Shown: positions 1 to 64,000 of the stretch, piece by piece
Position numbering within the stretch: position 1 is the stretch's first letter
How the letters are laid out: each line of letters starts with the position of its first letter
Notes under the pieces: model-generated
Databases searched by the model: none
The model's input: the letters and a program-made list of their open reading frames with translations, nothing else
What the model was told of the DNA's origin: nothing
Assembly: GCF_003315175.1 (NCBI RefSeq)
Contig: NZ_QNRQ01000003.1
Coordinates: forward strand, 310,001 to 374,000
Length of the DNA stretch: 64,000 nucleotides
Origin: Eoetvoesiella caeni
GTDB taxonomy: Bacteria > Pseudomonadota > Gammaproteobacteria > Burkholderiales > Burkholderiaceae_B
Direction: 5' to 3'
Made by a program: the position numbers and the translations under genes

Positions 1-933
1 AGCGTCGCCGTCCTTTTCGCGGTTCGTGTGGTGTTGAGCGGCGCACCCGACAATACACCGCATATTGCGGGAGTGTCGTACATTGCCACCATCCTGCTCA
101 TCATCGCGCTGACCTGGCTGGCCCACCGATGCATCTACGCCGTCAGCGAGACCACGGTCCGGCTCAACCCCTATGACATCGCCGACAACCTGCGCGCTCG
201 GCGCCTTCTAACCCAGACCCGGGTGCTGACCCGCAGCGCCCATGCCATCGTCGCGCTGATAGGACTTTCGTTCGTGCTGCTGAGCCTGCCCGGAGCGCGC
301 CAAATTGGGGCCAGTTTGCTGGCGTCGGCCGGTGTCGCAGGCCTGGTCGCCGGTATTGCCGCCCGCCCGGTTCTGGGCAACTTCATCGCCGGCCTGCAAA
401 TCGCCTTCACCCAGCCCATCCGCATCGACGATGTGCTGATCGTGGAAGGCGAATGGGGACGCGTGGAGGAAATCACCGGCGCCTTCGTCGTCGTACGCGT
501 CTGGGACGAGCGCCGCCTTATCGTGCCGCTGCAATGGTTCATCGAAAACCCCTTCCAGAATTGGACGCACAGCTCGGCTTCTCTCTTGGGCACAGTCTTT
601 CTATGGCTTGATTTCTCAGTGCCGCTGGAGCCTATCCGCCAGGAGTTCGACCGGCTGTGCAAATCGTCCGACGTTTGGGATGGCCGAGTGAAAGTAGTCC
701 AGGTGACCGACACTTCGGACCGCGCCATGCAGGTGCGATTCCTCGTCAGCGCCGGCGACTCCGGCAAGGCGTTCGACCTGCGCTGTTTCCTGCGCGAGAA
801 CCTGATCGCCTATATCGCCACCAACTACCCCGGCGCCCTGCCGCGGCTGCGGGCCGACATCGATGCCGGCGGGCGCGCCGCGCTCGAAGAAGCACGTCCG
901 CAGACCGAACAAGGCAGCAGTCCCGCCCCTTAA
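1..933 (+). CDS. MscS-family mechanosensitive channel, 5' end beyond window
   Basis: The reading frame is open from base 1, so the gene starts left of the window; the GTG at 28 is only the first in-frame start codon available here. The visible part has hydrophobic helices (about residues 15-35 and 72-88 counted from base 28), then a pore-helix-like stretch rich in Gly and Ala followed by the MscS beta domain (GNFIAGLQIAFTQPIRIDDV, then EGEWGRVEEI). This is the family signature of small-conductance mechanosensitive channels, which release solutes under hypo-osmotic shock. Its C-terminus is short and Pro/Ala-rich. It is followed on the same strand by a hydrolase gene. Family assignment is strong; physiological role is inferred. 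Confidence 0.85.
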   Translation, partial: SVAVLFAVRVVLSGAPDNTPHIAGVSYIATILLIIALTWLAHRCIYAVSETTVRLNPYDIADNLRARRLLTQTRVLTRSAHAIVALIGLSFVLLSLPGARQIGASLLASAGVAGLVAGIAARPVLGNFIAGLQIAFTQPIRIDDVLIVEGEWGRVEEITGAFVVVRVWDERRLIVPLQWFIENPFQNWTHSSASLLGTVFLWLDFSVPLEPIRQEFDRLCKSSDVWDGRVKVVQVTDTSDRAMQVRFLVSAGDSGKAFDLRCFLRENLIAYIATNYPGALPRLRADIDAGGRAALEEARPQTEQGSSPAP

Positions 934-1070
934 GGAGAGAGGAGGCCCCCCTTCACGCCTCCATCCAAGCCAGGACGCACGTTCCGGGAGTCCAAGATCC
1001 ATCACGCGCAGCCGCCAATTGGCCTGTAGCTTCCGATGCCGTTGGAGAAAGCGCGTCAAAGGAGCTTCTT

Positions 1071-1946
1071 TTGAAACATTCGCAAATTCCAGTAAAGGGC
1101 GGCAGCATCCATCTTGCAGAGACAGGCCTGGGCCACCAGGCTTGCGTGCTGTTCCTGCATGGCTGGCCGCAGGACTGGTCGGCATGGAGGCGGGTCATGG
1201 AGCTTGCCGGCCGGCACGTGCACGCGCTGGCCGTCGACTTGCCCGGCATCGGCGGTTCCGTAATGCGCAATCCGCCCGTCACAACGCGCGATATCGCCGA
1301 TATGTTGAACAGCATTGCTGCCACTTTGGCGCTCAAAAACCTTGCTATCGTGGGGCACGATATCGGCGGCCAGGTCGCTTACGCCTATCTTGGCCGGCAC
1401 GCAGCCTCGCTTCGGGCGGCGGCTATCATGGACGTCGTCATACCTGGAGTTCCTCCGTGGGAAGACGTGCTTCGCAACCCCGCAATCTGGCATTTTTCCT
1501 TCCACGCCATTCCAGAACTTCCAGAACTGCTTGTTGACGGCAAACAGCGTGCATACTTCAATTTTTTCTATGACGCGCTGGCGCGGCATCCGGACCGCAT
1601 TTTACCGCAAGCCCGCACAGCTTATGCTGCCGCCTACGCCAGCCCCCAGGCCCTGGCAACCGGCTTTGACTGGTATCGCGCCTTTGCCAAGGACGCCGCC
1701 GACAACAAGGCTGCGGTAAACAGCAATGGCTCCATCACTACGCCGCTGCTCTACATCAGAGGTCGTCACGAAGCCGGCGATATCAACAAGTATGTAGCGG
1801 GATTTCGCAGCGCTGGAATTCAGGCTGTCCGCAGCGCAATCATCGACGATTGCGGGCACTTCGCGCCTGAGGAGCAGCCGGACGAGGTGTGCCACACACT
1901 GCTTAGCTTCCTGGAGGAGGTCGGGATGATCCAATGGCAGCGTTGA
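1071..1946 (+). CDS. Alpha/beta hydrolase, epoxide-hydrolase-like
   Basis: A 291-residue alpha/beta-hydrolase fold protein. The oxyanion-hole motif HGWPQDWSAW and the nucleophile elbow GHDIGG carry an Asp nucleophile, as in epoxide hydrolases and haloalkane dehalogenases rather than Ser esterases. The catalytic His is likely in DDCGHFAPEEQP near the C-terminus. I chose the TTG at 1071 because AAAGGAG lies six bases upstream and the preceding in-frame sequence overlaps the channel gene in another frame and looks non-coding. The natural substrate cannot be told from sequence. Confidence 0.8.
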   Translation: MKHSQIPVKGGSIHLAETGLGHQACVLFLHGWPQDWSAWRRVMELAGRHVHALAVDLPGIGGSVMRNPPVTTRDIADMLNSIAATLALKNLAIVGHDIGGQVAYAYLGRHAASLRAAAIMDVVIPGVPPWEDVLRNPAIWHFSFHAIPELPELLVDGKQRAYFNFFYDALARHPDRILPQARTAYAAAYASPQALATGFDWYRAFAKDAADNKAAVNSNGSITTPLLYIRGRHEAGDINKYVAGFRSAGIQAVRSAIIDDCGHFAPEEQPDEVCHTLLSFLEEVGMIQWQR

Positions 1947-2116
1947 CGACATAAGCCCTTTGGTTGTCCACACACCAGCGTGATGAAATCGCCAATGCCA
2001 TTGAACAATCCAGAAGATCGGTTAAATCCGATGTGTCGGAGGACCCCGTAGCACAGGCTTGTAGGCACCGAATTTGCTGCTCGCTTAATTTGCCGACCAA
2101 GCCGGAGCCGTGCAAC

Positions 2117-2761
2117 ATGTCACCTTTTTTTAGCGATCGTGAAGATGCCGGACGGCAATTGGGCGCCGCCATGCCTGTTCACTATCGCGGCCGCGAGGAT
2201 GTGATCGTCCTGGGCCTGCCACGAGGCGGCGTTCCCGTTGCCCGGGAGGTGGTGAAGGCGCTAGATGCCCCGCTGGATGTTCTTGTTGTGCGCAAGCTGG
2301 GCCTCCCCGGCCATCAGGAATACGCCATGGGTGCTATCGCGCCAGGCGGCATTACGATTCTGGATGACTGGGTGGTCAGAAACATGGGCGTGACGCCTGA
2401 GGCCATTGACAGGGTCCGGGATGCGGAACAGGCTGAGCTCGAACGTCGGCAAGAGCGCTACCGCCGCGGCCGCCCTCCCCTTGAACTCGCAGGCAAGACG
2501 GCCATCCTGGTTGACGACGGCCTTGCTACCGGTTCGACGATGCGGGCGGCCGTGGCAGCAGTGCGCCGTTTGGACGCGGCGGCGGTGGTGATTGCCGTGC
2601 CTGTCTCCTCTGCCGAAGCTTGCGAAACACTCGGGCGGCAAGTCGATGAAATCATCTGCCTGTTTACCCCGGACCTGTTTCAGGCAGTCGGAAAGTGGTA
2701 TGCAGCGTTTCCGCAAACCAGTGACGAAGAAGTAAGCAAGATACTCGCCGGCTCTAGCTGA
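2117..2761 (+). CDS. Phosphoribosyltransferase-domain protein
   Basis: A 214-residue protein with the type I PRTase core: LGLPRGGVPVAREV near the N-terminus and the PRPP-binding loop ILVDDGLATGSTMRAAV. Such stand-alone PRTase proteins are often found fused to, or beside, alpha/beta hydrolases, which matches the neighbour upstream. The start at 2117 (MSPFFSDREDAG) is preceded by GGAG at a nine-base distance; the longer upstream frame looks spurious. The base transferred is unknown. The gene ends 59 bp before the left boundary repeat of the integrated element. Confidence 0.8.
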   Translation: MSPFFSDREDAGRQLGAAMPVHYRGREDVIVLGLPRGGVPVAREVVKALDAPLDVLVVRKLGLPGHQEYAMGAIAPGGITILDDWVVRNMGVTPEAIDRVRDAEQAELERRQERYRRGRPPLELAGKTAILVDDGLATGSTMRAAVAAVRRLDAAAVVIAVPVSSAEACETLGRQVDEIICLFTPDLFQAVGKWYAAFPQTSDEEVSKILAGSS

Positions 2762-2819
2762 GAGCGGCTGCCACGAGTTGGTTCAATGCCTATTACCGCA
2801 CTATGCTGTCAAGCGGCAA

Positions 2820-2838
2820 ATCATTCCCACTCTATTGT
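2820..2838. repeat. Left attachment-site repeat (copy of guaA 3' end)
   Basis: ATCATTCCCACTCTAT at 2820-2835 is identical to 27484-27499; with the next three bases it is a 19-bp repeat carrying one mismatch (T/C). Read on the minus strand it encodes T-I-E-W-E-stop, the exact C-terminus of the intact GuaA at the other end. It therefore marks the distal boundary of an element inserted in the 3' end of guaA. Integration in guaA is an established target class for tyrosine integrases. Confidence 0.9.
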
Positions 2839-2905
2839 AAACAAGAGAAAAAACCTATTTTTTTACAGTAACTTGCAATAAAAGAAAGCACCAATACCAC
2901 AAAAA

Positions 2906-2913
2906 ATACCATG
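2906..2913 (+). promoter_or_regulatory. Possible integrase arm-type site, left end
   Basis: ATACCATG lies in an AT-rich stretch 70 bp inside the left attachment repeat. The same octamer occurs twice near the other end (27203-27210 and 27273-27280), and once inverted at 27300-27307. This arrangement resembles integrase arm-binding sites, but it is inferred only from recurrence and position. Confidence 0.35.
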
Positions 2914-2919
2914 CTCTGT

Positions 2920-3147
2920 TTATCCGACTGAAAACTGCTTGCCCTGCCGGCGTTCACGCTCCTGGTCGGCGATCTCGCCCGGCTGCAATGCTAGCTCGGC
3001 ATCGCTCATACCCTCCAGCACGTCACGCAGACGCAGCGTGCAAGCAATGGGCGGCGGCTCGAATACATACCCGGCCGCGATCATCTCGGCCTTCACTTCC
3101 TCGGTGAGGAAAAAGGGTGTGGCTTGGCTGTCTTGGTGCGGCTGCAT
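2920..3147 (-). CDS. Small hypothetical protein (75 aa)
   Basis: Starts MQPHQDSQATPFFL. The ATG at 3147 has a strong Shine-Dalgarno sequence, AGGAGG, ten bases upstream, which decides this start over longer upstream frames. The product is acidic with a charged C-terminus (EIADQERERRQGKQFSVG) and no recognisable domain or membrane segment. It lies at the outer edge of the island beyond gajB, separated by 220 bp. Function unknown. Confidence 0.6.
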   Translation of the reverse strand: MQPHQDSQATPFFLTEEVKAEMIAAGYVFEPPPIACTLRLRDVLEGMSDAELALQPGEIADQERERRQGKQFSVG

Positions 3148-3320
3148 GATGCTCTTTCCTCCTAGCTCACGGCTCGGCAGGCATTGCCGACCGCTGTCAC
3201 AATTCGGGATGCTCGCAGGACTGCGGGTCCAACTATTAAACAGGCTCATGGTAGCGAGCAAAAATCGACCTCGTCGTCAGCTCCTGTGCACACCTACCCA
3301 CAACCGACAGCGGCTAACAA

Positions 3321-3349
3321 CGATCGCGAAGCTTCATGCTTCGGGATCG
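3321..3349 (-). terminator. Hairpin downstream of gajB
   Basis: CGATCGCGAAGC and GCTTCGGGATCG form a 12-bp stem with one mismatch around a five-base loop, 19 bp beyond the gajB stop. There is no clear T-run, so it may be a weak terminator or an mRNA-stabilising hairpin at the end of the defence operon. Confidence 0.35.
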
Positions 3350-3367
3350 GGCACGGTCGATGAATAA

Positions 3368-5227
3368 CTATTGACTCAGTCCTGCTTCTTGAATAAACCG
3401 CGAAGGCGATTGCCTTCGCCGATCACCCCACGGCATCATCCTCGTCAGCGGATAGGATAGATACAGGAGCCTCTTCGACCGAGTCACCGCGACAAACGCG
3501 TTGCGGCGCTCTTCGAGAAGTTCGCGGCCCGCCGAGGAGCGGTAGTCAGGGAATGAACCCTCAGCCATTCCCGCAATGAAAACCACGTCGAACTCCAATC
3601 CCTTTGACGAATGTACCGTCAACAAAGCCACGCCTTCCCGACTAGCCTTCTGCGTTGCTCCGAGAGCCTTGCTGCTCATGAAGCCGGCGATAGTCTGGGT
3701 TGAGGAATCCGAGCGGAGATATTGATCCCACTCCTGCCTGAAAACCTCGACGTCTTCATAGATCGGAAGCTTCTCGTCCTCATCCAACTTGTCGGCATAG
3801 CTTGTTAGAACGGCAAAAGCTGGCATCAAGTCTAGACGTGCCGTATTACGCAAAACACTGGCAACAGCCGCAACAACAGCGGCGGCCCTACCACTGACGC
3901 TGCCTGCCGCGGATGCCATGGAAGCAAGAGCTTTGGCTGCGTCGTTGGTCGCGTCAGGCTCGGAAACCTTCCACTTCTTCGCCAGTGCTGCGAAATGCAA
4001 GCGGTCCCTTGGGTTAGCAACCACGCGCAATGCAAGCTGGAAGTCATCGACCACCTCCGACTCGTTCTCATGGTTGGCAGTCAGACGCTTGTAGAAGGGA
4101 ATAGACCGTTCGCGCAGCTCTTTCTCGATGGCAAGCAAGGCGAAGCGCGTGCGCCCAAGGATCGCGCACTTCGAGGGATCAATGCCCCCTTCCACATCAG
4201 GATGGCCACTGTCAAAGAGAACCTGAATCTGGTCAACGATGCGTTTCGCCTCATCCTCCTCATCGTCGCCCACAATCAACTTGACCAACCCTTGGATGGG
4301 TAATTGTGCTGCGACAAGGTAGTTCGAATCCAGTGAACGAGCCACATCAACGACAGATTTCGACGAGCGAAAGTTTTCGGTCAGGCCAACAAGCTGAGCA
4401 CTGAACTCGGCTTTGAAACGGTCCATGTATTCCGGGCTCGACGTATTGAACCCATAAATAGACTGTTTGGGGTCACCAACCATCATCACGTTTTTGAACG
4501 ACTCCCCGCACAACGCGCAGATCACCGCATATTGGGCTTCGTTAAGGTCCTGCGCTTCATCGATGCAGACAAACTTGTAGAGCCGTTGATAGAACTCGGC
4601 GAGCTTGGGATTGCCGCTCAGCAAGCGGTACGCCAGCAAAAGCAAGTCATCGAAGTCATAGGCGTTGCTCGCTCTCAGTCCGTTGTCATAGGCCTCTAGC
4701 ACGCGGCGCTCCAGATCGTCGTCAATCACCGCGCAGGTAATGGGGTGAGCCTTGACCCACGAGATGCCTTGAAGCCATGCATCGACCCGCTTTCCACGCG
4801 CCTTGGCGTCGCCTTCCTGATCAAGCTCAGCCTCAAGGGCTGGGTCGTCCTTGATCGCGTTGAGCAGGATTTCCTTACGGTCCTTGAACTGCTCGAAGAT
4901 ATTGGGCATGCCTTCGACGCCAACAAGCTTTCCCCGCTCCGTGAGCAAGTCCAGGCAGAAGCTGTGAAGCGTACCTATGAACGCACGCTGCCGGGCATCG
5001 CCCAAGTCAGCCAACCGCTCCCGCATCTCGTCGGCAGCTTTGTTGGTGAAGGTTAAGGCCAGCACGCGGAAATGACCCGGGACGTTGGATAGGAGATACC
5101 GAATGCGCTCGGTGAGAACTCGCGTCTTTCCCGAACCAGGGCCAGCAACAACCAACAATGGCCCATCGACGTGATCAACTACGGCAGCCTGCTGGCTAGA
5201 TAAGCGAATCTCGCGTTCCGTTGTCAT
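3368..5227 (-). CDS. gajB: Gabija GajB, UvrD/Rep-like superfamily 1 helicase
   Basis: A 619-residue SF1A helicase. Motif I is AGPGSGKT (residues 28-35), motif Ia is ALTFTNKAADEM, motif II is CIDEAQD (221-227), motif III is GDPKQSIYGF, and motifs V/VI near the C-terminus are LLTVHSSKGLEFDVVF and AVTRSKRLLYL. GajB partners GajA in Gabija and is thought to sense or process DNA ends and activate the nuclease complex. The ATG overlaps the gajA stop by four bases, implying translational coupling. At 619 residues it is longer than the best-studied GajB (about 500). The OLD nuclease neighbour makes Gabija the clear reading rather than a housekeeping helicase. Confidence 0.9.
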   Translation of the reverse strand: MTTEREIRLSSQQAAVVDHVDGPLLVVAGPGSGKTRVLTERIRYLLSNVPGHFRVLALTFTNKAADEMRERLADLGDARQRAFIGTLHSFCLDLLTERGKLVGVEGMPNIFEQFKDRKEILLNAIKDDPALEAELDQEGDAKARGKRVDAWLQGISWVKAHPITCAVIDDDLERRVLEAYDNGLRASNAYDFDDLLLLAYRLLSGNPKLAEFYQRLYKFVCIDEAQDLNEAQYAVICALCGESFKNVMMVGDPKQSIYGFNTSSPEYMDRFKAEFSAQLVGLTENFRSSKSVVDVARSLDSNYLVAAQLPIQGLVKLIVGDDEEDEAKRIVDQIQVLFDSGHPDVEGGIDPSKCAILGRTRFALLAIEKELRERSIPFYKRLTANHENESEVVDDFQLALRVVANPRDRLHFAALAKKWKVSEPDATNDAAKALASMASAAGSVSGRAAAVVAAVASVLRNTARLDLMPAFAVLTSYADKLDEDEKLPIYEDVEVFRQEWDQYLRSDSSTQTIAGFMSSKALGATQKASREGVALLTVHSSKGLEFDVVFIAGMAEGSFPDYRSSAGRELLEERRNAFVAVTRSKRLLYLSYPLTRMMPWGDRRRQSPSRFIQEAGLSQ

Positions 5228-7098
5228 GATTCCGCACCTCCTTCTTTGGGCAACCCATGAGCCGCTCCTATTATTTTGAACAAGCTGTCGATCGTAGAAG
5301 GGAACCTCCTCAATGGATCAGCAAGTCCCACGATCTGATGCGCCAATGGCTTCGCAAGCCTAGTCTTCTGACCCTTCATAGCATCGGCAGCTGCGCGTTC
5401 ACGACCGCCGTCACTCTTGTAATCTCGGCTTCCCTTATCAGTGCCGTCTTTGAACTTGCCATAGCTAAGCCCGTGATTTTTTGCGATGAACCCATCCAAA
5501 AATGCCGCATCGTCTGATGCAGTATTAAGCGCGGCCTCAATTTCAGCTAGATAGCCTTCAGCAAGGAGCTGAGTCTCAAAATTGTGTCCACCTGGAAGCA
5601 CTACAATGTTCGGCAATTTGGCCGACTCTGGCAGGTTGGCTCTCTTCAACTCGTCTTCGAGGTTCTTCAGCGGCTGAGCTTCGCCATCAGCAATCAAATA
5701 CCAAGGAATATCCAGGCTATTCGCGAGCCATATGAACGGGTAGTAGTTCGTGCCGTTTGCCCTGGCGAAACTGAACCCCAGCTCGTGGATGGACGCACCC
5801 CAGTACGCCTGAGCCCAAATCGGCAAAGCCTGTTCCTCGGTTTGTCCCTCGAAGAGCACCAACGCCCGAGCGAAGAGAATATCCCCGCGAGAATCGATGA
5901 CTGAGTCTTGAACCTTGCGTTTGTCATCTGCCCTGGCCAGCTTTGACACGTCGAGTTTCGACACCACTGTGTCGCCGCCCTTCTTGATGAACAGCCGAAG
6001 ATCCTCCAATTGCGCCTGACCTGCGAAATAGGGCGAATGGGTGCTGACTACACGCTGCCCCGCTATGGCTTTAATGTGACCGAACAGCGAGCGTTGCGCT
6101 TGAGGATGCAAGTGCGACTCAGGCTCTTCTAGGGCAAGGATTGAATGCACCTTATCGCCGCCACTGGTAGCGTGGGCATGCCGCCACGAGACGAACGCAC
6201 GAAAGACCAGAAGCGAAGCGAGGCTGCGAGTGCCCATGCCGTGACGCGCAAGCGGAAACGACTGAGCGCCGGATGTCGAGAAAGAAACGTCCACACCCTT
6301 GGATAAATCGCGCAACTTGCGGGCGACCGGTGCAATGTCGATCCCCGCGCTATCGGCCGAAACCACCTTCTGCAAGTCCGCCAGATTTGTTTTCAAGTGC
6401 TGAAGGATTTCGCTTTTTTCTACAATTGTTTGGTTGATACCTGAGAGGGCCGTTTCGAGGTCGGCCACATCTGCTGCCGACAAACCAAGATCGTCTGTCA
6501 ACCGCCGCCAAAACGAACCCTGCTTGCGAAGGTCGTCGTCGAGATCGCGCTTTGCATCGATGAAATGCAAGGCAATTGGTTCAATCTGGGCCGCACGAAC
6601 CGGTGTGGCCTGGACTGGCGTATCGATCCAGTCCTTAAACTCGCGCCACTCCTTGAGGAAGCTGCGCTCAACGACATACTCTGCCTTCGCACCGCTCCAC
6701 GAGAGACCTGTCCGAATGGGGGCAAACTCATAGAACTCCACTGGATCGAGCGCGATCCCGTTGCCCCACAAGGCTGTCCAGAAACTACCCTCTGGAAACT
6801 TGTCTGTCACTATGCCATCTGCACCTATCGGCCTAATGCGAAGATCAATGATCACCTTGCGCTCTTTGGGCGCGAGCGCCTCGCCGTGGGCGAGCCGCAC
6901 ATCGTCCTGACCAAGAAATTTTCGCCCCGACCCGATGGCCGAGAATATAGCGTCTAGGAAGCTGGTTTTTCCGGCGTTGTTGGCTCCGATAAGTACCGTG
7001 AGATCGCCGAGCTCGACCTCGATATTGGCAAGCGAGCGAAAGTTACTCACCCGAACATCGGTGATTGCAATCTCGCTTTGTGTCGAATAGCTCGTCAT
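5224..7098 (-). CDS. gajA: Gabija GajA, OLD-family ATPase-TOPRIM endonuclease
   Basis: A 624-residue OLD-family protein. The N-terminal ABC-type ATPase has Walker A GANNAGKT (residues 38-45), and Walker B/signature LEEPESHLHP (323-332) followed by STHSPYF. The C-terminal TOPRIM nuclease has the metal-binding Glu in LFEGQTEE (Glu417) and the Asp in YLIADGE (Asp471). GajA nicks DNA when nucleotide pools fall during phage replication and assembles with GajB. It starts 43 bp after the stop of the GIY-YIG gene with its own AGAGGGG ribosome-binding site, so it may be the distal part of the long minus-strand operon. Confidence 0.92.
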   Translation of the reverse strand: MTSYSTQSEIAITDVRVSNFRSLANIEVELGDLTVLIGANNAGKTSFLDAIFSAIGSGRKFLGQDDVRLAHGEALAPKERKVIIDLRIRPIGADGIVTDKFPEGSFWTALWGNGIALDPVEFYEFAPIRTGLSWSGAKAEYVVERSFLKEWREFKDWIDTPVQATPVRAAQIEPIALHFIDAKRDLDDDLRKQGSFWRRLTDDLGLSAADVADLETALSGINQTIVEKSEILQHLKTNLADLQKVVSADSAGIDIAPVARKLRDLSKGVDVSFSTSGAQSFPLARHGMGTRSLASLLVFRAFVSWRHAHATSGGDKVHSILALEEPESHLHPQAQRSLFGHIKAIAGQRVVSTHSPYFAGQAQLEDLRLFIKKGGDTVVSKLDVSKLARADDKRKVQDSVIDSRGDILFARALVLFEGQTEEQALPIWAQAYWGASIHELGFSFARANGTNYYPFIWLANSLDIPWYLIADGEAQPLKNLEDELKRANLPESAKLPNIVVLPGGHNFETQLLAEGYLAEIEAALNTASDDAAFLDGFIAKNHGLSYGKFKDGTDKGSRDYKSDGGRERAAADAMKGQKTRLAKPLAHQIVGLADPLRRFPSTIDSLFKIIGAAHGLPKEGGAES

Positions 7099-7141
7099 AG
7101 TCCCCTCTAAATGTTGTTGCCGATGTATGGACTACTTTTAG

Positions 7142-8320
7142 CTACCGGCTAATCAAGCGAGCAGTCTGCGGCTCATAGATCATTTCCGTAATGGAACCAT
7201 CTCGAATGCGCTGAACCGCCTCGTCGATCACATGGAGCGGCACCAAGAACCACTCCTCCGGCTGGACCGGATGGCCAAAACGGTCGTTTATGGTGATGTT
7301 CAGCCGTGCGGGTGCGAACAGCCGGTGGAACAGGTTTTCCATCCGGCTGCGGTTGATGCCTGCGAGCTTGTAGGTCGCTATCACTTCAACCTTCGCCAAC
7401 AGGTAGGTGGAGTCATGTTCGGCATTGGCGATGCGTGTCTCTACCTTGCCGCCGGTCACACCAATCTTGTGGATGACATCGCGATGCTCGGCCACATAGG
7501 GGTTCTCAGACAGCGAGCGCAACACATAAATAGTGCCACTCTCCAGATCACCCTCTTCCAGGGAGTCGCTAAACAAAGGCCCCATATCTGGATCAGTAAT
7601 TCGACGTGCTGTTTCGTCTTTGTACAAAGCACGGGCTAGGGACAGGCGCAGCAGGTTACTTTCTGTACCGTTCGAGAAAATGACACGCAGCCGAGCATCC
7701 TTCTTGCCTTGTGGCGAGTCGAACTCTTCACCTTCCTCAGCCACATACGCCATTTGTCCGTCCAGGATGAACCAATGACCCACTTCAATCGTTGCGTATT
7801 GCCCGAAAGGCCGAGTCACTCTTAAACCTGAACTCAGATCACTGCGCGCCTGATCAAACAGCTCTTTGAACCCATCAAAGTCTTCGCACGGCTTGCGATC
7901 CGCAATCTCCTCGGCGGCCCGCTTTTCGGCGCTGGTTCGGACATGACGCAAGACCGTTATGTCATCCGCGTCGGCAACACCCGCCAGCTCGGCAGCCAGG
8001 TCATCGATGTCGATGGCGTCATCTGCTGAAGCGGCATCGGTCTGTGCCTCAGCAAGCAAGCTCTGATGGTCCAGCGGCTCCAGCAAGGCACGGCAGTCCG
8101 GGAGTGCGCGTAGACGGTCGAGCCGCACGGCATACAGACGTTCGAATATATCGCGGTCTTCGCCATGCTGCGGCGCACGCCCATGCTGCTCGGTAAAGCG
8201 TTGAATTTCCTCGAAGCCGGCGATGACACGCTCCTCGCTGGCGGAGCGTGCTTTTTTCTTCTCAGGCGGCGCGAACTCGGCCAGTTCTGCTGCCAGGTCA
8301 TCAAGATCGAAGTTACTCAT
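7142..8320 (-). CDS. GIY-YIG-like nuclease protein (T5orf172-type)
   Basis: 392 residues from the ATG at 8320, which has a GGAGGGG site upstream and overlaps the helicase stop by eight bases. The C-terminal third (about 262-375) resembles the T5orf172 branch of GIY-YIG nucleases: IYVLRS, then HKIGVTGGKVETRIA, a conserved Glu in MENLFHRLF, and EEWFLVP. The N-terminal half is unusual: DLDDLAAELAEFA at residues 5-17 is repeated as DIDDLAAELAGVA at 104-116, suggesting two copies of a short helical interaction motif. It is the last gene of the methyltransferase/helicase cluster and probably supplies nicking or cleavage. The nuclease assignment is by motif only. Confidence 0.75.
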   Translation of the reverse strand: MSNFDLDDLAAELAEFAPPEKKKARSASEERVIAGFEEIQRFTEQHGRAPQHGEDRDIFERLYAVRLDRLRALPDCRALLEPLDHQSLLAEAQTDAASADDAIDIDDLAAELAGVADADDITVLRHVRTSAEKRAAEEIADRKPCEDFDGFKELFDQARSDLSSGLRVTRPFGQYATIEVGHWFILDGQMAYVAEEGEEFDSPQGKKDARLRVIFSNGTESNLLRLSLARALYKDETARRITDPDMGPLFSDSLEEGDLESGTIYVLRSLSENPYVAEHRDVIHKIGVTGGKVETRIANAEHDSTYLLAKVEVIATYKLAGINRSRMENLFHRLFAPARLNITINDRFGHPVQPEEWFLVPLHVIDEAVQRIRDGSITEMIYEPQTARLISR

Positions 8321-10373
8321 AGCGCCCCTCCGCCCTAAAGCGCATGAATGCGGCTGCGCCTTCGGCAAGGTGCTTTTCCCAGGCATCTTGCGAGGTTGCC
8401 GATGGAAGCCGCCCGCGTTCGCGCTTGAACTCAGCCGCGCGCTTGGCGATCACTTTGGCATCGTCAGGCGTGATTGTGGTGCGCTTGGCCGAGATGGCCG
8501 CTGCGACCTGCTTCAAGCTGTCTTCGCTCATGGTCTTGGCGAGGATGGCATAGGCTTCGCCGAAGGGATTGATGCGGTCGATCAGGTCAATATCCAGTTC
8601 ACGCACGTCCATCGCGAAGCGGCGCACGCCGTCGAGCAAGGCCGTATTGGGCGACCCATCACTTTCGCCGTCAGTAACAAGCCGCTTGGCCTGCTGCGTA
8701 AGGTTGAGGGCGGCGATGGCGTGCTGGCGCACCGCCTCCTGGTCTTCGGCGTCAAGCTCGGGGTATTTGTCCTTGATGATCTTGCCCATGCGAACCTGCG
8801 TCAGCTCTTCGGGCACCAACTCCTCATCGAACAGGCCGCGCTCGATGGTGGGCTTGTCCTGCACAAAAGCTGCAATAACTTCGTTCAAGTCTTCTTGGCA
8901 GATACGCGCAGCCTCTTGGCTTTTGGGCTCAGCCAGGCCCTTGATCTCGATCTGGTAGGCCCCGGTCTGCTCGTTGACACCAAAATTGCAGCGATCCGGG
9001 TCATAGCCCCCATCGCCATAGTCAAATCCCGGCGTCGGGCCGCTGTCGGAGTTCTTGGGCTTGAACTCGAAGCGCGGGGCCAATACCTGCTCCATCAGCA
9101 GGCTCGCTGCGATGGCCTTCAAGGTATCGTTGACGGCCTCGGTGACCGCCTCCTCGGTCGCATCTACCGCAGCGATCAGGTTGGTGAACCGTGCTCTGGC
9201 CTTGCCCGGTGCATCTCTGGTGGCACGGCCAATGATCTGCACGACCTCGGTCAGGCTGGCGCGGTAGCCCACAGTTAGCGCGTGTTCGCACCAAATCCAG
9301 TCGAAACCCTCTTTCGCCATGCCCAGCGCGATGATGATGTCCACATAGTCGCGATCCATCTTCATTTCTGCCGCACGAAGGCTTTCCTGTACCTTGGCCT
9401 GACTGGCTGGGTCCACCAGGTCAGCGATACGCAGCACTCGGCCATCGGGACGTTTGACTAGCTGGAAACCTGTCGCGGGGTCTGCTCCTTGCCAATCGCC
9501 AAGCTCGCCGAGAATGTGCTCCACCTCCTTGATCTTGTCCTTCGTGCTTTCACGCGAATTGACGTTGGGGATGTGGATGATGGTCTTCTCGGCAGGATCA
9601 AGGACATTGAGAATGTCATCGACATAAGGCCCACTGTAGAAGAAGTAACCGATATCGAGTTGCTTGAGGTACTCGTAGCCGTTGAGCTGCTCGTAGTAGG
9701 TGTAGGTGACGACATCGAACTTCGACTCATCCTGCGGCGCAAGCACGGCCTCAGCGTCGCCCCGGAAATAGGAACCCGTCATGGCGACAATGTGCGTTTT
9801 GCCCCGCTCGAAGAACTGCCCCAGGTGCAAGCCAAGCTTGTTGTCCGGGTTACTTGAAACGTGGTGGAACTCATCGACCGCAATCAGCCGGTCGTCGAAC
9901 GCCTCTACGCCATAGTTATCGACCGCGAAGCGGAAGGTCGCGTGGGTGCAAACCAGCACCTTGTCGTCACTTTCGAGGAATGTGCCCAGCGACTTGACCT
10001 TGCCGCCGTTGTCGTTGCCCGGCGCGTTGCACAGATTCCATTTGGGTTCGACGTGCCAGTCAGCCCAGAAGCCATATTTCGACAGCGGTTCGTCGTTGAA
10101 GCTGGCCCCGATGGATTTTTCCGGCACCACGATAATCGCCTGCTTGATGCCCTGATTTTCAAGCTTATCCAGTGCCACGAACATCAACGCACGACTCTTG
10201 CCAGATGCCGGTGGCGACTTGATCAGCAGATATTGCTCGCCGCGCTTTTCAAAGGCGCGCTCTTGCATGGGCCGCATCCCGAAGGCATTCGCCTTGGTCG
10301 AGACACCATTGCGGGCATAGGTGACGGAAACGGAGGGAACAGCGCGTTGTTTGATGGTGTTGTCGAGGGTCAT
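8313..10373 (-). CDS. DEAD/DEAH-box superfamily 2 helicase
   Basis: A 686-residue SF2 helicase/translocase. Walker A is PPASGKS (54-60), motif II is DEFH (167-170), motif III is MTGSYF, and the C-terminal RecA-like domain has motif VI QIIGRATR (379-386). The architecture is like restriction-system translocases (HsdR or ResIII-type motors) but without a visible nuclease domain. Its start overlaps the stop of the DUF1016 nuclease gene by four bases and its end overlaps the GIY-YIG gene, so it belongs to one tightly coupled operon. It is likely the motor of the modification/defence system. Confidence 0.85.
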   Translation of the reverse strand: MTLDNTIKQRAVPSVSVTYARNGVSTKANAFGMRPMQERAFEKRGEQYLLIKSPPASGKSRALMFVALDKLENQGIKQAIIVVPEKSIGASFNDEPLSKYGFWADWHVEPKWNLCNAPGNDNGGKVKSLGTFLESDDKVLVCTHATFRFAVDNYGVEAFDDRLIAVDEFHHVSSNPDNKLGLHLGQFFERGKTHIVAMTGSYFRGDAEAVLAPQDESKFDVVTYTYYEQLNGYEYLKQLDIGYFFYSGPYVDDILNVLDPAEKTIIHIPNVNSRESTKDKIKEVEHILGELGDWQGADPATGFQLVKRPDGRVLRIADLVDPASQAKVQESLRAAEMKMDRDYVDIIIALGMAKEGFDWIWCEHALTVGYRASLTEVVQIIGRATRDAPGKARARFTNLIAAVDATEEAVTEAVNDTLKAIAASLLMEQVLAPRFEFKPKNSDSGPTPGFDYGDGGYDPDRCNFGVNEQTGAYQIEIKGLAEPKSQEAARICQEDLNEVIAAFVQDKPTIERGLFDEELVPEELTQVRMGKIIKDKYPELDAEDQEAVRQHAIAALNLTQQAKRLVTDGESDGSPNTALLDGVRRFAMDVRELDIDLIDRINPFGEAYAILAKTMSEDSLKQVAAAISAKRTTITPDDAKVIAKRAAEFKRERGRLPSATSQDAWEKHLAEGAAAFMRFRAEGRYE

Positions 10374-11434
10374 GATTCATCGTCCGCATTGGCTGTATCT
10401 GCATCACCCATCAGCTCTTGTTCGATCTGTTCGATGCTTGGCAAATCTGTCGCCAGTTCTGGCGGCAGGGATTCAATCAACTTGTATTCCGCCACGCCCA
10501 GTGGTTGATTATTCTGGCGCAGCGCGTATTCGGCCACGACCTTATTCTTGCTCTTGCACAGCAACAGGCCGATGGTTGGGTTGTCTTGTGGGTGTTTGAT
10601 CTGCGCATCCACCGCCGTCAGGTAAAAGCTCAATTGGCCCAGATGCTCGGGCTTGAACTTGCCGCCCTTCAGTTCGATCACTACATAGCAACGCAGCTTG
10701 AGGTGGTAGAACAGCAGATCGATGAAAAACTCATCGCCGCCCACATCCAGCAGCACCTGCCGCCCGACAAAGGCAAAGCCAGCGCCCAGCTCCAGTAGGA
10801 ATTCGGTGACGTGTTTGACCAGTGCATTCTCGATGGCACGCTCGCCCGCTTCGCGACTCAAGCCAAGAAAGTCGAAGCGATATGGATCTTTCAGGGATTC
10901 ACGCGCCAAGTCCGACTGCGGCGCCGGCAAGGTGGCTGAAAAATTGGTTACCGCTGTGCCGCTACGCTCGAGCAAACGGGTTTCGATGTGGATGTTCAGC
11001 ACGTTGCGCGACCAGCCGTGCTGGATGGCGCTTTCAGCGTAGGCCAACCGCTGTACCGGGTCTTTTAACTGCGACAGCAGCACGAGGTTGTGACCCCAGG
11101 GCAATTGTCCAACAGCCTGTTGGACAATTTGCTCGTCGGGCCAAGCCGCCGCGAACGCCCGCATGTACATCAGGTTGGCGCGGGAAAAGCCTTTCATCTC
11201 CGGGAAGGCCGAACGCAAGTCCTGAGACAGCCGTTCGATGACTTTCGCGCCCCAGCCCTGCGCGGCCTGCCGTGCCAGGATGTCCTGACCAATCTGCCAG
11301 TAGAGCAGCACCAGTTCACGGTTGACCGCCAGCGCAGCGCGTTGCTGGGCTGTGTGGATGCGGGTTTTCAGCTCGGCCAGCCAATCGACGTAGCCTTCGG
11401 GCACTGGTGTCAGTTTGACGGGTTTGTCGCTCAT
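10370..11434 (-). CDS. DUF1016 (YhcG-type) PD-(D/E)XK nuclease-family protein
   Basis: 354 residues. The N-terminal DUF1016 helical domain is recognisable (LVLLYWQIGQDIL, LSQDLRSAFPEMKGFSRANL, LPWGHNLVLL). The C-terminal nuclease fold has GDEFFIDLLFYH with Asp239 and VIELKGGKF with Glu254 and Lys256, that is, the D...E-x-K pattern. YhcG-family proteins occur widely beside type I and other DNA-modification loci. Four-base overlaps with both neighbours place it firmly in the operon. Its target and whether it cuts DNA in this context are unknown. Confidence 0.85.
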   Translation of the reverse strand: MSDKPVKLTPVPEGYVDWLAELKTRIHTAQQRAALAVNRELVLLYWQIGQDILARQAAQGWGAKVIERLSQDLRSAFPEMKGFSRANLMYMRAFAAAWPDEQIVQQAVGQLPWGHNLVLLSQLKDPVQRLAYAESAIQHGWSRNVLNIHIETRLLERSGTAVTNFSATLPAPQSDLARESLKDPYRFDFLGLSREAGERAIENALVKHVTEFLLELGAGFAFVGRQVLLDVGGDEFFIDLLFYHLKLRCYVVIELKGGKFKPEHLGQLSFYLTAVDAQIKHPQDNPTIGLLLCKSKNKVVAEYALRQNNQPLGVAEYKLIESLPPELATDLPSIEQIEQELMGDADTANADDES

Positions 11435-12222
11435 GCCTGCCTCCTCGCACGCGAATCAATCCTTTCAGCGCGATCCTTTAGGATGGCCTTATCGAACCAG
11501 TCCGGCACGTCGGTGAGTTGGGACTCAAGCACATTTCCTGGAACGTTGTGCCAGAACGCCAAGATCGCGTCCGAGAATGCCTGAAACTGATCGTCGCTTA
11601 TCTTGAGGTGCGTGTGATCACGATGCCTTGTGTCCGACAACATACCCCCGAAGTCCTTGAACGGATCATCGAGATATTCAGGAAAGCTATTCCTCAGATC
11701 GTCGAAAGATTTTCCTTCTCCATGTTTGTACACATTGACCACAAGGCGACACGCATCAAGCATGCGGAAATAGTCCGCGGTGCGGATTTTCCAACCAAAG
11801 CTTTCCAGCAGATCGGCGATCTGACCGAAGTCGGCCGACCAAATTTTCGAGGTGACGTTGTCACCACGATGCCAGTGCTGAATCTCCCGTGCCAACCAGT
11901 CACGCAGCTGCTTGTCCCATTCGTGGAACATCCCAGCGACAACGCTCAAGCGCGTTTGTTCGCGCATGTCGTTCAAAAGCTCATAAAACTCAATACCAAC
12001 ATCGTGGGCCTTCTCATAGAAGGCCCCAGGATCATGTCGGTCTGGGTCAAAGTATTCACCACTTTGATCTAGCCACTCCTTAGCTGCATGATCGGCTTCA
12101 GCCTCAATATTCTCGAACTGCGAAAGCAAGCGTTTTCGGGCTTGTTCAACATAGAACGAATGACTTTTGATTAAGGTTTGGCGAAACGGCTCCCACATCT
12201 GGAATAGTGCATATCCGCTCAT
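11431..12222 (-). CDS. Uncharacterised alpha-helical protein in the methyltransferase operon
   Basis: 263 residues, predicted mostly helical from its heptad-like charged pattern, with no membrane segments. A notable stretch is ACRLVVNVYKHGEGKSF (about 158-174), in which Arg159, Asn163 and His167 sit like a HEPN active-site helix, although the R-to-H spacing differs from the usual RX4-6H. No other motif is recognised. Four-base ATGA-type overlaps with the methyltransferase upstream and the DUF1016 gene downstream show it is part of the system. A toxin or RNase role is speculation. Confidence 0.6.
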   Translation of the reverse strand: MSGYALFQMWEPFRQTLIKSHSFYVEQARKRLLSQFENIEAEADHAAKEWLDQSGEYFDPDRHDPGAFYEKAHDVGIEFYELLNDMREQTRLSVVAGMFHEWDKQLRDWLAREIQHWHRGDNVTSKIWSADFGQIADLLESFGWKIRTADYFRMLDACRLVVNVYKHGEGKSFDDLRNSFPEYLDDPFKDFGGMLSDTRHRDHTHLKISDDQFQAFSDAILAFWHNVPGNVLESQLTDVPDWFDKAILKDRAERIDSRARRQA

Positions 12223-15011
12223 GCCTTGCCTCCCGCTTTGCGCTTCTTGCCTTTGGCCGGTGTGGCCGAAGCAGTCATCTTCGTATAAAGGTCAAACAGT
12301 TTCTCAAGCCGCTCGGTGTCGTTCTTGAAACGGCGGCCGATGTAGATGCGCTCCAGCACTTCGTCGTTGCGGTCATGCGCAGCGCGCAGGTCGGCGGGCA
12401 TGTTGTCGGGGCTGTAGAGGTCGGCGATGGTGGCCGGGAAGTGATGCTCCCGCGCCAGCAGGATGTCCTCCGCGCAGCGGGTGAGATCGGCCTTGTTTTT
12501 CTCGGTCAGTGTCGGCACCGGGAACGTGTTCCAACCGAGGGTGTTGGAGTACGAAAAGTCGGTTCGCATCCGAACGCAGACCGTCCCGATCCAGACCCAA
12601 TGCAGCCGTGAGGCGATCAGCGCAAGGTTCCACAGCGGGGCGTCATAGAGAGCGAACGCCTTCTCCTGCACCACGCAATGTGGCTCCAGCAGGCCAATAG
12701 GAAGATAGGGTCGATTCTCGGAACTTACGCGCGGGACAATTAAGGCATGACGCTTCCCCATCGTCTGCTCCCGAAATCGCCACGGGGTGTCGGCCAGTTT
12801 TCGTGCGCTGGCGTCCTTGGTCGCGGCTCTTCTTGCGCGGGCTACGTCCTCCACACGACGGGCTATGACCGGAATGGCAAGGGCTGCCTCGGCCTCCTGA
12901 TCCGCGATCCAGAGGCAGGCGCGGGGCGCGGCGTCGATAAACTCCTTTGAGCCGTAGAAAGGCCGGACGAAGCGGGCGGCTTCCGGCGAACCGGCGACAA
13001 TACTCCGTGCCTCGTCGTTCGAGAAAATCAGCGCCGCCCCGTAGTAGGGATGATTGCCGAACTGCATCGGCGTCAAACCGTTCTGCGGCCTGGCAGCGGG
13101 CTGCACTTCGATGTTCAGCGCGGCCACGAGGTAGGCATTGATGTTGTCCACGTGCTTGCACTCGACCGATTCGTGGCTACCGTCCCGAATGGAATACAAA
13201 CGGCGCGTGAGGCCGGGCATGGTGGAAATGCCAACGATGACCACGGTCACACCGGCATTGTGGCTGGCCAGATTGGCCCATTTGAACGAGGTGTGCGCAA
13301 AGACGATGGTATTGCCTGTACCGAAGATCTCCGGCCAAAGCGTCGGCACCTGTTGGCCTTGGCAAATGGAGTTGGTCGCAACGAACGCAGCAGATGAAGA
13401 CGTGTGGGTGCCGTAATCTGCCGCCTTCAAGAACCAACCGGCCACATAGTCGAGTGACTTCCAGTTTTTCACGCGCCCATCGAACAAGGCACCAAGATCG
13501 GCTTTCTGCGCAGCACTCTGCCATTTGCTGCCCAAATACGGTGGATTTCCGCAGATGTATGTCTCGCCGCCTTCGTTCTCGAAGTCGATCTCTGCCTGAT
13601 CGAGAGGAGAACCGAACAAGTCATCGGCCTTTACCTTCACGCCGGTTCCAGTCGGCGGGCAGATGCTCAACCAGTCCAGTCGCAGCGCGTTGCCGCAGGT
13701 GATCCAGTTCTCGTTGCGCAGAGGAAGAAACTCGGCCAGGGCCAGCCGCTGTCCCCGATGCAGCACATCACACTGATATTCGGTGATGACCAGTGCCAGC
13801 CGCGCAATCTCCGCCGGGAAGTCACGTAGTTCGATTCCGCGAAAATTGGTGACAGGAATATCGGACGCACGATCTGTCTCGCCTCGTCGCTTGTTGATCT
13901 CAGCCTCGATCGCGCGCATTTCCTTGTAGGCGATGACCAGGAAGTTGCCCGAACCGCAGGCCGGGTCGAAGACCCTGATCCTGGCGATGCGCTTGCGCAG
14001 GTTCAGCAGGGTACGCGGGTTATCGCCTGCCTCTTCCAGCTTCGCACGCAAATCGTCGAGAAACAGCGGGTTCAGCACCTTCAGGATATTGGGCACGCTG
14101 GTGTAATGCATGCCCAGCTCGCCGCGCTCTTCGTCTTCGGCAATGGCCTGAATCATCGAGCCAAAGATGTCCGGATTGATCTTGGTCCACTCCAGCCCGC
14201 CGACGTGCAGCAGGTAGGAGCGGGCGATACGGCTGAAGCGCGGCACCTCGTCACTGCCAGAGAACAAAGCGCCGTTGACGTAAGGAAACTCTGCCGCCCA
14301 GCGCGGAATACCGGCGGCGGCCCGCGCTTCATGCCCAGTGTTCATGGCGCGAAACAGCGTGGCGATCACCTCATGCGTATTGGAAGCATCGCGCTCACTC
14401 ATCTGCGCGATGGTGTCGGTGAAGCGCCCCTTGCCGATAAAGATGTCGGTGTCTTCGGCGAAGAAGCAGAAGATTAGCCGCGCCATGAGTTTGTTCATGT
14501 CGTGGCGGCGCTCCGCCGTGCCCCATTCGGGGTTGTCTTTCAGCAGCTCTACGTACAGGCGGTTGAGGCGGCTGGTGGCCCGGATGTCGAAGGCGTTTTC
14601 GCTGATCTGGCGAACGGTGCTGATGCCCGCCAGCGGCAGGAAGAAGCCGAAGTGATCCGGGAAGTCCTTGAAGGCGCAGGCGACGGTCTCGCCGCTGGTC
14701 AGGTCTTCGGCCTCGAAGTCCGCACCGTCGGTGGCAAGGATGAACTTCGCCTTGGCCTTAGCCGTGGCTGGGCTGGTCTTCAGCGCAGCCAGTGTCTGCG
14801 TCACCTGCCCGGTATCGCAGGTCAGGATGTGGATGTTGCTGGTTTGAAGAACACCGCCGAGGTCGGACTTGTTCGACGCTCCCGCGCGCAGGCGCTTGAG
14901 GGTCGTCGCCTTGTTACCGAACGCCTCAAGAAAGGCATAGGGAAACTCTGCGGGGTCAAAGGGCTGCTCCGCAAGGTCTGTGATGGCTTGTTCAATTTCT
15001 ACGGCATTCAT
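12219..15011 (-). CDS. MmeI-like class I DNA (N6-adenine) methyltransferase
   Basis: 930 residues, close in size and layout to MmeI/type IIL enzymes: N-terminal domain, helical spacer (about 130-340), N6-adenine methylase core with motif I FDPACGSGNF (348-357) and motif IV GNPPY (488-492), then a target-recognition and C-terminal region. MmeI itself cuts through an N-terminal D...E-x-K site; here the equivalent stretch (GGVLQTSNIHILTCDTGQ) lacks an obvious E-x-K, so cleavage may be delegated to the GIY-YIG and DUF1016 partners. The start has GGGAGG ten bases upstream. It probably methylates host DNA at an asymmetric site, marking self. Confidence 0.85.
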   Translation of the reverse strand: MNAVEIEQAITDLAEQPFDPAEFPYAFLEAFGNKATTLKRLRAGASNKSDLGGVLQTSNIHILTCDTGQVTQTLAALKTSPATAKAKAKFILATDGADFEAEDLTSGETVACAFKDFPDHFGFFLPLAGISTVRQISENAFDIRATSRLNRLYVELLKDNPEWGTAERRHDMNKLMARLIFCFFAEDTDIFIGKGRFTDTIAQMSERDASNTHEVIATLFRAMNTGHEARAAAGIPRWAAEFPYVNGALFSGSDEVPRFSRIARSYLLHVGGLEWTKINPDIFGSMIQAIAEDEERGELGMHYTSVPNILKVLNPLFLDDLRAKLEEAGDNPRTLLNLRKRIARIRVFDPACGSGNFLVIAYKEMRAIEAEINKRRGETDRASDIPVTNFRGIELRDFPAEIARLALVITEYQCDVLHRGQRLALAEFLPLRNENWITCGNALRLDWLSICPPTGTGVKVKADDLFGSPLDQAEIDFENEGGETYICGNPPYLGSKWQSAAQKADLGALFDGRVKNWKSLDYVAGWFLKAADYGTHTSSSAAFVATNSICQGQQVPTLWPEIFGTGNTIVFAHTSFKWANLASHNAGVTVVIVGISTMPGLTRRLYSIRDGSHESVECKHVDNINAYLVAALNIEVQPAARPQNGLTPMQFGNHPYYGAALIFSNDEARSIVAGSPEAARFVRPFYGSKEFIDAAPRACLWIADQEAEAALAIPVIARRVEDVARARRAATKDASARKLADTPWRFREQTMGKRHALIVPRVSSENRPYLPIGLLEPHCVVQEKAFALYDAPLWNLALIASRLHWVWIGTVCVRMRTDFSYSNTLGWNTFPVPTLTEKNKADLTRCAEDILLAREHHFPATIADLYSPDNMPADLRAAHDRNDEVLERIYIGRRFKNDTERLEKLFDLYTKMTASATPAKGKKRKAGGKA

Positions 15012-15069
15012 CGGTTTGCAGCCTCCCCGCGGGGCGTGGCCGCCTGGCTGCTATCGTTGAGTGGGGCGC

Positions 15070-15270
15070 TCATGTCTTGTCCTGCGTTTTCTCGGCTATC
15101 TGTGCGGCAATCCAGCGATCCAACTCGCTGCGACGAAACCGCCAGGTGCCACCTAGCTTGAATCCCGGTATCTCCCCCTGCTGGGCCAGCCGATACACTG
15201 TCTTCTTCCCAGCCTTGAGGTAGACCGCCACTTCGTCCAGCGTGAGAATTTCACTATCGGATTGGTTCAT
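15070..15270 (-). CDS. Small excisionase-type helix-turn-helix protein
   Basis: 66 residues of the MerR/excisionase (helix_turn_helix_17) type: LTLDEVAVYLKAGKKTVYRL followed by GEIPGFKLGGTWRFRRSELDRWI. Proteins of this kind bind DNA with a short winged HTH and often sit at the head of modification or restriction operons. It lies 58 bp upstream of the methyltransferase start on the same strand, so it is the likely controller of the operon. It could also be a recombination directionality factor, but it is far from the integrase. Confidence 0.8.
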   Translation of the reverse strand: MNQSDSEILTLDEVAVYLKAGKKTVYRLAQQGEIPGFKLGGTWRFRRSELDRWIAAQIAEKTQDKT

Positions 15271-15344
15271 AACAAGGGGCTCGCTTGGTTTCGCATGGCG
15301 AAGTCTTCCAAAGTTTGGCCAAGTTTACCATCTGGAACATACAA

Positions 15345-15494
15345 ATGAACGCCGAATCTCGACGCCCCCCCCGTCGATCGGTCAAGTCCTGGATGGATTA
15401 CGCCAAAAAGGTGGTGGGCGTGTCTTTTTCCGGTATAGCGCGCGGCGTAGTACCCTTCGACCTTTATAGCCACCCTCTTTGTGGCTTCATCTGA
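15345..15494 (+). CDS. Possible small ORF (49 aa)
   Basis: MNAESRRPPRRSVKSW... is a basic 49-residue frame preceded by GGAACATACAA. It lies 37 bp upstream of the next plus-strand gene. There are no recognised motifs and coding potential is uncertain; it may be non-coding leader sequence. Confidence 0.2.
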   Translation: MNAESRRPPRRSVKSWMDYAKKVVGVSFSGIARGVVPFDLYSHPLCGFI

Positions 15495-15530
15495 ATAAAA
15501 CGGCTGGGCAATATTCGCGTGAGGAATATG

Positions 15531-15836
15531 ATGAGCAGGAAGAAAACCGAAGAAGCGATTGCAGGTAGTCGTGCCGTCACGGCTAAGCGGGCGCGCTACA
15601 CACTGACCGAGTTGCTGGCCGATGCGGAAGCCTCCGGGGCTTACCCGCTGCCGCCTGAGGAACGCGAATGGGTTGATGCCTCGGCAGTTGGCCGCGAACT
15701 GTTGGTCGAGGACTTGCAAAGCGCGGAAGCCATACATGCGTATCTGGCCCACGCTGAGGCCACTGGTGACGTGGCCTATATTGAGCACGCCCGCAAAATC
15801 GCTGCCCAGGCGAAGATCAGATACGGGATTGAATAG
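15531..15836 (+). CDS. Small protein with MazE/ChpS-like antitoxin segment
   Basis: 101 residues from the ATG at 15531, which has GAGG six bases upstream. The middle, RYTLTELLADAEASG then REWVDASAVGREL, resembles the C-terminal toxin-neutralising tail of AbrB-type antitoxins (MazE/ChpS), but the N-terminal DNA-binding swapped hairpin is absent. The C-terminal stretch AYLAHAEATGDVAYIEHARKI looks like the start of HigA-type (HI1420-like) antitoxins. No toxin gene is adjacent. It may be a chimeric or orphan antitoxin; both similarities are from memory and weak. A GC-rich hairpin (15842-15859) follows the stop. Confidence 0.45.
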   Translation: MSRKKTEEAIAGSRAVTAKRARYTLTELLADAEASGAYPLPPEEREWVDASAVGRELLVEDLQSAEAIHAYLAHAEATGDVAYIEHARKIAAQAKIRYGIE

Positions 15837-15841
15837 CAGAA

Positions 15842-15859
15842 AGCGGCCACCTGGCCGCT
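15842..15859 (+). terminator. GC hairpin after the antitoxin-like gene
   Basis: AGCGGCCA and TGGCCGCT form a perfect 8-bp stem with a two-base loop six bases after the stop codon. No T-run follows, so intrinsic termination is uncertain. Confidence 0.4.
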
Positions 15860-15889
15860 CTCGTAGTTACTGCCGGGCTGGGTAAGACG

Positions 15890-15920
15890 GTAAGAATAAT
15901 AATCTTCTTATTATTCTTAC
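15890..15920. repeat. Perfect 13-bp AT-rich inverted repeat
   Basis: GTAAGAATAATAA (15890-15902) and TTATTATTCTTAC (15908-15920) are exact reverse complements around TCTTC. The AT-rich stem stands out against GC-rich surroundings, between convergent genes. It may serve as a bidirectional terminator, a protein-binding palindrome or a scar of an insertion. Confidence 0.6.
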
Positions 15921-16011
15921 CTGCCCCGCCGGGCTACGCTTGGGGAAGAGATCGGCGAATCGCCTCCAGGGCTTCGCAGAAGTCGTTCCGTGTCGCACGG
16001 CCTGTTTCGGC

Positions 16012-16164
16012 CTAGTAGTACACCACCATGAAAGTGTTCGCCACGGCCTCGGCCAGCGGCCCCAGGCGCTGCGCCGCACTCTGGTCGATGTACTCCAAGG
16101 AAGCAAGAATAGCGGCCGCCTGCTGCACGACCTGACCCGGTTCGATAAGATGCTGTGTTGTCAT
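16012..16164 (-). CDS. Small hypothetical protein (50 aa) of the trb operon
   Basis: MTTQHLIEPGQVVQQAAAI... ends in ...MVVYY-TAG. The start has GAGAGGTG a few bases upstream. It is helical and weakly hydrophobic with no known domain. It lies 64 bp beyond the 79-residue ORF, in line with trbJ-trbK-trbL on the minus strand, and both small proteins begin MTT, hinting at a shared operon. Function unknown. Confidence 0.5.
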   Translation of the reverse strand: MTTQHLIEPGQVVQQAAAILASLEYIDQSAAQRLGPLAEAVANTFMVVYY

Positions 16165-16228
16165 GATTCACCTCTCAGACAGGTGTTGATTGAAAGTGCC
16201 GGGCGGGTTACCGGCCCGCCCGGTGCGC

Positions 16229-16468
16229 CTACAGGTACAGCCCCGCCGCCTCGGCGAATGCTGACCGCTGATTACTGCCGCCCTTTACCTCGATGCTGAC
16301 CGACTTAGGTTCGATCCCTCGTGCATAGTCTGGCCGCGCCACAAAAACCGCTGTTTCTGCTGCTGCATCAATCTCAGTCGATTGATCGCCCAGCGGGGAA
16401 ACAAATACCTGAACTTCCTCTTGGCGTTCATCCAAGGCCGTCAATGCGGCCATATAGGGTGTTGTCAT
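16229..16468 (-). CDS. Small hypothetical protein (79 aa) downstream of trbL
   Basis: Starts MTTPYMAALTALDERQ at the ATG at 16468, which has GGAGC upstream; the ORF extends further 5' but that part overlaps trbL. Acidic, soluble, no recognised domain. The four-base gap to trbL and the same direction indicate an operon with the transfer genes. Function unknown. Confidence 0.55.
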   Translation of the reverse strand: MTTPYMAALTALDERQEEVQVFVSPLGDQSTEIDAAAETAVFVARPDYARGIEPKSVSIEVKGGSNQRSAFAEAAGLYL

Positions 16469-16472
16469 GGGA

Positions 16473-17906
16473 TTAGCTCCTGCCTTCGTTGTTATCGGTG
16501 TCACGGCTCACGAATGAGGCCGTTTCGTCATTGCCTTGGGTGCCGCCCAGGCTGTTGCCTTTGAACTGGCCCGTTTCTTTCGACTCCATGCTTTCACGGA
16601 TCGAGGCGGCCACTTTCCCGCCCGCCGTTTCATTCACGCGCTCCTGAAATCCTTGCTTCATTTGGGAGCCGACACCTTTGGCCAACTCCAATGCTGTGCC
16701 TGTGGCCAGTTTCGCGGCCCTGGCGAAACCGCCATGACTTGAGCCAGAATCGCTTCCGCCAAAGCCGGCGGCCTGTGCAAACGGCGAACCACCAGTCGTG
16801 CCAGCTGCACCACCACCGCCGCCGCCACCCGAGTTGCCGCCCATGACCGATCCCATGCTGGGCATATCCCCGCCGGTGCTCATGCTGGCCGACGCTTTCT
16901 GAAACGCTGCCTGAATGGCCGATGCGCCGCCCGTGGCGCCTGCTGCGCCGCTGAGCATAGCCTTACCAGCCATCGCCACACCACCTGTGGCCATACCCGC
17001 TGCTGCCATCGCTGCGCCCATCGCCGCGCCCGCCCCAAAGTTGCCAATGCCGCCCGCACCACCGACGCCCGATCCGGTAATGATGCCGGCGACCAGAGGG
17101 GGAACGCGATTGACCAGCATCAGCAACGCGACGCAGAAAACCAGCATCACGCCCAGCTCTTCAAAGTTCAGCGTGCCGGTGTTCATCCTGGCGTAAAAGC
17201 TGGACAGCAAATCGTTGCCGATACCGACCAACAGCACCATCGTCATGATCTGCACGGCCACCCCCAGCACGGTTTTGTAGTAGTTGATCGCCATATCGGA
17301 AGTCCAACGCGACCCGCCGAAGCCGAGGAAGAAGATGCCGGCGTACATCAGCAGCCAGGCCGACACGAGCAATAGCAGCATATTCACGGCGATGACGGCC
17401 AGCAGGACAAGAATGCCGACGCTCAGCGCCACACCAATGAAGCTATCCACGGGTGACCAAACCGACGAGTTTTCAAGAGCCTGCTTCAGGATCATGAAAC
17501 CGATATCCACGATGCCCGAGGGTGTCACCGATGCCACCCCGGATGCCTGTTCGCCGATCCTGGCCAGCGACTGGATGATCGAATTAGCGAAGGCCGGGCC
17601 GTTGCGTAACAGCCAGAGGAAGAAACCGAAGAACAGGATGAAACGGATGAACTCGGCGAAGAACTCGCCAATGTCGGCCTTGCGCAGTGTCATGAAGCCA
17701 AACGTGAAAACCAGCGAGATCGTGCCCAGCGTCCAGAACAGGAACATCGCGGCATTCATCACCACCGTCTGCCAGGACGTGGCCCGCGTAGCGAACTCTG
17801 TCACCACCTGGTCAAGCATCCCGTGGTTGGTGAGCTGGGCCGATGCAGCGGTGGAGTAAAGCGCGAGAACGACACCGATCAGCGCCGCCTTGTGCAGTAC
17901 TTTCAT
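16473..17906 (-). CDS. trbL: TrbL, conjugative mating-pair-formation inner-membrane protein
   Basis: 477 residues, VirB6/TrbL type. An N-terminal signal-like helix (MKVLHKAALIGVVLALYSTAASAQ) is followed by several membrane helices between about residues 40 and 260, then a long Gly/Ala/Met-rich low-complexity tail. TrbL forms part of the inner-membrane channel of IncP-type type IV secretion. The ATG at 17906 has AAGGAGG upstream and overlaps the trbK stop by four bases. The rest of the trb cluster (trbB-I) is missing from this element, so it is unlikely to form a working channel alone. Confidence 0.88.
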   Translation of the reverse strand: MKVLHKAALIGVVLALYSTAASAQLTNHGMLDQVVTEFATRATSWQTVVMNAAMFLFWTLGTISLVFTFGFMTLRKADIGEFFAEFIRFILFFGFFLWLLRNGPAFANSIIQSLARIGEQASGVASVTPSGIVDIGFMILKQALENSSVWSPVDSFIGVALSVGILVLLAVIAVNMLLLLVSAWLLMYAGIFFLGFGGSRWTSDMAINYYKTVLGVAVQIMTMVLLVGIGNDLLSSFYARMNTGTLNFEELGVMLVFCVALLMLVNRVPPLVAGIITGSGVGGAGGIGNFGAGAAMGAAMAAAGMATGGVAMAGKAMLSGAAGATGGASAIQAAFQKASASMSTGGDMPSMGSVMGGNSGGGGGGGAAGTTGGSPFAQAAGFGGSDSGSSHGGFARAAKLATGTALELAKGVGSQMKQGFQERVNETAGGKVAASIRESMESKETGQFKGNSLGGTQGNDETASFVSRDTDNNEGRS

Positions 17907-18172
17907 GGCTTCGCCTCCTTCTGGTCTTTCGGGTCGGCCAGTTCGAGCCAGTTCATGGGCTTTTCGGTCGGCGCAATGCCGCCGGCGGCTGGCGACCAGC
18001 GCGAGCACTGCCCGGCGAATTTCTCACGTGTGGCCCTGTCCTCAATCTTCTTGATCGCCTCGATCCGGCAATTGGTGTCATTGACCTCGGGCATGGGCGG
18101 GATGGCCGGCTTGTTGTCGCAGCCAGCTACCAGCACCGCCACGAGGCCGGCAAGCAGCATAGTTTTCTTCAT
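17903..18172 (-). CDS. trbK: TrbK-like entry-exclusion lipoprotein
   Basis: 89 residues with a lipoprotein signal (MKKTMLLAGLVAVLVAGC, lipobox VAGC, Cys18). Two further Cys residues follow. In IncP plasmids trbK lies between trbJ and trbL and blocks entry of related elements; position and size match. Retaining an exclusion gene in a transfer-deficient element could still protect the host from related conjugative elements. Its tail (MNWLEL) shares a motif with the TrbJ C-terminus. Confidence 0.8.
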   Translation of the reverse strand: MKKTMLLAGLVAVLVAGCDNKPAIPPMPEVNDTNCRIEAIKKIEDRATREKFAGQCSRWSPAAGGIAPTEKPMNWLELADPKDQKEAKP

Positions 18173-18187
18173 GGTGCGGGGCCTCCG

Positions 18188-18970
18188 TCAGCGGGTCAGT
18201 TCGAGCCAGTTTTTTGGACTGGTCGTGCGCTCGATCCTGGATTCCCTGGAAGTCGAACCGGCGGCCTGCTGTTGCGCCTCAAGGTCGGCCTGCGCCTGCA
18301 TCCGGGCGGTCGCGGCGCTCTGCTGCGCAATCAGAAGACCACGGATTTGCAGAAGCTGGTTCGCCTGGTTGGCGGAAAGCTGATTGGCGAAACCGACTGC
18401 CTGCATCTGGCCGGTCGCACCCTGCGCGGCCGACTGAAGCCGTTCGAGCTGGCGAGCGTCAGCGGTCAGGTTGCGCTGCTGTTGCTCAAGGCCCTTGAAA
18501 AGCGCGTCATTCGCTTTCTTCTGGCTTTCACTTGCCAGTCTGCGGTTTTGCTCCATGGCGGTGCGTTCGGCATCCGAGCAGCCAGCGGCCGAGAAGCATG
18601 GCGAACCACGGTAATAGGCTACGTCCTGGAACTTGCCCAGGTACGCATCGACACTACCAAGCTGGTTCCTGTAGTAGTCCAGCGTGTTGACGGCGTTCAT
18701 CAGCCCATTGATGGTGGACTGCGCCTGATCCCAGATATAGGCCGCTGGCGCAGCCGTATTCTGCAGCTGGTTTTCGTACTGCTGAAGCTGGGTCTGGTAT
18801 TGCTCGATCTGCTTGAGCGTCTGCGCCACCGACTCGATGGCCGTCATGACGTTTTGCGTCAGGTTGCCGCCGTCGATGACGGGTATGCCGGCGTGCGTGG
18901 ATGTGATAATGCTGCCAGCCAGGACGGCGGCAAGCGCGGTTTTAGCCGCTAAAAAACGGACACGTTTCAT
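18188..18970 (-). CDS. trbJ: TrbJ, VirB5-like conjugation protein
   Basis: 260 residues with an N-terminal export signal (LAAKTALAAVLAGSIITSTHAG) and a long Gln-rich coiled-coil region (QTLKQIEQYQTQLQQYENQL), typical of TrbJ/VirB5 pilus-tip proteins. A pair of Cys near residue 125 could form a disulphide. It is the first gene of trbJ-trbK-trbL. An IncP KorB operator match lies inside its first codons (18941-18953), implying the operon was once KorB-controlled. Confidence 0.87.
   Translation of the reverse strand: MKRVRFLAAKTALAAVLAGSIITSTHAGIPVIDGGNLTQNVMTAIESVAQTLKQIEQYQTQLQQYENQLQNTAAPAAYIWDQAQSTINGLMNAVNTLDYYRNQLGSVDAYLGKFQDVAYYRGSPCFSAAGCSDAERTAMEQNRRLASESQKKANDALFKGLEQQQRNLTADARQLERLQSAAQGATGQMQAVGFANQLSANQANQLLQIRGLLIAQQSAATARMQAQADLEAQQQAAGSTSRESRIERTTSPKNWLELTR
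18941..18953. promoter_or_regulatory. KorB operator (OB) match in trbJ 5' end
   Basis: TTTAGCCGCTAAA fits exactly the IncP KorB operator consensus TTTAGCSGCTAAA. It lies within the first ten codons of trbJ. KorB is the ParB-like global repressor of IncP plasmids. No korB gene is visible in the element. Confidence 0.8.
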
Positions 18971-19135
18971 GGCCGAGTACCTCTCGATGTGATGAGTTAG
19001 CTATTGCGGCTAATCTGCCCCACGTGTTTCTGTGGGGTTGGGCCATCACGTGGCAGTTCGCCAAAATCTGCCAAGGTACCCGCCCTTGCGACACCGTCAC
19101 GCCGGGCTTACGTTTTTATTGAGGGGCGGTGTGTG

Positions 19136-19153
19136 TCGTGCAAACCTGCACGA
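19136..19153 (-). terminator. Hairpin at end of toxin gene
   Basis: TCGTGCA and TGCACGA form a perfect 7-bp stem with loop AACC, nine bases beyond the stop of the PIN toxin gene. Weak terminator or operator; there is no strong T-run. Confidence 0.35.
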
Positions 19154-19161
19154 TTACTGCT

Positions 19162-19587
19162 TTACTCTTGATCTTCCCAAGGATTGATGACTTTCACGCC
19201 GGCAGCCAGGAACGGGCTCACATCTCTCGTAGCCACGCTGAAACCGCTATCCAGAGCAATCGCCGCGATGACGGCATCAGCCGCCTCGATGCCGCTGCCG
19301 GCCTTGCGAGCGGCTGCCAGTACATCGGCATAGGCGCGCGTGCAAGCCATATCAAACGACAGCACCCGGCCCACAAATACCGGCAACACCTGGTGTTCTA
19401 TGCTGTCACTGAGCACTGTCCGGCGCTTACCTGCGGGCATCAGGGCAACACCAGCCCGCAGTTCGGCCACGGTCATGGATGCCAGATAAAGCGTTTCCAG
19501 TGGCTGACGATTCAACCAGTCAATCACCGTTTCGTCGGGTACGGCTCGAAACTGCTCCGATATAACGTTTGTATCTAGCAGAATCAT
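19162..19587 (-). CDS. PIN-domain toxin, VapC/FitB type
   Basis: 141 residues with the PIN RNase pattern: MILLDTNVISE (Asp5), an acidic residue in TVAELRAG, and the C-terminal acidic cluster AADAVIAAIAL with ATRDVSPF. Such toxins cleave RNA (often initiator tRNA) when freed from their antitoxin. The start overlaps the antitoxin stop by four bases. The pair sits between trbJ and the traI remnant, where the missing transfer genes would normally lie, and could stabilise the element. Confidence 0.9.
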   Translation of the reverse strand: MILLDTNVISEQFRAVPDETVIDWLNRQPLETLYLASMTVAELRAGVALMPAGKRRTVLSDSIEHQVLPVFVGRVLSFDMACTRAYADVLAAARKAGSGIEAADAVIAAIALDSGFSVATRDVSPFLAAGVKVINPWEDQE

Positions 19588-19832
19588 TCAAAACTCGCTG
19601 CACGGGCGGGTGAATGGTCTCGGTCAAAAACCACCATTTCTTCGTCGGTCAATTTCACCTTGCGCCCGATGTCTGCCAGCAGGTCGCCCAGCTTTACCCG
19701 GCCTTCCGGTTTCACAGCGGTAGCCAATATTTCGCACATCTCGGCTTGTAATGTACGGCCGTTCTGCGCTGCCCTAACCCGGATGGCACGATGCACCTCT
19801 TCCGGCACATTCCTGATCGTTACTGCCCTCAT
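19584..19832 (-). CDS. FitA-type ribbon-helix-helix antitoxin
   Basis: 82 residues. The N-terminal ribbon-helix-helix segment (VTIRNVPEEVHRAIRVRAAQ) matches FitA/StbC-type antitoxins that repress their own promoter and neutralise a PIN toxin with their C-terminal tail. It is translationally coupled to the downstream toxin by a four-base overlap. Confidence 0.88.
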   Translation of the reverse strand: MRAVTIRNVPEEVHRAIRVRAAQNGRTLQAEMCEILATAVKPEGRVKLGDLLADIGRKVKLTDEEMVVFDRDHSPARAASFE

Positions 19833-19890
19833 GTCCGCACTCCTTTTTTGATTGCTGTGAAATCAATTATACAAACTGCATTCAAGTAGT

Positions 19891-20093
19891 TCAAGGACTA
19901 CTGACCCCGCCCCTTGCGCCGGTTCGGCCTGTCTTTCTTTCGATGATGGCGTCCCACCCCGACACAGCATCGCAGTTGGTGATCTGCACCTGACCCAGCC
20001 GATGGTCCGTGGTTTGCTCGTCGGCGACGTAGTGCACCAGGACGGCAAAGTCGGACTTGCCCAGCGACGCAGAGGTACATCATTGGCGATCAT
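19891..20093 (-). pseudogene. traI: traI relaxase remnant (5' fragment, frameshifted)
   Basis: MIANDVPLR at the ATG (20091-20093) and, one frame over, LGKSDFAVLVHYVADEQ and HRLGQVQITNCDA together match the start of IncP-family TraI relaxases (compare RP4: MIAKHVPMR, KKSDFAELVKYITDEQ, VTNCEA). Loss of one base after the R codon breaks the frame. Similarity stops after about 50 codons, before the catalytic Tyr-dependent and His-triad motifs could be complete, and the shifted frame ends at 19891. The relaxase is therefore dead; traJ and oriT remain upstream. Confidence 0.85.
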
Positions 20094-20110
20094 CAGCCGG
20101 CCTCCGAATT

Positions 20111-20123
20111 TTTAGCGGCTAAA
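20111..20123. promoter_or_regulatory. KorB operator (OB) match between traJ and traI remnant
   Basis: TTTAGCGGCTAAA, exact match to the IncP KorB operator consensus, in the gap between the traJ stop and the traI remnant start. Confidence 0.8.
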
Positions 20124-20126
20124 ATT

Positions 20127-20498
20127 TCAAGGCTCGGCCCTTGGCCTCACCACGGCTTTCATAACGCGCCCCATTTCGTCCTGCGTGGCCTCGATCCTGC
20201 CCAGCAGCGCCAAGATGGTTGCATGGCCGAACCTAGCTGTGCGCTCGTCATCGGTAAGCCAGAGTTTCAGCAAGCCACCCAGGCGACCAAGGTCGCCATT
20301 GATTCGGGCCAGCTCGCGCACGCGCTCATAGTCGGTGATGCCCTTAACCTCGTAGCCTTGGCCAACGGCCAGCAGAAATGCGGACAGGCTCAATCCTGCC
20401 GCCGCCGCGTTCTGTTCTATAAGCTCACGTTCTTCGGGCAAGCAATAGACCTTGATCGGCGTGCTGCCCTTACGCGTGATTCGCTTGTTTTCCTCCAT
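20127..20498 (-). CDS. traJ: TraJ, relaxosome oriT-binding protein
   Basis: 123 residues with a ribbon-helix-helix-like N-terminus (PIKVYCLPEERELIEQNAAAAGLSLSAFLLAVGQGY) as in IncP TraJ, followed by a helical tail. TraJ binds the inverted repeat next to nic and recruits TraI. The ATG at 20498 has GAGG six bases upstream. It is directly followed by the oriT on its 5' side and by the traI fragment on its 3' side, the same order as RP4. It appears intact while its partner relaxase is not. Confidence 0.85.
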   Translation of the reverse strand: MEENKRITRKGSTPIKVYCLPEERELIEQNAAAAGLSLSAFLLAVGQGYEVKGITDYERVRELARINGDLGRLGGLLKLWLTDDERTARFGHATILALLGRIEATQDEMGRVMKAVVRPRAEP

Positions 20499-20577
20499 CG
20501 TCAACCTCGCATTTTGTTTCTTGCCGGCGGTAGTCGGCTGCCTCGCAGAGCAGGATTCTCGTTGAGTGCCCCCGGCG

Positions 20578-20650
20578 CGAATAAGAGACAGTGAAGAAGG
20601 ACAATCCGCTTGCGGGTGGGCCTACTTCACCCATCCTGCCCGCGTCACAA
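20578..20650. other. oriT: IncP (RP4-like) origin of transfer, oriT
   Basis: An imperfect inverted repeat GTGAAGAAGG (20591-20600) / CCTACTTCAC (20621-20630), with a small CCGC..GCGG hairpin inside, is followed at once by CCATCCTGCCCGC. The nic core ATCCTG/C of IncP relaxases is present, so the expected cut lies between 20638 and 20639. The order (repeat, GGGTGGGCC, repeat arm, nic) is the same as in RP4 as I remember it. traJ starts 80 bp away. Confidence 0.88.
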
Positions 20651-20683
20651 CCGCGTTTTCTGCACGTATGCAGGTTGGAATAT

Positions 20684-20778
20684 GTCGCTATTACGTCGCT
20701 ATTGATCTGCGATTGCTCCGCAATCGCTGCACAATCGGCAGAATCGCGCCGTAATCGTGAAAAATCGGCATAGAATCG
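20684..20778. repeat. Helically phased short direct repeats beside oriT
   Basis: GTCGCTATT occurs twice 11 bp apart (20684, 20695). AATCG then occurs six times starting at 20722, 20733, 20742, 20753, 20763 and 20774, that is, every 9-11 bp, one helical turn. A small palindrome GCGATTGC/GCAATCGC (about 20709-20727) overlaps the first copy. In RP4 the equivalent region binds TraK and is bent; no traK is seen here. Confidence 0.6.
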
Positions 20779-20901
20779 CGATAAAAACGGAATCTCCAAC
20801 CGATTTCCTACCGCTTCCCAGCGTGCGAAACCAACACTTTCCTTGCTCTTTCCTCGCACTCGAAAAAAGCCGAGTTGAACGCCAAGGGAAAAGCCATGCC
20901 A

Positions 20902-21060
20902 CCGCCCCTCAAGTGTCAACAAAGCATCCTCGATGCCGCCGGCATTCAGTAGTAAGTGACTTCCAGCCGACCCTTCAATGGGGCACGATGCGCTTCTGGT
21001 AGCGCGGGCCGGTGATCTTGTGGCCGCCGCACTCCGTTGATGTTGACACTTGAGGGGCGG
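20902..21060. mobile_element. 159-bp element with 20-bp terminal inverted repeats
   Basis: The left end 20902-20921 and right end 21041-21060 are perfect 20-bp inverted repeats (right end: TGTTGACACTTGAGGGGCGG). The 119-bp interior, read on the minus strand, contains a short frame ending GHKITGPRYQKRIVPH-stop, which may be the tail of a transposase-type gene. It looks like an internally deleted insertion sequence or a MITE. No obvious target-site duplication was found by eye. Confidence 0.55.
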
Positions 21061-21125
21061 CCTGGCCGTAGTCGGTAAAGCTCGATGACTCGTAGCTGCC
21101 TCCCTTCCCCTCCTGGCGTTCAACC

Positions 21126-21256
21126 ATCGGCCTCTGGCCGATTGAGCAAGTCCGTCAGGACTTGATCGACAAGGTGCAAGCGACCGCCTCAAGCGGGCGG
21201 TTACACCGCCTGGATATCCTGAAATATCCTGAACATCCTGCCAAAACAGCAAAAAA
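21126..21256. other. oriV: Palindrome-rich segment of putative IncQ-like oriV
   Basis: Three consecutive hairpins are present: ATCGGCC/GGCCGAT (21126-21142), CAAGTCC/GGACTTG (21147-21164) and ACCGCC/GGCGGT (21183-21201). They are followed by a tandem ATATCCTGAA pair (21214-21233) and an A-rich run just before the iterons. IncQ origins combine iterons with an AT-rich segment and palindromic single-strand initiation sites, so this is a plausible oriV. The RepB primase that IncQ plasmids use is not present here. Confidence 0.55.
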
Positions 21257-21340
21257 TCGGGCCGCTGTGGCACGCTTCCGGGCCGCTGTGACACGCCTTC
21301 GGGCCGGTGTGGCACGCTATCGGGCCGCTGCGACACGCTT
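21257..21340. repeat. Four tandem 21-bp iterons
   Basis: Units at 21257-21277, 21278-21298, 21299-21319 and 21320-21340 share the core GGGCCGCTGTGGCACGC with one to three differences. They lie directly at the 3' end of repC; the repC stop codon falls at the end of unit 3 and unit 4 encodes the last residues KRVAAAR. Tandem 20-22 bp iterons bound by RepC are the defining part of IncQ oriV. Confidence 0.88.
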
Positions 21341-22081
21341 TACCCTGTCTGTGGCATCTATTTCGATACCGATTTCGATCAACCCGACGGCATCATCCTT
21401 CAAGCGTCGCCGATAATTACGCAGCGTCATGCTGTTGACCGCCTCGCCTCCTACAGCACGAATCAAGGTGTCCAGGTGCCAGCCTCCTGCCGGATCGTAT
21501 CTGTGGGTGAGCACATGCCGCGCAAGCGCCTGACTGATCCCATGTTGCAACCGGGCAATGGGGGCAGGCGGGTAGTACAAAGACAAATCCCTCTCCAGCA
21601 GCATCACCAGGGCAACGCCCAGCCGGACGCGCCACAAATGGCGCTCCCCGCCGGTGAGCGGATCACGGCGGGTCATAGGTGACGGGATAACGTGGTCAAT
21701 CAGGCCGCCAATGATGCTGTCACCACTGCTCTCCATTTCCGGTGTCACGATTTCTACCGTGGCGGCCCGCAGATCGGTCAGCAGCTTTTTGATGCGACCG
21801 TGGCTGTACTGATGATCGGATAGCATCCGACGCAGCGCCGCCGGGTCAATCAGCAGCTCGATGCCGCCGTCTGATATTTCGCGGCGGCGTTCCGCCACAT
21901 ACAACATGGATTCCACAATATCGGCATGACGCTGACCCAGCCTGCCGGTTACGCGGCATCGACCGAAACCGGTTTCTATCCACTGCCCGGCGCGTTCCCG
22001 TGGGCGCTGGCTGGGCTGATAGATCATCACTCGCGCCTGCAATGCCGTGCTGGTCGGGGCGACCTGATTACCAGTTGTCAC
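21317..22081 (-). CDS. repC: RepC-like IncQ replication initiator
   Basis: 254 residues from a GTG start that overlaps the repA stop by 14 bases, as in IncQ plasmids. Two winged-helix-type regions are suggested (LIDPAALRRMLSDHQYSHGR; and LDTLIRAVGGEAVNSMTLRNYRRRLKDD near the C-terminus, comparable with the C-terminal wing of RSF1010 RepC). RepC binds the iterons to open oriV. The iteron array overlaps its own 3' end. It appears intact, so excised circles of the element might replicate if a primase is available. Confidence 0.8.
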   Translation of the reverse strand: MTTGNQVAPTSTALQARVMIYQPSQRPRERAGQWIETGFGRCRVTGRLGQRHADIVESMLYVAERRREISDGGIELLIDPAALRRMLSDHQYSHGRIKKLLTDLRAATVEIVTPEMESSGDSIIGGLIDHVIPSPMTRRDPLTGGERHLWRVRLGVALVMLLERDLSLYYPPAPIARLQHGISQALARHVLTHRYDPAGGWHLDTLIRAVGGEAVNSMTLRNYRRRLKDDAVGLIEIGIEIDATDRVKRVAAAR

Positions 22082-22919
22082 TGCCGCCCCTCGCTACAGA
22101 TTTCAGCTTTGTGGGTGACTGGCGTTTCTGCCGCTCAAGTACAGCCGGCTTGAGCACGCCACCCTCATGCCGCCGGAACCAACATTCCAGAAAGGGTGCG
22201 CCGTAGTTTGCTTTGCTGACACCATAGCGGACAAAGTATCCTCGCTGCCCTTCATCAACACCCCATTCCTCGGCCTCAGCCTGCGTCATGCCGGACAGAT
22301 ACGACTGCCAGCGGATGTTATCGACCAGCACCGATGATCCACGACTGGCCTGCTGTTGATCGCCAGCGCCCGCCATCGCCGCGCCCTTGTTGGCGTGGTG
22401 CAGAAACACAATGGAACAGCCGGTCTCGGCGGCTATGGCCTCCATTCGACCAATGACCTGCGCCATAGGCCCGCTGGCGTTCTCCTCCTCAATATGGAAC
22501 CGACGCAGGGTATCCAGAACCATAAGACGATGACCCTCGGCGGCCCGTTTGAGGCCATCGAACCAATCTCGGGCCATGATATTGGGGCATTTGCCAATCA
22601 GCGGCTCAATTAGCAAGCCATCTGCCACGGCTTGCCGCTGCGCAGCGGTAAAGTGTGCGCCAAGAGCGTGCAAGCGGTGATGGATCGCGACAGGTGGATC
22701 TTCGGCCGGCAGGTACACCACCGCGCCGGTGGGCAGCTCGCCTACTTCCAGCAAATCAGGGCCGCCGGCAATCTGCGCAGCCAATTGCAGGATCAGCATG
22801 GACTTGCCTGCCCCGCCAGGTGACACCAGTGCGCCCACCGTGCCGGCAACCATATTTGGTAATACGTAATCTATTGGTGAAGGCGCTTCACTGAACGCCA
22901 CCATCAGGTCAAGGGCCAT
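22068..22919 (-). CDS. repA: RepA, IncQ-type hexameric replicative helicase
   Basis: 283 residues, very like RSF1010 RepA: DYVLPNMVAGTVGALVSPGG with Walker A GGAGKS, VYLPAEDPP, Walker B LMVLDTLRRFH, and SIVFLHHANKGAA. It is the RecA-fold 5'-3' helicase that acts at oriV with RepC. It starts one base after the stop of the AlpA-like gene. The order alpA-repA-repC suggests one minus-strand operon. Confidence 0.93.
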   Translation of the reverse strand: MALDLMVAFSEAPSPIDYVLPNMVAGTVGALVSPGGAGKSMLILQLAAQIAGGPDLLEVGELPTGAVVYLPAEDPPVAIHHRLHALGAHFTAAQRQAVADGLLIEPLIGKCPNIMARDWFDGLKRAAEGHRLMVLDTLRRFHIEEENASGPMAQVIGRMEAIAAETGCSIVFLHHANKGAAMAGAGDQQQASRGSSVLVDNIRWQSYLSGMTQAEAEEWGVDEGQRGYFVRYGVSKANYGAPFLECWFRRHEGGVLKPAVLERQKRQSPTKLKSVARGGSDNW

Positions 22920-22920
22920 A

Positions 22921-23148
22921 TCAACCCCTCACGTCGCCGGGCCGATCAGCCTGAATACCCGACGACTTACGCGCTTCGATCCATTCTTCGACTTCCGATA
23001 AATCCCATGCGACATTCCTGCATGTGAGAGCAATACGGCGTGGAAACTCCCCTCGCTGCTCCAAGTTGTAGATGGTTCGCGTCGAGAGCGGAATGATCTC
23101 CAGGAGCTTTTTTCTGTTGATGAGTATTTTGCTGGTTGCAGCCTGCAT
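22921..23148 (-). CDS. AlpA-family helix-turn-helix regulator
   Basis: 75 residues from the ATG at 23148 (GGAGG seven bases upstream): ILINRKKLLEIIPLSTRTIYNLEQRGEFPRRI then WDLSEVEEWIEARK, the compact winged HTH of AlpA/excisionase proteins. It heads the repA-repC operon and faces a divergently transcribed regulator. It may control replication/excision of the element or act as directionality factor for the integrase. Confidence 0.85.
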   Translation of the reverse strand: MQAATSKILINRKKLLEIIPLSTRTIYNLEQRGEFPRRIALTCRNVAWDLSEVEEWIEARKSSGIQADRPGDVRG

Positions 23149-23160
23149 GGCCCGGCCTCC

Positions 23161-23195
23161 AATTGCTAACGAGTGCCTTATGGTGCCTAGCAATT
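23161..23195. promoter_or_regulatory. Palindromic operator in divergent promoter region
   Basis: AATTGCTA (23161-23168) and TAGCAATT (23188-23195) are perfect inverted repeats 19 bp apart, enclosing two GTGCCT direct repeats. They lie between the AlpA-like gene and the plus-strand HTH gene, so a regulator binding here could control both. Confidence 0.55.
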
Positions 23196-23237
23196 CATAC
23201 TGCGACAGCCTTATAATTACCCAAATAGGTTGACGTC

Positions 23238-24215
23238 ATGAAAAAAGAACAGACCATAACCATCTGGGAAGGATGCGATCCTGGCATATCGAAAGCCATC
23301 GAACGCTTTCAAGATCGCTGGCGTCCTTACTCCACCGCTTCGCGGCGCTACCCCATCAGGCGATTGATACAGGAAGTCATTGATCCAGCCGTAGCCACTT
23401 ATATGAAATCCCTCCCCGCACGTTATTCGGGCTTCGTATCCGGTTTCGGGGCGGGAATGAACTTCAGCGAGACCATTCGACTGGTCGGATTTGATACGAT
23501 AGTTCGTCTGCAACGACAGTTACTGCGTCATTTCATTAAGACGGAGGACAAGCAGGATTCAAGGGATCAGCGATTTGTTGCAACCATCGAATCTCTAACC
23601 AGTTTGGCTTGGGATTGCGCGTGCAAGCGCCCGAAAAAAACGACCACCACAACTGGCGTCAATCTAAACGCGCAACGTAAACATGGCTTTTGCGAACTAT
23701 GCGGAGAGCTGACCGAGTTCGCCGACTTCATGGCAACGGTCGCTGACGAGCAAGTCAATGATGTAGAGCTACAAGACCGTAAGAAGCTCGAACTCAGCCA
23801 CCAGTACTGCGCCAGACATAGGCCCATCTTGGCGAATGGCAGCCGGAACCCCGCTTATAGGCAAGCAAAGCGATCCCTCGCGCAATTCAACCTCGAACTT
23901 GACCGGCTCAACCGTCAATGCGCGAAGCGTGCCACGCCGCAAGCCGCCTCTGGCGACTCGCTGGTAGATCGCTACTTCTACCACCTCATGTTGAGCCAGA
24001 CCGTACAGTCAGCCGACAAAGGAGAGCTGCGCAACCAGGCGCGCTTGATGGTGGACTCGAAGCTATCAGACCGCAAAAAGAAAATATTGATACTCCAGTG
24101 GGATGGACTCAACCAGTCGGAGATAGCGCGAAAACTGGGCATCGAACGTCAGGCGGTATCGAAAGCGTTGAAGTCGTTGGCCTCGACGCCCCGAATGCTC
24201 CAATTGAAGGAGTAA
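23238..24215 (+). CDS. Putative DNA-binding regulator: Cys/His cluster plus sigma-type HTH
   Basis: 325 residues. The central region holds a possible zinc site, FCELCGEL followed about 60 residues later by YCARHRP. The C-terminus is a clear helix-turn-helix like sigma-70 region 4/LuxR (KKILILQWDGLNQSEIARKLGIERQAVSKALKSL). It is the only plus-strand gene of the element's maintenance region and is divergent from alpA-repA-repC, suggesting a regulator of replication or excision. A KorB operator match lies 16 bp past its stop. The family was not recognised. Confidence 0.6.
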   Translation: MKKEQTITIWEGCDPGISKAIERFQDRWRPYSTASRRYPIRRLIQEVIDPAVATYMKSLPARYSGFVSGFGAGMNFSETIRLVGFDTIVRLQRQLLRHFIKTEDKQDSRDQRFVATIESLTSLAWDCACKRPKKTTTTTGVNLNAQRKHGFCELCGELTEFADFMATVADEQVNDVELQDRKKLELSHQYCARHRPILANGSRNPAYRQAKRSLAQFNLELDRLNRQCAKRATPQAASGDSLVDRYFYHLMLSQTVQSADKGELRNQARLMVDSKLSDRKKKILILQWDGLNQSEIARKLGIERQAVSKALKSLASTPRMLQLKE

Positions 24216-24230
24216 AACGACACCGAAAAT

Positions 24231-24243
24231 TTTAGCGGCTAAA
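24231..24243. promoter_or_regulatory. KorB operator (OB) match downstream of the HTH gene
   Basis: TTTAGCGGCTAAA, the third exact match to the IncP KorB operator consensus in the element. It lies between convergent genes rather than at a promoter, as distant OB sites do in IncP plasmids. Confidence 0.75.
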
Positions 24244-24387
24244 GTCCCTGACTCATCTGTACTGATTCAAACCCGAGCAGACATGTTCCGTTCGACCTGC
24301 ATGACAGGAAAAGTCCGGACCGAACATTGGAGTAACAATCTCCGTGACATCGCCGAGCTGAAGTCACAACCGATGAAAATCTCACCG

Positions 24388-25020
24388 CTAGCCGAGATTT
24401 TTCTTGGCGTCTTCAAAGCGTGAGTAAACCTTATCCGAGCGTCCTTCAAAAGCCATACGCCCGACAGTCTTTCTGTCAGTCCAATACTCAGCTGTCAGCG
24501 AGTCTGGTTTGTACTTCGGCCCATGCGTAGAAATCGTCGCCGCGCCAACATGCCGCTCACTGCGAACACCTCGAAGTTCTACGCCGGGCGTGTTGGCATA
24601 AACGACCGACACGTTGAAGCGGTTGCCGCATAGCGTCGGCTGGATTGCGTGGGCGAGCAGACAGGATTCGGACTCTGGTGTCATAAGCTGAATTTGCAGC
24701 TTACTAAACGTCTGAACTATGCCAGCGTATGCGGTAATCGGCGGAACTTTCTCGCCGGTTTCTGGGTTGATCCACTCCGGATGAATCGTCACCTTCCAGG
24801 TACCACGGAGGTCTGGCCGGTCGAACAGCCAGCCCTGAAAAATATGTAATCGCCATAGCAGATGTTCCATCGCCAGAGTGACGGCCACAAGTACACCAAC
24901 CACTGTTGTGAAGGGCGCAAGGTGATCCCAGGAAATGGGTGTTCCTTGCAGCCAAAGCACCGCGCCCCATGCGATGGTGGCGACAGCGAGCGCAGCCGTG
25001 ATTTGAAGGCGTGTGAACAT
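24388..25020 (-). CDS. cap15: CBASS effector, Cap15-like membrane protein
   Basis: 210 residues: two N-terminal transmembrane helices (about 7-25 and 36-56), then a soluble beta-rich domain beginning LRGTWKVTIHPEW and continuing through alternating polar/hydrophobic strands. This two-helix plus beta-barrel layout matches Cap15 effectors, which oligomerise in the inner membrane on binding cyclic dinucleotides and kill the infected cell. It starts two bases after the CD-NTase stop. Assigned from architecture and partner rather than a search. Confidence 0.75.
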   Translation of the reverse strand: MFTRLQITAALAVATIAWGAVLWLQGTPISWDHLAPFTTVVGVLVAVTLAMEHLLWRLHIFQGWLFDRPDLRGTWKVTIHPEWINPETGEKVPPITAYAGIVQTFSKLQIQLMTPESESCLLAHAIQPTLCGNRFNVSVVYANTPGVELRGVRSERHVGAATISTHGPKYKPDSLTAEYWTDRKTVGRMAFEGRSDKVYSRFEDAKKNLG

Positions 25021-25022
25021 AC

Positions 25023-25937
25023 TTAAGCTATTCCGATGTAACGGCGAGTGCTGTCTATAAATTCTTCAAACCGCTTGCGCTTCGCATCGTCATTTTTTAG
25101 CAGATATTTTAGTTCACTCACCTCGCCCCACTCGCCGCATAGCGACATACTCGACAAGTAGAGGGACAGGTGATTTAGTACGGAACAAACATCATCGTAC
25201 CAAGTCTCGTGCGCAAAACAGCTATTAGGAGCGTTCCATACAAGGCACTCAACGTTAAAACCCTTAATCAGCTTAGCTTCTGCAATGCCGTCCTCTTCCA
25301 TGATATTGCGCAACTTCTTTACAATACGAACAACACCACGATACGCTCGACGAGTGTCGTTATTTTTACCATTGCCGTTCTCGTAATGTTGGCGCGGCCA
25401 TTCGTGAGTGTCGTAGAGGCGTTCCGGCCAGTTGATGATTCTACCGCCGCTATCAGGCCGCAACTCGGTTCCACAAATATATGTACCATCAGCCGAGTAA
25501 CGACGATGCACCATGAGAGGTACTACGTCCGCATCAACTCGGTAGGTGTTCTCATGAATATCAAATGCCTTATCACCACGCGTAACATGCTGCGCTCCAA
25601 AGTAGCTTATTAGAGCCTTTCCAATATCGTTTTTAAAATGGGCGTACCCGTAATCAACGCTAATCACATTAAAATCAGCGTCGATTTTCCCGGACGGATA
25701 ATCGGTCCCGAATAGGTTACCCGTGTAGAGAACACCGATATCCACATCGCTGTCTTGCCTGACATTTACACGGTTTCGATAGGAACCTTGTATAAAAACC
25801 TTCGTCACCGACGCCATTTTCACGTCAGCAGCCAATGCCTTTCTAATCGCAGTGATTGCATTGTCTATTTTATCGCTCTCTGTTTGGCTCGGGGCTTGTG
25901 CCCATGTCGCAAAACGACTATTCCATGTTGCGCTCAT
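25023..25937 (-). CDS. CBASS CD-NTase (cyclic oligonucleotide synthase)
   Basis: 304 residues with the nucleotidyltransferase core: IQGSYRNRVNVRQDSDVDIGV (GSY at 51-53, Asp64 and Asp66) and the third carboxylate in YRVDADVVP (about 135-137). These are the catalytic residues of cGAS/DncV-like enzymes that make cyclic di- or trinucleotides during phage infection. AAGGAG precedes the ATG. With only one effector gene and no Cap2/Cap3 or HORMA/TRIP13 genes, this is a type I CBASS. The clade (CdnB/CdnE) is not certain. Confidence 0.88.
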   Translation of the reverse strand: MSATWNSRFATWAQAPSQTESDKIDNAITAIRKALAADVKMASVTKVFIQGSYRNRVNVRQDSDVDIGVLYTGNLFGTDYPSGKIDADFNVISVDYGYAHFKNDIGKALISYFGAQHVTRGDKAFDIHENTYRVDADVVPLMVHRRYSADGTYICGTELRPDSGGRIINWPERLYDTHEWPRQHYENGNGKNNDTRRAYRGVVRIVKKLRNIMEEDGIAEAKLIKGFNVECLVWNAPNSCFAHETWYDDVCSVLNHLSLYLSSMSLCGEWGEVSELKYLLKNDDAKRKRFEEFIDSTRRYIGIA

Positions 25938-25990
25938 TTGTTCTCCTTTTTATAAAAATAACATCATGGAAATTATTGTCCGGCTTTCCA

Positions 25991-27178
25991 TCAAACAGTC
26001 CACTCATCAATCATATTCGCCCAATCCTGCAACATCGCCGCCCGCTGTTCGCGGTACTCAGCCTTGTTGTAGACCGCCCTCACGCCCTTCTGCTCGTGCG
26101 CCAGGCACTTCTCAATCCAGTCGGTGTTGTAGCCAGCCTCATGCAACAGCGTGCTGGCTGTGCGCCGCAAGTCATGCGGCCCGAACTTGGCCAGCGACTT
26201 CCCGTCTTTCTGCGCCGCTTTGTAAGTCAGGGTCAGCACCTGATTGAGCGTGGCAGCGCTCATCGGCGCATCCGAGTCGTACCGTGATGGCAAAACGAAG
26301 TCAGAACCACCGGCAAAGGTTTTCAGGGCAATGAAAATATCCAGAGCCTGCTGGGACAGGAATACCAGGTGCGGGTTACGGCGCTTCATCCGCTCCTTGG
26401 GAATCGTCCACAGCGCTTCGCTGAAATTGATCTCGCTCCAGGTCGCATTGGTCAGCTCGCTTTTGCGCACCATGGTCAGCAAAAGCAGCTTGGCCGCCGC
26501 ACGATTTGTTGGGCTTGTACCCACCCGCTCCATGTACTGATACATCAGCCCGATTTCTTCTGGCATCAACGCTCGGTCGCGTGGCTCGAATCGGGCGATG
26601 CTAGTTGGCCGCACCAGCTCCGCCGGGTTTTCGACCTTCTGCCCACGCTCGGTTGCCCAGCGAAACACTTGCATAACGATTTCACGCACATGAACGGCGG
26701 TGGCCGGTGCGCCTCGCTCGACGATGGCATCGGTCAGCGCTCGCAAGTCCTCATGGGTGATCTCCACCAGCTTCTGATTGCTGAATTTCGGCTTCAGCTC
26801 GCGCTCATAGACCGAACGGCGCATATCGCGGGTGGAGTCGGCCATCTGGTAACCGCGCAGCCACTTCTCCGCCCAGGCACCGAACGTCTCCGCATCTTTC
26901 ACTCGCGCCTTGTCGCGGGCCTTCTCCTTGGCCGGCGACTTGCCAGCCGCAACCATCTTCTTGGCGTCATTCAACTGCTCACGGGCTTCAGCCAAGGTGA
27001 TGCCACCGACACCATAGCGACCAAAGGTGATGGTCTCCTGCCGCCCGTTGATTGAGTAGTTGTAACGGAACGAGATGGAGCCGGCTGGAGTCACGGCCAC
27101 ATAGAGACCTTCTCGGTCATTCACCTTGTAGAGCTTGTCCCTGGGCTTGAGATTTCGCAGCTTGGTATCGGTCAGCAT
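25991..27178 (-). CDS. int: Tyrosine integrase (P4-type), guaA-specific
   Basis: 395 residues: an N-terminal arm-binding DUF4102-type domain (LRNLKPRDKLYKVNDREGLY), a core-binding SAM-like domain (about 100-190) and the catalytic domain with Arg238 (MVRKSEL), His335 and Arg338 (PHDLRR), His361 (LAHEQ) and nucleophile Tyr370. The start lies 306 bp from the guaA end, and the attachment repeat lies beyond it, as expected for an integrase next to its att site. It appears intact. Confidence 0.95.
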   Translation of the reverse strand: MLTDTKLRNLKPRDKLYKVNDREGLYVAVTPAGSISFRYNYSINGRQETITFGRYGVGGITLAEAREQLNDAKKMVAAGKSPAKEKARDKARVKDAETFGAWAEKWLRGYQMADSTRDMRRSVYERELKPKFSNQKLVEITHEDLRALTDAIVERGAPATAVHVREIVMQVFRWATERGQKVENPAELVRPTSIARFEPRDRALMPEEIGLMYQYMERVGTSPTNRAAAKLLLLTMVRKSELTNATWSEINFSEALWTIPKERMKRRNPHLVFLSQQALDIFIALKTFAGGSDFVLPSRYDSDAPMSAATLNQVLTLTYKAAQKDGKSLAKFGPHDLRRTASTLLHEAGYNTDWIEKCLAHEQKGVRAVYNKAEYREQRAAMLQDWANMIDEWTV

Positions 27179-27202
27179 GTAGCGTGTCCCTCTTCATTTT
27201 CG

Positions 27203-27307
27203 ATACCATGCCAAAAAAACGCCAAAATTTCATCGTTTTTTTCTATATAAAACAACAACCTATCAAGATTCTATACCATGAACACATAAGAAAATTCAGC
27301 ATGGTAT
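27203..27307. promoter_or_regulatory. Possible integrase arm sites, right end
   Basis: ATACCATG at 27203-27210 and 27273-27280 and its inverse at 27300-27307 lie between int and the right attachment repeat and match a site near the left end (2906). A separate direct repeat, CCGTGCCAGAC, occurs at 27394-27404 and 27468-27478, close to the crossover. The intervening sequence up to 27484 holds no gene. Confidence 0.4.
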
Positions 27308-27411
27308 CGGCATCAATCATGGCATCATCAACGGATAGTACCAGCTTTAATGCCATGCTCAAACGGTGCTTGGCGCTTCCTCCCGTTGCCAGACCGTGCC
27401 AGACACAAATA

Positions 27412-27437
27412 CAAAAAAGCCCGCAATTACGCGGGCT
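27412..27437 (-). terminator. guaA terminator located inside the island end
   Basis: On the minus strand AGCCCGC-GTAATT-GCGGGCT is followed by TTTTTTG, a classic intrinsic terminator about 50 bp past the guaA stop. It is on the island side of the attachment repeat, so the element supplies the transcription stop for the gene it interrupted. Confidence 0.8.
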
Positions 27438-27483
27438 TAGCGGCTTTTTATGCCTTCAGATGCCTGGCCGTGCCAGACGCGGG

Positions 27484-27502
27484 ATCATTCCCACTCTATC
27501 GT
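27484..27502. repeat. Right attachment-site repeat (3' end of intact guaA)
   Basis: ATCATTCCCACTCTAT plus CGT, overlapping the guaA stop codon. It encodes T-I-E-W-E-stop on the minus strand and matches 2820-2838 with one mismatch. Integration therefore keeps guaA coding capacity. Confidence 0.9.
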
Positions 27503-29071
27503 CGCGGGCGGCTTGCTGGATACGTCGTAAGTAACCCGATTAATACCGCGCACCTCATTGATAATGCGGCCGGATACTTTCTTCAACAGCGCATACGGCA
27601 GCTCCGCCCAGTCGGCGGTCATGAAGTCGGTGGTTTGTACGGCACGCAGGGCCACGACGTAGTCGTAGGTGCGGCCGTCGCCCATGACGCCTACCGATTT
27701 GACCGGCAGGAACACGGCAAAGGCCTGGGCGGTGAGGTCGTACCAGTTCTTGCCGCTGATGGGGTCCTCGGTTTTGCGTAGTTCTTCGATGAAGATGGCG
27801 TCGGCGCGGCGCAGCAGGTCGGCGTATTCTTTCTTGACTTCGCCCAATATGCGCACGCCCAGGCCTGGGCCCGGGAATGGGTGGCGGTACACCATGGCGG
27901 GCGGCAAGCCCAAGGCCACGCCTAGTTTGCGCACTTCATCCTTGAACAGTTCACGCAAGGGTTCAAGCAATTTCAAATTCAGTGTTTCGGGCAGGCCGCC
28001 CACGTTGTGGTGCGACTTGATGGCAACGGCCTTGCCGGTCTTGGCGCCGGCCGATTCGATCACGTCGGGGTATATCGTGCCTTGAGCAAGCCAGCGGGCA
28101 TTGCTGAGCTTGCCGGCTTCGGCCTGGAATACTTCAACGAATTCGCGACCGATGATTTTACGTTTGGCTTCAGGATCGGCAACGCCGGCCAGTTTGCCCA
28201 TGAACTGGTCGGTAGCGTCGATGTGGACGATTTTCATGCCGAAATGGTCGCCCAGGGTCTTCATGACCTGTTCGCCTTCGTTCAGGCGCAACAGGCCGTG
28301 ATCAACGAATACGCAAGTAAGCTGGTCGCCGATGGCTTTATGGATCAATGCAGCCGCAACGGACGAGTCCACGCCGCCCGACAGGCCCAGTATGACTTCA
28401 TCGGTGCCGACCTGCGCGCGGATGTTGGCGACCGCTTCAGCCACGTAGTCGGGCATATTCCAGTCGCCGGCGCAGCCGCAGATCTCGTTGACAAAGCGCG
28501 ACAGCAAGGCCTGACCTTGAGTCGTGTGCGTTACCTCTGGATGGAATTGCACGGCGTAGAAATGGCGCTCTTCGTCGGCCATGCCGGCAATGGGGCAAGA
28601 GTCGGTCGAAGCCATGAGCTTGAAGCCCGGCGGCAACTGGGTAACTTTATCGCCATGGCTCATCCATACCTTCAACATGCCGTGCCCTTCGGTGGTGGAA
28701 AAGTCTTCCAGGCCGTCAAGCAGGCGCGTATGGCCGCGCGCACGCACCTCGGCATAGCCAAATTCGCGGTGGTCCGACCATTCGACCTTGCCGCCCAGTT
28801 GCAAAGCCATGGACTGCATGCCATAGCAAATGCCCAGCACAGGCACGCCCGCTTCGAATACCTTGGCCGGCACTTTAAGCGAGTCTTCGTGATATGCCGA
28901 AGCGTGGCTGCCCGAAAGAATGATGCCTTTGAGCCCTTGCTGGGATTCAATGAAAGCGCTGTCGACATCGCCCGGGTGTATTTCGCAATACACACCGGCT
29001 TCGCGCACGCGGCGCGCAATAAGCTGGGTTACTTGTGAACCGTAATCGAGAATCAGGATACGCTGGTGCAT
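27485..29071 (-). CDS. guaA: GMP synthase (glutamine-hydrolysing)
   Basis: 528 residues from the ATG at 29071 ([16 protein letters not shown]); the longer frame is upstream non-coding. The N-terminal class I glutamine amidotransferase has the nucleophile in GICYGMQ and His/Glu in VQFHPEV. The ATP-pyrophosphatase P-loop is LSGGVDSS, followed by the dimerisation domain ending TIEWE. It converts XMP to GMP. It is downstream of guaB with 117 bp between. The last six codons are the integration target. Confidence 0.98.
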
Positions 29072-29149
29072 GGCAAGAATAATCTGTAAGACAAGGCCGG
29101 ATCTAGCGCTATGAAGCTGAACCGGCCTTGGTGTCAAAGGGTTGGGCAA

Positions 29150-29177
29150 AAACAAAAGCCGGCTCGAATGAGCCGGC
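29150..29177 (-). terminator. guaB terminator
   Basis: GCCGGCTC-GAAT-GAGCCGGC, a perfect 8-bp stem, followed on the minus strand by TTTTGTTTTT, between guaB and guaA. guaA is likely also served by its own promoter or by read-through. Confidence 0.8.
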
Positions 29178-29187
29178 CTGAAGAAGC

Positions 29188-30699
<1,512 letters not shown>

Positions 30700-30720
30700 C
30701 TAATGAACGAGGTACGTGCC

Positions 30721-30755
30721 AGCCTGCCGCCGGCGAACCGGCAGCGGGCTTTTTT
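30721..30755 (+). terminator. Stem-loop with T-run upstream of guaB
   Basis: AGCCTGCCGCCGG-CGAA-CCGGCAGCGGGCT, imperfect long stem, then TTTTT on the plus strand. It abuts the 83-bp tandem repeats and could block plus-strand transcription. Confidence 0.5.
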
Positions 30756-30998
30756 GCCGCCGGGCCGCCCCAAGGCAAAAAGCGCCCCCCTCGGGGGGCA
30801 GCGAGACGCATAGCGGCGAAGCGTGGGGGCTAAGTTTTGCCGCCGGGCCGCCCCAAGGCAAAAAGCGCCCCCCTCGGGGGGCTGCGAGACGCATAGCGGC
30901 GAAGCGTGGGGGCTAAGTTTTGCCGCCGGGCCGCCCCAAGGCAAAAAACGCCCCCTCGGGGGGCAGCAAGGCGCATAGCGGCGAAGCGTGGGGGCTTT
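30756..30998 (-). repeat. Three tandem 83-bp GC-rich repeats between purL and guaB
   Basis: Units begin at 30756, 30839 and 30922. Each contains GCCCCCACGCTTCGCCGCTATGCG, a CCCCCCGAGGGGGG hairpin followed by GCGCTTTTT (read on the minus strand), and GGGGCGGCCCGGCGGC. The hairpin plus T-run is a terminator directed away from purL. The same repeat family recurs at 54918-55238. The stretch between guaB and purL (about 350 bp) holds nothing else. Confidence 0.9.
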
Positions 30999-33900
30999 CT
31001 ACCCCAGCCAAACCCGCGCATTGCGGAAGATACGCAGCCATGGGCTGGCATCGCCGCCGCTGTCCTGGCTGCCCCAGCGGTCCGGCGACCACGACATCAT
31101 CACATTGCGCGTTACCCGCTCGGGGTGCGGCATCATCACGGTGAAGCGGCCGTCGGCGGTGGTTACACCCGTCAGTCCTTGCGGACTGCCGTTGGGGTTA
31201 TAAGGATAGGATTCGGTTGCCTGACCGCCGTGATCGGTAAAGTTCAGCACTTTGGCCACACGCCCGATATTGCCCTGCAAGCCGAAATTGGCAAAGCCTT
31301 CGCCGTGCGCCACAGCCACCGGAATACGAGTGCCAGCCATTCCCTTGAAGAACAGCGAAGGCGAATCGGCCACCTCGACCATCGACAGACGCGCTTCGTA
31401 TTTTTCCGACACGTTGCGGGTAAAGCGCGGCCAGTGCTCGGCGCCCGGTATCATGCTGGACAACGCCGCCATCATCTGGCAGCCGTTGCATACGCCCAAC
31501 GCAAAGGTATCGGGCCGCGCGAAATAGGCGGAAAACTGATCGAACAGCTGTTCGTTGAAGCGAATGGTGCGAGCCCAGCCTTCACCGGCGCCCAATACGT
31601 CGCCATAGCTGAAACCGCCCACGGCAACCAGGCCCTGCACCTCGTCCAGCCGCACACGGCCGGACAAAAGATCGGTCATGTGCACATCCAGGGACTCGAA
31701 GCCGGCCTTGTCGAAGGCCCAGGCCATTTCGACCTGGCTGTTGCAGCCCTGTTCACGCAAGATCGCAACCTTGGGCCGCTTGCCTGTCGCGATAAACGGC
31801 GCCGCTATGTCTTCCTGGGGATCGAAATTGACCATGGGAACCAGACCGGGATTGCCCGCGTCCTTCCAGACGTCGAACTCGGCCTGGGCGCAGGCGGGAT
31901 TGTCGCGCCGCTCCATGATGCGGCGGCTGACTTCGCTCCAGTGCTGGGCCAATTCAATGCGGCCTTTCTGGTAAATACACTTGCCGTCGCGATAGAACTG
32001 GATTTCGTCGCGGGTATTCAAGCCGCCCAGCACATGCGAATGCGCCGACAGCCCGGCTGCGCGCAGTTGCTGCAATACAGTGTCGCGCTGCCCGGCGGGC
32101 ACCTGGATGACCGCACCCGCCTCTTCAGCGAACAAAGCTTGCAGCGTGATTTCGTCGCGCTGCACCGCCACCTGTTCGGCACGTATCTTGTAGTCGCCCC
32201 AATCGGCGACATTGGGGTCGATAGTCAGCATATCCAGATTGACCGACACGCCGACACGCCCGGCAAACGCCATTTCGCATACGGTAGCCAACAGGCCGCC
32301 GTCAGAGCGGTCGTGATAAGCCAGCAAATGGCCGGCGCTGTTCAGTGCGCGGATCGCCGTGAAGAATGCCCCCAGGGACTTTGCATCGTCGATATCTGGC
32401 GCGGACTCGCCCACCTGATTGAAAACCTGGCTCAAGATGGAGCCGCCCAGGCGTTTTTTGCCCTGGCCCAGATCGATAAGTATCAACACGGTATCGCCCG
32501 CGTCGGTGCGCAACTGCGGGGTCAGGGTTTGGCGCACATCGGCCACCGGCGCAAAGGCAGTAACCACCAGCGAGACCGGCGAAATTACCTCGCGCCGGCC
32601 GTCGACGGCATCCCAGGCGGTGCGCATCGACAAGGAGTCTTTGCCCACCGGGATGGAAAGATCCAATTGCTGGCAGAATTCACTGACGGCGGCGACGGTA
32701 TCGTAAAGCGCCGCATCCTGGCCCGGTACCCCGCAGGCCGCCATCCAATTGGCAGAAAGCTTGATGTCTTTAAGCGACTGCACATCGCTGGCCGCCAGAT
32801 TGGTCAGCGCCTCGGCCACCGCCATACGTCCCGAGGCAGGTGCATTGATCATGGCAATAGGCGTACGCTCGCCCATGGCCATGGCCTCGCCGCGCACGCT
32901 TTCGAAGTCGGCCAAGGTAACCGCGCAATCGGCTACAGGCACCTGCCAGGGGCCAACCATTTGATCCCGGCTGCTCAAGCCGCCGACCGAGCGGTCGCCA
33001 ATCGTAATCAGGAAATTCTTGTTGGCAACGGTGGGATGGCGCAATACCCGCTCGATAGCCTCTTCCAGTGCAACGACAGTCAAGTCCTGCGCCTGCGATA
33101 CGCCCGGAAGACGCTGCACATCCCGCGTCATCTTGGGCGGTTTGCCCAGAATGACGTCAATAGGCACGTCCACAGGACGAATATCCTGTGCCGGCTGTGC
33201 GGCGGGCGCTTCGGCCATGCCAGGCAAGCCTTCGCCCAGGGTTACACGCAACTGGCGCTCTTCGGTGGCCACACCGACCACGGCATAGGGACAGCGTTCG
33301 CGCTTGGCAATAGCCTCGAAACGCGGCAGATCCCGCGGCAATATAGCCAGGACGTAGCGCTCTTGCGCCTCGTTGCTCCAGATTTCGGCGGCCGACAAGC
33401 CCGATTCTTCAAGATGCACTTGCTGCAATTCGAAAATGGCGCCGCGGCCGGCATCGTTGACCAGCTCGGGGAAGGCGTTGGACAAACCGCCCGCGCCCAC
33501 ATCGTGAATGGCAATAATGGGGTTGTCCGTACCCTGCTGCCAGCAACGGTCGATGACCTCTTGCGCCCGACGCTCGATCTCGGGATTGCCGCGCTGCACT
33601 GAATCAAAATCCAGCTCGGCGCTGTTGGCGCCTACGCTCATGCTTGAAGCCGCGCCGCCACCCATGCCGATACGCATGCCGGGGCCGCCCAATTGAACCA
33701 GCAAGGCCCCGGGAGGAATGGGGTCTTTATGCGTCAAGCGGTCGTCAATGCTGCCCAGGCCGCCGGCTATCATGATGGGCTTGTGATAACCCCAGCGCTG
33801 GTCGCCCGCGGTCTGTTCGAAGGTACGGAAGTAACCCAGCAAATTGGGCCGGCCGAATTCATTATTGAACGCCGCGCCGCCGATCGGACCTTCGATCATG

Positions 33901-35057
33901 ATGTCCAGGGGGCTGGCAATGCGGTCCGGCATACCATGCGCGTCGCTTTCCCAGGGCTCCAGCGCATCGTCGAAACGCAAATTGGAAACCGTAAAGCCGG
34001 TCAGACCCGCCTTGGGCTTGGAACCCCGGCCGGTCGCGCCCTCGTCGCGAATCTCGCCGCCCGCGCCGGTGGCGGCGCCCGGGAACGGAGCAATGGCGGT
34101 CGGGTGATTATGCGTTTCCACTTTCATCAGGGTATGAACCTGGGCCGCATGATGTCCATAGGCCGTGGAGCCGGCATCGGCGCCGGCGCCTTCTTGCGGC
34201 TGACCCGCGTAAAACAGCGTGGCCGGCCCGCCTTGCATGACCGCGGCGTTATCGGAATACGCCACTACCGTGCCCTGCGGCTGGGCCGCATGGGTGGCGC
34301 GTATCATGCCGAACAGCGTTGCAGGCTGCGCCGCGCCGTCGATCACCCATTGCGCGTTGAATATTTTGTGGCGGCAATGTTCGCTATTGGCTTGCGCGAA
34401 CATCATCAGTTCGACATCGGTGGGGTTGCGCTTTAGTTGTGTAAATGCCGCGCACAGGTATTCGATTTCGTCTTCCGACAAGGCCAGGCCCAGCGCCTGA
34501 TTGGCTTCAAGCAAGGCTTCCTGGCCCCGGCCCAGCACGTCCACGGTCTGTATAGCTTTGCCCGGCAGCGAGGCAAACAATGGCACGCCGTCAAACGCCG
34601 CATCGACCACGGTTTCCGTCATGCGGTCATGCAGGCAGGCGGCGATCTGCGCCAGTTGCTCGGGCTTGATGCTTTGCGTACCGAGCAGGCCGCGCACAGG
34701 CTGGACAGCATAGCGAATACCGCGCTCGATGCGCCGCACGCCCGCAAAGCCGCAGTTATGGGCAATATCGGTAGCCTTGCTGGCCCAGGGCGACACCGTG
34801 CCGAAACGGGGCACGACGCGCAAAACCAGCGTGTGCTTGTCCTCGGTAGGCGAACCCAGCCCTTCGCCGTATGTCAGCAAGGACAGCAAACGTTTTTGCT
34901 GGCTGGCGTCCAGTTCCGATTCTAGCCACACAAAATGTTCGTAGCGTCCCTGAATATCGCCCACCGGCAAATTCAATTGCGCAAAGCGCTTCAGCAACCG
35001 CTCGCGGCGAAACGTCGACAAGACACAGGAACCGAGGAAGTGCTGAATAGAGGTCAC
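30999..35057 (-). CDS. purL: Phosphoribosylformylglycinamidine synthase
   Basis: 1352 residues from a GTG start, the long single-chain PurL of proteobacteria. N-terminal linker domain, two AIRS-like halves ([33 protein letters not shown] region and the second ATP-like site), and a C-terminal glutaminase with the nucleophile in GVCNGCQM and His/Glu in HGEGF and MPHPERV. It makes FGAM in purine synthesis. It is transcribed toward guaB with terminator-like repeats between. Confidence 0.97.
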
Positions 35058-35246
35058 GATATGGCGCAGGAGAGTGAAAAGAAGAAGGCCCCCATTTTAG
35101 CGGGTTAACCCGGGGTCCGCTTGGCTTGCCGGCTCCTGCAGCATTCCGGCGCCGCCGTGCGCTCGAAGACGAGCGGATACGCAGGCAAAAGCGGGGATGG
35201 GAGCAGCGGAATGCGCTTGCAGAACCGCAGGCGCCGAAAAGCAGCC

Positions 35247-35819
35247 TTATTTTTGTTCGCGGGAAGGCTCGGGGTAGCTGATTTCGAGAATATCCAATTC
35301 GTCCATGCCGGCCGGCGTGCGAAGCACGACCGTATCGCCTTCGCGCGCCTTGGTCAGCGCCCTGGCAACCGGCGAAATCCAGCTGATTTTGCCCAACAGC
35401 GGCTCGGCTTCGTCGACGCCAACTATCGTCACCCGGAACTCCTCGCCGGCCTTGTCCGAATAAACCACGGTTGCGCCAAAGAACACTTGGTCTTTATTGG
35501 GCTGGGTGGAAGGGTCGACCACCTCGGCAATTTCCAGCCGCTTGGTCAAAAACCGCATGCGCCGGTCGATTTCGCGCAAGCGCTTCTTGCCATACAGGTA
35601 GTCGCCGTTTTCGGAACGGTCGCCGTTGGAAGCCGCCCACGAGACAATCTGTACCACCTCGGGGCGCTCTTCATTCATCAGGCGCGTGAACTCCGCCCGC
35701 AGCTTGTTATAGCCTTCGGTTGTGATGTAGTTCTTGGTGCCGGGCGGCAAGCGCACGTTCTCAGGCGCCAGGTCGTCATCGCCGTCTTCGTCCGACTCTT
35801 TTACAAATGCTTTATTCAT
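35247..35819 (-). CDS. greB: Transcription elongation factor GreB
   Basis: 190 residues: the N-terminal coiled coil (YNKLRAEFTRLMNEERPEVVQIVSWAASNGDRSENGDYLYGKKRLREIDRRMRFL in two pieces) with the acidic tip Asp/Glu (DRSENGDY), then the FKBP-like domain VVYSDKAGEEFRVTIVG. GreB stimulates transcript cleavage by backtracked RNA polymerase. An acidic N-terminal extension (DEDGDDDLAPENV) precedes it. 190 bp separate it from purL. Confidence 0.95.
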   Translation of the reverse strand: MNKAFVKESDEDGDDDLAPENVRLPPGTKNYITTEGYNKLRAEFTRLMNEERPEVVQIVSWAASNGDRSENGDYLYGKKRLREIDRRMRFLTKRLEIAEVVDPSTQPNKDQVFFGATVVYSDKAGEEFRVTIVGVDEAEPLLGKISWISPVARALTKAREGDTVVLRTPAGMDELDILEISYPEPSREQK

Positions 35820-35942
35820 AATGCCGAATTACTGCAATAGCAGTCGAATGCATGGATAGTTGATAAGGATGGTGACGCACTGCGCACAGCAGGCCGGGCC
35901 AATAAATTTGAGGCAACAGCGGCTAATGCGGCGTCTTTGAAT

Positions 35943-36272
35943 TCATTCTACTAAAGCCTGGCGGATAGCGTTTGAATAATATGGATTGCCCATGCAATAG
36001 CCGCCGTGCAGTTCGACCACCGAACTTGCGCGCAGGCAGAAAGCCATTCGTCCAGGCCCCAGGCTTGCATGAACTTTCAACACGCGCAGTCCCGCGTCCA
36101 GGAATACGACGTCGATGTCATAGGCAAGCCCAAAGGTATGCACGGCGCGGCAAGGATACAACCACAGCCCTTGTTCCGGCGAGAGCCGCGGCCTGGCATG
36201 CAGGCCGAGCAAACGCGCCTTGAAGCTCAAGGCTCTATGCAGGCGCAGCGGCGCAAGCGCCACGCCTACCAT
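35943..36272 (-). CDS. DUF192-family protein at the end of the tad operon
   Basis: 109 residues from the ATG at 36272, which overlaps the tadC stop. The DUF192 signatures GLWLYPCRAVHTFGL and DIDVVFLDAGLRVLKV are clear. DUF192 proteins are small and of unsettled function. In this locus it is translationally coupled to the pilus genes. Unlike many family members it has no export signal from this start. Confidence 0.8.
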   Translation of the reverse strand: MVGVALAPLRLHRALSFKARLLGLHARPRLSPEQGLWLYPCRAVHTFGLAYDIDVVFLDAGLRVLKVHASLGPGRMAFCLRASSVVELHGGYCMGNPYYSNAIRQALVE

Positions 36273-37171
36273 TGTGCGCCCAAGAGCTTGACCGCCAACG
36301 GAAACCCGATGACCAGGAACGTGCAGGGAAATATGCAAACGACCATGGGAAACAGCATTTTCACGGGGGCTTCGAGCGCGAGTTTTTCGGCCCGCAGGAA
36401 GCGTTCGCTGCGGCGCTGTTCGGACTGGGCTCGCAGCAACGGGCCAAGGCTCATGCCCAACTGATCGGCCTGGCCCAATGCTGTGGCCAGTTGCTGCATG
36501 GCCGGCAAGCCGGTACGCTGCGCCATCTGACGCAGAGCATCCAGGCGAGGCATACCCGCCCGCATATCGGCCAGGGCGTGCCGCAGTTCGTGGCGCAGCG
36601 GCCCTTCAGGGCCATGCTGCGCGGCCTGCTGCAAAGCCCCTTGCAGATTCAACCCCGCCTCTACGCACAGTGTGGTCATATCCAGCAGGAATGGAAACTC
36701 TTTGAGCATCTGGCGTTGGCGCACCATACCCCGCTCGTGCAGCCAGCGCGCCGGCCACCACAGCCCTACCGGCCCCAAAGGCAAAGCATAAAGCAAGGCG
36801 GCAAACGGGGTTACGGAAAAATACAGCCATGCAATCAAGCCCGATCCTGCCACGAGCGCCAGGAAAACAAGCCACTGTATGGCAAAAATATGCTCGGGTT
36901 TGCACAGCATGTCCAGGCCAGCGATTTGTATGCGCCTTGCCAAGGACTGGCGCAAGCGCCACGACAAGAACGGCCCGCAGGCCTGGGCCAATGCACTGAC
37001 CCATGGCCACACCAGCTTGAGCAGCCACCGGCCCGAGCCAGGGCCGGACAAGCGCTGAGACTCGGGCAAAGGCGCGGCCACCGGACGCGTCAGGACCTGC
37101 ATGGTCAAGCACAGCGAAACCCCCGCCAACGCGCAACTTATCCAGAACAGCACGGCCCCCTCCTCCAGCAT
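36266..37171 (-). CDS. tadC: TadC, type II/IV secretion F-domain membrane protein
   Basis: 301 residues with an N-terminal membrane helix, two more around 95-130, the cytoplasmic T2SSF domain (LLDMTTLCVEAGLNLQGALQQ) and a C-terminal helix pair (MLFPMVVCIFPCTFLVIGFPLAV). It forms the inner-membrane platform with TadB for assembling Flp/Tad pili. It follows tadB with no gap. Confidence 0.9.
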   Translation of the reverse strand: MLEEGAVLFWISCALAGVSLCLTMQVLTRPVAAPLPESQRLSGPGSGRWLLKLVWPWVSALAQACGPFLSWRLRQSLARRIQIAGLDMLCKPEHIFAIQWLVFLALVAGSGLIAWLYFSVTPFAALLYALPLGPVGLWWPARWLHERGMVRQRQMLKEFPFLLDMTTLCVEAGLNLQGALQQAAQHGPEGPLRHELRHALADMRAGMPRLDALRQMAQRTGLPAMQQLATALGQADQLGMSLGPLLRAQSEQRRSERFLRAEKLALEAPVKMLFPMVVCIFPCTFLVIGFPLAVKLLGAQW

Positions 37172-38017
37172 TCAAACTTGAATATTGACGATGCGGCGAA
37201 TAAGAAAAACGCCTATCAATTCCAGGCCCGCCACGGTAGCCAGCACGCCCCAGCCCGCAGGCGTATGCCATAACAGCGCCATGGAACTGGGGTCCAGCCA
37301 CTCCAGAGCCAAGGCCAGGAAAAACGGCAAAGCCGCCATGATCCAGGCCTGCAGCCGGCCCTGGGACGTCAAGGCGTGCACGCGGCCCAGCAAGTGCAAG
37401 CGCGCCCGCAAGGTCGTGGCAATGCGCTCCAGCGTTTCAGCCAAATTGCCGCCGCTTTGAAGCGCAATATTCAAGGCAGAGGCCAACAAGCCCATCCCTT
37501 CGCTGGGCATGCGCCGATACAGTTGTGCCAAAGCCTGCTCGAAAGGAACACCCATGCGCTGTTCGCGCAACATCAGGCCGAACTCTTGCGCCAGCGGCGC
37601 CGGCGATTGGACGACCAAATGACGCAGTCCCGACTGGATGCCGGAGCCTGCGCGCAGCGCGCCCGCCAGAGAGAGCAGCAGATCGGGCAACTGCTCGTCA
37701 AAGCGCGCCAGGCGCTTACGGCGCAAACGCCGAAGTATCAATCGCGGCGCACACAGCATGGCAACACCCACCAACAGTACAAGCCAGACGTTGCCGGTCA
37801 AGACGTAAAGCGCTGCGACCGACCCGCCGCATGACACCAAGTTGGCCGCCCAGAGCTGGCCAGGATCCAGAAACAGAAAGAACTCTTCCAGACGATCCCG
37901 GGCCTGCTGCTGAAAGCTTGACCGATACGAGCGAAAGGCGCGCACCAGCCAGCCTTGCGCCAGCCAGGCCAGCGCGCAAATCGCCACGGCAAGGGAGACA
38001 AGAACGAGCCAGATCAT
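37172..38017 (-). CDS. tadB: TadB, pilus assembly platform protein
   Basis: 281 residues with membrane helices at the N-terminus and about 80-105, the T2SSF domain (LPDLLLSLAGALRAGSGIQSGL, GMGLLASALNIALQSGGNLAETLERIA) and C-terminal helices. Pair of TadC in the Tad pilus. One-base spacing from the TadA gene indicates an operon. Confidence 0.9.
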   Translation of the reverse strand: MIWLVLVSLAVAICALAWLAQGWLVRAFRSYRSSFQQQARDRLEEFFLFLDPGQLWAANLVSCGGSVAALYVLTGNVWLVLLVGVAMLCAPRLILRRLRRKRLARFDEQLPDLLLSLAGALRAGSGIQSGLRHLVVQSPAPLAQEFGLMLREQRMGVPFEQALAQLYRRMPSEGMGLLASALNIALQSGGNLAETLERIATTLRARLHLLGRVHALTSQGRLQAWIMAALPFFLALALEWLDPSSMALLWHTPAGWGVLATVAGLELIGVFLIRRIVNIQV

Positions 38018-39802
38018 TCACGCCCCTTCTGCCGCAGAGGCCATGCTGAAAGCCGCCGCGGCATGGCACGGCGCATGGTTGGCGAAAAACAGCTCGCTGT
38101 TCAGCCCAGCATGATCCAGGCTGGCCTGAGAAAAACATTCGGGCACAATGCCGCAGCCGATAAAGGTGCCCGGCTGGCCTGCTTGGCCCGGCTGAAAGCG
38201 AAACAGCTCCTGAGTCTGGATGCGGCCGCTTTCCATGCCAGTGACTTCGACAATGGATGTAATCAGACGCCGGCCGTCGCTTAAGCGGGCCTGCTGCACC
38301 AGGATTTGAATACTGGCCGCAATATGTTCGCGTACCGCCGCCAATGGCAAGTCCATGCCGGCCATCAATATCAGAGTTTCAAGCCTGGACAGGGCATCGC
38401 GCGGGCTATTGGCATGCAGTGTCGTCAAGGAGCCTTCGTGCCCCGTGTTCATTGCGCCAAGCATGTCGAAAGTTTCCGCGCCCCGGCATTCGCCGATGAC
38501 GATGCGGTCGGGCCGCATGCGCAAGGCGTTGCGCACCAAGTCGCGGATATCGATGCGTCCGCGGCCTTCAAGGTTCGGCGGCCGCGCCTCCAGGGTCACA
38601 AGGTTGTGGTGGCTCAGTCTGAGTTCAGCCGCGTCCTCGATGGTAACGACACGCTCGCCCGCCGGAATGCAGTTGGAAAGAATATTCAACAAGGTTGTCT
38701 TGCCGGATCCGGTGCCGCCCGAAACTATCATGTTCTTGCGTCCCACGACGCAGGCCCGCAGAAAGTCGCTCATGGGTGCGCTTAATGCGCCGACCTCGAG
38801 CAAGTCCGCCATTTGCAGCCGGCGCTGCGAGAACTTGCGAATAGTCAGGCTTGCGCCGCGCAATGCAATGGGCGGAATGATGGCATTGACGCGTGACCCG
38901 TCGCGCAAGCGCGCATCCACCATGGGAGAACTTTCGTCGATGCGGCGGCCCAATGGCGAAACTATACGTTCAATGACGCCCAATACGGCCTGCTCGCTGC
39001 TAAAAGCGGCATTATGGCGCCGCAACAGCCCGGCCGACTCGATGTAGATTTCGTCATGGCGATTGACCATGATCTCGCTGATTTGCGCATCTTCCAGCAA
39101 GGGCTCCAGCGGCCCGAGGCCCACGGCCTCGTTGACGACGTCTCGCAGCAAACCGCGCCTGTCGACGTTTTCTGGAATATCTCGGTCCAACTCGATGATG
39201 TCGGACAGCACGGCCGTGGCCTGCGCACGCAAGGCCGTGTCGCTCATGCTGGCGATATCCCGGCGGCGCAAATCCAGCGCATCCAGCAATGCCGCATGCA
39301 GGCGGCGCCTGTGCGGCAACAGAAGCAAACTGGTCAAATGAGCCGGCTCGATCGACGGGGTGTTTTCCGCCGAGCCATGTTCCTGCTGCGGCACGGATCG
39401 CGGACTGGATACAAACGTAGGCACAAGGCACTGTTCGCGCTTCGATTCAATGTCATCATGGGACTGCGCAGTGCTGGAGGCTGGTCCCAAGGCAACGGCA
39501 GCGCCGGACAAGACGGGAGTCGGTCGCAAAAGAATAAGACAAGGGCCAATGACGATCTCGTCGCCGGCCGACAAAGGCCCGTGGCGGGTTACGCGCCGGC
39601 CGTTGACCCAGGTACCGGCAAGCGATCCAAAGTCCTCGATGTAGGGGCCGTCTTCGCATTGCTCCAGGCGAGCATGGCGCCTGGCCACGCGCCAGCCCGA
39701 TAGCCGCAAGCCGCTATGTTCGCCGCGCCCAATATCGCAAGGCAGCGGAACAGCTTGTATGCGCGTCGCGCCGCCCTCAAAACGCAATTCAAGTTCCAAC
39801 AC
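38018..39802 (-). CDS. tadA: FHA domain-TadA/CpaF ATPase fusion
   Basis: 594 residues from a GTG at 39802 with AAGGAGG seven bases upstream. Residues about 1-105 are an FHA domain (DIGRGEHSGLRLSGWRVARRHA, GSLAGTWVNGRRV, GDEIVIG); the rest is a CpaF/TadA secretion ATPase with Walker A SGGTGSGKTTL, Asp box IVTIEDAAELRL, Walker B-type RPDRIVIGECRG and HANSPRDAL. It powers pilus extension/retraction. FHA domains bind phospho-Thr, so activity may be phosphorylation-controlled. The fusion is unusual compared with stand-alone TadA. Confidence 0.9.
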   Translation of the reverse strand: MLELELRFEGGATRIQAVPLPCDIGRGEHSGLRLSGWRVARRHARLEQCEDGPYIEDFGSLAGTWVNGRRVTRHGPLSAGDEIVIGPCLILLRPTPVLSGAAVALGPASSTAQSHDDIESKREQCLVPTFVSSPRSVPQQEHGSAENTPSIEPAHLTSLLLLPHRRRLHAALLDALDLRRRDIASMSDTALRAQATAVLSDIIELDRDIPENVDRRGLLRDVVNEAVGLGPLEPLLEDAQISEIMVNRHDEIYIESAGLLRRHNAAFSSEQAVLGVIERIVSPLGRRIDESSPMVDARLRDGSRVNAIIPPIALRGASLTIRKFSQRRLQMADLLEVGALSAPMSDFLRACVVGRKNMIVSGGTGSGKTTLLNILSNCIPAGERVVTIEDAAELRLSHHNLVTLEARPPNLEGRGRIDIRDLVRNALRMRPDRIVIGECRGAETFDMLGAMNTGHEGSLTTLHANSPRDALSRLETLILMAGMDLPLAAVREHIAASIQILVQQARLSDGRRLITSIVEVTGMESGRIQTQELFRFQPGQAGQPGTFIGCGIVPECFSQASLDHAGLNSELFFANHAPCHAAAAFSMASAAEGA

Positions 39803-39818
39803 GGTTCGTCCTCCTTGA

Positions 39819-41234
39819 TTATTCGCTGGCCTTCTTGCCGACGGTTTGCTGTGCGCCTGGCTCGGGGCCATGCCATTGAGAGCCCAGGCCCCGGTACGCG
39901 TTCCACCCCAAGGCCGGCGCGGATTCGATCGGTGGCGGCAATGCGGCGCGCGGACGCACCGGAACATTGATGAGGTCGTCCGCCTTGAATGTCGTACGCA
40001 GGATTTCATTGCCTTGCCTGACACGCTGCATCAGATCGGGATGATCGGGGGCCACAACGACCGGCGTCACGAAAATAGCCAGTTCAGTCTCGTTGTGCTG
40101 GAACCGAGTGGACTTGAATAGCTGGCCTAGAATCGGTATGTCGCCAAGAGCGGGCACTTTATTGACATTGCGCGACTCTTCGCGCGACAAGAACCCCGCC
40201 AGCACCAGTGTTTGCCCGGAACGGACATTGAATTCGGTCGAAGCCCGGCGCGTCTTGAGCGAGGGTCCGTTGGCGACGGATAAAGCGCTGTCTATGGCGC
40301 TGACCTCGACCTCGATGCGGGACCGTACCGCCCCATTGCGTTCTATCTGCGGCGTAATCCGCAACGACACCCCGTATGGCTTGAACACAGTGTTTGTCTT
40401 GCCGTTGGCGTCGGTGGTTGAATACGGTACTTCGCCGCCAGCCAGGAATTCAGCCGTGGCTCCGCTGCGCGCAAGCAACTGCGGCTGGGCCAGGACAACG
40501 GCCGACCCGGTTTGCGCCAGAGCGTCGATGCGTGCCGACAATAAAGCATTCACGCCGAAATAACCGGCCGCCGTTGCCGCGGGATACGATAGCGGCACAA
40601 CCGCTTCGCCGGGCCTGTCGGACAATCGTTTGCTGCCGCCATCCCATGCCAGCCCAGCATTCAGGCCGCCAAGGGTTTCGCCGCCCCAGCGCACGCCCCA
40701 CTCTTGCAACTGGGAACGCGGCACCTCCATGACCTGAACGTCCAGAAGCACCATGCTGTCCCAGCCTACTTGACTGGTGAAATCCAGCAACTGCGGGTAG
40801 CGCTTGCTGAGTGCTGCCACCCGGTCGCGGTCGCTGTCCGACAAGTCGTCGCCCTCCACCAGCAGTTTGTCGCCCACTACCGAGACCTTGGCATTGGGTA
40901 TCCGCTCGAGCACGTGGCGCAACTCTTGTTGTATCTGCCTGGTGCCTTCCGGCGCCACCTCGATCTGGTAGAGATGCCTTTGGCCATTGGCCGACCACAC
41001 TTGAACGGCGCTGGCGCCTTCATGGCGGGCAAACACTATGACTTCTTTCTCTTCTGTGGTCACGGCATTGAGCACATGGCCGTCGCCCACGGCAACACGC
41101 GCCACATCGGGTATGGCCAACACCTTGACCTCGCCCACCTGCATTTTGACAAGCACCTCTTGGCGCGCCTGCGCCGGAAGGCTGGCCAGTCCAAGCAAAA
41201 CGCACAGAGCCGCGGCATAACGCAAGATATACAT
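39819..41234 (-). CDS. cpaC: CpaC/RcpA secretin of the Tad pilus
   Basis: 471 residues with a signal peptide (ending ASLPAQA), the N-terminal pilus/secretin domain (VLVKMQVGEVKVLAIPDVARVAVGD), a BON-like segment and the secretin core (VLAQPQLLARSGATAEFLAGGEVPY, GVSLRITPQIERNGAVRSRIEVEVS, GDIPILGQLFKS). It forms the outer-membrane pore for the pilus. Confidence 0.92.
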   Translation of the reverse strand: MYILRYAAALCVLLGLASLPAQARQEVLVKMQVGEVKVLAIPDVARVAVGDGHVLNAVTTEEKEVIVFARHEGASAVQVWSANGQRHLYQIEVAPEGTRQIQQELRHVLERIPNAKVSVVGDKLLVEGDDLSDSDRDRVAALSKRYPQLLDFTSQVGWDSMVLLDVQVMEVPRSQLQEWGVRWGGETLGGLNAGLAWDGGSKRLSDRPGEAVVPLSYPAATAAGYFGVNALLSARIDALAQTGSAVVLAQPQLLARSGATAEFLAGGEVPYSTTDANGKTNTVFKPYGVSLRITPQIERNGAVRSRIEVEVSAIDSALSVANGPSLKTRRASTEFNVRSGQTLVLAGFLSREESRNVNKVPALGDIPILGQLFKSTRFQHNETELAIFVTPVVVAPDHPDLMQRVRQGNEILRTTFKADDLINVPVRPRAALPPPIESAPALGWNAYRGLGSQWHGPEPGAQQTVGKKASE

Positions 41235-41237
41235 GCT

Positions 41238-42272
41238 TCAACGCTCCGCGGCCGAGTTGCCGGACACGCCACGAAACACAATGTTGGCTAGTTCTGGCGC
41301 ACCGCCCGCCATTTCAGTAATGTCGTGGCCGCCGCTGTCATCTTGCACGACGGACGCCTGCCGCTGCGCATGCAGCCAGGCGCTCGTCAACTCAGGCCGG
41401 TAAGGAAGGTCGAAGACCCCATTGCGCGGCGCGGGCCTATCGGCGTCGGGGCGCAAGGCAGGCAAGCGCCGTGCCGCCTGGTTGCCGTAAATGACCGGTG
41501 CATTGTTTGGTTTTGCCGCTGCGGCTGGCAAGCCGGCATTCACCCCAAGCAGGCTGGCCAGATCGCCGCGCACCGCTTTCTGGTTGGGCCGATTGTCGTC
41601 GGGGCGCCGCAGCAATGCCGTTATTGTGCCGCTTTGCCTTGCCGCAACCAGCTTGATGGCATCTTCGGGCGATGTATCCAAAGTAACGGTAGAGTACGCT
41701 TGCGCACGAGCGCCGGACGATGACGCGCCCGACCGCGTCTGGGTGCCCGTTGCCAGCACCAGCACGCCTTGCAGCAAAGGCGCTGTCATGCGCCGGCGCT
41801 GATATTCGAAAGACACATAAAGATCGATCAGATCTCCTGGTTCAAGCAGGCCCGATACCGAATTGATGACGTCCACCGGCATGGTGATAGCCCTTCGCCC
41901 GCTGCCCAGTTGATCCGAGAACGGCGAGGCGCGCGCTTGCGCGGTATGTACCGGCAATATGGGATCGCCGGCGCGCAATGGCCCTACAAGAGTGTGTCCG
42001 ACAAGGCTGGCAAAGCGCTCGGGAGCAATGCTGTCGCTGGGCACCAGGGCAGCCGGCATCTGGCGCACCGCAATATGTTCGGCGGCCAACTGAGTTCCGA
42101 CAGGAAGATCGAACGCCGCCACCACGCGCTGCGCCATAGGTACTTTTGCCTCCTGCTCCAACTGCCGGATGCGGCCCTGTATATGTTGTTGCGCCGCCCA
42201 GGCCGCAAGCAGGCCTGCGGCCAGCGCGATAAGCAGCATGACGATAGAACGGCTTAAGGCAGGCAAGCGCAT
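41238..42272 (-). CDS. cpaB: CpaB/RcpC pilus assembly protein
   Basis: 344 residues from the ATG at 42272: an N-terminal membrane anchor (SIVMLLIALAAGLLAAWAAQQ), SAF domain (VVAAFDLPVGTQLAAEHIAVRQMP) and the CpaB/RcpC domain (GRRAITMPVDVINSVSGLLEPGDLIDLYVSF). It helps gate the secretin in the periplasm. Four bases separate it from cpaC. The C-terminal 70 residues are Pro/Ala-rich and not conserved. Confidence 0.9.
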   Translation of the reverse strand: MRLPALSRSIVMLLIALAAGLLAAWAAQQHIQGRIRQLEQEAKVPMAQRVVAAFDLPVGTQLAAEHIAVRQMPAALVPSDSIAPERFASLVGHTLVGPLRAGDPILPVHTAQARASPFSDQLGSGRRAITMPVDVINSVSGLLEPGDLIDLYVSFEYQRRRMTAPLLQGVLVLATGTQTRSGASSSGARAQAYSTVTLDTSPEDAIKLVAARQSGTITALLRRPDDNRPNQKAVRGDLASLLGVNAGLPAAAAKPNNAPVIYGNQAARRLPALRPDADRPAPRNGVFDLPYRPELTSAWLHAQRQASVVQDDSGGHDITEMAGGAPELANIVFRGVSGNSAAER

Positions 42273-42295
42273 GGCTGCACCTTTATCAGAATAAA

Positions 42296-43027
42296 TTATT
42301 CGACGTGATTCAAGAAAACGGCGCTGCCGGGCCCCAGCGGCAAGGACACCACAAGCAGGCGCGACGCCTTGCGGCGCCACACATCGGGCCCGGCGGCATT
42401 GGCAATCTGCGGTTCAATGCGCCATCCGCTGTTGCGCAGGTTCTGCTGAACATAAGCGGTAATCTGATCGATGGGCCACGAGGCGCCGTATATCTGTTGA
42501 ACCATGCGGCGCCCGCCCACCACCGACTCCTGGCTGAAATCCAACCGTGCGTTGTGGGCCAGCCAAGGAAAGTGCATGGTGTCCGGATTTTGCGGCAACC
42601 CTTGCCGCCCTTCGATTTGCAGCATGGACACCCGGCCCCGCGATCCGCCGGGCGCAGACTGGACTTGCGCGACCCAATGCCACTGGGCTTGAACTCCCGA
42701 AAGCAGCACGCTGTCTTTGAACGCGATGACCCGTTGAAATCGGTCGGCATACTGCGCCAGGGATTGGGCCGCCTGAATAGCCGGAGCTTGCGAAGAGAAC
42801 TCGCGCCAGTACGCTGGAATGCCGCGCAAATGTACCTCTTGCGTTTCCAGCCAGCGAAAACGCGATGTATCCATCTTGGAAAAATCGTTCATGGCCTCGA
42901 TGCCGGCGCAAGCCGGCGCGGGCATCGACAAGATAGTGAGGAAGGCCGCCCACACCAAAGGCGCAAACTTATAGCCTGATGGGCGCTTGCCAGTCAGCCA
43001 TGAGAACAAAGCCGATAATCGATACAT
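42296..43027 (-). CDS. Exported hypothetical protein of the tad locus
   Basis: 243 residues with an N-terminal signal (FAPLVWAAFLTILSMPAPACAG). No domain is recognised. It lies between the TadE-like gene and cpaB in the same direction, so it is likely periplasmic and pilus-related. The Trp-rich mid-region (WHWVAQVQ, FPWLAHNARLDF) is notable. Confidence 0.65.
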   Translation of the reverse strand: MYRLSALFSWLTGKRPSGYKFAPLVWAAFLTILSMPAPACAGIEAMNDFSKMDTSRFRWLETQEVHLRGIPAYWREFSSQAPAIQAAQSLAQYADRFQRVIAFKDSVLLSGVQAQWHWVAQVQSAPGGSRGRVSMLQIEGRQGLPQNPDTMHFPWLAHNARLDFSQESVVGGRRMVQQIYGASWPIDQITAYVQQNLRNSGWRIEPQIANAAGPDVWRRKASRLLVVSLPLGPGSAVFLNHVE

Positions 43028-43042
43028 TGCAACACTCCTTTG

Positions 43043-43912
43043 CTAACGAAGATGATGCTCGGGAATAATCTCGTGCCATGGACCAAGCCAATCGAACACC
43101 GGCTGCGGCCGCCGCCATGCGCCGTCCACCGCGTTCATGGCTGAAGAAATCTTTGCACCCAGGCCGTACGACACGTTGGCCGCGGCCGCCCAGGCCAGGT
43201 CGGACTGCGCCACTCGAACTTGAGTCCCGACATCGCTGGAAGCGTGGCCGGCATCCAGCAAAATTGCCGTATGCCGAACCAAAGGTAAGGGGTACGAGTC
43301 GAACTGAGCCAACTCCAGCCCCCCTGAGAGCCCCGCCCCAGGTTCATTCAATGCAGCATGGCTGGAAACAGCGGGCCGCCGCGCATTCACGCTGACAACG
43401 GCGGATGCGATGCCTGCATCTTCAAGCCGCCATTCCTGCCGTAGCGTCGTTGCAGCGGCATGGGACCCACCGGGCTGGGCTCCCGATGGCAGGCGCGCAT
43501 CGCGCGTAATATCAAGCGCCACCTCGTTGCGTTCCGCGGCAAGAATGTCCCTTCCGCGCCGATCTTTCCATTGATGGCCGGGGCCGGAAAAGTAAGACTG
43601 TCTTATTGCCCCGATGGACGCATAGCCCCGATCGCGAGCCAGGGAAAATGCCGCGAACCGGCTGGCGTGGGAAGTCTGCAGCGCCATATCTTGAAAGCGC
43701 GCCAGCCACGTGATCCCCACCCAAAGCATAAGCAAAATCAACATGGCGACCAGGCCCTCAAGCAAAGCCTGCCCACCCTGGCGCCGCCTGGCCGCCATGC
43801 CTGCGCGACACCAGGCCGCGCTGCCACGCCGCAATGTCTCGACCACTGTGGTGCCGGCCCAGCAGGAGGACCGGGACACGGAAGCCCATCGCGGGATTTT
43901 TAAGTTCATCAT
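43043..43912 (-). CDS. TadE-like minor pseudopilin
   Basis: 289 residues from the ATG at 43912, which overlaps the TadG-like stop by four bases. A TadE-type motif, RRQGGQALLEGLVAMLILLMLWVGITWLARF, puts a Gly/Glu prepilin-like site before a single membrane helix (about residues 44-65), followed by an exported domain. TadE proteins are processed minor pilins needed for Flp assembly. Confidence 0.75.
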   Translation of the reverse strand: MMNLKIPRWASVSRSSCWAGTTVVETLRRGSAAWCRAGMAARRRQGGQALLEGLVAMLILLMLWVGITWLARFQDMALQTSHASRFAAFSLARDRGYASIGAIRQSYFSGPGHQWKDRRGRDILAAERNEVALDITRDARLPSGAQPGGSHAAATTLRQEWRLEDAGIASAVVSVNARRPAVSSHAALNEPGAGLSGGLELAQFDSYPLPLVRHTAILLDAGHASSDVGTQVRVAQSDLAWAAAANVSYGLGAKISSAMNAVDGAWRRPQPVFDWLGPWHEIIPEHHLR

Positions 43913-45282
43913 GGCCGCGCGCCTGTCATGTTGCCCGCCGCCGCGCCCGCCTGCACCGGGCCGTGGCGGCCACCCGCAATGGAAGCGGAATCCAGCCGCG
44001 CCTGCCAATACGGGTGAAACAAATTGGCCAGTTCAGTGCGTTGGTCAAGCCTGCTTTCAGGACGTTCAAAAAACGTGGCGGCCGAGCTGCGCGTAACGAC
44101 AGTCAGCCCCTCGGGCCCGGGGTGCTTCAGCTCCAACGAGAAACGCAACGACGTATTGGCCTGCGTGCCGGCATCGCCGGCAATGTCGAAATAAGCGGGC
44201 AGCCCTTGTCCCGCCCAGTAAGGGCGGCTGGCAACGGCACGCGAGTTTGCCAACGGATTCGCGTCGCCTGAAATAATGTCCCATTGCGTTGCATCCTGGA
44301 CCCAGCGCCAAAAATCCTGAGCAGAAAAGTCGTCCGGCGGATTGTCTACGTGCGGCACACCCGCCGAAGACTGGCGATCGGGAGGAATCCAGCCCCAGCC
44401 CATTGGGTACTCTCGGTAATAGCAGCCTATCCAGCGGTTGGACCTCAAAGCGTGAAAAGACTGCGTATCCAGGGATTGCCAGCGCCCCGACGCATCCAGT
44501 TCGGTAGCGCCCCGCCGGCGCAGTTCGTGGCGCATCCACGGACATTCCGCGTGCACTACCCAGGGATTGCTTTGCGTGCCCTTGCGCGGCAGCAGAAATT
44601 CGTACATCTGCACGGACTGCTGGATGAAAGGCCGCAGCCATTGCTGGGCCAGGTAGCGCCGCAGATAGCCTTCCCAGTTGTCGTCCAGGACCGCAAGGTC
44701 GAACTTCGCGGATTCAGGATAATTCTGCTGCAGCACCGCCCGCACCGCGGCCATCCTGGCCTTGGGAAGGCCGTCGACGATCTCGTCCTGAACCGCGCCG
44801 AATACCTCGTGTACCACACGGTCATGCGCGGCATAGGCGTTGGCCAGGCTGCCATGCGTTGCAGCCAGTGCTTCAAACCCCGCAGCCGAACGCGCAGCCA
44901 AATAGGCCGCACCGTGCTCAGGCCCAAACAGCATGGAAATAAGATATGCGGGCGGATTACCAGCCGCAACCTGGCGCGCCTCGTGGCCGCCCAAGGCTGC
45001 CCATGAACCTAGCGTAACCAGATGGGCCATGGCTACCTGGTGCCCAACCTGGGCGCGATTAAGGTAGGACAGCATATTCAGCGCGCGCGCCTGCACCAGC
45101 GCCCCGCTGTACGCTGCCGCGTCCAGCGCATGCAATTGCCGCGCCTTGGCAGCCACCACCTGCCCGACGGCAAAATAGCGTATCAAGGCAATTGCCGCCA
45201 GGCCCGCCAGAATCATGCCCAACGCCAAGGCCTGGCCCTGTTGCCGGGATGCCAGACCCGCATGCGGCGCATAGGGCATCAT
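43909..45282 (-). CDS. TadG-like pilus-locus membrane protein
   Basis: 457 residues with the N-terminal TadG/TadE-type sequence RQQGQALALGMILAGLAAIALIRYFAVGQ, one membrane helix, then a large periplasmic domain of unknown fold with AAAYSGALVQARALNMLSYLN, typical of TadG-like proteins. There is no clear von Willebrand A domain. The start overlaps the pilin gene stop by four bases. Confidence 0.75.
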   Translation of the reverse strand: MMPYAPHAGLASRQQGQALALGMILAGLAAIALIRYFAVGQVVAAKARQLHALDAAAYSGALVQARALNMLSYLNRAQVGHQVAMAHLVTLGSWAALGGHEARQVAAGNPPAYLISMLFGPEHGAAYLAARSAAGFEALAATHGSLANAYAAHDRVVHEVFGAVQDEIVDGLPKARMAAVRAVLQQNYPESAKFDLAVLDDNWEGYLRRYLAQQWLRPFIQQSVQMYEFLLPRKGTQSNPWVVHAECPWMRHELRRRGATELDASGRWQSLDTQSFHALRSNRWIGCYYREYPMGWGWIPPDRQSSAGVPHVDNPPDDFSAQDFWRWVQDATQWDIISGDANPLANSRAVASRPYWAGQGLPAYFDIAGDAGTQANTSLRFSLELKHPGPEGLTVVTRSSAATFFERPESRLDQRTELANLFHPYWQARLDSASIAGGRHGPVQAGAAAGNMTGARP

Positions 45283-45548
45283 TGCCCGCCCCCCGCATTG
45301 CCGGTGAACGATTTAAGGCTTTTGGCCGCGGCCTGGCCGGCCGCCGCCTCGGCTGCGGTCTGTGCCATGCGCGACTGCTCGGAACCGTCTTCGCCAGCCA
45401 GCTCTTTGGCCATGGCGGCCGTTTGCGAGCGAATGACCTGGCCGAAGGTCTGGTACACGGCAATGGCGGCAACAGCCACCAACGCCACGATAATTATGTA
45501 CTCGGTCATCCCTTGACCGCGCTGTTTTATACAAGCCTTGTTCACCAC
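45279..45548 (-). CDS. Flp/TadE-type pilin
   Basis: 89 residues: a short basic leader KQRG then QGMTEYIIIVALVAVAAIAVYQTFG. The cleavage site Gly/Gln with Glu at +5 and the following hydrophobic helix are type IV prepilin features. First gene of the minus-strand tad operon; likely the major subunit. No prepilin peptidase (TadV) is encoded in the locus. The 187 bp upstream should hold the operon promoter. Confidence 0.8.
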   Translation of the reverse strand: MVNKACIKQRGQGMTEYIIIVALVAVAAIAVYQTFGQVIRSQTAAMAKELAGEDGSEQSRMAQTAAEAAAGQAAAKSLKSFTGNAGGGQ

Positions 45549-45735
45549 CGCCTCCTGAAATAATTTTCATGGCACGAGGCTTGCAGTGTGAACCTGGCTC
45601 GACCGCCCAACAATTCGCAAATGCCGAGCTGGGCGAATTTGCGCCCGAATATTGGCGCCCAGATCAACGATTATTGGCGACGGCCCAAGATGTATTCGCA
45701 TTGACTTTCATGTGCATGGCGGCAACAGCCTTGCC

Positions 45736-47160
45736 CTAATGCTTGGCCAGCACCGCTTCCAGGCGCCGAACCGATGCCATGGCTTCTTCAGCTGTTGCGA
45801 AGTTGGCGAACCCCATCAACAAGCCGCCCTGCGACGACTTGCCCAGCCGCCAGTCGCTCAAAGCCTGGACGGCTAGCCCCTGAGCCTGGGCGGCGGCGGC
45901 CACCGCTTTGTCCTTTTGACCGCCCTTCATCGTAGCCAACACGTGGATGCCGCCAGCCTGAGGCTGGACCTGCAAGCGCTTCCCTACCGTCTGCGCCAGT
46001 GCGTCGACCAGATAGCCGTGCCGCGTCTTATACAAGGTTCGCATCTTGCGCAAATGCCGGGCAAAGTGGCCCTGCTCCATGAAACTAGCCACGGCAGCTT
46101 GAGGCATTATGGAACCAGCCCCGGACAGGTGGTTTACCGTATCCCTGAACTTGCCGACTTGCGCCGTGGGCACAACCAAATAGGCCAGCCGCAAACCCGG
46201 GAACAGCACCTTGCTGAAGGTACCGGTGTAGAGCACGCGTTCATCACGGTCCAGGCTCTTCAATGCCGGCAAGGGCCTGCCTTGGTAGCGGAATTCGCTG
46301 TCGTAGTCGTCCTCCACGATCCAGGCCCCGCCAAGGCGGGCCCACTCAAGCAATTCCAGCCGCCGCTGCAATGATAATGCCGCTCCTGTCGGGCTTTGGT
46401 GCGTGGGAGTCACCACAACAAAACGCGCACGGGCGGCGCGTTGCCGGCCGATACCGACATCCAGGCCTTCTTCGTCCACCGGCACCGGTTCCAGGCGCAT
46501 CCCCGCGCGCTGCAGGAACTGGCGGGCAAAGATGTAGCCGGGATCCTCGTACCAGCCCTGGTCGCCCTTTTGCAGCAACGTACGGTACACAAGCTCCAGC
46601 GCGCCCGTATAGCCGGCCGTCACGAACACCTGGTCCGGGGAACAGACAATGCCGCGCGAAACGCCCAGATAGGAGGCAATGGCGCGTCGCAAGGGCTCGT
46701 AGCCTGCCGGATCGGGATAATTCATGGCAGCGGCTTCCAAGCTGCGCAAGCTCCTTACCGCCAGCCGCGCCCAGGTCTTACGCGGGAACGCATCCAGCGC
46801 TGGCAAGCCAAGCTGAAACGGCAACGCTGCACCAGCCACGATTTGCGGACGCGACGAAGAATGGACCGCAGGCACGGCAAGCCGGACGGGACTTGGTTCG
46901 GCAAGGCTTCCCACCCCGGGGGACACGATGGTTCCGGCAGCGCCACGTGCCGTGAAATAGCCTTCGCCTGCCAGCATTTGGTATGCGACTTCGATTGTGC
47001 CGCGCGCCAGACCTAGTTCGCTGGCCAGACTGCGCACGGACGGCACCCGATCCCCCGGACGAAGCTTGCCGCTTGTAATGGCCTCCCGGTAGCGGCGATA
47101 CAGTTGAAGATAGATCGGTGCATCCAGCTTTCGGCTCGGTTTCAACTGCTTCAGATCCAT
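45736..47160 (-). CDS. MocR/PdxR-type GntR regulator with aminotransferase domain
   Basis: 474 residues from the ATG at 47160 (MDLKQLKPSRKLDAPIYLQLYRR). The N-terminal GntR winged HTH (GDRVPSVRSLASELGLARGTIEVAYQMLAGEGY) is fused to a type I aminotransferase-like domain with the PLP lysine in GTFSKVLFPGLRL and VVTPTHQSPTGAALS. MocR proteins sense PLP or amino acids and control nearby genes. It is divergent from a GNAT gene, its probable target. Confidence 0.93.
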   Translation of the reverse strand: MDLKQLKPSRKLDAPIYLQLYRRYREAITSGKLRPGDRVPSVRSLASELGLARGTIEVAYQMLAGEGYFTARGAAGTIVSPGVGSLAEPSPVRLAVPAVHSSSRPQIVAGAALPFQLGLPALDAFPRKTWARLAVRSLRSLEAAAMNYPDPAGYEPLRRAIASYLGVSRGIVCSPDQVFVTAGYTGALELVYRTLLQKGDQGWYEDPGYIFARQFLQRAGMRLEPVPVDEEGLDVGIGRQRAARARFVVVTPTHQSPTGAALSLQRRLELLEWARLGGAWIVEDDYDSEFRYQGRPLPALKSLDRDERVLYTGTFSKVLFPGLRLAYLVVPTAQVGKFRDTVNHLSGAGSIMPQAAVASFMEQGHFARHLRKMRTLYKTRHGYLVDALAQTVGKRLQVQPQAGGIHVLATMKGGQKDKAVAAAAQAQGLAVQALSDWRLGKSSQGGLLMGFANFATAEEAMASVRRLEAVLAKH

Positions 47161-47251
47161 AAAACATGTCCCATTCATTTATGCAGTTCTTGCACCTATC
47201 AGCTAGGACATTATTCTCCTACAGTAACGGCTATGCAACAAGGACATCCAT

Positions 47252-47683
47252 ATGAGCACTTTTCAATTGCGCCCGGTCGACAGCGAGCAGGACTGCCGGG
47301 CCTGCTTCACTGTCATGCGCGAACTGCGCCCTCATCTGGCGGATGCCGATGCGTTCACCGCACAAGTGCGCCGTCAGGCCGCACAAGGATACCGCCTGCT
47401 GGCCGCTTGGCAGGACGAACAGATCAAGGGTCTGGCAGGCTATCGCGTCCAGGAGAACTTGGTGTATGGACGCTTCCTCTACGTCGATGACCTGGTGGCG
47501 GAGGCCGACGCTCGCCGTCAGGGACTGGGCGGCAAGCTGATCGACGCCATGCGCGAGCAAGCGCAGCGGCAAGGCTGTACATGCCTGGTTCTGGACACTG
47601 GCCTGGGGAATGCCCTGGGGCAACGCTTTTATTTCCGGCAAGGCCTGTTGGCCACGGCCATGCATTTCAGCCAGTCGCTATAG
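47252..47683 (+). CDS. GNAT-family N-acetyltransferase
   Basis: 143 residues with the GNAT fold: acetyl-CoA loop VAEADARRQGLGGKLIDAM and the preceding strand GRFLYVDDLVV. AAGGA precedes the ATG. It is divergent from the MocR-type regulator, which probably controls it from the 91-bp shared promoter region. Substrate unknown. Confidence 0.85.
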   Translation: MSTFQLRPVDSEQDCRACFTVMRELRPHLADADAFTAQVRRQAAQGYRLLAAWQDEQIKGLAGYRVQENLVYGRFLYVDDLVAEADARRQGLGGKLIDAMREQAQRQGCTCLVLDTGLGNALGQRFYFRQGLLATAMHFSQSL

Positions 47684-47750
47684 CCCCCAAGCGACCACCA
47701 TGGCTGTATTCATCAACTCTTCTATCCACTATTACAGACAGGACAACTTC

Positions 47751-48182
47751 ATGAGTACCCTGCGTTTATCCTACTGGACACTCTCGCCCGAGGCCTATCA
47801 AGGCTTCATCGCCACCAAAAAGGCCGTCGAAAAAAGCAGCCTTGGCAAGCAGTTGATCGATCTGGTTTGGCTGCGGATGTCACAGATCAACGGCTGCGCT
47901 TTCTGCCTGGAAATGCATACGAAGGCGCTGCGCGAAGGAGGCATGCCGGATGCCCAACTGGACGGCGTGGCAGGATGGCGCGTAAGCAGCCATTTCACGC
48001 CGCGCGAATGTGCCGCCTTGGCCTGGACGGAATCCCTGACACATGTGGATCAAACCCATGCGCCCGACGAAGAATTCGAGCCGCTCAAGATACACTTCAG
48101 CGACGTTGAAATTTCAGATCTATGCTTTGCCATTGCCTTGATGAGCGCATTCAATCGTTTGGCGATCGGGATGCGGCAATGA
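47751..48182 (+). CDS. AhpD-like carboxymuconolactone decarboxylase-family protein
   Basis: 143 residues with the redox motif GCAFCLEMH (CxxC-x3-H) and helical AhpD fold (LGKQLIDLVWLRMSQINGC). Family members act as peroxidase-linked disulphide reductases. It follows the GNAT gene by 67 bp on the same strand and probably shares its transcript. The ATG at 47751 is supported by a family-like N-terminus. Confidence 0.88.
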   Translation: MSTLRLSYWTLSPEAYQGFIATKKAVEKSSLGKQLIDLVWLRMSQINGCAFCLEMHTKALREGGMPDAQLDGVAGWRVSSHFTPRECAALAWTESLTHVDQTHAPDEEFEPLKIHFSDVEISDLCFAIALMSAFNRLAIGMRQ

Positions 48183-48204
48183 CCGGAACAGCGTATAAGT
48201 AAAA

Positions 48205-48244
48205 CACCCCAAGGCTCGAAAAGATGTTCAAGCTTTGGGGTGTC
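48205..48244. terminator. Bidirectional terminator between convergent genes
   Basis: ACACCCCAAGGCTCGA pairs with TCAAGCTTTGGGGTGT with two mismatches around an eight-base loop; TTTTA follows on the minus strand. Placed between the AhpD-like gene and the entericidin-like gene. Confidence 0.8.
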
Positions 48245-48284
48245 TTGGAACACAAGGCCGCGCCGCTGCGGCGCACTCTTGTGT

Positions 48285-48416
48285 TTACTTGGCCGATTTA
48301 CTGATAGCGTTACCAGCGTTGGAAATGTCTTCGCCCGCACCAGCCACCGTATTGGCGCAGCCGGCCAACGCAATACAACCCGCCACCGCCAACATCATCA
48401 AGACTTTAATCCGCAT
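48285..48416 (-). CDS. Entericidin-like small lipoprotein
   Basis: 43 residues: lipoprotein signal MRIKVLMMLAVAGCIALAGC with lipobox ALAGC, then NTVAGAGEDISNAGNAISKSAK, the entericidin A/B pattern. The ATG at 48416 is preceded by AAGGAGC. In enterics ecnB is a stress-induced membrane-lytic lipoprotein; here the role is uncertain. No paired ecnA-like gene is adjacent. Confidence 0.82.
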   Translation of the reverse strand: MRIKVLMMLAVAGCIALAGCANTVAGAGEDISNAGNAISKSAK

Positions 48417-48618
48417 ACGAGCTCCTTTGTACTTTATGTAATATTGATTGATACCGCACATTTGAACTTGAAAACCGGGGCCGCAAAGCCCCATTTTTAC
48501 TACGATTCAGTACTGCATAATTTACCGCAAAGATAGATCGCCAAGCTAGCGCGGAACCGATAAAGCGCCTGCTCTTGCGACGTACGCATTACCATGCGCC
48601 GCGCAAAAGCCGCCTACA

Positions 48619-49155
48619 TCATTTATTGCTGTTTGCGTAACGCTCGGCGCTGGAGACGATTTCCTGGCGTGCGGCTTCAACGCCGTCCCAGCCTTTTACT
48701 TTTACCCATTTGCCCTTTTCCAGGTCTTTATAGTGTTCGAAAAAGTGCTGGATGCGGGCCAGCTCTTCAGCCGGGAAATCTTCGTGCGATTTAATGTGGC
48801 GGTACGGAGGGTAGAGTTTATCTACCGGCACGGCCAGCAACTTGGCATCGCCGCCGGCTTCATCGTCCATTTGCAGCACGCCAACGGCGCGACAGCGAAT
48901 GACGGCGCCAACTTGAATGGGGAACGGCGCAGCAACCAGTACGTCGACGGGGTCGCCGTCGTCGGAAATGGTTTGGGGAATATAGCCGTAGTTGGCCGGG
49001 TAATGCATGGCGGTCAGCATGAAGCGGTCTACGAACACAGCGCCCGACTCTTTATCGACTTCGTACTTTACGGGGTCGGAGTTCATGGGGATTTCAATGA
49101 CCACATTGAATTCGTCCGGCAATTTGGCGCCGGCAGGCACTCGGTCTAAGCTCAT
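48619..49155 (-). CDS. ppa: Inorganic pyrophosphatase
   Basis: 178 residues, family I. Active-site residues in [22 protein letters not shown], and [10 protein letters not shown] (metal-binding Asp cluster), plus KWVKVKGW near the C-terminus. It hydrolyses pyrophosphate and drives biosynthesis. It lies downstream of hemY with 33 bp between. Confidence 0.97.
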
Positions 49156-49188
49156 CGTGACAACCTTGAGGAAAGTTAATGAATTGAA

Positions 49189-50676
49189 TTAGTCCCGGTC
49201 GCGCCCGTGGGGCCGATCGGAGGTTTGGGACAAATCGACGCCGGGAATGGGCGCGCTATCGAAGTATTCGTCAAATTCGGCATCGCTGCGCGGGGAAGCC
49301 ACAGGCTCCATTCCCGGGAAGGCTTGCTGATTGGCGTCGGCCTCGCTATCGAAATAGTCGGCGGCGCTGGCGGCCATGGGAGCCGTTCTTTCGATAGGTT
49401 GGGCTTCTGCCATGGTCTCCACATCGATAAGGGTGGGGTCGCCACGGGTATCGGCGGCGGGCAGCAGATTACTGGTTTGCAGCACAGGCAGCACGCCGGC
49501 CACGCTGGAGGCCAGTCGCCAGTGCTTCATTGCGTCTTCTTTACGGCCCAGGCGGTCGTACAGGTTGCCCAGCAAAGCGTGAATACGCACATCGCTGCGA
49601 ATCTTCATGCTGCGCAGCAAATAACGTTCGCCCGGTCCCCACAGCTGGCCTGTAAGGCACAAATTACCCAAGGCTGCCAGCAAGGCGGAATTATCGGGAT
49701 GCGACTTAAGCCAGGTTTCGGCCTTGTTCAACCTGCGCGCCACCTGGTCGGGCGGACACTGCGAATAAGCATTGAGCAAGCGGGTGTCGGGCTTGACATT
49801 GAGCGCCGCCTCGAGAAGTCGGCCGGCCTCTTCGTGCCGCCCCGCATCGTCGTGCAATTGCGCGGCGGCCAGGGCGATATCGGGCAAGGTTTTTTCATCG
49901 GCACGCAAATCGTTCCAGATGATCTTGAATCCGTCCAGGCCCGCAGCGCGCAAACGTGCCGCAACCGAGACTTCAACCAACTGGACGGCTTCGGCCTTGT
50001 CGATGGCGCCGCGGCGCAACAGCAAACGCGTCAATTCGTATACGCGGTCGTAGTCGTGCAACTGCCGATATGCGCGCAGCAACAGGCGCGTGGCGTTCAG
50101 ATGGCGCGAGCTGACCGTATGCAAAGGTTGCAGCAAGGCCAGGGCGTCTTGCGGACGGTTCTGGTCGAGATACATTTCAGCCGCCACGGTGGCGGCGGCT
50201 TCTTTAAGGCGCGGCTCGTTGCCGGCGGTGTTGCGCGCCACGGCAAGGGCTTCGTCGCGCCGGTCGTATTCGCCCAGATGATGCGCCGCCCTGGCCCTGG
50301 CCAAGCCGGCCAATACCTTGGTATTGGTGATGCGGGTCCGGTCCAGCAGTTTGGCCAAATCTTGTTCGGCTTCGGTGTAGCGGCCTTCAAGCACGTTGAT
50401 CCAGCCGGTTTCAAGCAGCTCGTGGTCGCGCTTCTGGGCACGCAAGCCGCGCCAGGAACGGAAGCGCTCGGGGCCCGAAACAATCCAGGCAATGATGCGC
50501 AGCACGGCATACAGCGCGACGAAGGCCGCCAGCACCAGCAGCACCGCGAAGGCAAGAGACAGCTCGATACGCCAGGGCTGCGCAATAATGAGCACATTGC
50601 CGCTATGTTCACGCAACACCACGGCCAGGCCTACCGCCAATGCCAAGACAAACAAGGTCCAGAACCATGTCCTCAT
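49189..50676 (-). CDS. hemY: HemY, TPR membrane protein of the hem cluster
   Basis: 495 residues with two N-terminal membrane helices (WFWTLFVLALAVGLAVVL; LAFAVLLVLAAFVALYAVL), the HemY_N region (ALAVARNTAGNEPRLKEAAA) and TPR repeats. This is the proteobacterial HemY of the hemCDXY cluster, not protoporphyrinogen oxidase. It is implicated in late haem/protohaem regulation. The C-terminus is Asp-rich (EFDEYFDSAP). It follows hemX by three bases. Confidence 0.92.
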   Translation of the reverse strand: MRTWFWTLFVLALAVGLAVVLREHSGNVLIIAQPWRIELSLAFAVLLVLAAFVALYAVLRIIAWIVSGPERFRSWRGLRAQKRDHELLETGWINVLEGRYTEAEQDLAKLLDRTRITNTKVLAGLARARAAHHLGEYDRRDEALAVARNTAGNEPRLKEAAATVAAEMYLDQNRPQDALALLQPLHTVSSRHLNATRLLLRAYRQLHDYDRVYELTRLLLRRGAIDKAEAVQLVEVSVAARLRAAGLDGFKIIWNDLRADEKTLPDIALAAAQLHDDAGRHEEAGRLLEAALNVKPDTRLLNAYSQCPPDQVARRLNKAETWLKSHPDNSALLAALGNLCLTGQLWGPGERYLLRSMKIRSDVRIHALLGNLYDRLGRKEDAMKHWRLASSVAGVLPVLQTSNLLPAADTRGDPTLIDVETMAEAQPIERTAPMAASAADYFDSEADANQQAFPGMEPVASPRSDAEFDEYFDSAPIPGVDLSQTSDRPHGRDRD

Positions 50677-50679
50677 TGC

Positions 50680-52032
50680 TTATTCCTGTGTGGGGGCCGT
50701 CTGGCCGTTAAGCGTTTGCCCAGGCGCAGCCTGGGGCAACGAGACAGAGCCGTCGGCGTGGGCGGCACCGCCTTCCCGTGCCTGCGGATCTTCGGACCCA
50801 GGCGCGCCATTTTCCTGGGGCGCGACGTCCAGCGACGAAGGACTGCCGGCTTGATCGCCGGCTTTGGTATTGGCTTCGCGCACAGCGTCCAGGGCCTGCA
50901 TGCTGTTATTGACTGTGGGCAGCTTTACCGCAATGGAGGTTGCGGCCAGTTGCGCAGCCAGTTTCTGGGCTTGTTGGGTCTGGACTGCCTTGGTGTCGAA
51001 ATGCGAAGCCAAGGCCTTGACCAGCACCTGCATTTCAGAATTCCAGACGGAAGGCTGGCGCATCATAAGCGCCAACTGCGCCGTCATGACGCGCAAGCGC
51101 AGGTTTTCGCGCAGTTGCCCGGCCTGATCGGGCGACAGCAGCAAAGCCGATGAATCCTGCACACGGCGTACGCTAAGCAGGCTTCCAAGGTCGTGGCGAA
51201 CCATGCTCCAGCCTTCGGCGACCCACTGGCGCGAAGCATCCAGGCTTCGGCGCCACCAGCTTGCGTTGGGATCCGCCGGTGTTGCAACAGTCGAGCCTTG
51301 CGCCATCAAGGCGGCGTCGCGCTCGGAAGTATCGACGCCAGGAGCCGCGTCGTCGGGAATCAACAGCGGCGCGCTGCCGACCAGCGCGCCAAGTTCGTCC
51401 AGCCGTGCCGACAGTTGGGCAACATCAATGGTGGACACGGCCCGCAGACGGTCGACGTCGCCATTGATGGCCTGCTGCAAGGCGGCCAGGCTTGGGCGAT
51501 TGGCGCGTGCCAACTGTGCCTGCGCGGTTTCAAGCGCCACAATGGCGTTGCCCGCGTTGCCACTTAGCGTCAATTGCTGATTCGCGATCTGAACCAGATG
51601 GTCGATGTCGTTGATGAGTACCAGGTCCGAGCCCTTGTCGGTAAGCATCTGGAAGGCTTGTTCAAGGCTGTCGACTTGAGCTTGCGCATCGCTTTGCGAA
51701 GACTTCAGGGTGTCGACGCGCGCGCTTTGGCTTTGCGCCAGTTCCAGGGCCTGCTGTGCGGTGCTTGCGGCCTGGCGGGCCGTGGCTGCGCTGCTTTGCG
51801 CTTGTTCCAGCAAAGCAGTCTGCGCCTGCTTGAAAGTTTTTTGTTGATACCACACCGCCGCGGCCAAGGCTGCCGCAATCAATAGCAGCACGACAAAAGC
51901 AATGCCCAGTATGGGGCGGCGCTTGGCCTTGACGGCCGTTGACGAAGAGCTTGGCTTGGCAGCGGAGGCCTGCTTGTTTGCGGCAGCCGGCTTGTTGTCG
52001 GCCGGCTGGGTCTCGATTTTAGATTCTGTCAT
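50680..52032 (-). CDS. hemX: HemX-family membrane protein
   Basis: 450 residues: Ala/Lys-rich cytoplasmic N-terminus, one membrane helix (RPILGIAFVVLLLIAAALAAAVWY), a coiled coil (about 95-160) and the HemX domain (LVLINDIDHLVQIANQQLTLSGN). Often mis-annotated as uroporphyrinogen methyltransferase; no SAM-binding motif is present. Part of hemC-hemD-hemX-hemY. Confidence 0.92.
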   Translation of the reverse strand: MTESKIETQPADNKPAAANKQASAAKPSSSSTAVKAKRRPILGIAFVVLLLIAAALAAAVWYQQKTFKQAQTALLEQAQSSAATARQAASTAQQALELAQSQSARVDTLKSSQSDAQAQVDSLEQAFQMLTDKGSDLVLINDIDHLVQIANQQLTLSGNAGNAIVALETAQAQLARANRPSLAALQQAINGDVDRLRAVSTIDVAQLSARLDELGALVGSAPLLIPDDAAPGVDTSERDAALMAQGSTVATPADPNASWWRRSLDASRQWVAEGWSMVRHDLGSLLSVRRVQDSSALLLSPDQAGQLRENLRLRVMTAQLALMMRQPSVWNSEMQVLVKALASHFDTKAVQTQQAQKLAAQLAATSIAVKLPTVNNSMQALDAVREANTKAGDQAGSPSSLDVAPQENGAPGSEDPQAREGGAAHADGSVSLPQAAPGQTLNGQTAPTQE

Positions 52033-52059
52033 GGCGAGATTGTAATCCTTGGCGCCTTT

Positions 52060-52875
52060 CTATAGGGAAGCAAGCGCGATAAGAGCCTGAAAAATGGCTT
52101 TGTCTTCGGGCAAGCATACTTTTACCATTGGACGGGACTTCGCGTCCAAAACGGTGCCGAGCAAAGATTGTAAACGGCTGGCGATACGCTCGTGAATGAC
52201 AACGAAGCGTGCGTTCCGCCAAAACTCCAGGCCGCCCAGGCTGGCGAGATTCTCGTTGAAAGCCTCGATGCCTTCCGAGCTGGTAAAAAGGCCGATCATG
52301 GGGCGGCCGCTTTCCAGGGCTGCCAGCAAAGCGGCCTGCTGACCCGACGGCCACATGGCCGGGCGCCGGCTGTAGACGGCATAGCGGCGCACCACGGCCC
52401 CGGTCCGTTCGAATTGTTCGCCCAGCCATTCGCGACCGCTTTCGCCCCGGACAATCAGCACCTTGTCAAACCGCCTGCCGGCGGCCCGCAGCATGGACCA
52501 CAGTGTTTCAGAGTCCTGCGGCGCCTGCAGCGGCGGATGCACCAAACCGTCCTCGCGCAATATACCGGCATCGAGCAAGGGCTTCGCGCTGGCCTGCCCC
52601 ACCGTGGCGGCCAATACCTCGGGCGGCCACGATGCCGCGGCAAACCGGCTTAGCTGTTGAAGATAAAGCGCAGCGGCGTTCGCACTGACGAAAACCACCA
52701 GGTCATAGTCTTGCGGCATCGGGAACTGCGCCGCGTCGACGGGCAATGACTGTATTTCCAGGGCGGGCAGTTCAAGCACCGGCATGCCGCGACCGCGCAA
52801 GCAAGCCGCCAAGGATTCATTGCGGCCACGCGGTCGGGTCAACACGACCAAAGGGCTCATGGCTGGCTCAGGCAT
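52060..52875 (-). CDS. hemD: Uroporphyrinogen-III synthase
   Basis: 271 residues (or 266 from the alternative ATG at 52860, MSPLVVLTRPRGRN). HemD fold with VVFVSANAAALYLQQL in the N-terminal half and LIVRGESGREWL, GLFTSSEGIEAF in the C-terminal half. Cyclises hydroxymethylbilane. It lies seven bases after hemC. Confidence 0.93.
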   Translation of the reverse strand: MPEPAMSPLVVLTRPRGRNESLAACLRGRGMPVLELPALEIQSLPVDAAQFPMPQDYDLVVFVSANAAALYLQQLSRFAAASWPPEVLAATVGQASAKPLLDAGILREDGLVHPPLQAPQDSETLWSMLRAAGRRFDKVLIVRGESGREWLGEQFERTGAVVRRYAVYSRRPAMWPSGQQAALLAALESGRPMIGLFTSSEGIEAFNENLASLGGLEFWRNARFVVIHERIASRLQSLLGTVLDAKSRPMVKVCLPEDKAIFQALIALASL

Positions 52876-52881
52876 GTCAGC

Positions 52882-53832
52882 CTAAGATTCAGGGGTATTT
52901 GCCGCGCCGAGCTTGGCCAAAATGGCGGTGGCCCCGTTATCGAGCAACTCTTTGGCTACGCCTTCGCCCAATTGGCGGGCGGCGGAAACAGGACCCGAAG
53001 CTTGGGCCCGCAAAATCAAGGACCCATCTGGCTCGGCCACCAGGGCGCGAATCTGCAGTTCGGAACCGCTTATCGTCGCGTAAGCCGCCAGCGGGACCTG
53101 ACACGATCCGCCCAGGACACGCGAGACGGCGCGTTCGGCCAAGGTGCACGCGGCAGCGTCGGCATTGCCCAAGGGCGCCAGCCATTCGTGCATGTCGCTG
53201 CGCGTAAGCAGCACCTCAATGCCCAATGCGCCCTGTCCCGCCGCCGGCAGGCTTTGTTCGACGGGGATATAAGCGCGGATACGTTCGGACAGACCCAGGC
53301 GGCCAAGGCCTGCGGCAGCCAGGATAATGGCGGCATACTCTTTGCGGTCGAGCTTGGCCAGCCGCGTATCCAGATTGCCGCGCAGCGGCTCGACCTGCAA
53401 TTGTGGATAAAGCGTTCGAATCTGCGCTTCGCGGCGCAAGCTGGAAGTACCCACCACCGCACCGGCGGGCAATTGTTCAAGCGAGTCGAAGTCGTTGGAC
53501 ACAAAAGCGTCGCGGGGATCTTCGCGTTCCAGGATCACAGCCAGCGAAAAAGGGTCCTGCAAGTCGACGGGCACATCTTTAAGCGAATGCACGGCAAGGT
53601 CGGCCCGGCCATCGAGCAGCGCGGTTTCAAGTTCTTTGACGAACAGGCCTTTGCCGCCCACTTTGGACAGGCTGCGATCCAGGATCTGATCGCCGCGCGT
53701 CGTCATGGTCAGCAGGCTGACATCGCAGGCCGGGAACAAGGCCTTGAGGCGATCGCGCACATGTTCGGCTTGCCACAAAGCCAGCCGGCTGGCACGCGTA
53801 GCGATAACCAGCCTGGTTGGTACAGTAGACAT
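52882..53832 (-). CDS. hemC: Hydroxymethylbilane synthase (porphobilinogen deaminase)
   Basis: 316 residues: [17 protein letters not shown] at the N-terminus, [28 protein letters not shown], and the dipyrromethane cofactor Cys in [13 protein letters not shown]. Converts porphobilinogen to hydroxymethylbilane. First gene of the haem cluster; its promoter must lie in or before the small ORF upstream. Confidence 0.96.
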
Positions 53833-53837
53833 ACTTC

Positions 53838-53966
53838 TTATCCGATGAACTGATTAAGAACGACTGCGGCAATAATGCCCAGCATGGCCAGGATGAACAG
53901 GCCTTTAAGCAAAGACATGCCCTTGTCCCCGTGTTTCTCGGGATCGGAAGATTTAAACAGACTCAT
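53838..53966 (-). CDS. Small single-helix membrane protein (42 aa)
   Basis: [16 protein letters not shown] then a hydrophobic helix [25 protein letters not shown]. It overlaps the terC 3' end by 14 bases, suggesting translational coupling with terC, and its stop lies six bases before the hemC start. The ribosome site (AGGG) is weak. The good membrane helix and tight packing argue that it is real; function unknown. Confidence 0.55.
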
Positions 53967-54672
53967 TGACGGCCCTTTTGCTGGCTATTTTGCGAGCGGC
54001 AAACCACTTGCCCAGTACAACAACAAGTATGGCTCCTATCGCTTCAACCGCCAGTTTAACCGGTTGCGATACTTCGCCGAGTTGATTCACGACAACAACA
54101 TCGGTAACCAGCATGCCGCCGGCGATCCAGCCCAGTAAAGCCGCGCCAAGAGTGACCACAATCGGAAAGCGGTCGATAAGCTTCAAGACTACGGTGCTGC
54201 CCCAGATAATAATGGGGACGCTAAGCAGCAGGCCGAATATGACATAGCCCATCTGGTGATCGGCAATTGTGTTTTGCGCAGCCCCTGCAATGGCTATGAC
54301 GTTATCCAGGCTCATCACAAAATCGGCAATGAGTATGGTCTTGACGGCCGCCCAAATAGAGCCGGCGCCTTTGATATTGTCGTGATGATCGTCGTCCGGC
54401 ATAAGCAGCTTCACGCCTATCCAGAGCAGCAGCAGTGCGCCCACGACCTTCAAGAACGGAATTGCCAGCAAAGTCAGCGCGAAAGCGATAAGAATCACGC
54501 GCAGGAAAATGGCCCCGGCCGTACCCCAGAGTATGCCCTGCATGCGCTGCTTGTGTTCCAGGTTGCGGCAAGCCAGGGCAATCACCACGGCATTGTCGCC
54601 GCCCAATAGAATGTCGATCATGATGATCTGGAATAGCGCGCCCCAATGAAGCGTTTCAATAAACTCTAGCAT
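53953..54672 (-). CDS. TerC-family membrane protein
   Basis: 239 residues with seven or so helices and the TerC motifs IMIDILLGGDNAVVIALACRNL and VMSLDNVIAIAGAAQ, whose Asp residues are thought to bind metal. TerC proteins are linked to manganese export and tellurite resistance. Here it stands upstream of the haem genes and downstream of sucCD, as in related genomes. Confidence 0.92.
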   Translation of the reverse strand: MLEFIETLHWGALFQIIMIDILLGGDNAVVIALACRNLEHKQRMQGILWGTAGAIFLRVILIAFALTLLAIPFLKVVGALLLLWIGVKLLMPDDDHHDNIKGAGSIWAAVKTILIADFVMSLDNVIAIAGAAQNTIADHQMGYVIFGLLLSVPIIIWGSTVVLKLIDRFPIVVTLGAALLGWIAGGMLVTDVVVVNQLGEVSQPVKLAVEAIGAILVVVLGKWFAARKIASKRAVNESV

Positions 54673-54917
54673 CTATGTTCCCATAGCCTTTGTTATGACG
54701 CCTGCCAGACAGATTTGGACCCCACATCCAAACAAGCCAAGCCGGACTGTTGTGTACAGAAAATGGCCGCCCCCGCGGGCAGCATGTTCCGGATGAATCT
54801 TGGGCACCATACGTGGCATTGCCTTCGCCACTTTGCCGGTCCCAAGCGCCCTGCTCAAAGCCGGATCAGTAATTATAGTGAATCCCTTCGCCGCAATCAG
54901 CCATGCTTAAAAAAAAA

Positions 54918-55238
54918 GCCCCCACGCTTCACCGCTGCGCGGTTCGCTGCCCCCCGAGGGGGCGCTTTTTATCTTGGGGCGGCCCGGCGATAAAAAAAAG
55001 CCCCCACGCTTCACCGCTGCGCGGTTCGCTGCCCCCCGAGGGGCGCTTTTTATCTTGGGGCGGCCCGGCGATAAAAAAGAGCCCCCACGCTTCACCGCTG
55101 CGCGGTTCGCTGCCCCCCGAGGGGGCGCTTTTTATCTTGGGGCGGCCCGGCGATAAAAAAGAGCCCCCACGCTTCACCGCTGCGCGGTTCGCTGCCCCCC
55201 GAGGGGGCGCTTTTTATCTTGGGGCGGCCCGGCGATAA
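54918..55238 (+). repeat. Four tandem 81-82-bp GC-rich repeats between sucD and terC
   Basis: Units begin at 54918, 55000, 55081 and 55163; each holds GCCCCCACGCTTCACCGCTG, a CCCCCCGAGGGGG hairpin followed by CGCTTTTT, and GGGGCGGCCCGGCGAT, then an A-run. Same family as 30756-30998, opposite orientation. The rest of the terC-sucD gap (54673-54917) shows nothing recognisable. Peptide ORFs across the array are artefacts. Confidence 0.92.
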
Positions 55239-55244
55239 AAAAAA

Positions 55245-55268
55245 AGCCCGATTGCTCGGGCTTTTTTT
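55245..55268. terminator. sucD terminator (bidirectional)
   Basis: AGCCCGA-TTGC-TCGGGCT flanked by A-run and T-run on both sides; lies 17 bp past the sucD stop. Confidence 0.9.
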
Positions 55269-55284
55269 ACATCTTCACACGTAT

Positions 55285-56166
55285 TTACAGAACAGACTTG
55301 AGCAGTTTGCCCATTTCCGAAGGATCGCGTGTGGTGCGGATTCCGCAAGCTTCCATGACTTCAAGCTTGGCGTCAGCCGTATCGGCGCCGCCGGAGATAA
55401 GCGCACCGGCATGGCCCATGCGCTTGCCGGCCGGAGCGGTTACGCCGGCGATGAAGCCGACAACGGGCTTCTTCATGTTGTCTTTCGCCCACTCGGCCGC
55501 ATTGACTTCGTCAGGGCCGCCGATTTCACCGATCATGACGACGGCATCGGTTTCAGGATCGTCGTTGAACAGCTTGAGCACGTCGATGTGCTTGAGGCCG
55601 TTGAGGGGATCGCCGCCGATACCCACGGCGCTGGACTGGCCCAGGCCGAGTTCGGTAAGTTGTGCGACCGCTTCGTAGGTAAGCGTGCCCGAACGGCTGA
55701 CCACGCCAATACGGCCCTTGCGGGAAATATGGCCGGGCATGATGCCGATTTTCAGTTCATCAGGCGTAATCAAACCGGGGCAGTTGGGGCCCAGCAGCAA
55801 GGTTTTCTTGTTTTGGTCGCGCATGCGGTTGCGCACTTCCAGCATGTCGCGCACAGGAATGCCTTCGGTAATGCAGATAACCAGGTCCAGGTCGGCCTCG
55901 ACCGCTTCCCAGATGGCAGCCGCCGCGCCTGCTGGCGGAACGTAGATGACCGAAACGGTGGCGCCGGTCTGGGCCTTGGCGTCTTTGACGCTGCCGAAAA
56001 TAGGCACGCCTTCGAAGTTTTCGCCGGCTTTCTTGGGATGCACGCCTGCGACGAACGCATTCTTGCCGTTCCCGTATTCGCGGCACATATGTGTATGGAA
56101 CTGACCGGTCTTGCCGGTAATTCCCTGGGTAATGACTTTAGTGTCTTTGTTGATCAGAATCGACAT
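55285..56166 (-). CDS. sucD: Succinyl-CoA synthetase alpha subunit
   Basis: 293 residues: NKDTKVITQGITGKTGQFH, CoA-binding Rossmann domain, and the phosphohistidine in GHAGALISGG. With SucC it converts succinyl-CoA to succinate with ATP formation. 22 bp after sucC, GAGG before its ATG. Confidence 0.98.
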   Translation of the reverse strand: MSILINKDTKVITQGITGKTGQFHTHMCREYGNGKNAFVAGVHPKKAGENFEGVPIFGSVKDAKAQTGATVSVIYVPPAGAAAAIWEAVEADLDLVICITEGIPVRDMLEVRNRMRDQNKKTLLLGPNCPGLITPDELKIGIMPGHISRKGRIGVVSRSGTLTYEAVAQLTELGLGQSSAVGIGGDPLNGLKHIDVLKLFNDDPETDAVVMIGEIGGPDEVNAAEWAKDNMKKPVVGFIAGVTAPAGKRMGHAGALISGGADTADAKLEVMEACGIRTTRDPSEMGKLLKSVL

Positions 56167-56188
56167 TTACAAATCCTCGGCAATATTC

Positions 56189-57349
56189 TTATTTCGCGGC
56201 GGCTACGACTTTAGTCGCGGCTTCGGCCATGGTGTCAGCGCTGATGATGGGCAGGCCCGACTCGGCCAGCAATTTCTTGCCCAGCTCTTCGTTGGTGCCT
56301 TTCATGCGCACGACCAGCGGCACGCTAAGGTTAACGGCCTTGCATGCGGCGATAACGCCTTCGGCAATAACATCGCAGCGCATGATGCCGCCGAAGATAT
56401 TGACCAGGATGGCCTTGACGCCTTCGTTCTTGAGCATGATCTTGAACGCTTCGGTGACTTTCTCGGCAGTAGCGCCGCCGCCAACGTCCAGGAAGTTGGC
56501 CGGCTCGCCGCCGAACAGCTTGATGGTGTCCATGGTGGCCATGGCCAGGCCGGCGCCATTGACCAGGCAACCGATATTGCCGTCAAGCTGGATGTAGGCC
56601 AGATCGAACTTGCTGGCTTCGACTTCAGCGGGATCTTCTTCGTCCAGGTCGCGGTATTCCAAGATCTTGGGGTGGCGGAACAAAGCGTTGGTGTCGAAGT
56701 TGAACTTGGCGTCCAGGGCAATGACGTTGCCCTTGCTGTCGCGGTTCAGCGGGTTGATTTCGACCAGCGATGCATCGGTTTCCATGTAGCAGTTGTACAG
56801 CTTCTGGAATATATCCACGGTCTGGGCTGTTGAGTCGGCGGGCATGCCGATGGCGTCGGCCACCTTCTTGCCTTGCTCGGCGGTCAGGCCAACCAGCGGG
56901 TCGATGTATTCGGTAATGATCTTCTCGGGCGAGGAGTGAGCCACTTCCTCGATGTCCATGCCGCCTTCGCTCGATGCGATCAGGGCGATTTTCTGAGTGG
57001 CGCGATCAGTGACCAGCGACACATAGTATTCCTTCTGGATGTCGGCACCGTCTTCGATATACAGGCGGCGCACTTTTTGCCCGGCCGGACCGGTTTGGTG
57101 CGTAACCAGTTGCATGCCCAGGATCTCGGACGATAACTGGCGAACCTCATCCAACGAACGGGCCAGCTTGACGCCGCCGCCCTTGCCACGGCCGCCGGCA
57201 TGGATCTGAGCCTTGACAACCCAAACGGGGCCACCCAGCTTTTCAGCCGCGGCAACAGCCTCGTCTACGGAAAAAGCAGGAATTCCGCGGGGCACCGTAA
57301 CGCCAAATTGCTTCAGCAGTTCCTTGCCTTGATACTCGTGAATTTTCAT
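56189..57349 (-). CDS. sucC: Succinyl-CoA synthetase beta subunit
   Basis: 386 residues with the ATP-grasp domain ([44 protein letters not shown]) and C-terminal ligase domain ([17 protein letters not shown]). Partner of SucD in the TCA cycle. Confidence 0.98.
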
Positions 57350-57436
57350 TTGTTACCTGTCAGAACGTAAAGGATGATAAAAATATGATTTGGTGAATAA
57401 CAGAGCCGGCCCCTGCAAAGCCCACGCAAGGCTTGG

Positions 57437-57994
57437 TCAACTTCGGCCCGTATACCATTTTGGATAGAACTCTTTTGCCACTTCGCCGTCCAGACGCAAA
57501 GCGTGGCAGCCTTCAAGCTGGAATGGACGCTTGTTCTCCAGCCCTTCGTCGCGCTGCTTGCGCGCCCTGCCCGCACGCGACTGAATCGCCACGGTCGGCA
57601 ATAAAGACGACAACTCGGTCATATGGGTACAGCCCGCTGTGCGGCCGAACCTTTCTTTGACCGCATTGCGAAAACCGCGCAGCAAATTCATGCCGACCAA
57701 TTCCTGGTAGTCGGGTGCGATGGCGGCGCAATGCTGCTTGTATGGCGCGACATCGTAGGCGGCAACCGCGGCCGTGATCGTGAATTCGTCGTCGATGGTG
57801 ACCCGCAACTGCATAAGATGCACGGGTGAACCGGCCGGGTGCAGGTCGCCGCTATGCTTGGAGAAGTCATAGGATTTGACGTCGACCAATTCGGCTTCAA
57901 GATCCCATTGGCCGTCTTCCCGCTCGAACGCCTCTACGCGCACTGTGCGCGTATGCATGTGTTTGCGGGCGATATCTGGCGGTGGCAAGGACAT
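57437..57994 (-). CDS. DUF2889 protein
   Basis: 185 residues from the ATG at 57994: HTRTVRVEAFEREDGQWDLEAELVD and MQLRVTIDDEFTITAAVA, the DUF2889 pattern. Near the C-terminus it has four basic patches (IQSRAGRARKQRDEG). Lies between recX/metE and sucC as in related betaproteobacteria. Function unknown. Confidence 0.82.
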   Translation of the reverse strand: MSLPPPDIARKHMHTRTVRVEAFEREDGQWDLEAELVDVKSYDFSKHSGDLHPAGSPVHLMQLRVTIDDEFTITAAVAAYDVAPYKQHCAAIAPDYQELVGMNLLRGFRNAVKERFGRTAGCTHMTELSSLLPTVAIQSRAGRARKQRDEGLENKRPFQLEGCHALRLDGEVAKEFYPKWYTGRS

Positions 57995-58130
57995 AAAAGC
58001 TATAACTTGGGCAATAAAACCTTGCAAGTATAACGCAGCCGCACAATACCCTCTCTTGAAACAGGTGCTTCCCGAACCGCGTCCCCCCTTGCCTCATTTC
58101 GTAGCCGGCGACAAAGGGTGAGGGGCAAGG

Positions 58131-58250
58131 CGGTTTCGCTCAAGAACCACAGACGCGGAACCGGCTTACGCGGTTTCGCTCAAGAACCACAAGCGCGGAA
58201 CCGGCTTACGCGGTTTCGCTCAAGAACCACAAGCGCGGAACCGGCTTACG
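58131..58250. repeat. Three tandem 40-bp repeats that copy the metE 3' end
   Basis: Units at 58131, 58171 and 58211, nearly identical (start CGGTTTCGCTCAAGAACCAC). The next 10 bases (58251-58260) are the metE codons for ETA. Each unit holds TTACGCGGTTTC, the complement of the metE last codons plus stop, so the array arose by tandem duplication across the metE end. Confidence 0.9.
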
Positions 58251-60543
58251 CGGTTTCACGCAAGGTTCGGGCTGCGGCGACCATGGCGACGAGCGCGGCT
58301 TCGGTTTCGGGCCAGGCCCGCGTCTTGAGGCCGCAGTCAGGGTTCACCCACAGGCGCTCGCGCGGCAGCCGGGACCCGGCGCGCTTCATCAAGTCCACCA
58401 TCCACCCTACGTCGGGCACATTGGGCGAATGGATGTCGTAGACGCCGGGCCCAATGTCGTTGGGATACTCGAAGGCTTCGAAGGCGCTTAGCAGCTCCAT
58501 ATTGGAACGCGAAGTCTCGATAGTGATGACGTCGGCGTCCATGGCCGCAATGGCCGGCATAATGTCATTGAACTCGGAATAGCACATATGCGTGTGGATC
58601 TGGGTTTGCGGACCCACGCCCGAAGTTGCCAGGCGGAAACTTTCGGCCGCCCAGTCCAAGTACGCCTGCCATGCGCGGCGCCGCAAAGGCAAACCCTCGC
58701 GGAAAGCGGGTTCATCGATCTGGATGACGCCGATCCCGCCGGCTTCAAGATCGTTGACCTCGTCGCGCAGCGCCAGGGCCAGCTGGCGGCAAGTCAGTTC
58801 GCGCGGCTGGTCGTCCCTGACGAACGACCACTGCAGCAAGGTAACCGGGCCGGTCAACATGCCCTTGACCGGCTTGTCGGTAAGGGACTGGGCATACATC
58901 GACCAGGCTTGCGTCATGGGCGCCGGCCTTGAGACGTCGCCGAAGATAAGGGGCGGCTTGACGCAGCGCGAGCCGTAGCTCTGCACCCAGCCGTTTTGCG
59001 TAAAGGCAAAGCCTGCCAGCAATTCACCGAAATACTCCACCATATCGTTGCGCTCGGGTTCGCCATGCACCAGCACGTCCAGGCCGATTTCTTCCTGGAA
59101 ACGCACGACCCGTTCGATTTCGGCACGGATGTCCTTTTCGTAGGCCGCGTCGCTCAGTTGCCCACTGCGCCAGTTGCGCCTCAAGGAACGGATCTGGGCG
59201 GTTTGCGGAAACGAGCCGATAGTCGTCGTCGGATAAGCCGGCAGTTTCAGTTGCTTTTGCTGCCGTGCAATGCGCTGCTCGAACGGCTCACGGCTATGCG
59301 GGACATGCGCCGATTCGCGCAAGCGCTGCTGCACGACGGGACTATGGATACGCCTGGACTGCGCGCGCGCCTGCAAAGCCCGACGCTGGGTTTGCAAGGC
59401 ATCCCTGGCTTGGGCACTGGGTTCGCCGCTTAAAGACAAGGACAACCAACGCAGTTCATCCAGCTTTTGCGTGGCAAACGACAGCCAGCTTAGCAATTCA
59501 GGGTCCAGCTCGGCCTCGGCGGCAAGGTCCACCGGCACATGCAGCAAAGAGCAAGATGGAGCCAGCCACAGGCGGTCGCCCAGTTTTTTCTGGATGGGCG
59601 CCAATACCGCGCCAAGCTTGTCCAGATCGGTACGCCATATATTCCGCCCGCTGACCACGCCCGCCGACAAGACCTGGTCTTCGCGCAACAGAGCCACCGC
59701 CGGCAACAACTGACCCGGCGCACGCACCAGATCAAGATGCAGGCCTTGTACAGGCAAGCCCGCCGCCAGAGCAAGATTGTCGTCAAGATCGTCGAAGTAG
59801 GTCGCCAACAGCAGCTTGACCCCTGTATTGGCCAAATGTTCGTAGACTCGCGCGAATGCTGCGCGCCAGGCCGGTGGCAGGTCCAGTGCCAGAATCGGCT
59901 CGTCGATCTGCACCCACTCGACATTCAAGCCGGCAATACGTTTCAGCACCTCGGCATACACAGGCAAAAGCGCATCCAGCAATTCCAGCTTGCCTTCGTC
60001 CTGCGCACCGCCGCCAAACGCGTCGCCTTTACCCAGCCATAGCCAGGTAAGCGGCCCTGGAATCACCGGCTTGGCTCGATAGCCCAGATTCGCCGCTTCG
60101 CGGATTTGCTCGAACAAATCTTCGCGCGCAACGCGGTAGGTTTGTCCCGGCGCCAGCTCGGGCACTATATAGTGGTAGTTGGTGTCGAACCACTTAGTCA
60201 TTTCGCAGGCCGCCGCGGGCGTACCCGTGGGCGCACGGCCGCGCGCCATCCGGAACAAGGTATCCAGGCCGACGGGCTGCTTATCGCTTTGGGCAAAACG
60301 GGGCGGCACGGCGCCTATCAGCGTAGACCACTGCAGAATCTGGTCGTACCAGGCAAAATCGCCCACCGGCACGAAGGCCGACCCGGCCCGCGCCTGAACC
60401 GCCCAATGGCGCGCCCTGAGTTCGCGGCCTACCGACTCCAGCTCCGCCTGCGACTTCTTTCCGGCCCAATAGTCTTCAAGCGCCCATTTCAATTCGCGCT
60501 GAGCGCCGATACGCGGAAAACCCAAACTATGAAAAATACTCAC
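58246..60543 (-). CDS. metE: Cobalamin-independent methionine synthase
   Basis: 765 residues, the usual length. N-terminal folate-like half ([19 protein letters not shown]) and C-terminal catalytic half with Zn ligands in HMCYSEF and [10 protein letters not shown] and the [13 protein letters not shown] motif. Transfers a methyl group from 5-methyltetrahydrofolate to homocysteine. Divergent from metR, its activator. No cobalamin riboswitch was seen upstream. Confidence 0.98.
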
Positions 60544-60560
60544 TGTAAATCACCATTGAT

Positions 60561-60573
60561 TGAAATTATTTAA
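60561..60573. promoter_or_regulatory. Possible MetR-binding site
   Basis: TGAAATTATTTAA differs at one position from the MetR consensus TGAANNNNNTTCA. It lies 18 bp upstream of the metE start in the 156-bp metE-metR gap. Confidence 0.5.
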
Positions 60574-60699
60574 TGTGCTTCATTGTGCGTCACCCAAAGA
60601 ATGAATCAAAATCAAATCAAACATTGATAAAATGAGTTATGCTCATATAAAATCTGGCCGCCGCCACGCCCGCTCACCTTCAAATCCCATCACTTCGCT

Positions 60700-61617
60700 A
60701 TGCTTGAAATCCGCCATCTTGAAACCCTGACAGCCATACGCGAAGCAGGCAGTCTGCAAGAAGCGGCTGAACGCCTGCACGTTACGCAATCGGCTTTGTC
60801 GCACCAGTTGCGCGACCTGGAAGTGCGCCTGAAAACGCCGTTGCTGAACCGCCGCACCCGGCCTGCCCGCCTGACCACAGCCGCTTTGCGCATATTGATA
60901 CTGGCCGACGACATTCTGCCCAAGCTCAAAGCCACAGAACGGGAATTGCAGCGCCTTTCGGCCGGCCGTACAGGACGCCTGCACTTGGCTATCGAATGCC
61001 ACTCGTGCTTTCAGTGGCTTATGCCGGCACTGGATGCGTTTCGCCAGGACTGGCCCGATGTCGCCCTGGATCTTTCGGCGGCCTTTTCTTTTGCCCCCCT
61101 GCCCGCGCTGATTCGCGGCGACCTGGACGTAGTCATCACCTCGGACCCCCAGGCTCTGGATGCCGTGAAGTATTTGCCCCTGTTCCGTTATGAGCTTGTG
61201 CTGGCCGTGGCCGCCTCTAATCCGCTGGCTCAATATAAGTTCATCGAGCCCGAACAACTGGAAGACCAGGTTCTCATTACGTATCCGGTGGAGAAGCAGC
61301 GCCTGGATGTCTATACCGCCTTTCTGGACCCGGCCGGCATAGAACCAGCGGGCATACGCAAGGCGGAACTTACGCCGGTCATTGCGCAACTGGTGGCCAG
61401 CCAGCGCGGCGTCGCGGCGCTGCCCAACTGGGCCTTGACTGAATACCTGAACCAAGGCTGGCTGCGCATATGCCACCTGGGTGAACACGGAGTCTGGCGT
61501 ACGCTTTACGCGGCGGTGCGCCTGGAAGATGTCGATGCCCCTTATTTGCAGGCCTTCATGGCCAAGGCACGCGACATCAGTTTCAAGACGCTAAGCGGCA
61601 TCAAGGCGGTGCGTTAA
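60700..61617 (+). CDS. metR: MetR, LysR-type activator of methionine genes
   Basis: 305 residues: LysR HTH (LEIRHLETLTAIREAGSLQEAAERLHVTQSALSHQLRDLE) and effector domain (LHLAIECHSCFQWLMPALDAF) of the MetR type that senses homocysteine. Divergent from metE. Confidence 0.95.
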   Translation: MLEIRHLETLTAIREAGSLQEAAERLHVTQSALSHQLRDLEVRLKTPLLNRRTRPARLTTAALRILILADDILPKLKATERELQRLSAGRTGRLHLAIECHSCFQWLMPALDAFRQDWPDVALDLSAAFSFAPLPALIRGDLDVVITSDPQALDAVKYLPLFRYELVLAVAASNPLAQYKFIEPEQLEDQVLITYPVEKQRLDVYTAFLDPAGIEPAGIRKAELTPVIAQLVASQRGVAALPNWALTEYLNQGWLRICHLGEHGVWRTLYAAVRLEDVDAPYLQAFMAKARDISFKTLSGIKAVR

Positions 61618-61766
61618 AAGTGCGTTAAAAGAATAAGCGTTCCGGCAGCTCTTCGCAGCCTGCTGCCCGCAAACGAACACGGCACCAAGGGATTATGAGC
61701 CTGCAGCTCTAATCAAACACAGAAGATGGAACGCCGGCGCGGGCCACTAAACCCACCTGAAACAGC

Positions 61767-62276
61767 TCACAGAGCATCGTCCAGTTCGCCCAGAATGCGG
61801 CGCAGGCAATCGGGCGAAAAGCCGCGCGAGGCCAGGAAACGGAACTGGCGCGCGTAGTCGGCCCGGTCGGCGGGCGGCCGATTGAATTTGCGTTGCCAGA
61901 CGCTGCGCGCGCGCTGCACTTCGGTTTCTTTCAGTTGTTCGGATATTTGCGCGACTTGCTCGTCGGGCAGGCCATGCTGGCGTAATTCCTGCACGACCAG
62001 CGCAGCCCCTTTGCGAGGCGCGCGCCGATGTACCAGGCTTTGCGCGAACCGTTCGTTGGAAAGCCAATTTTCGCGCTCGAGTGCGTCGAGCACGCTTTCA
62101 AGTTCGGCGGGGTTGTCGGGGTCGGTATGAGGCGCCAGCTTGCGCGCCAGTTCTATGCGCGAATGTTCGCGCCGCGAAAGCAGGCCCACGGCCCGCATTT
62201 TTAACGACGGGCCTTTTTTACGGGCTGGAGCCGACGACATCTGTTCGAAGTCGTCGGAATCGTCTTTATCGTGCAT
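61767..62276 (-). CDS. recX: RecX, regulator of RecA
   Basis: 169 residues with three-helix RecX repeats (AVGLLSRREHSRIELARKLAPH, RFAQSLVHRRAPRKGAALVVQELRQHG, RSVWQRKFN). It inhibits RecA filaments. 49 bp downstream of recA, same strand. The C-terminal FRFLASRGFSPDCLRRIL is typical. Confidence 0.95.
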   Translation of the reverse strand: MHDKDDSDDFEQMSSAPARKKGPSLKMRAVGLLSRREHSRIELARKLAPHTDPDNPAELESVLDALERENWLSNERFAQSLVHRRAPRKGAALVVQELRQHGLPDEQVAQISEQLKETEVQRARSVWQRKFNRPPADRADYARQFRFLASRGFSPDCLRRILGELDDAL

Positions 62277-62325
62277 GGCGAACCGGGCAATGAACCAAAC
62301 GAAAAGCTATACCAGACGCATGAAT

Positions 62326-63405
62326 TTATTCAGCGGTTTCGCCTTCGTCGACGGTATCGTCGGCGTCGGGCGCGACCATCATGGCACGGGCGATGACACC
62401 TGTTGATTCACGGATGCGGTTTTCGATTTCAACCGCCATTTCGGGGTGTTCTTTAAGGTATTCGCGCGCATTGTCCTTGCCCTGGCCAATGCGGGTACCG
62501 CTATAGCTGAACCAGGAACCGGCCTTGTCGACGATATTGGCCTGCACGCCAAGGTCGATGATTTCGCCCTCGCGCGAGATGCCGGCGCCGTACATGATGT
62601 CGAATTCGGCCTGCTTGAATGGCGAGGCCACCTTGTTCTTGACCACCTTGACGCGGGTTTCGTTGCCCACGACTTCGTCGCCCTTTTTGATGGAGCCGAT
62701 ACGGCGGATATCAAGCCGAACAGACGCATAGAACTTGAGAGCGTTGCCGCCCGTGGTGGTTTCGGGGTTGCCGAACATGACGCCGATTTTCATGCGGATT
62801 TGGTTAATGAAGATAACCATGCAATTGGCGCGCTTGATGCTGGCGGTAAGCTTGCGTAGCGCCTGGCTCATGAGGCGGGCCTGCAAACCGGGCAGCGAGT
62901 CGCCCATGTCGCCTTCGATTTCGGCGCGGGGTACCAGTGCGGCCACGGAGTCGATGACGATAAGGTCGATGGAGCCCGAGCGTACCAGGGCGTCGGTGAT
63001 TTCAAGTGCCTGTTCGCCGGTGTCGGGCTGGGAAATGAGCAAGTCGGTAAGGTTGACGCCCAGCCTGGATGCGTATTGCACATCGAGCGCGTGTTCGGCG
63101 TCGACAAATGCGCAGGTGCCGCCGATTTTTTGCATTTCGGCGATGACTTGCAGCGTAAGCGTGGTTTTACCCGAAGATTCAGGGCCGTAGACTTCGATGA
63201 CGCGGCCGCGCGGCAAGCCGCCGACGCCCAGCGCGATATCCAGACCCAGCGACCCCGTGGACACGACTTTGATGTCGTGTTCGATTTGATTGTCGCCATA
63301 GCGCATTACCGAGCCTTTGCCGAACTGCTTTTCGATCTGGGATAAGGCGGCAGCAAGCGCCTTGGCACGCTCGGCAGCGGCGGCTTTGCTAGTTTTGTCG
63401 TCCAT
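62326..63405 (-). CDS. recA: RecA recombinase
   Basis: 359 residues. Walker [11 protein letters not shown], Walker [14 protein letters not shown]1/L2 loops ([34 protein letters not shown]), C-terminal acidic tail. Mediates homologous recombination and LexA cleavage. An SOS box lies upstream. Confidence 0.99.
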
Positions 63406-63520
63406 TTAGGGAATCCTTGGCTAATAATGTAATGGTGAAATCAAGCACTGGGTAGCGGAAGCCGGCAAACCCGGCAGCGTGTAACCCCACTTCTCTACGC
63501 CTAATTATTGCATCAAATTA

Positions 63521-63540
63521 TACTGTATAAATAAACAGAT
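63521..63540. promoter_or_regulatory. LexA (SOS) box upstream of recA
   Basis: TACTGTATAAATAAACAGAT contains CTG-N10-CAG (63523-63538), the LexA-box form, about 118 bp before the recA start. The surrounding AT-rich segment is a likely promoter; it also separates recA from a divergent response regulator. Confidence 0.8.
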
Positions 63541-63669
63541 AACCAGCAATTGAGCAAATCGCCAGAATTGGCCGCCGGACAGGTTCTCTCGTATTCCCCC
63601 ACTAGACCGCCCGCAAACCCGCATGCAAGAATACTTACCGTGGCACAACATAAAGCAAACCAGCAAGAC

Positions 63670-64000
63670 ATGCGTATATTAATTGCCGAGGACGACAGTA
63701 TTCTTGCGGATGGACTATCTCGTTCACTGCGCTACGACGGCTATGCCGTCGACGTGGTAAACGACGGCTCCAGCGCCGATTCGGCGCTGCAACTGCAAAC
63801 CTTCGATCTGCTTATCCTGGACCTGGACCTTCCCCAGCTTAGCGGGCTGTCGGTACTGCGCCAGCTGCGCCAGCGCAAAAGCGCCCTGCCGGTGCTTATC
63901 CTTACCGCTTCCGACACAGTCGAACAGCGGGTTAAGGGCCTGGATCTTGGGGCCGACGACTACATGGCCAAGCCCTTTGCCCTGTCCGAACTCGAAGCGC
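63670..64000 (+). CDS. OmpR-family response regulator, 3' end beyond window
   Basis: The visible 110 residues are a receiver domain: MRILIAEDDSILADGLSR (acidic pair), phospho-acceptor Asp in LLILDLDLPQLSGL, Thr in LILTASD, Lys in DDYMAKPF. The DNA-binding domain lies past the edge. An in-frame GTG at 63640 is an alternative start; neither has a strong ribosome site. A sensor kinase gene would be expected to follow. Confidence 0.85.
   Translation, partial: MRILIAEDDSILADGLSRSLRYDGYAVDVVNDGSSADSALQLQTFDLLILDLDLPQLSGLSVLRQLRQRKSALPVLILTASDTVEQRVKGLDLGADDYMAKPFALSELEA

Follow-up and report, generated by a model that had tools for sequence, protein, structure and literature searches.

Integrated islands that carry plasmid-type replication genes raise the question of what becomes of the circle after excision. 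GIsul2-type islands with RepA and RepC are already published, and maintenance of excised guaA-type elements by these two proteins was proposed in a 2017 review, whose heading on the subject speaks of 'an unexplored world' (PMC5704250). The locus considered here lies in a 64,000-nucleotide stretch of Eoetvoesiella caeni DNA (the window). A preliminary description read it as an IncQ-type replicon inside an IncP-type transfer element. An IncQ-like replicon and IncP-type parts are indeed present, but an RSF1010 RepC and a complete transfer element are not. Which protein occupies the repC position, where its origin would lie and whether the two could replicate the excised island are the questions addressed below.

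The guaA island and its transfer genes

The island and the genes at its borders and in its transfer region are the following.

2820-27499, no strand: island of 24.7 kb, delimited by the two copies of a 16-bp direct repeat (2820-2835 and, at the guaA 3' end, 27484-27499)
25991-27178, minus strand: tyrosine integrase (Pfam Phage_integrase), adjoining guaA
20590-20700, plus strand: IncP-type oriT, with a nic-like motif at 20633
20127-20504, minus strand: traJ, relaxosome protein (NCBIfam NF010451, E 1.5e-58, above cut-off; Pfam NikA-like)
19936-20073, minus strand: traI remnant of 43-46 residues (match to residues 8-53 of 597, 61% identity)
18188-18970, minus strand: trbJ (NCBIfam NF010452, E 4.1e-123, above cut-off)
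16473-18008, minus strand: trbL (TIGR02783, E 8.5e-77, above cut-off)

An exact 16-mer is common to the 3' end of guaA and position 2820, and the integrase gene falls within a 1.5-kb stretch with 91.7% DNA identity to GIsul2 of pAB3; integrase matches in the guaA relatives range from 84 to 96% identity. Through RepC2, the protein in the repC slot (see below), we collected 37 relative loci from alpha-, beta- and gammaproteobacteria (designated by L numbers where needed). In 17 of them guaA is followed by an integrase of the same type, and in 24 AlpA stands immediately ahead of RepA. The window thus shows insertion at the guaA 3' end, the direct repeat and the related integrase of GIsul2-type guaA islands, as well as the alpA-repA-repC order together with trbJ and trbL. 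Because of the 16-bp repeat, the GIsul2-like integrase and the guaA-integrase and AlpA-RepA orders in relatives, we assign the element, on sequence grounds, to the guaA integrative and mobilizable elements of the GIsul2 or 'IncP island' kind. For trbK, expected between trbJ and trbL, a tblastn search with GIsul2 TrbK (E 1e-5), a weak test for so short a protein, gave no match in the window. The preferred site of GIsul2 is reported to be guaA (PMC9376610), and ICERspD18B, a related element located at guaA, was transferred to E. coli (PMC7775301). Among 268 genomes of the host family, six contain RepC2 (counting the genome of the window), and the sole other genome of the genus examined lacks it, as would be expected of a mobile element.

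The IncP-like character given to oriT, traJ, traI and the trb genes in the preliminary description holds for the oriT motif, which we take to be IncP-like from the RK2 oriT consensus, and for TraJ, TrbJ and TrbL; of traI there is just a remnant, and no trb gene beyond trbJ and trbL was seen. This remnant is the sole TraI-like match found in the genome, and no intact TraI relaxase was found in the island; near-full TraI occurs in L011 and six further loci. Of a full trb set and a coupling protein, trbJ and trbL alone were present among the island ORFs examined. We therefore classify the island, from its gene content, as an incomplete IncP-type transfer element. The IncP island of Burkholderia glumae and relatives, listed at guaA with RepA, has TraJ, TrbJ and TrbL like the window, together with a MobP relaxase of its own (PMC5704250), whereas the window retains only the traI remnant.

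The protein in the repC position

Upstream of the transfer region, three genes follow one another on the minus strand.

22921-23193, minus strand: alpA, putative excisionase (Pfam Phage_AlpA, E 1.6e-12)
22068-22919, minus strand: repA, IncQ-type helicase (solved RSF1010 RepA chain 1g8y, E 1.9e-153)
21317-22081, minus strand: repC2, proposed initiator (stop codon 21317-21319)

The alpA stop lies 1 nt ahead of the repA start codon, as read from the junction sequence, and repA and repC2 overlap by 14 nt; so tight a packing makes co-expression of the genes for excision and replication probable. In GIsul2, alpA expression raised the amount of circles, which needed nested PCR for detection unless alpA was expressed, and integration was still seen in a PCR assay after deletion of alpA/repA/C (PMC9376610). 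The match to 1g8y confirms the resemblance of RepA to that of RSF1010, and repA has a dN/dS of 0.05-0.08 against seven relatives, with dS often >1.

The strong resemblance to RSF1010 also claimed for repC was not recovered. No family in Pfam, NCBIfam or PHROGs claims the protein, which we name RepC2 (a name coined in this analysis for the second replication protein of the window). Its best Pfam row (E 0.015) lies under that family's cut-off, BLASTP against an IncQ1 RepC aligned a 48-residue stretch with E 0.05, and sequence searches of the PDB returned weak rows, the best with E 0.26 and 1.2. None of the 32 members of the RepC2 family matched PF06504, the RSF1010 RepC family, at E<=0.1, against an E of 7.8e-145 for the RepC of GIsul2; identification as RSF1010 RepC is thereby ruled out. 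HHalign against PF06504 aligned just 47 C-terminal columns (probability 45, E 2.2e-4), so that a remote kinship between the two families is possible. As judged by these comparisons, the proposed initiator belongs to a family different from RSF1010 RepC and unrecognised in the databases searched.

A tblastn search of a plasmid collection with RepC2 gave eight records. Identity is 60-67% in pSMBC31-5K, pHPRU111, pUL3AT, NZ_KX946994 and a Klebsiella michiganensis plasmid, 41% in a Citrobacter plasmid and 28-31% in two Leptospirillum plasmids. The gene lies directly 3' of repA in pSMBC31-5K, pHPRU111 and pUL3AT, under the annotation 'ABC transporter ATPase'. A 2020 paper, in which NZ_KX946994 is identified by accession as pJF-707, states that p435_c4, pJF-707 and pUL3AT lack repC (PMC7557826). 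Two of these three, pJF-707 and pUL3AT, carry the RepC2 gene (p435_c4 stood outside the comparison), and iterons were seen in pUL3AT. RepC2 is accordingly a candidate answer to the published puzzle of replication in certain IncQ-3 plasmids said to lack repC, and a profile of the family could serve to find such replicons. In the open-access literature we met no description of the protein, in a search that covered few papers and concerned a protein without a name.

Twelve RepC2 sequences were aligned, and repC2 has a dN/dS of 0.05-0.14 against ten relatives, the eleventh comparison being saturated. Structure prediction from the single sequence reached a pLDDT of 40.5, and a model from 32 rows was used instead (pLDDT 76, pTM 0.58). 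Its best VIA row was RctB domains 2-3 (Z 6.8, 205 residues, rmsd 6.0), followed by 4pt7 ('Structure of initiator', Z 6.7) and CRP-type regulators (Z 6.4), all VIA rows having Z <8; Foldseek against the PDB returned nothing at E<=0.001. The predicted model suggests that RepC2 is probably a two-domain winged-helix protein.

Iterons and origin-like elements

The region from the end of repC2 towards oriT contains the following elements.

21321-21338, minus strand: iteron 1 (18-bp core), inside repC2, forming the last seven codons and the C-terminus
21258-21317, minus strand: iterons 2-4 (18-bp cores at 21300-21317, 21279-21296 and 21258-21275)
21209-21257, minus strand: A+T-richer stretch of CAGGATATT-like repeated units, identified by eye, proposed opening region
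21100-21142, minus strand: priming-site-like element 1, hairpin ATCGGCC-AGA-GGCCGAT then GGTTGAACGCCAGGAGGGG (DNA fold z -3.1)
21043-21058, plus strand: IncP oriV-type iteron TTGACACTTGAGGGGC, its identification checked on the IncP plasmid pB12
20904-20919, minus strand: second IncP oriV-type iteron of the TTGACACTTGAGGGGC type, inverted
20859-20890, plus strand: priming-site-like element 2, in opposite orientation, weak hairpin then GTTGAACGCCAAGGG

With four 21-bp copies, the array at 21257-21340 has a tandem score of 4.57, the highest of 20 shuffles being 2.17, and provides the at least three tandem iterons of about 20-22 bp by which an IncQ replicon is recognised. The earlier observation that an iteron codes for the C-terminus of the initiator, so that origin and gene overlap, is correct: the first core lies upstream of the stop codon. 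The array stays in frame because 21 bp correspond to seven codons, and in L025, L026 and L045 the reading frame runs on into the second copy. In 8 close sequences among the 12 aligned, the last seven codons show zero synonymous change, the lowest value of 248 windows (median 0.63); there is therefore constraint at the DNA level inside the gene.

A tandem array with a period of 21-22 near the repC2 stop was present in 36 of the 41 sequences scanned (the window, L003-L008, L011-L040 and L042-L045, with L041, L046 and L047 left out); 37 beat all 20 shuffles, and L020 was scored as a miss by inspection. The array was not found in L011, L020, L039, L040 and L044 by the scan, nor in L059 by eye. One iteron is kept in L020 and in L011, whose RepC2 (94%) is among the closest, and the array is thus dispensable in some islands; L033 has two copies only. 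A consensus scan put 31 of 32 sequences at three copies or more, a count that includes L033 with its real two, and L006 and L042 in spite of diverged repeats, whereas L043, with a repeat type of its own, fails; the threshold of 9/15 admits false copies (L003/L004 at -29, and extras in L013, L026, L042 and L033). After removal of two false matches, one iteron lies inside the coding sequence in 21 of 31 sequences; for the remaining 10, the array begins at most 6 bases past the stop codon. The overlap of the putative origin with the initiator gene is, on this evidence, conserved in relatives. In four plasmids with a PF06504 RepC, by comparison, iterons of different sequence lie 1.7-3.2 kb downstream of repC, beyond intervening genes that may have been inserted there. 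GIsul2 is the exception among the PF06504-RepC elements compared, since its own iterons encode the C-terminus of its RepC.

Past the iterons, the order is CAGGATATT-like repeats, a hairpin with GGTTGAACGCCA and, farther on, GGTTGAACGCCA in the opposite orientation. The CAGGATATT-like units adjoin the iterons in relatives and in the plasmids L003 and L004, in an alignment made by eye in which L028-L030 were viewed in part. Of the two oppositely oriented priming sites of an IncQ origin, a hairpin-plus-GTTGAACGCCAAG pair is seen, the second hairpin being weak and no better than shuffles (z -0.34). Of 30 regions, 26 have the first priming-like site and 14 the opposed pair, GIsul2 having both, when up to 3 mismatches in 13 bases are allowed, a tolerance that lets in chance matches such as that at +143 in the window. 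The RepB-carrying plasmids L003-L005 have other hairpins at this position. The arrangement resembles a two-site origin of the IncQ style, in a form suited to some primase different from RepB. Among 44 sequences, RepB occurs in L003-L005 and L021 only, and a RepB primase gene gave no match in the window. Neither RepB nor PF16793 was found in the genome, an absence of little weight, the protein search having been run without a positive control and the family search having reached its cut-off in 0 of 14 control genomes. The model proposed below is therefore weakest at priming, these searches having yielded no primase gene. The 15-bp IncQ oriV motif CTGCGCCTAGTGGAG (PMC7557826) was not found by exact search of the window; it is also absent from L003-L006 and GIsul2, which makes it a weak criterion, and is visible in L050 and L051.

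The 16-mer TTGACACTTGAGGGGC, which we presumed to be an IncP iteron from that of RK2, occurs exactly five times in the pB12 stretch compared. Allowing at most 2 mismatches, such TrfA-type 16-mers number 22 in 12 of 31 origin regions, against 2 in 487,765 bp outside these regions (29 loci, window and GIsul2 left out) and 0 in 20 shuffles per region. Their orientation and spacing differ between islands, the window having two that are inverted, and for this reason we dropped the reading of the pair as borders of a small mobile insert. An IncP origin may have left them behind, or they may mark a site of contact with a helper plasmid.

GIsul2 shares with the window the integrase, AlpA and RepA (at high identity), an IncP-like nic motif, TrbJ and TrbL, the hairpin priming-like pair, the inverted TrfA-type iterons and the guaA site. 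It has a PF06504 RepC and 22-bp iterons of other sequence, whereas the window has RepC2 and its own 21-bp iterons. Aligned to GIsul2, the window is 68-88% identical across AlpA and most of RepA; identity drops to 28-60% over the 3' end of repA, the initiator gene, the iterons and the A+T-richer stretch. Beyond this cassette it is 66-82% (21101-21200), 30-62% (20651-21100) and 76-92% (20551-20650, oriT); the right flank is thus conserved in short blocks only, which leaves a short motif as the basis of the second priming-like site. This profile indicates that initiator gene, iterons and A+T-rich stretch were replaced as a block relative to GIsul2.

Iteron sequence and RepC2 distance are correlated (r 0.78, 0/2000, n=31) in a plain Mantel test, which includes shared ancestry, and partial tests were therefore added. 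The correlation persists with RepA removed (0.49, 0/2000, n=28) and with Int removed (0.59, 0/2000, n=18), and RepA and Int themselves contribute nothing (-0.12 and -0.20). Set aside in these partial tests were L005 (repeats identical to those of L004), L006-L008, L011, L012, L020, L029, L039-L044, L046 and L047, and, for Int, L031. RepA and RepC2 are discordant in several loci; L021, for instance, has 80% identity to the window in RepC2 and 43% in RepA. These comparisons indicate that the iterons track RepC2, rather than RepA or the integrase.

A proposed replication unit and its alternatives

We consider it reasonably probable that 21100-23193 is an initiator-plus-origin replication unit that lets an excised guaA-type island replicate. 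From the sequences, their conservation, the constraint, the co-variation and the block replacement we infer how co-transcription, binding, melting, priming and replication, with its timing, might proceed. The island would be excised by the integrase with AlpA, and the same operon would then supply the helicase RepA and RepC2. RepC2 would bind the four iterons at its gene's 3' end and open the neighbouring A+T-richer repeats, where RepA would be loaded; both strands would be primed at the two opposed hairpin-type sites, as in IncQ strand-displacement replication, by a primase from the host or a helper rather than from the island. The outcome would be transient maintenance or a copy gain of the circle; the multi-copy amplification of defence genes suggested in the preliminary description is speculation. 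Replication of the excised circle is plausible because of the purifying selection, the conserved iterons, the small plasmids with the same module and the precedent of SGI1. The plasmids with repC2 after repA (pSMBC31-5K, pHPRU111, pJF-707 and pUL3AT) must replicate somehow. SGI1 is a mobilizable island with four GC-rich iterons immediately 3' of rep, which are required for its helper-triggered replication (PMC7433901). Those iterons are 17 bp long and the initiator has a RepA_C domain; the part of that paper drawn on here mentions no IncQ-type helicase (PMC7433901).

Other explanations account for some of the same observations. The cassette could be a decayed remnant of a plasmid-like ancestor that no longer replicates, with primase and relaxase missing. 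The traI fragment, the RepB search of the genome (with its weak controls) and the loss of iterons in L011 and L020, where repC2 is kept, agree with such decay; the genes for RepC2 and RepA nevertheless retain open frames and show purifying selection, all four iterons persist, and the one within the coding sequence is DNA-constrained across eight sequences; we judge decay unlikely. The iterons could instead be purely regulatory, RepC2 repressing its own operon or excluding related elements without any replication. Initiators of iteron plasmids are often autoregulatory too, and a position in and just after the gene would fit; this is, however, the 3' end of the gene and not a promoter, the iterons adjoin A+T-richer repeats and hairpin sites in an origin-like layout, and small plasmids have the same arrangement, all of which makes a regulatory role alone very improbable.

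The enrichment of TrfA-type 16-mers raises the further possibility of a helper-driven origin, in which IncP TrfA would start, block or titrate replication through the iterons between the RepC2 origin and oriT. This is compatible with a RepC2-dependent unit, but 19 of the 31 regions have no such site, a TrfA origin would be expected to have more than one to three sites, and the search of the genome for an IncP plasmid, made through TraI alone, met only the remnant; a helper-driven origin is thus distinctly unlikely. An ordinary RSF1010 (IncQ-1) replicon is hardly tenable. The window does share with such replicons the matching RepA helicase, iterons and, with a weak second hairpin, opposed hairpin sites, but RepC2 lies outside PF06504, the iterons differ in sequence and in position from those kilobases 3' of repC in the four PF06504 plasmids compared, the island has no primase gene or RepB, and the exact search for CTGCGCCTAGTGGAG was negative.

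Returning to the RepC2-dependent unit, a wider and more tentative proposal is that RepC2 represents an unrecognised initiator family that moves as a single DNA unit with its own origin (iterons within or at the 3' end of the gene, and an opening region) and replaces RepC under RepA in plasmids and islands; the island origin would then be composite, with RepB-independent priming sites and, in a subset, TrfA-type iterons by which a helper plasmid would control the island or be disturbed by it. The locus also allows tests of replication in excised GIsul2-type islands and of the primase borrowed for it. The IncQ-3 plasmids pUL3AT, pJF-707 and pHPRU111 have the same succession of RepA and RepC2, and in pUL3AT and pHPRU111 iterons CGTGGCACAGCGGCCCG abut repC2. 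The IncQ-3 plasmids differ in that their iterons begin just past the stop codon and their RepA is about 42% identical, and pUL3AT and pHPRU111 also have a RepB-like gene and other hairpin sites. Finally, the cargo of the window's island consists of defence genes (Gabija, a type IIG enzyme and CBASS, all good matches to their models), whereas that of GIsul2 is arsenic resistance and sul2.

The proposed replication module in other replicons and elements

The module made up of RepA, the proposed initiator RepC2 and the iterons is not confined to guaA islands. The same module as in the window is carried by a second class of elements, found in Marinobacter, Halomonas, Bisbaumannia and Marinobacterium (L015, L017, L018 and L022). 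The guaA-type integrase has no match in these four elements; L018 encodes a different integrase of 354 aa, and TrbL is present in L015, L018 and L022, in the opposite direction. In the IncP plasmid pP9014 (L009), positions 6001-6330 contain two copies of a stretch resembling the proposed opening region of the window, together with the iteron-like sequence TCGGGCCG...TGTGAG, and adjoin a gene annotated as replication initiation protein. This segment is perhaps an origin fragment captured by the plasmid.

Two islands, L011 (at 10740-10800) and L020, have retained repC2 with the iterons reduced to one, and in both of them the reading frame continues beyond the usual stop. Their origins are likely dead.

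Cargo and neighbouring genes

Gene groups in the window

3368-7098, minus strand: Gabija pair, GajB and GajA (PADLOC)
7142-15011, minus strand: type IIG MmeI-like enzyme, PDC-S02 nuclease-like protein, DEAD-box helicase, T5orf172 protein and 263-aa orphan
19162-19832, minus strand: PIN-domain toxin and FitA-like antitoxin
24388-25937, minus strand: CBASS of two genes, encoding a nucleotide cyclase and a 2TM effector of the Cap15 type
36266-40024, minus strand, outside the island: type II/IV secretion-type genes, two T2SSF proteins and a T2SSE/FHA ATPase

The CBASS is flanked by the integrase gene and by an opposite-strand gene for a 325-aa HTH protein. The interval between the integrase gene and alpA, the putative excisionase gene, differs in length from relative to relative and looks like a cargo slot. 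The island's far end holds the Gabija pair (GajB helicase, E 7.8e-246; GajA, E 2.8e-228). The genes of 7142-15011 are closely packed in a single direction, and possibly form one uncharacterised defence operon. The toxin-antitoxin pair occupies the place expected for traI. The secretion-type genes beyond the island probably correspond to a Tad-type pilus locus.
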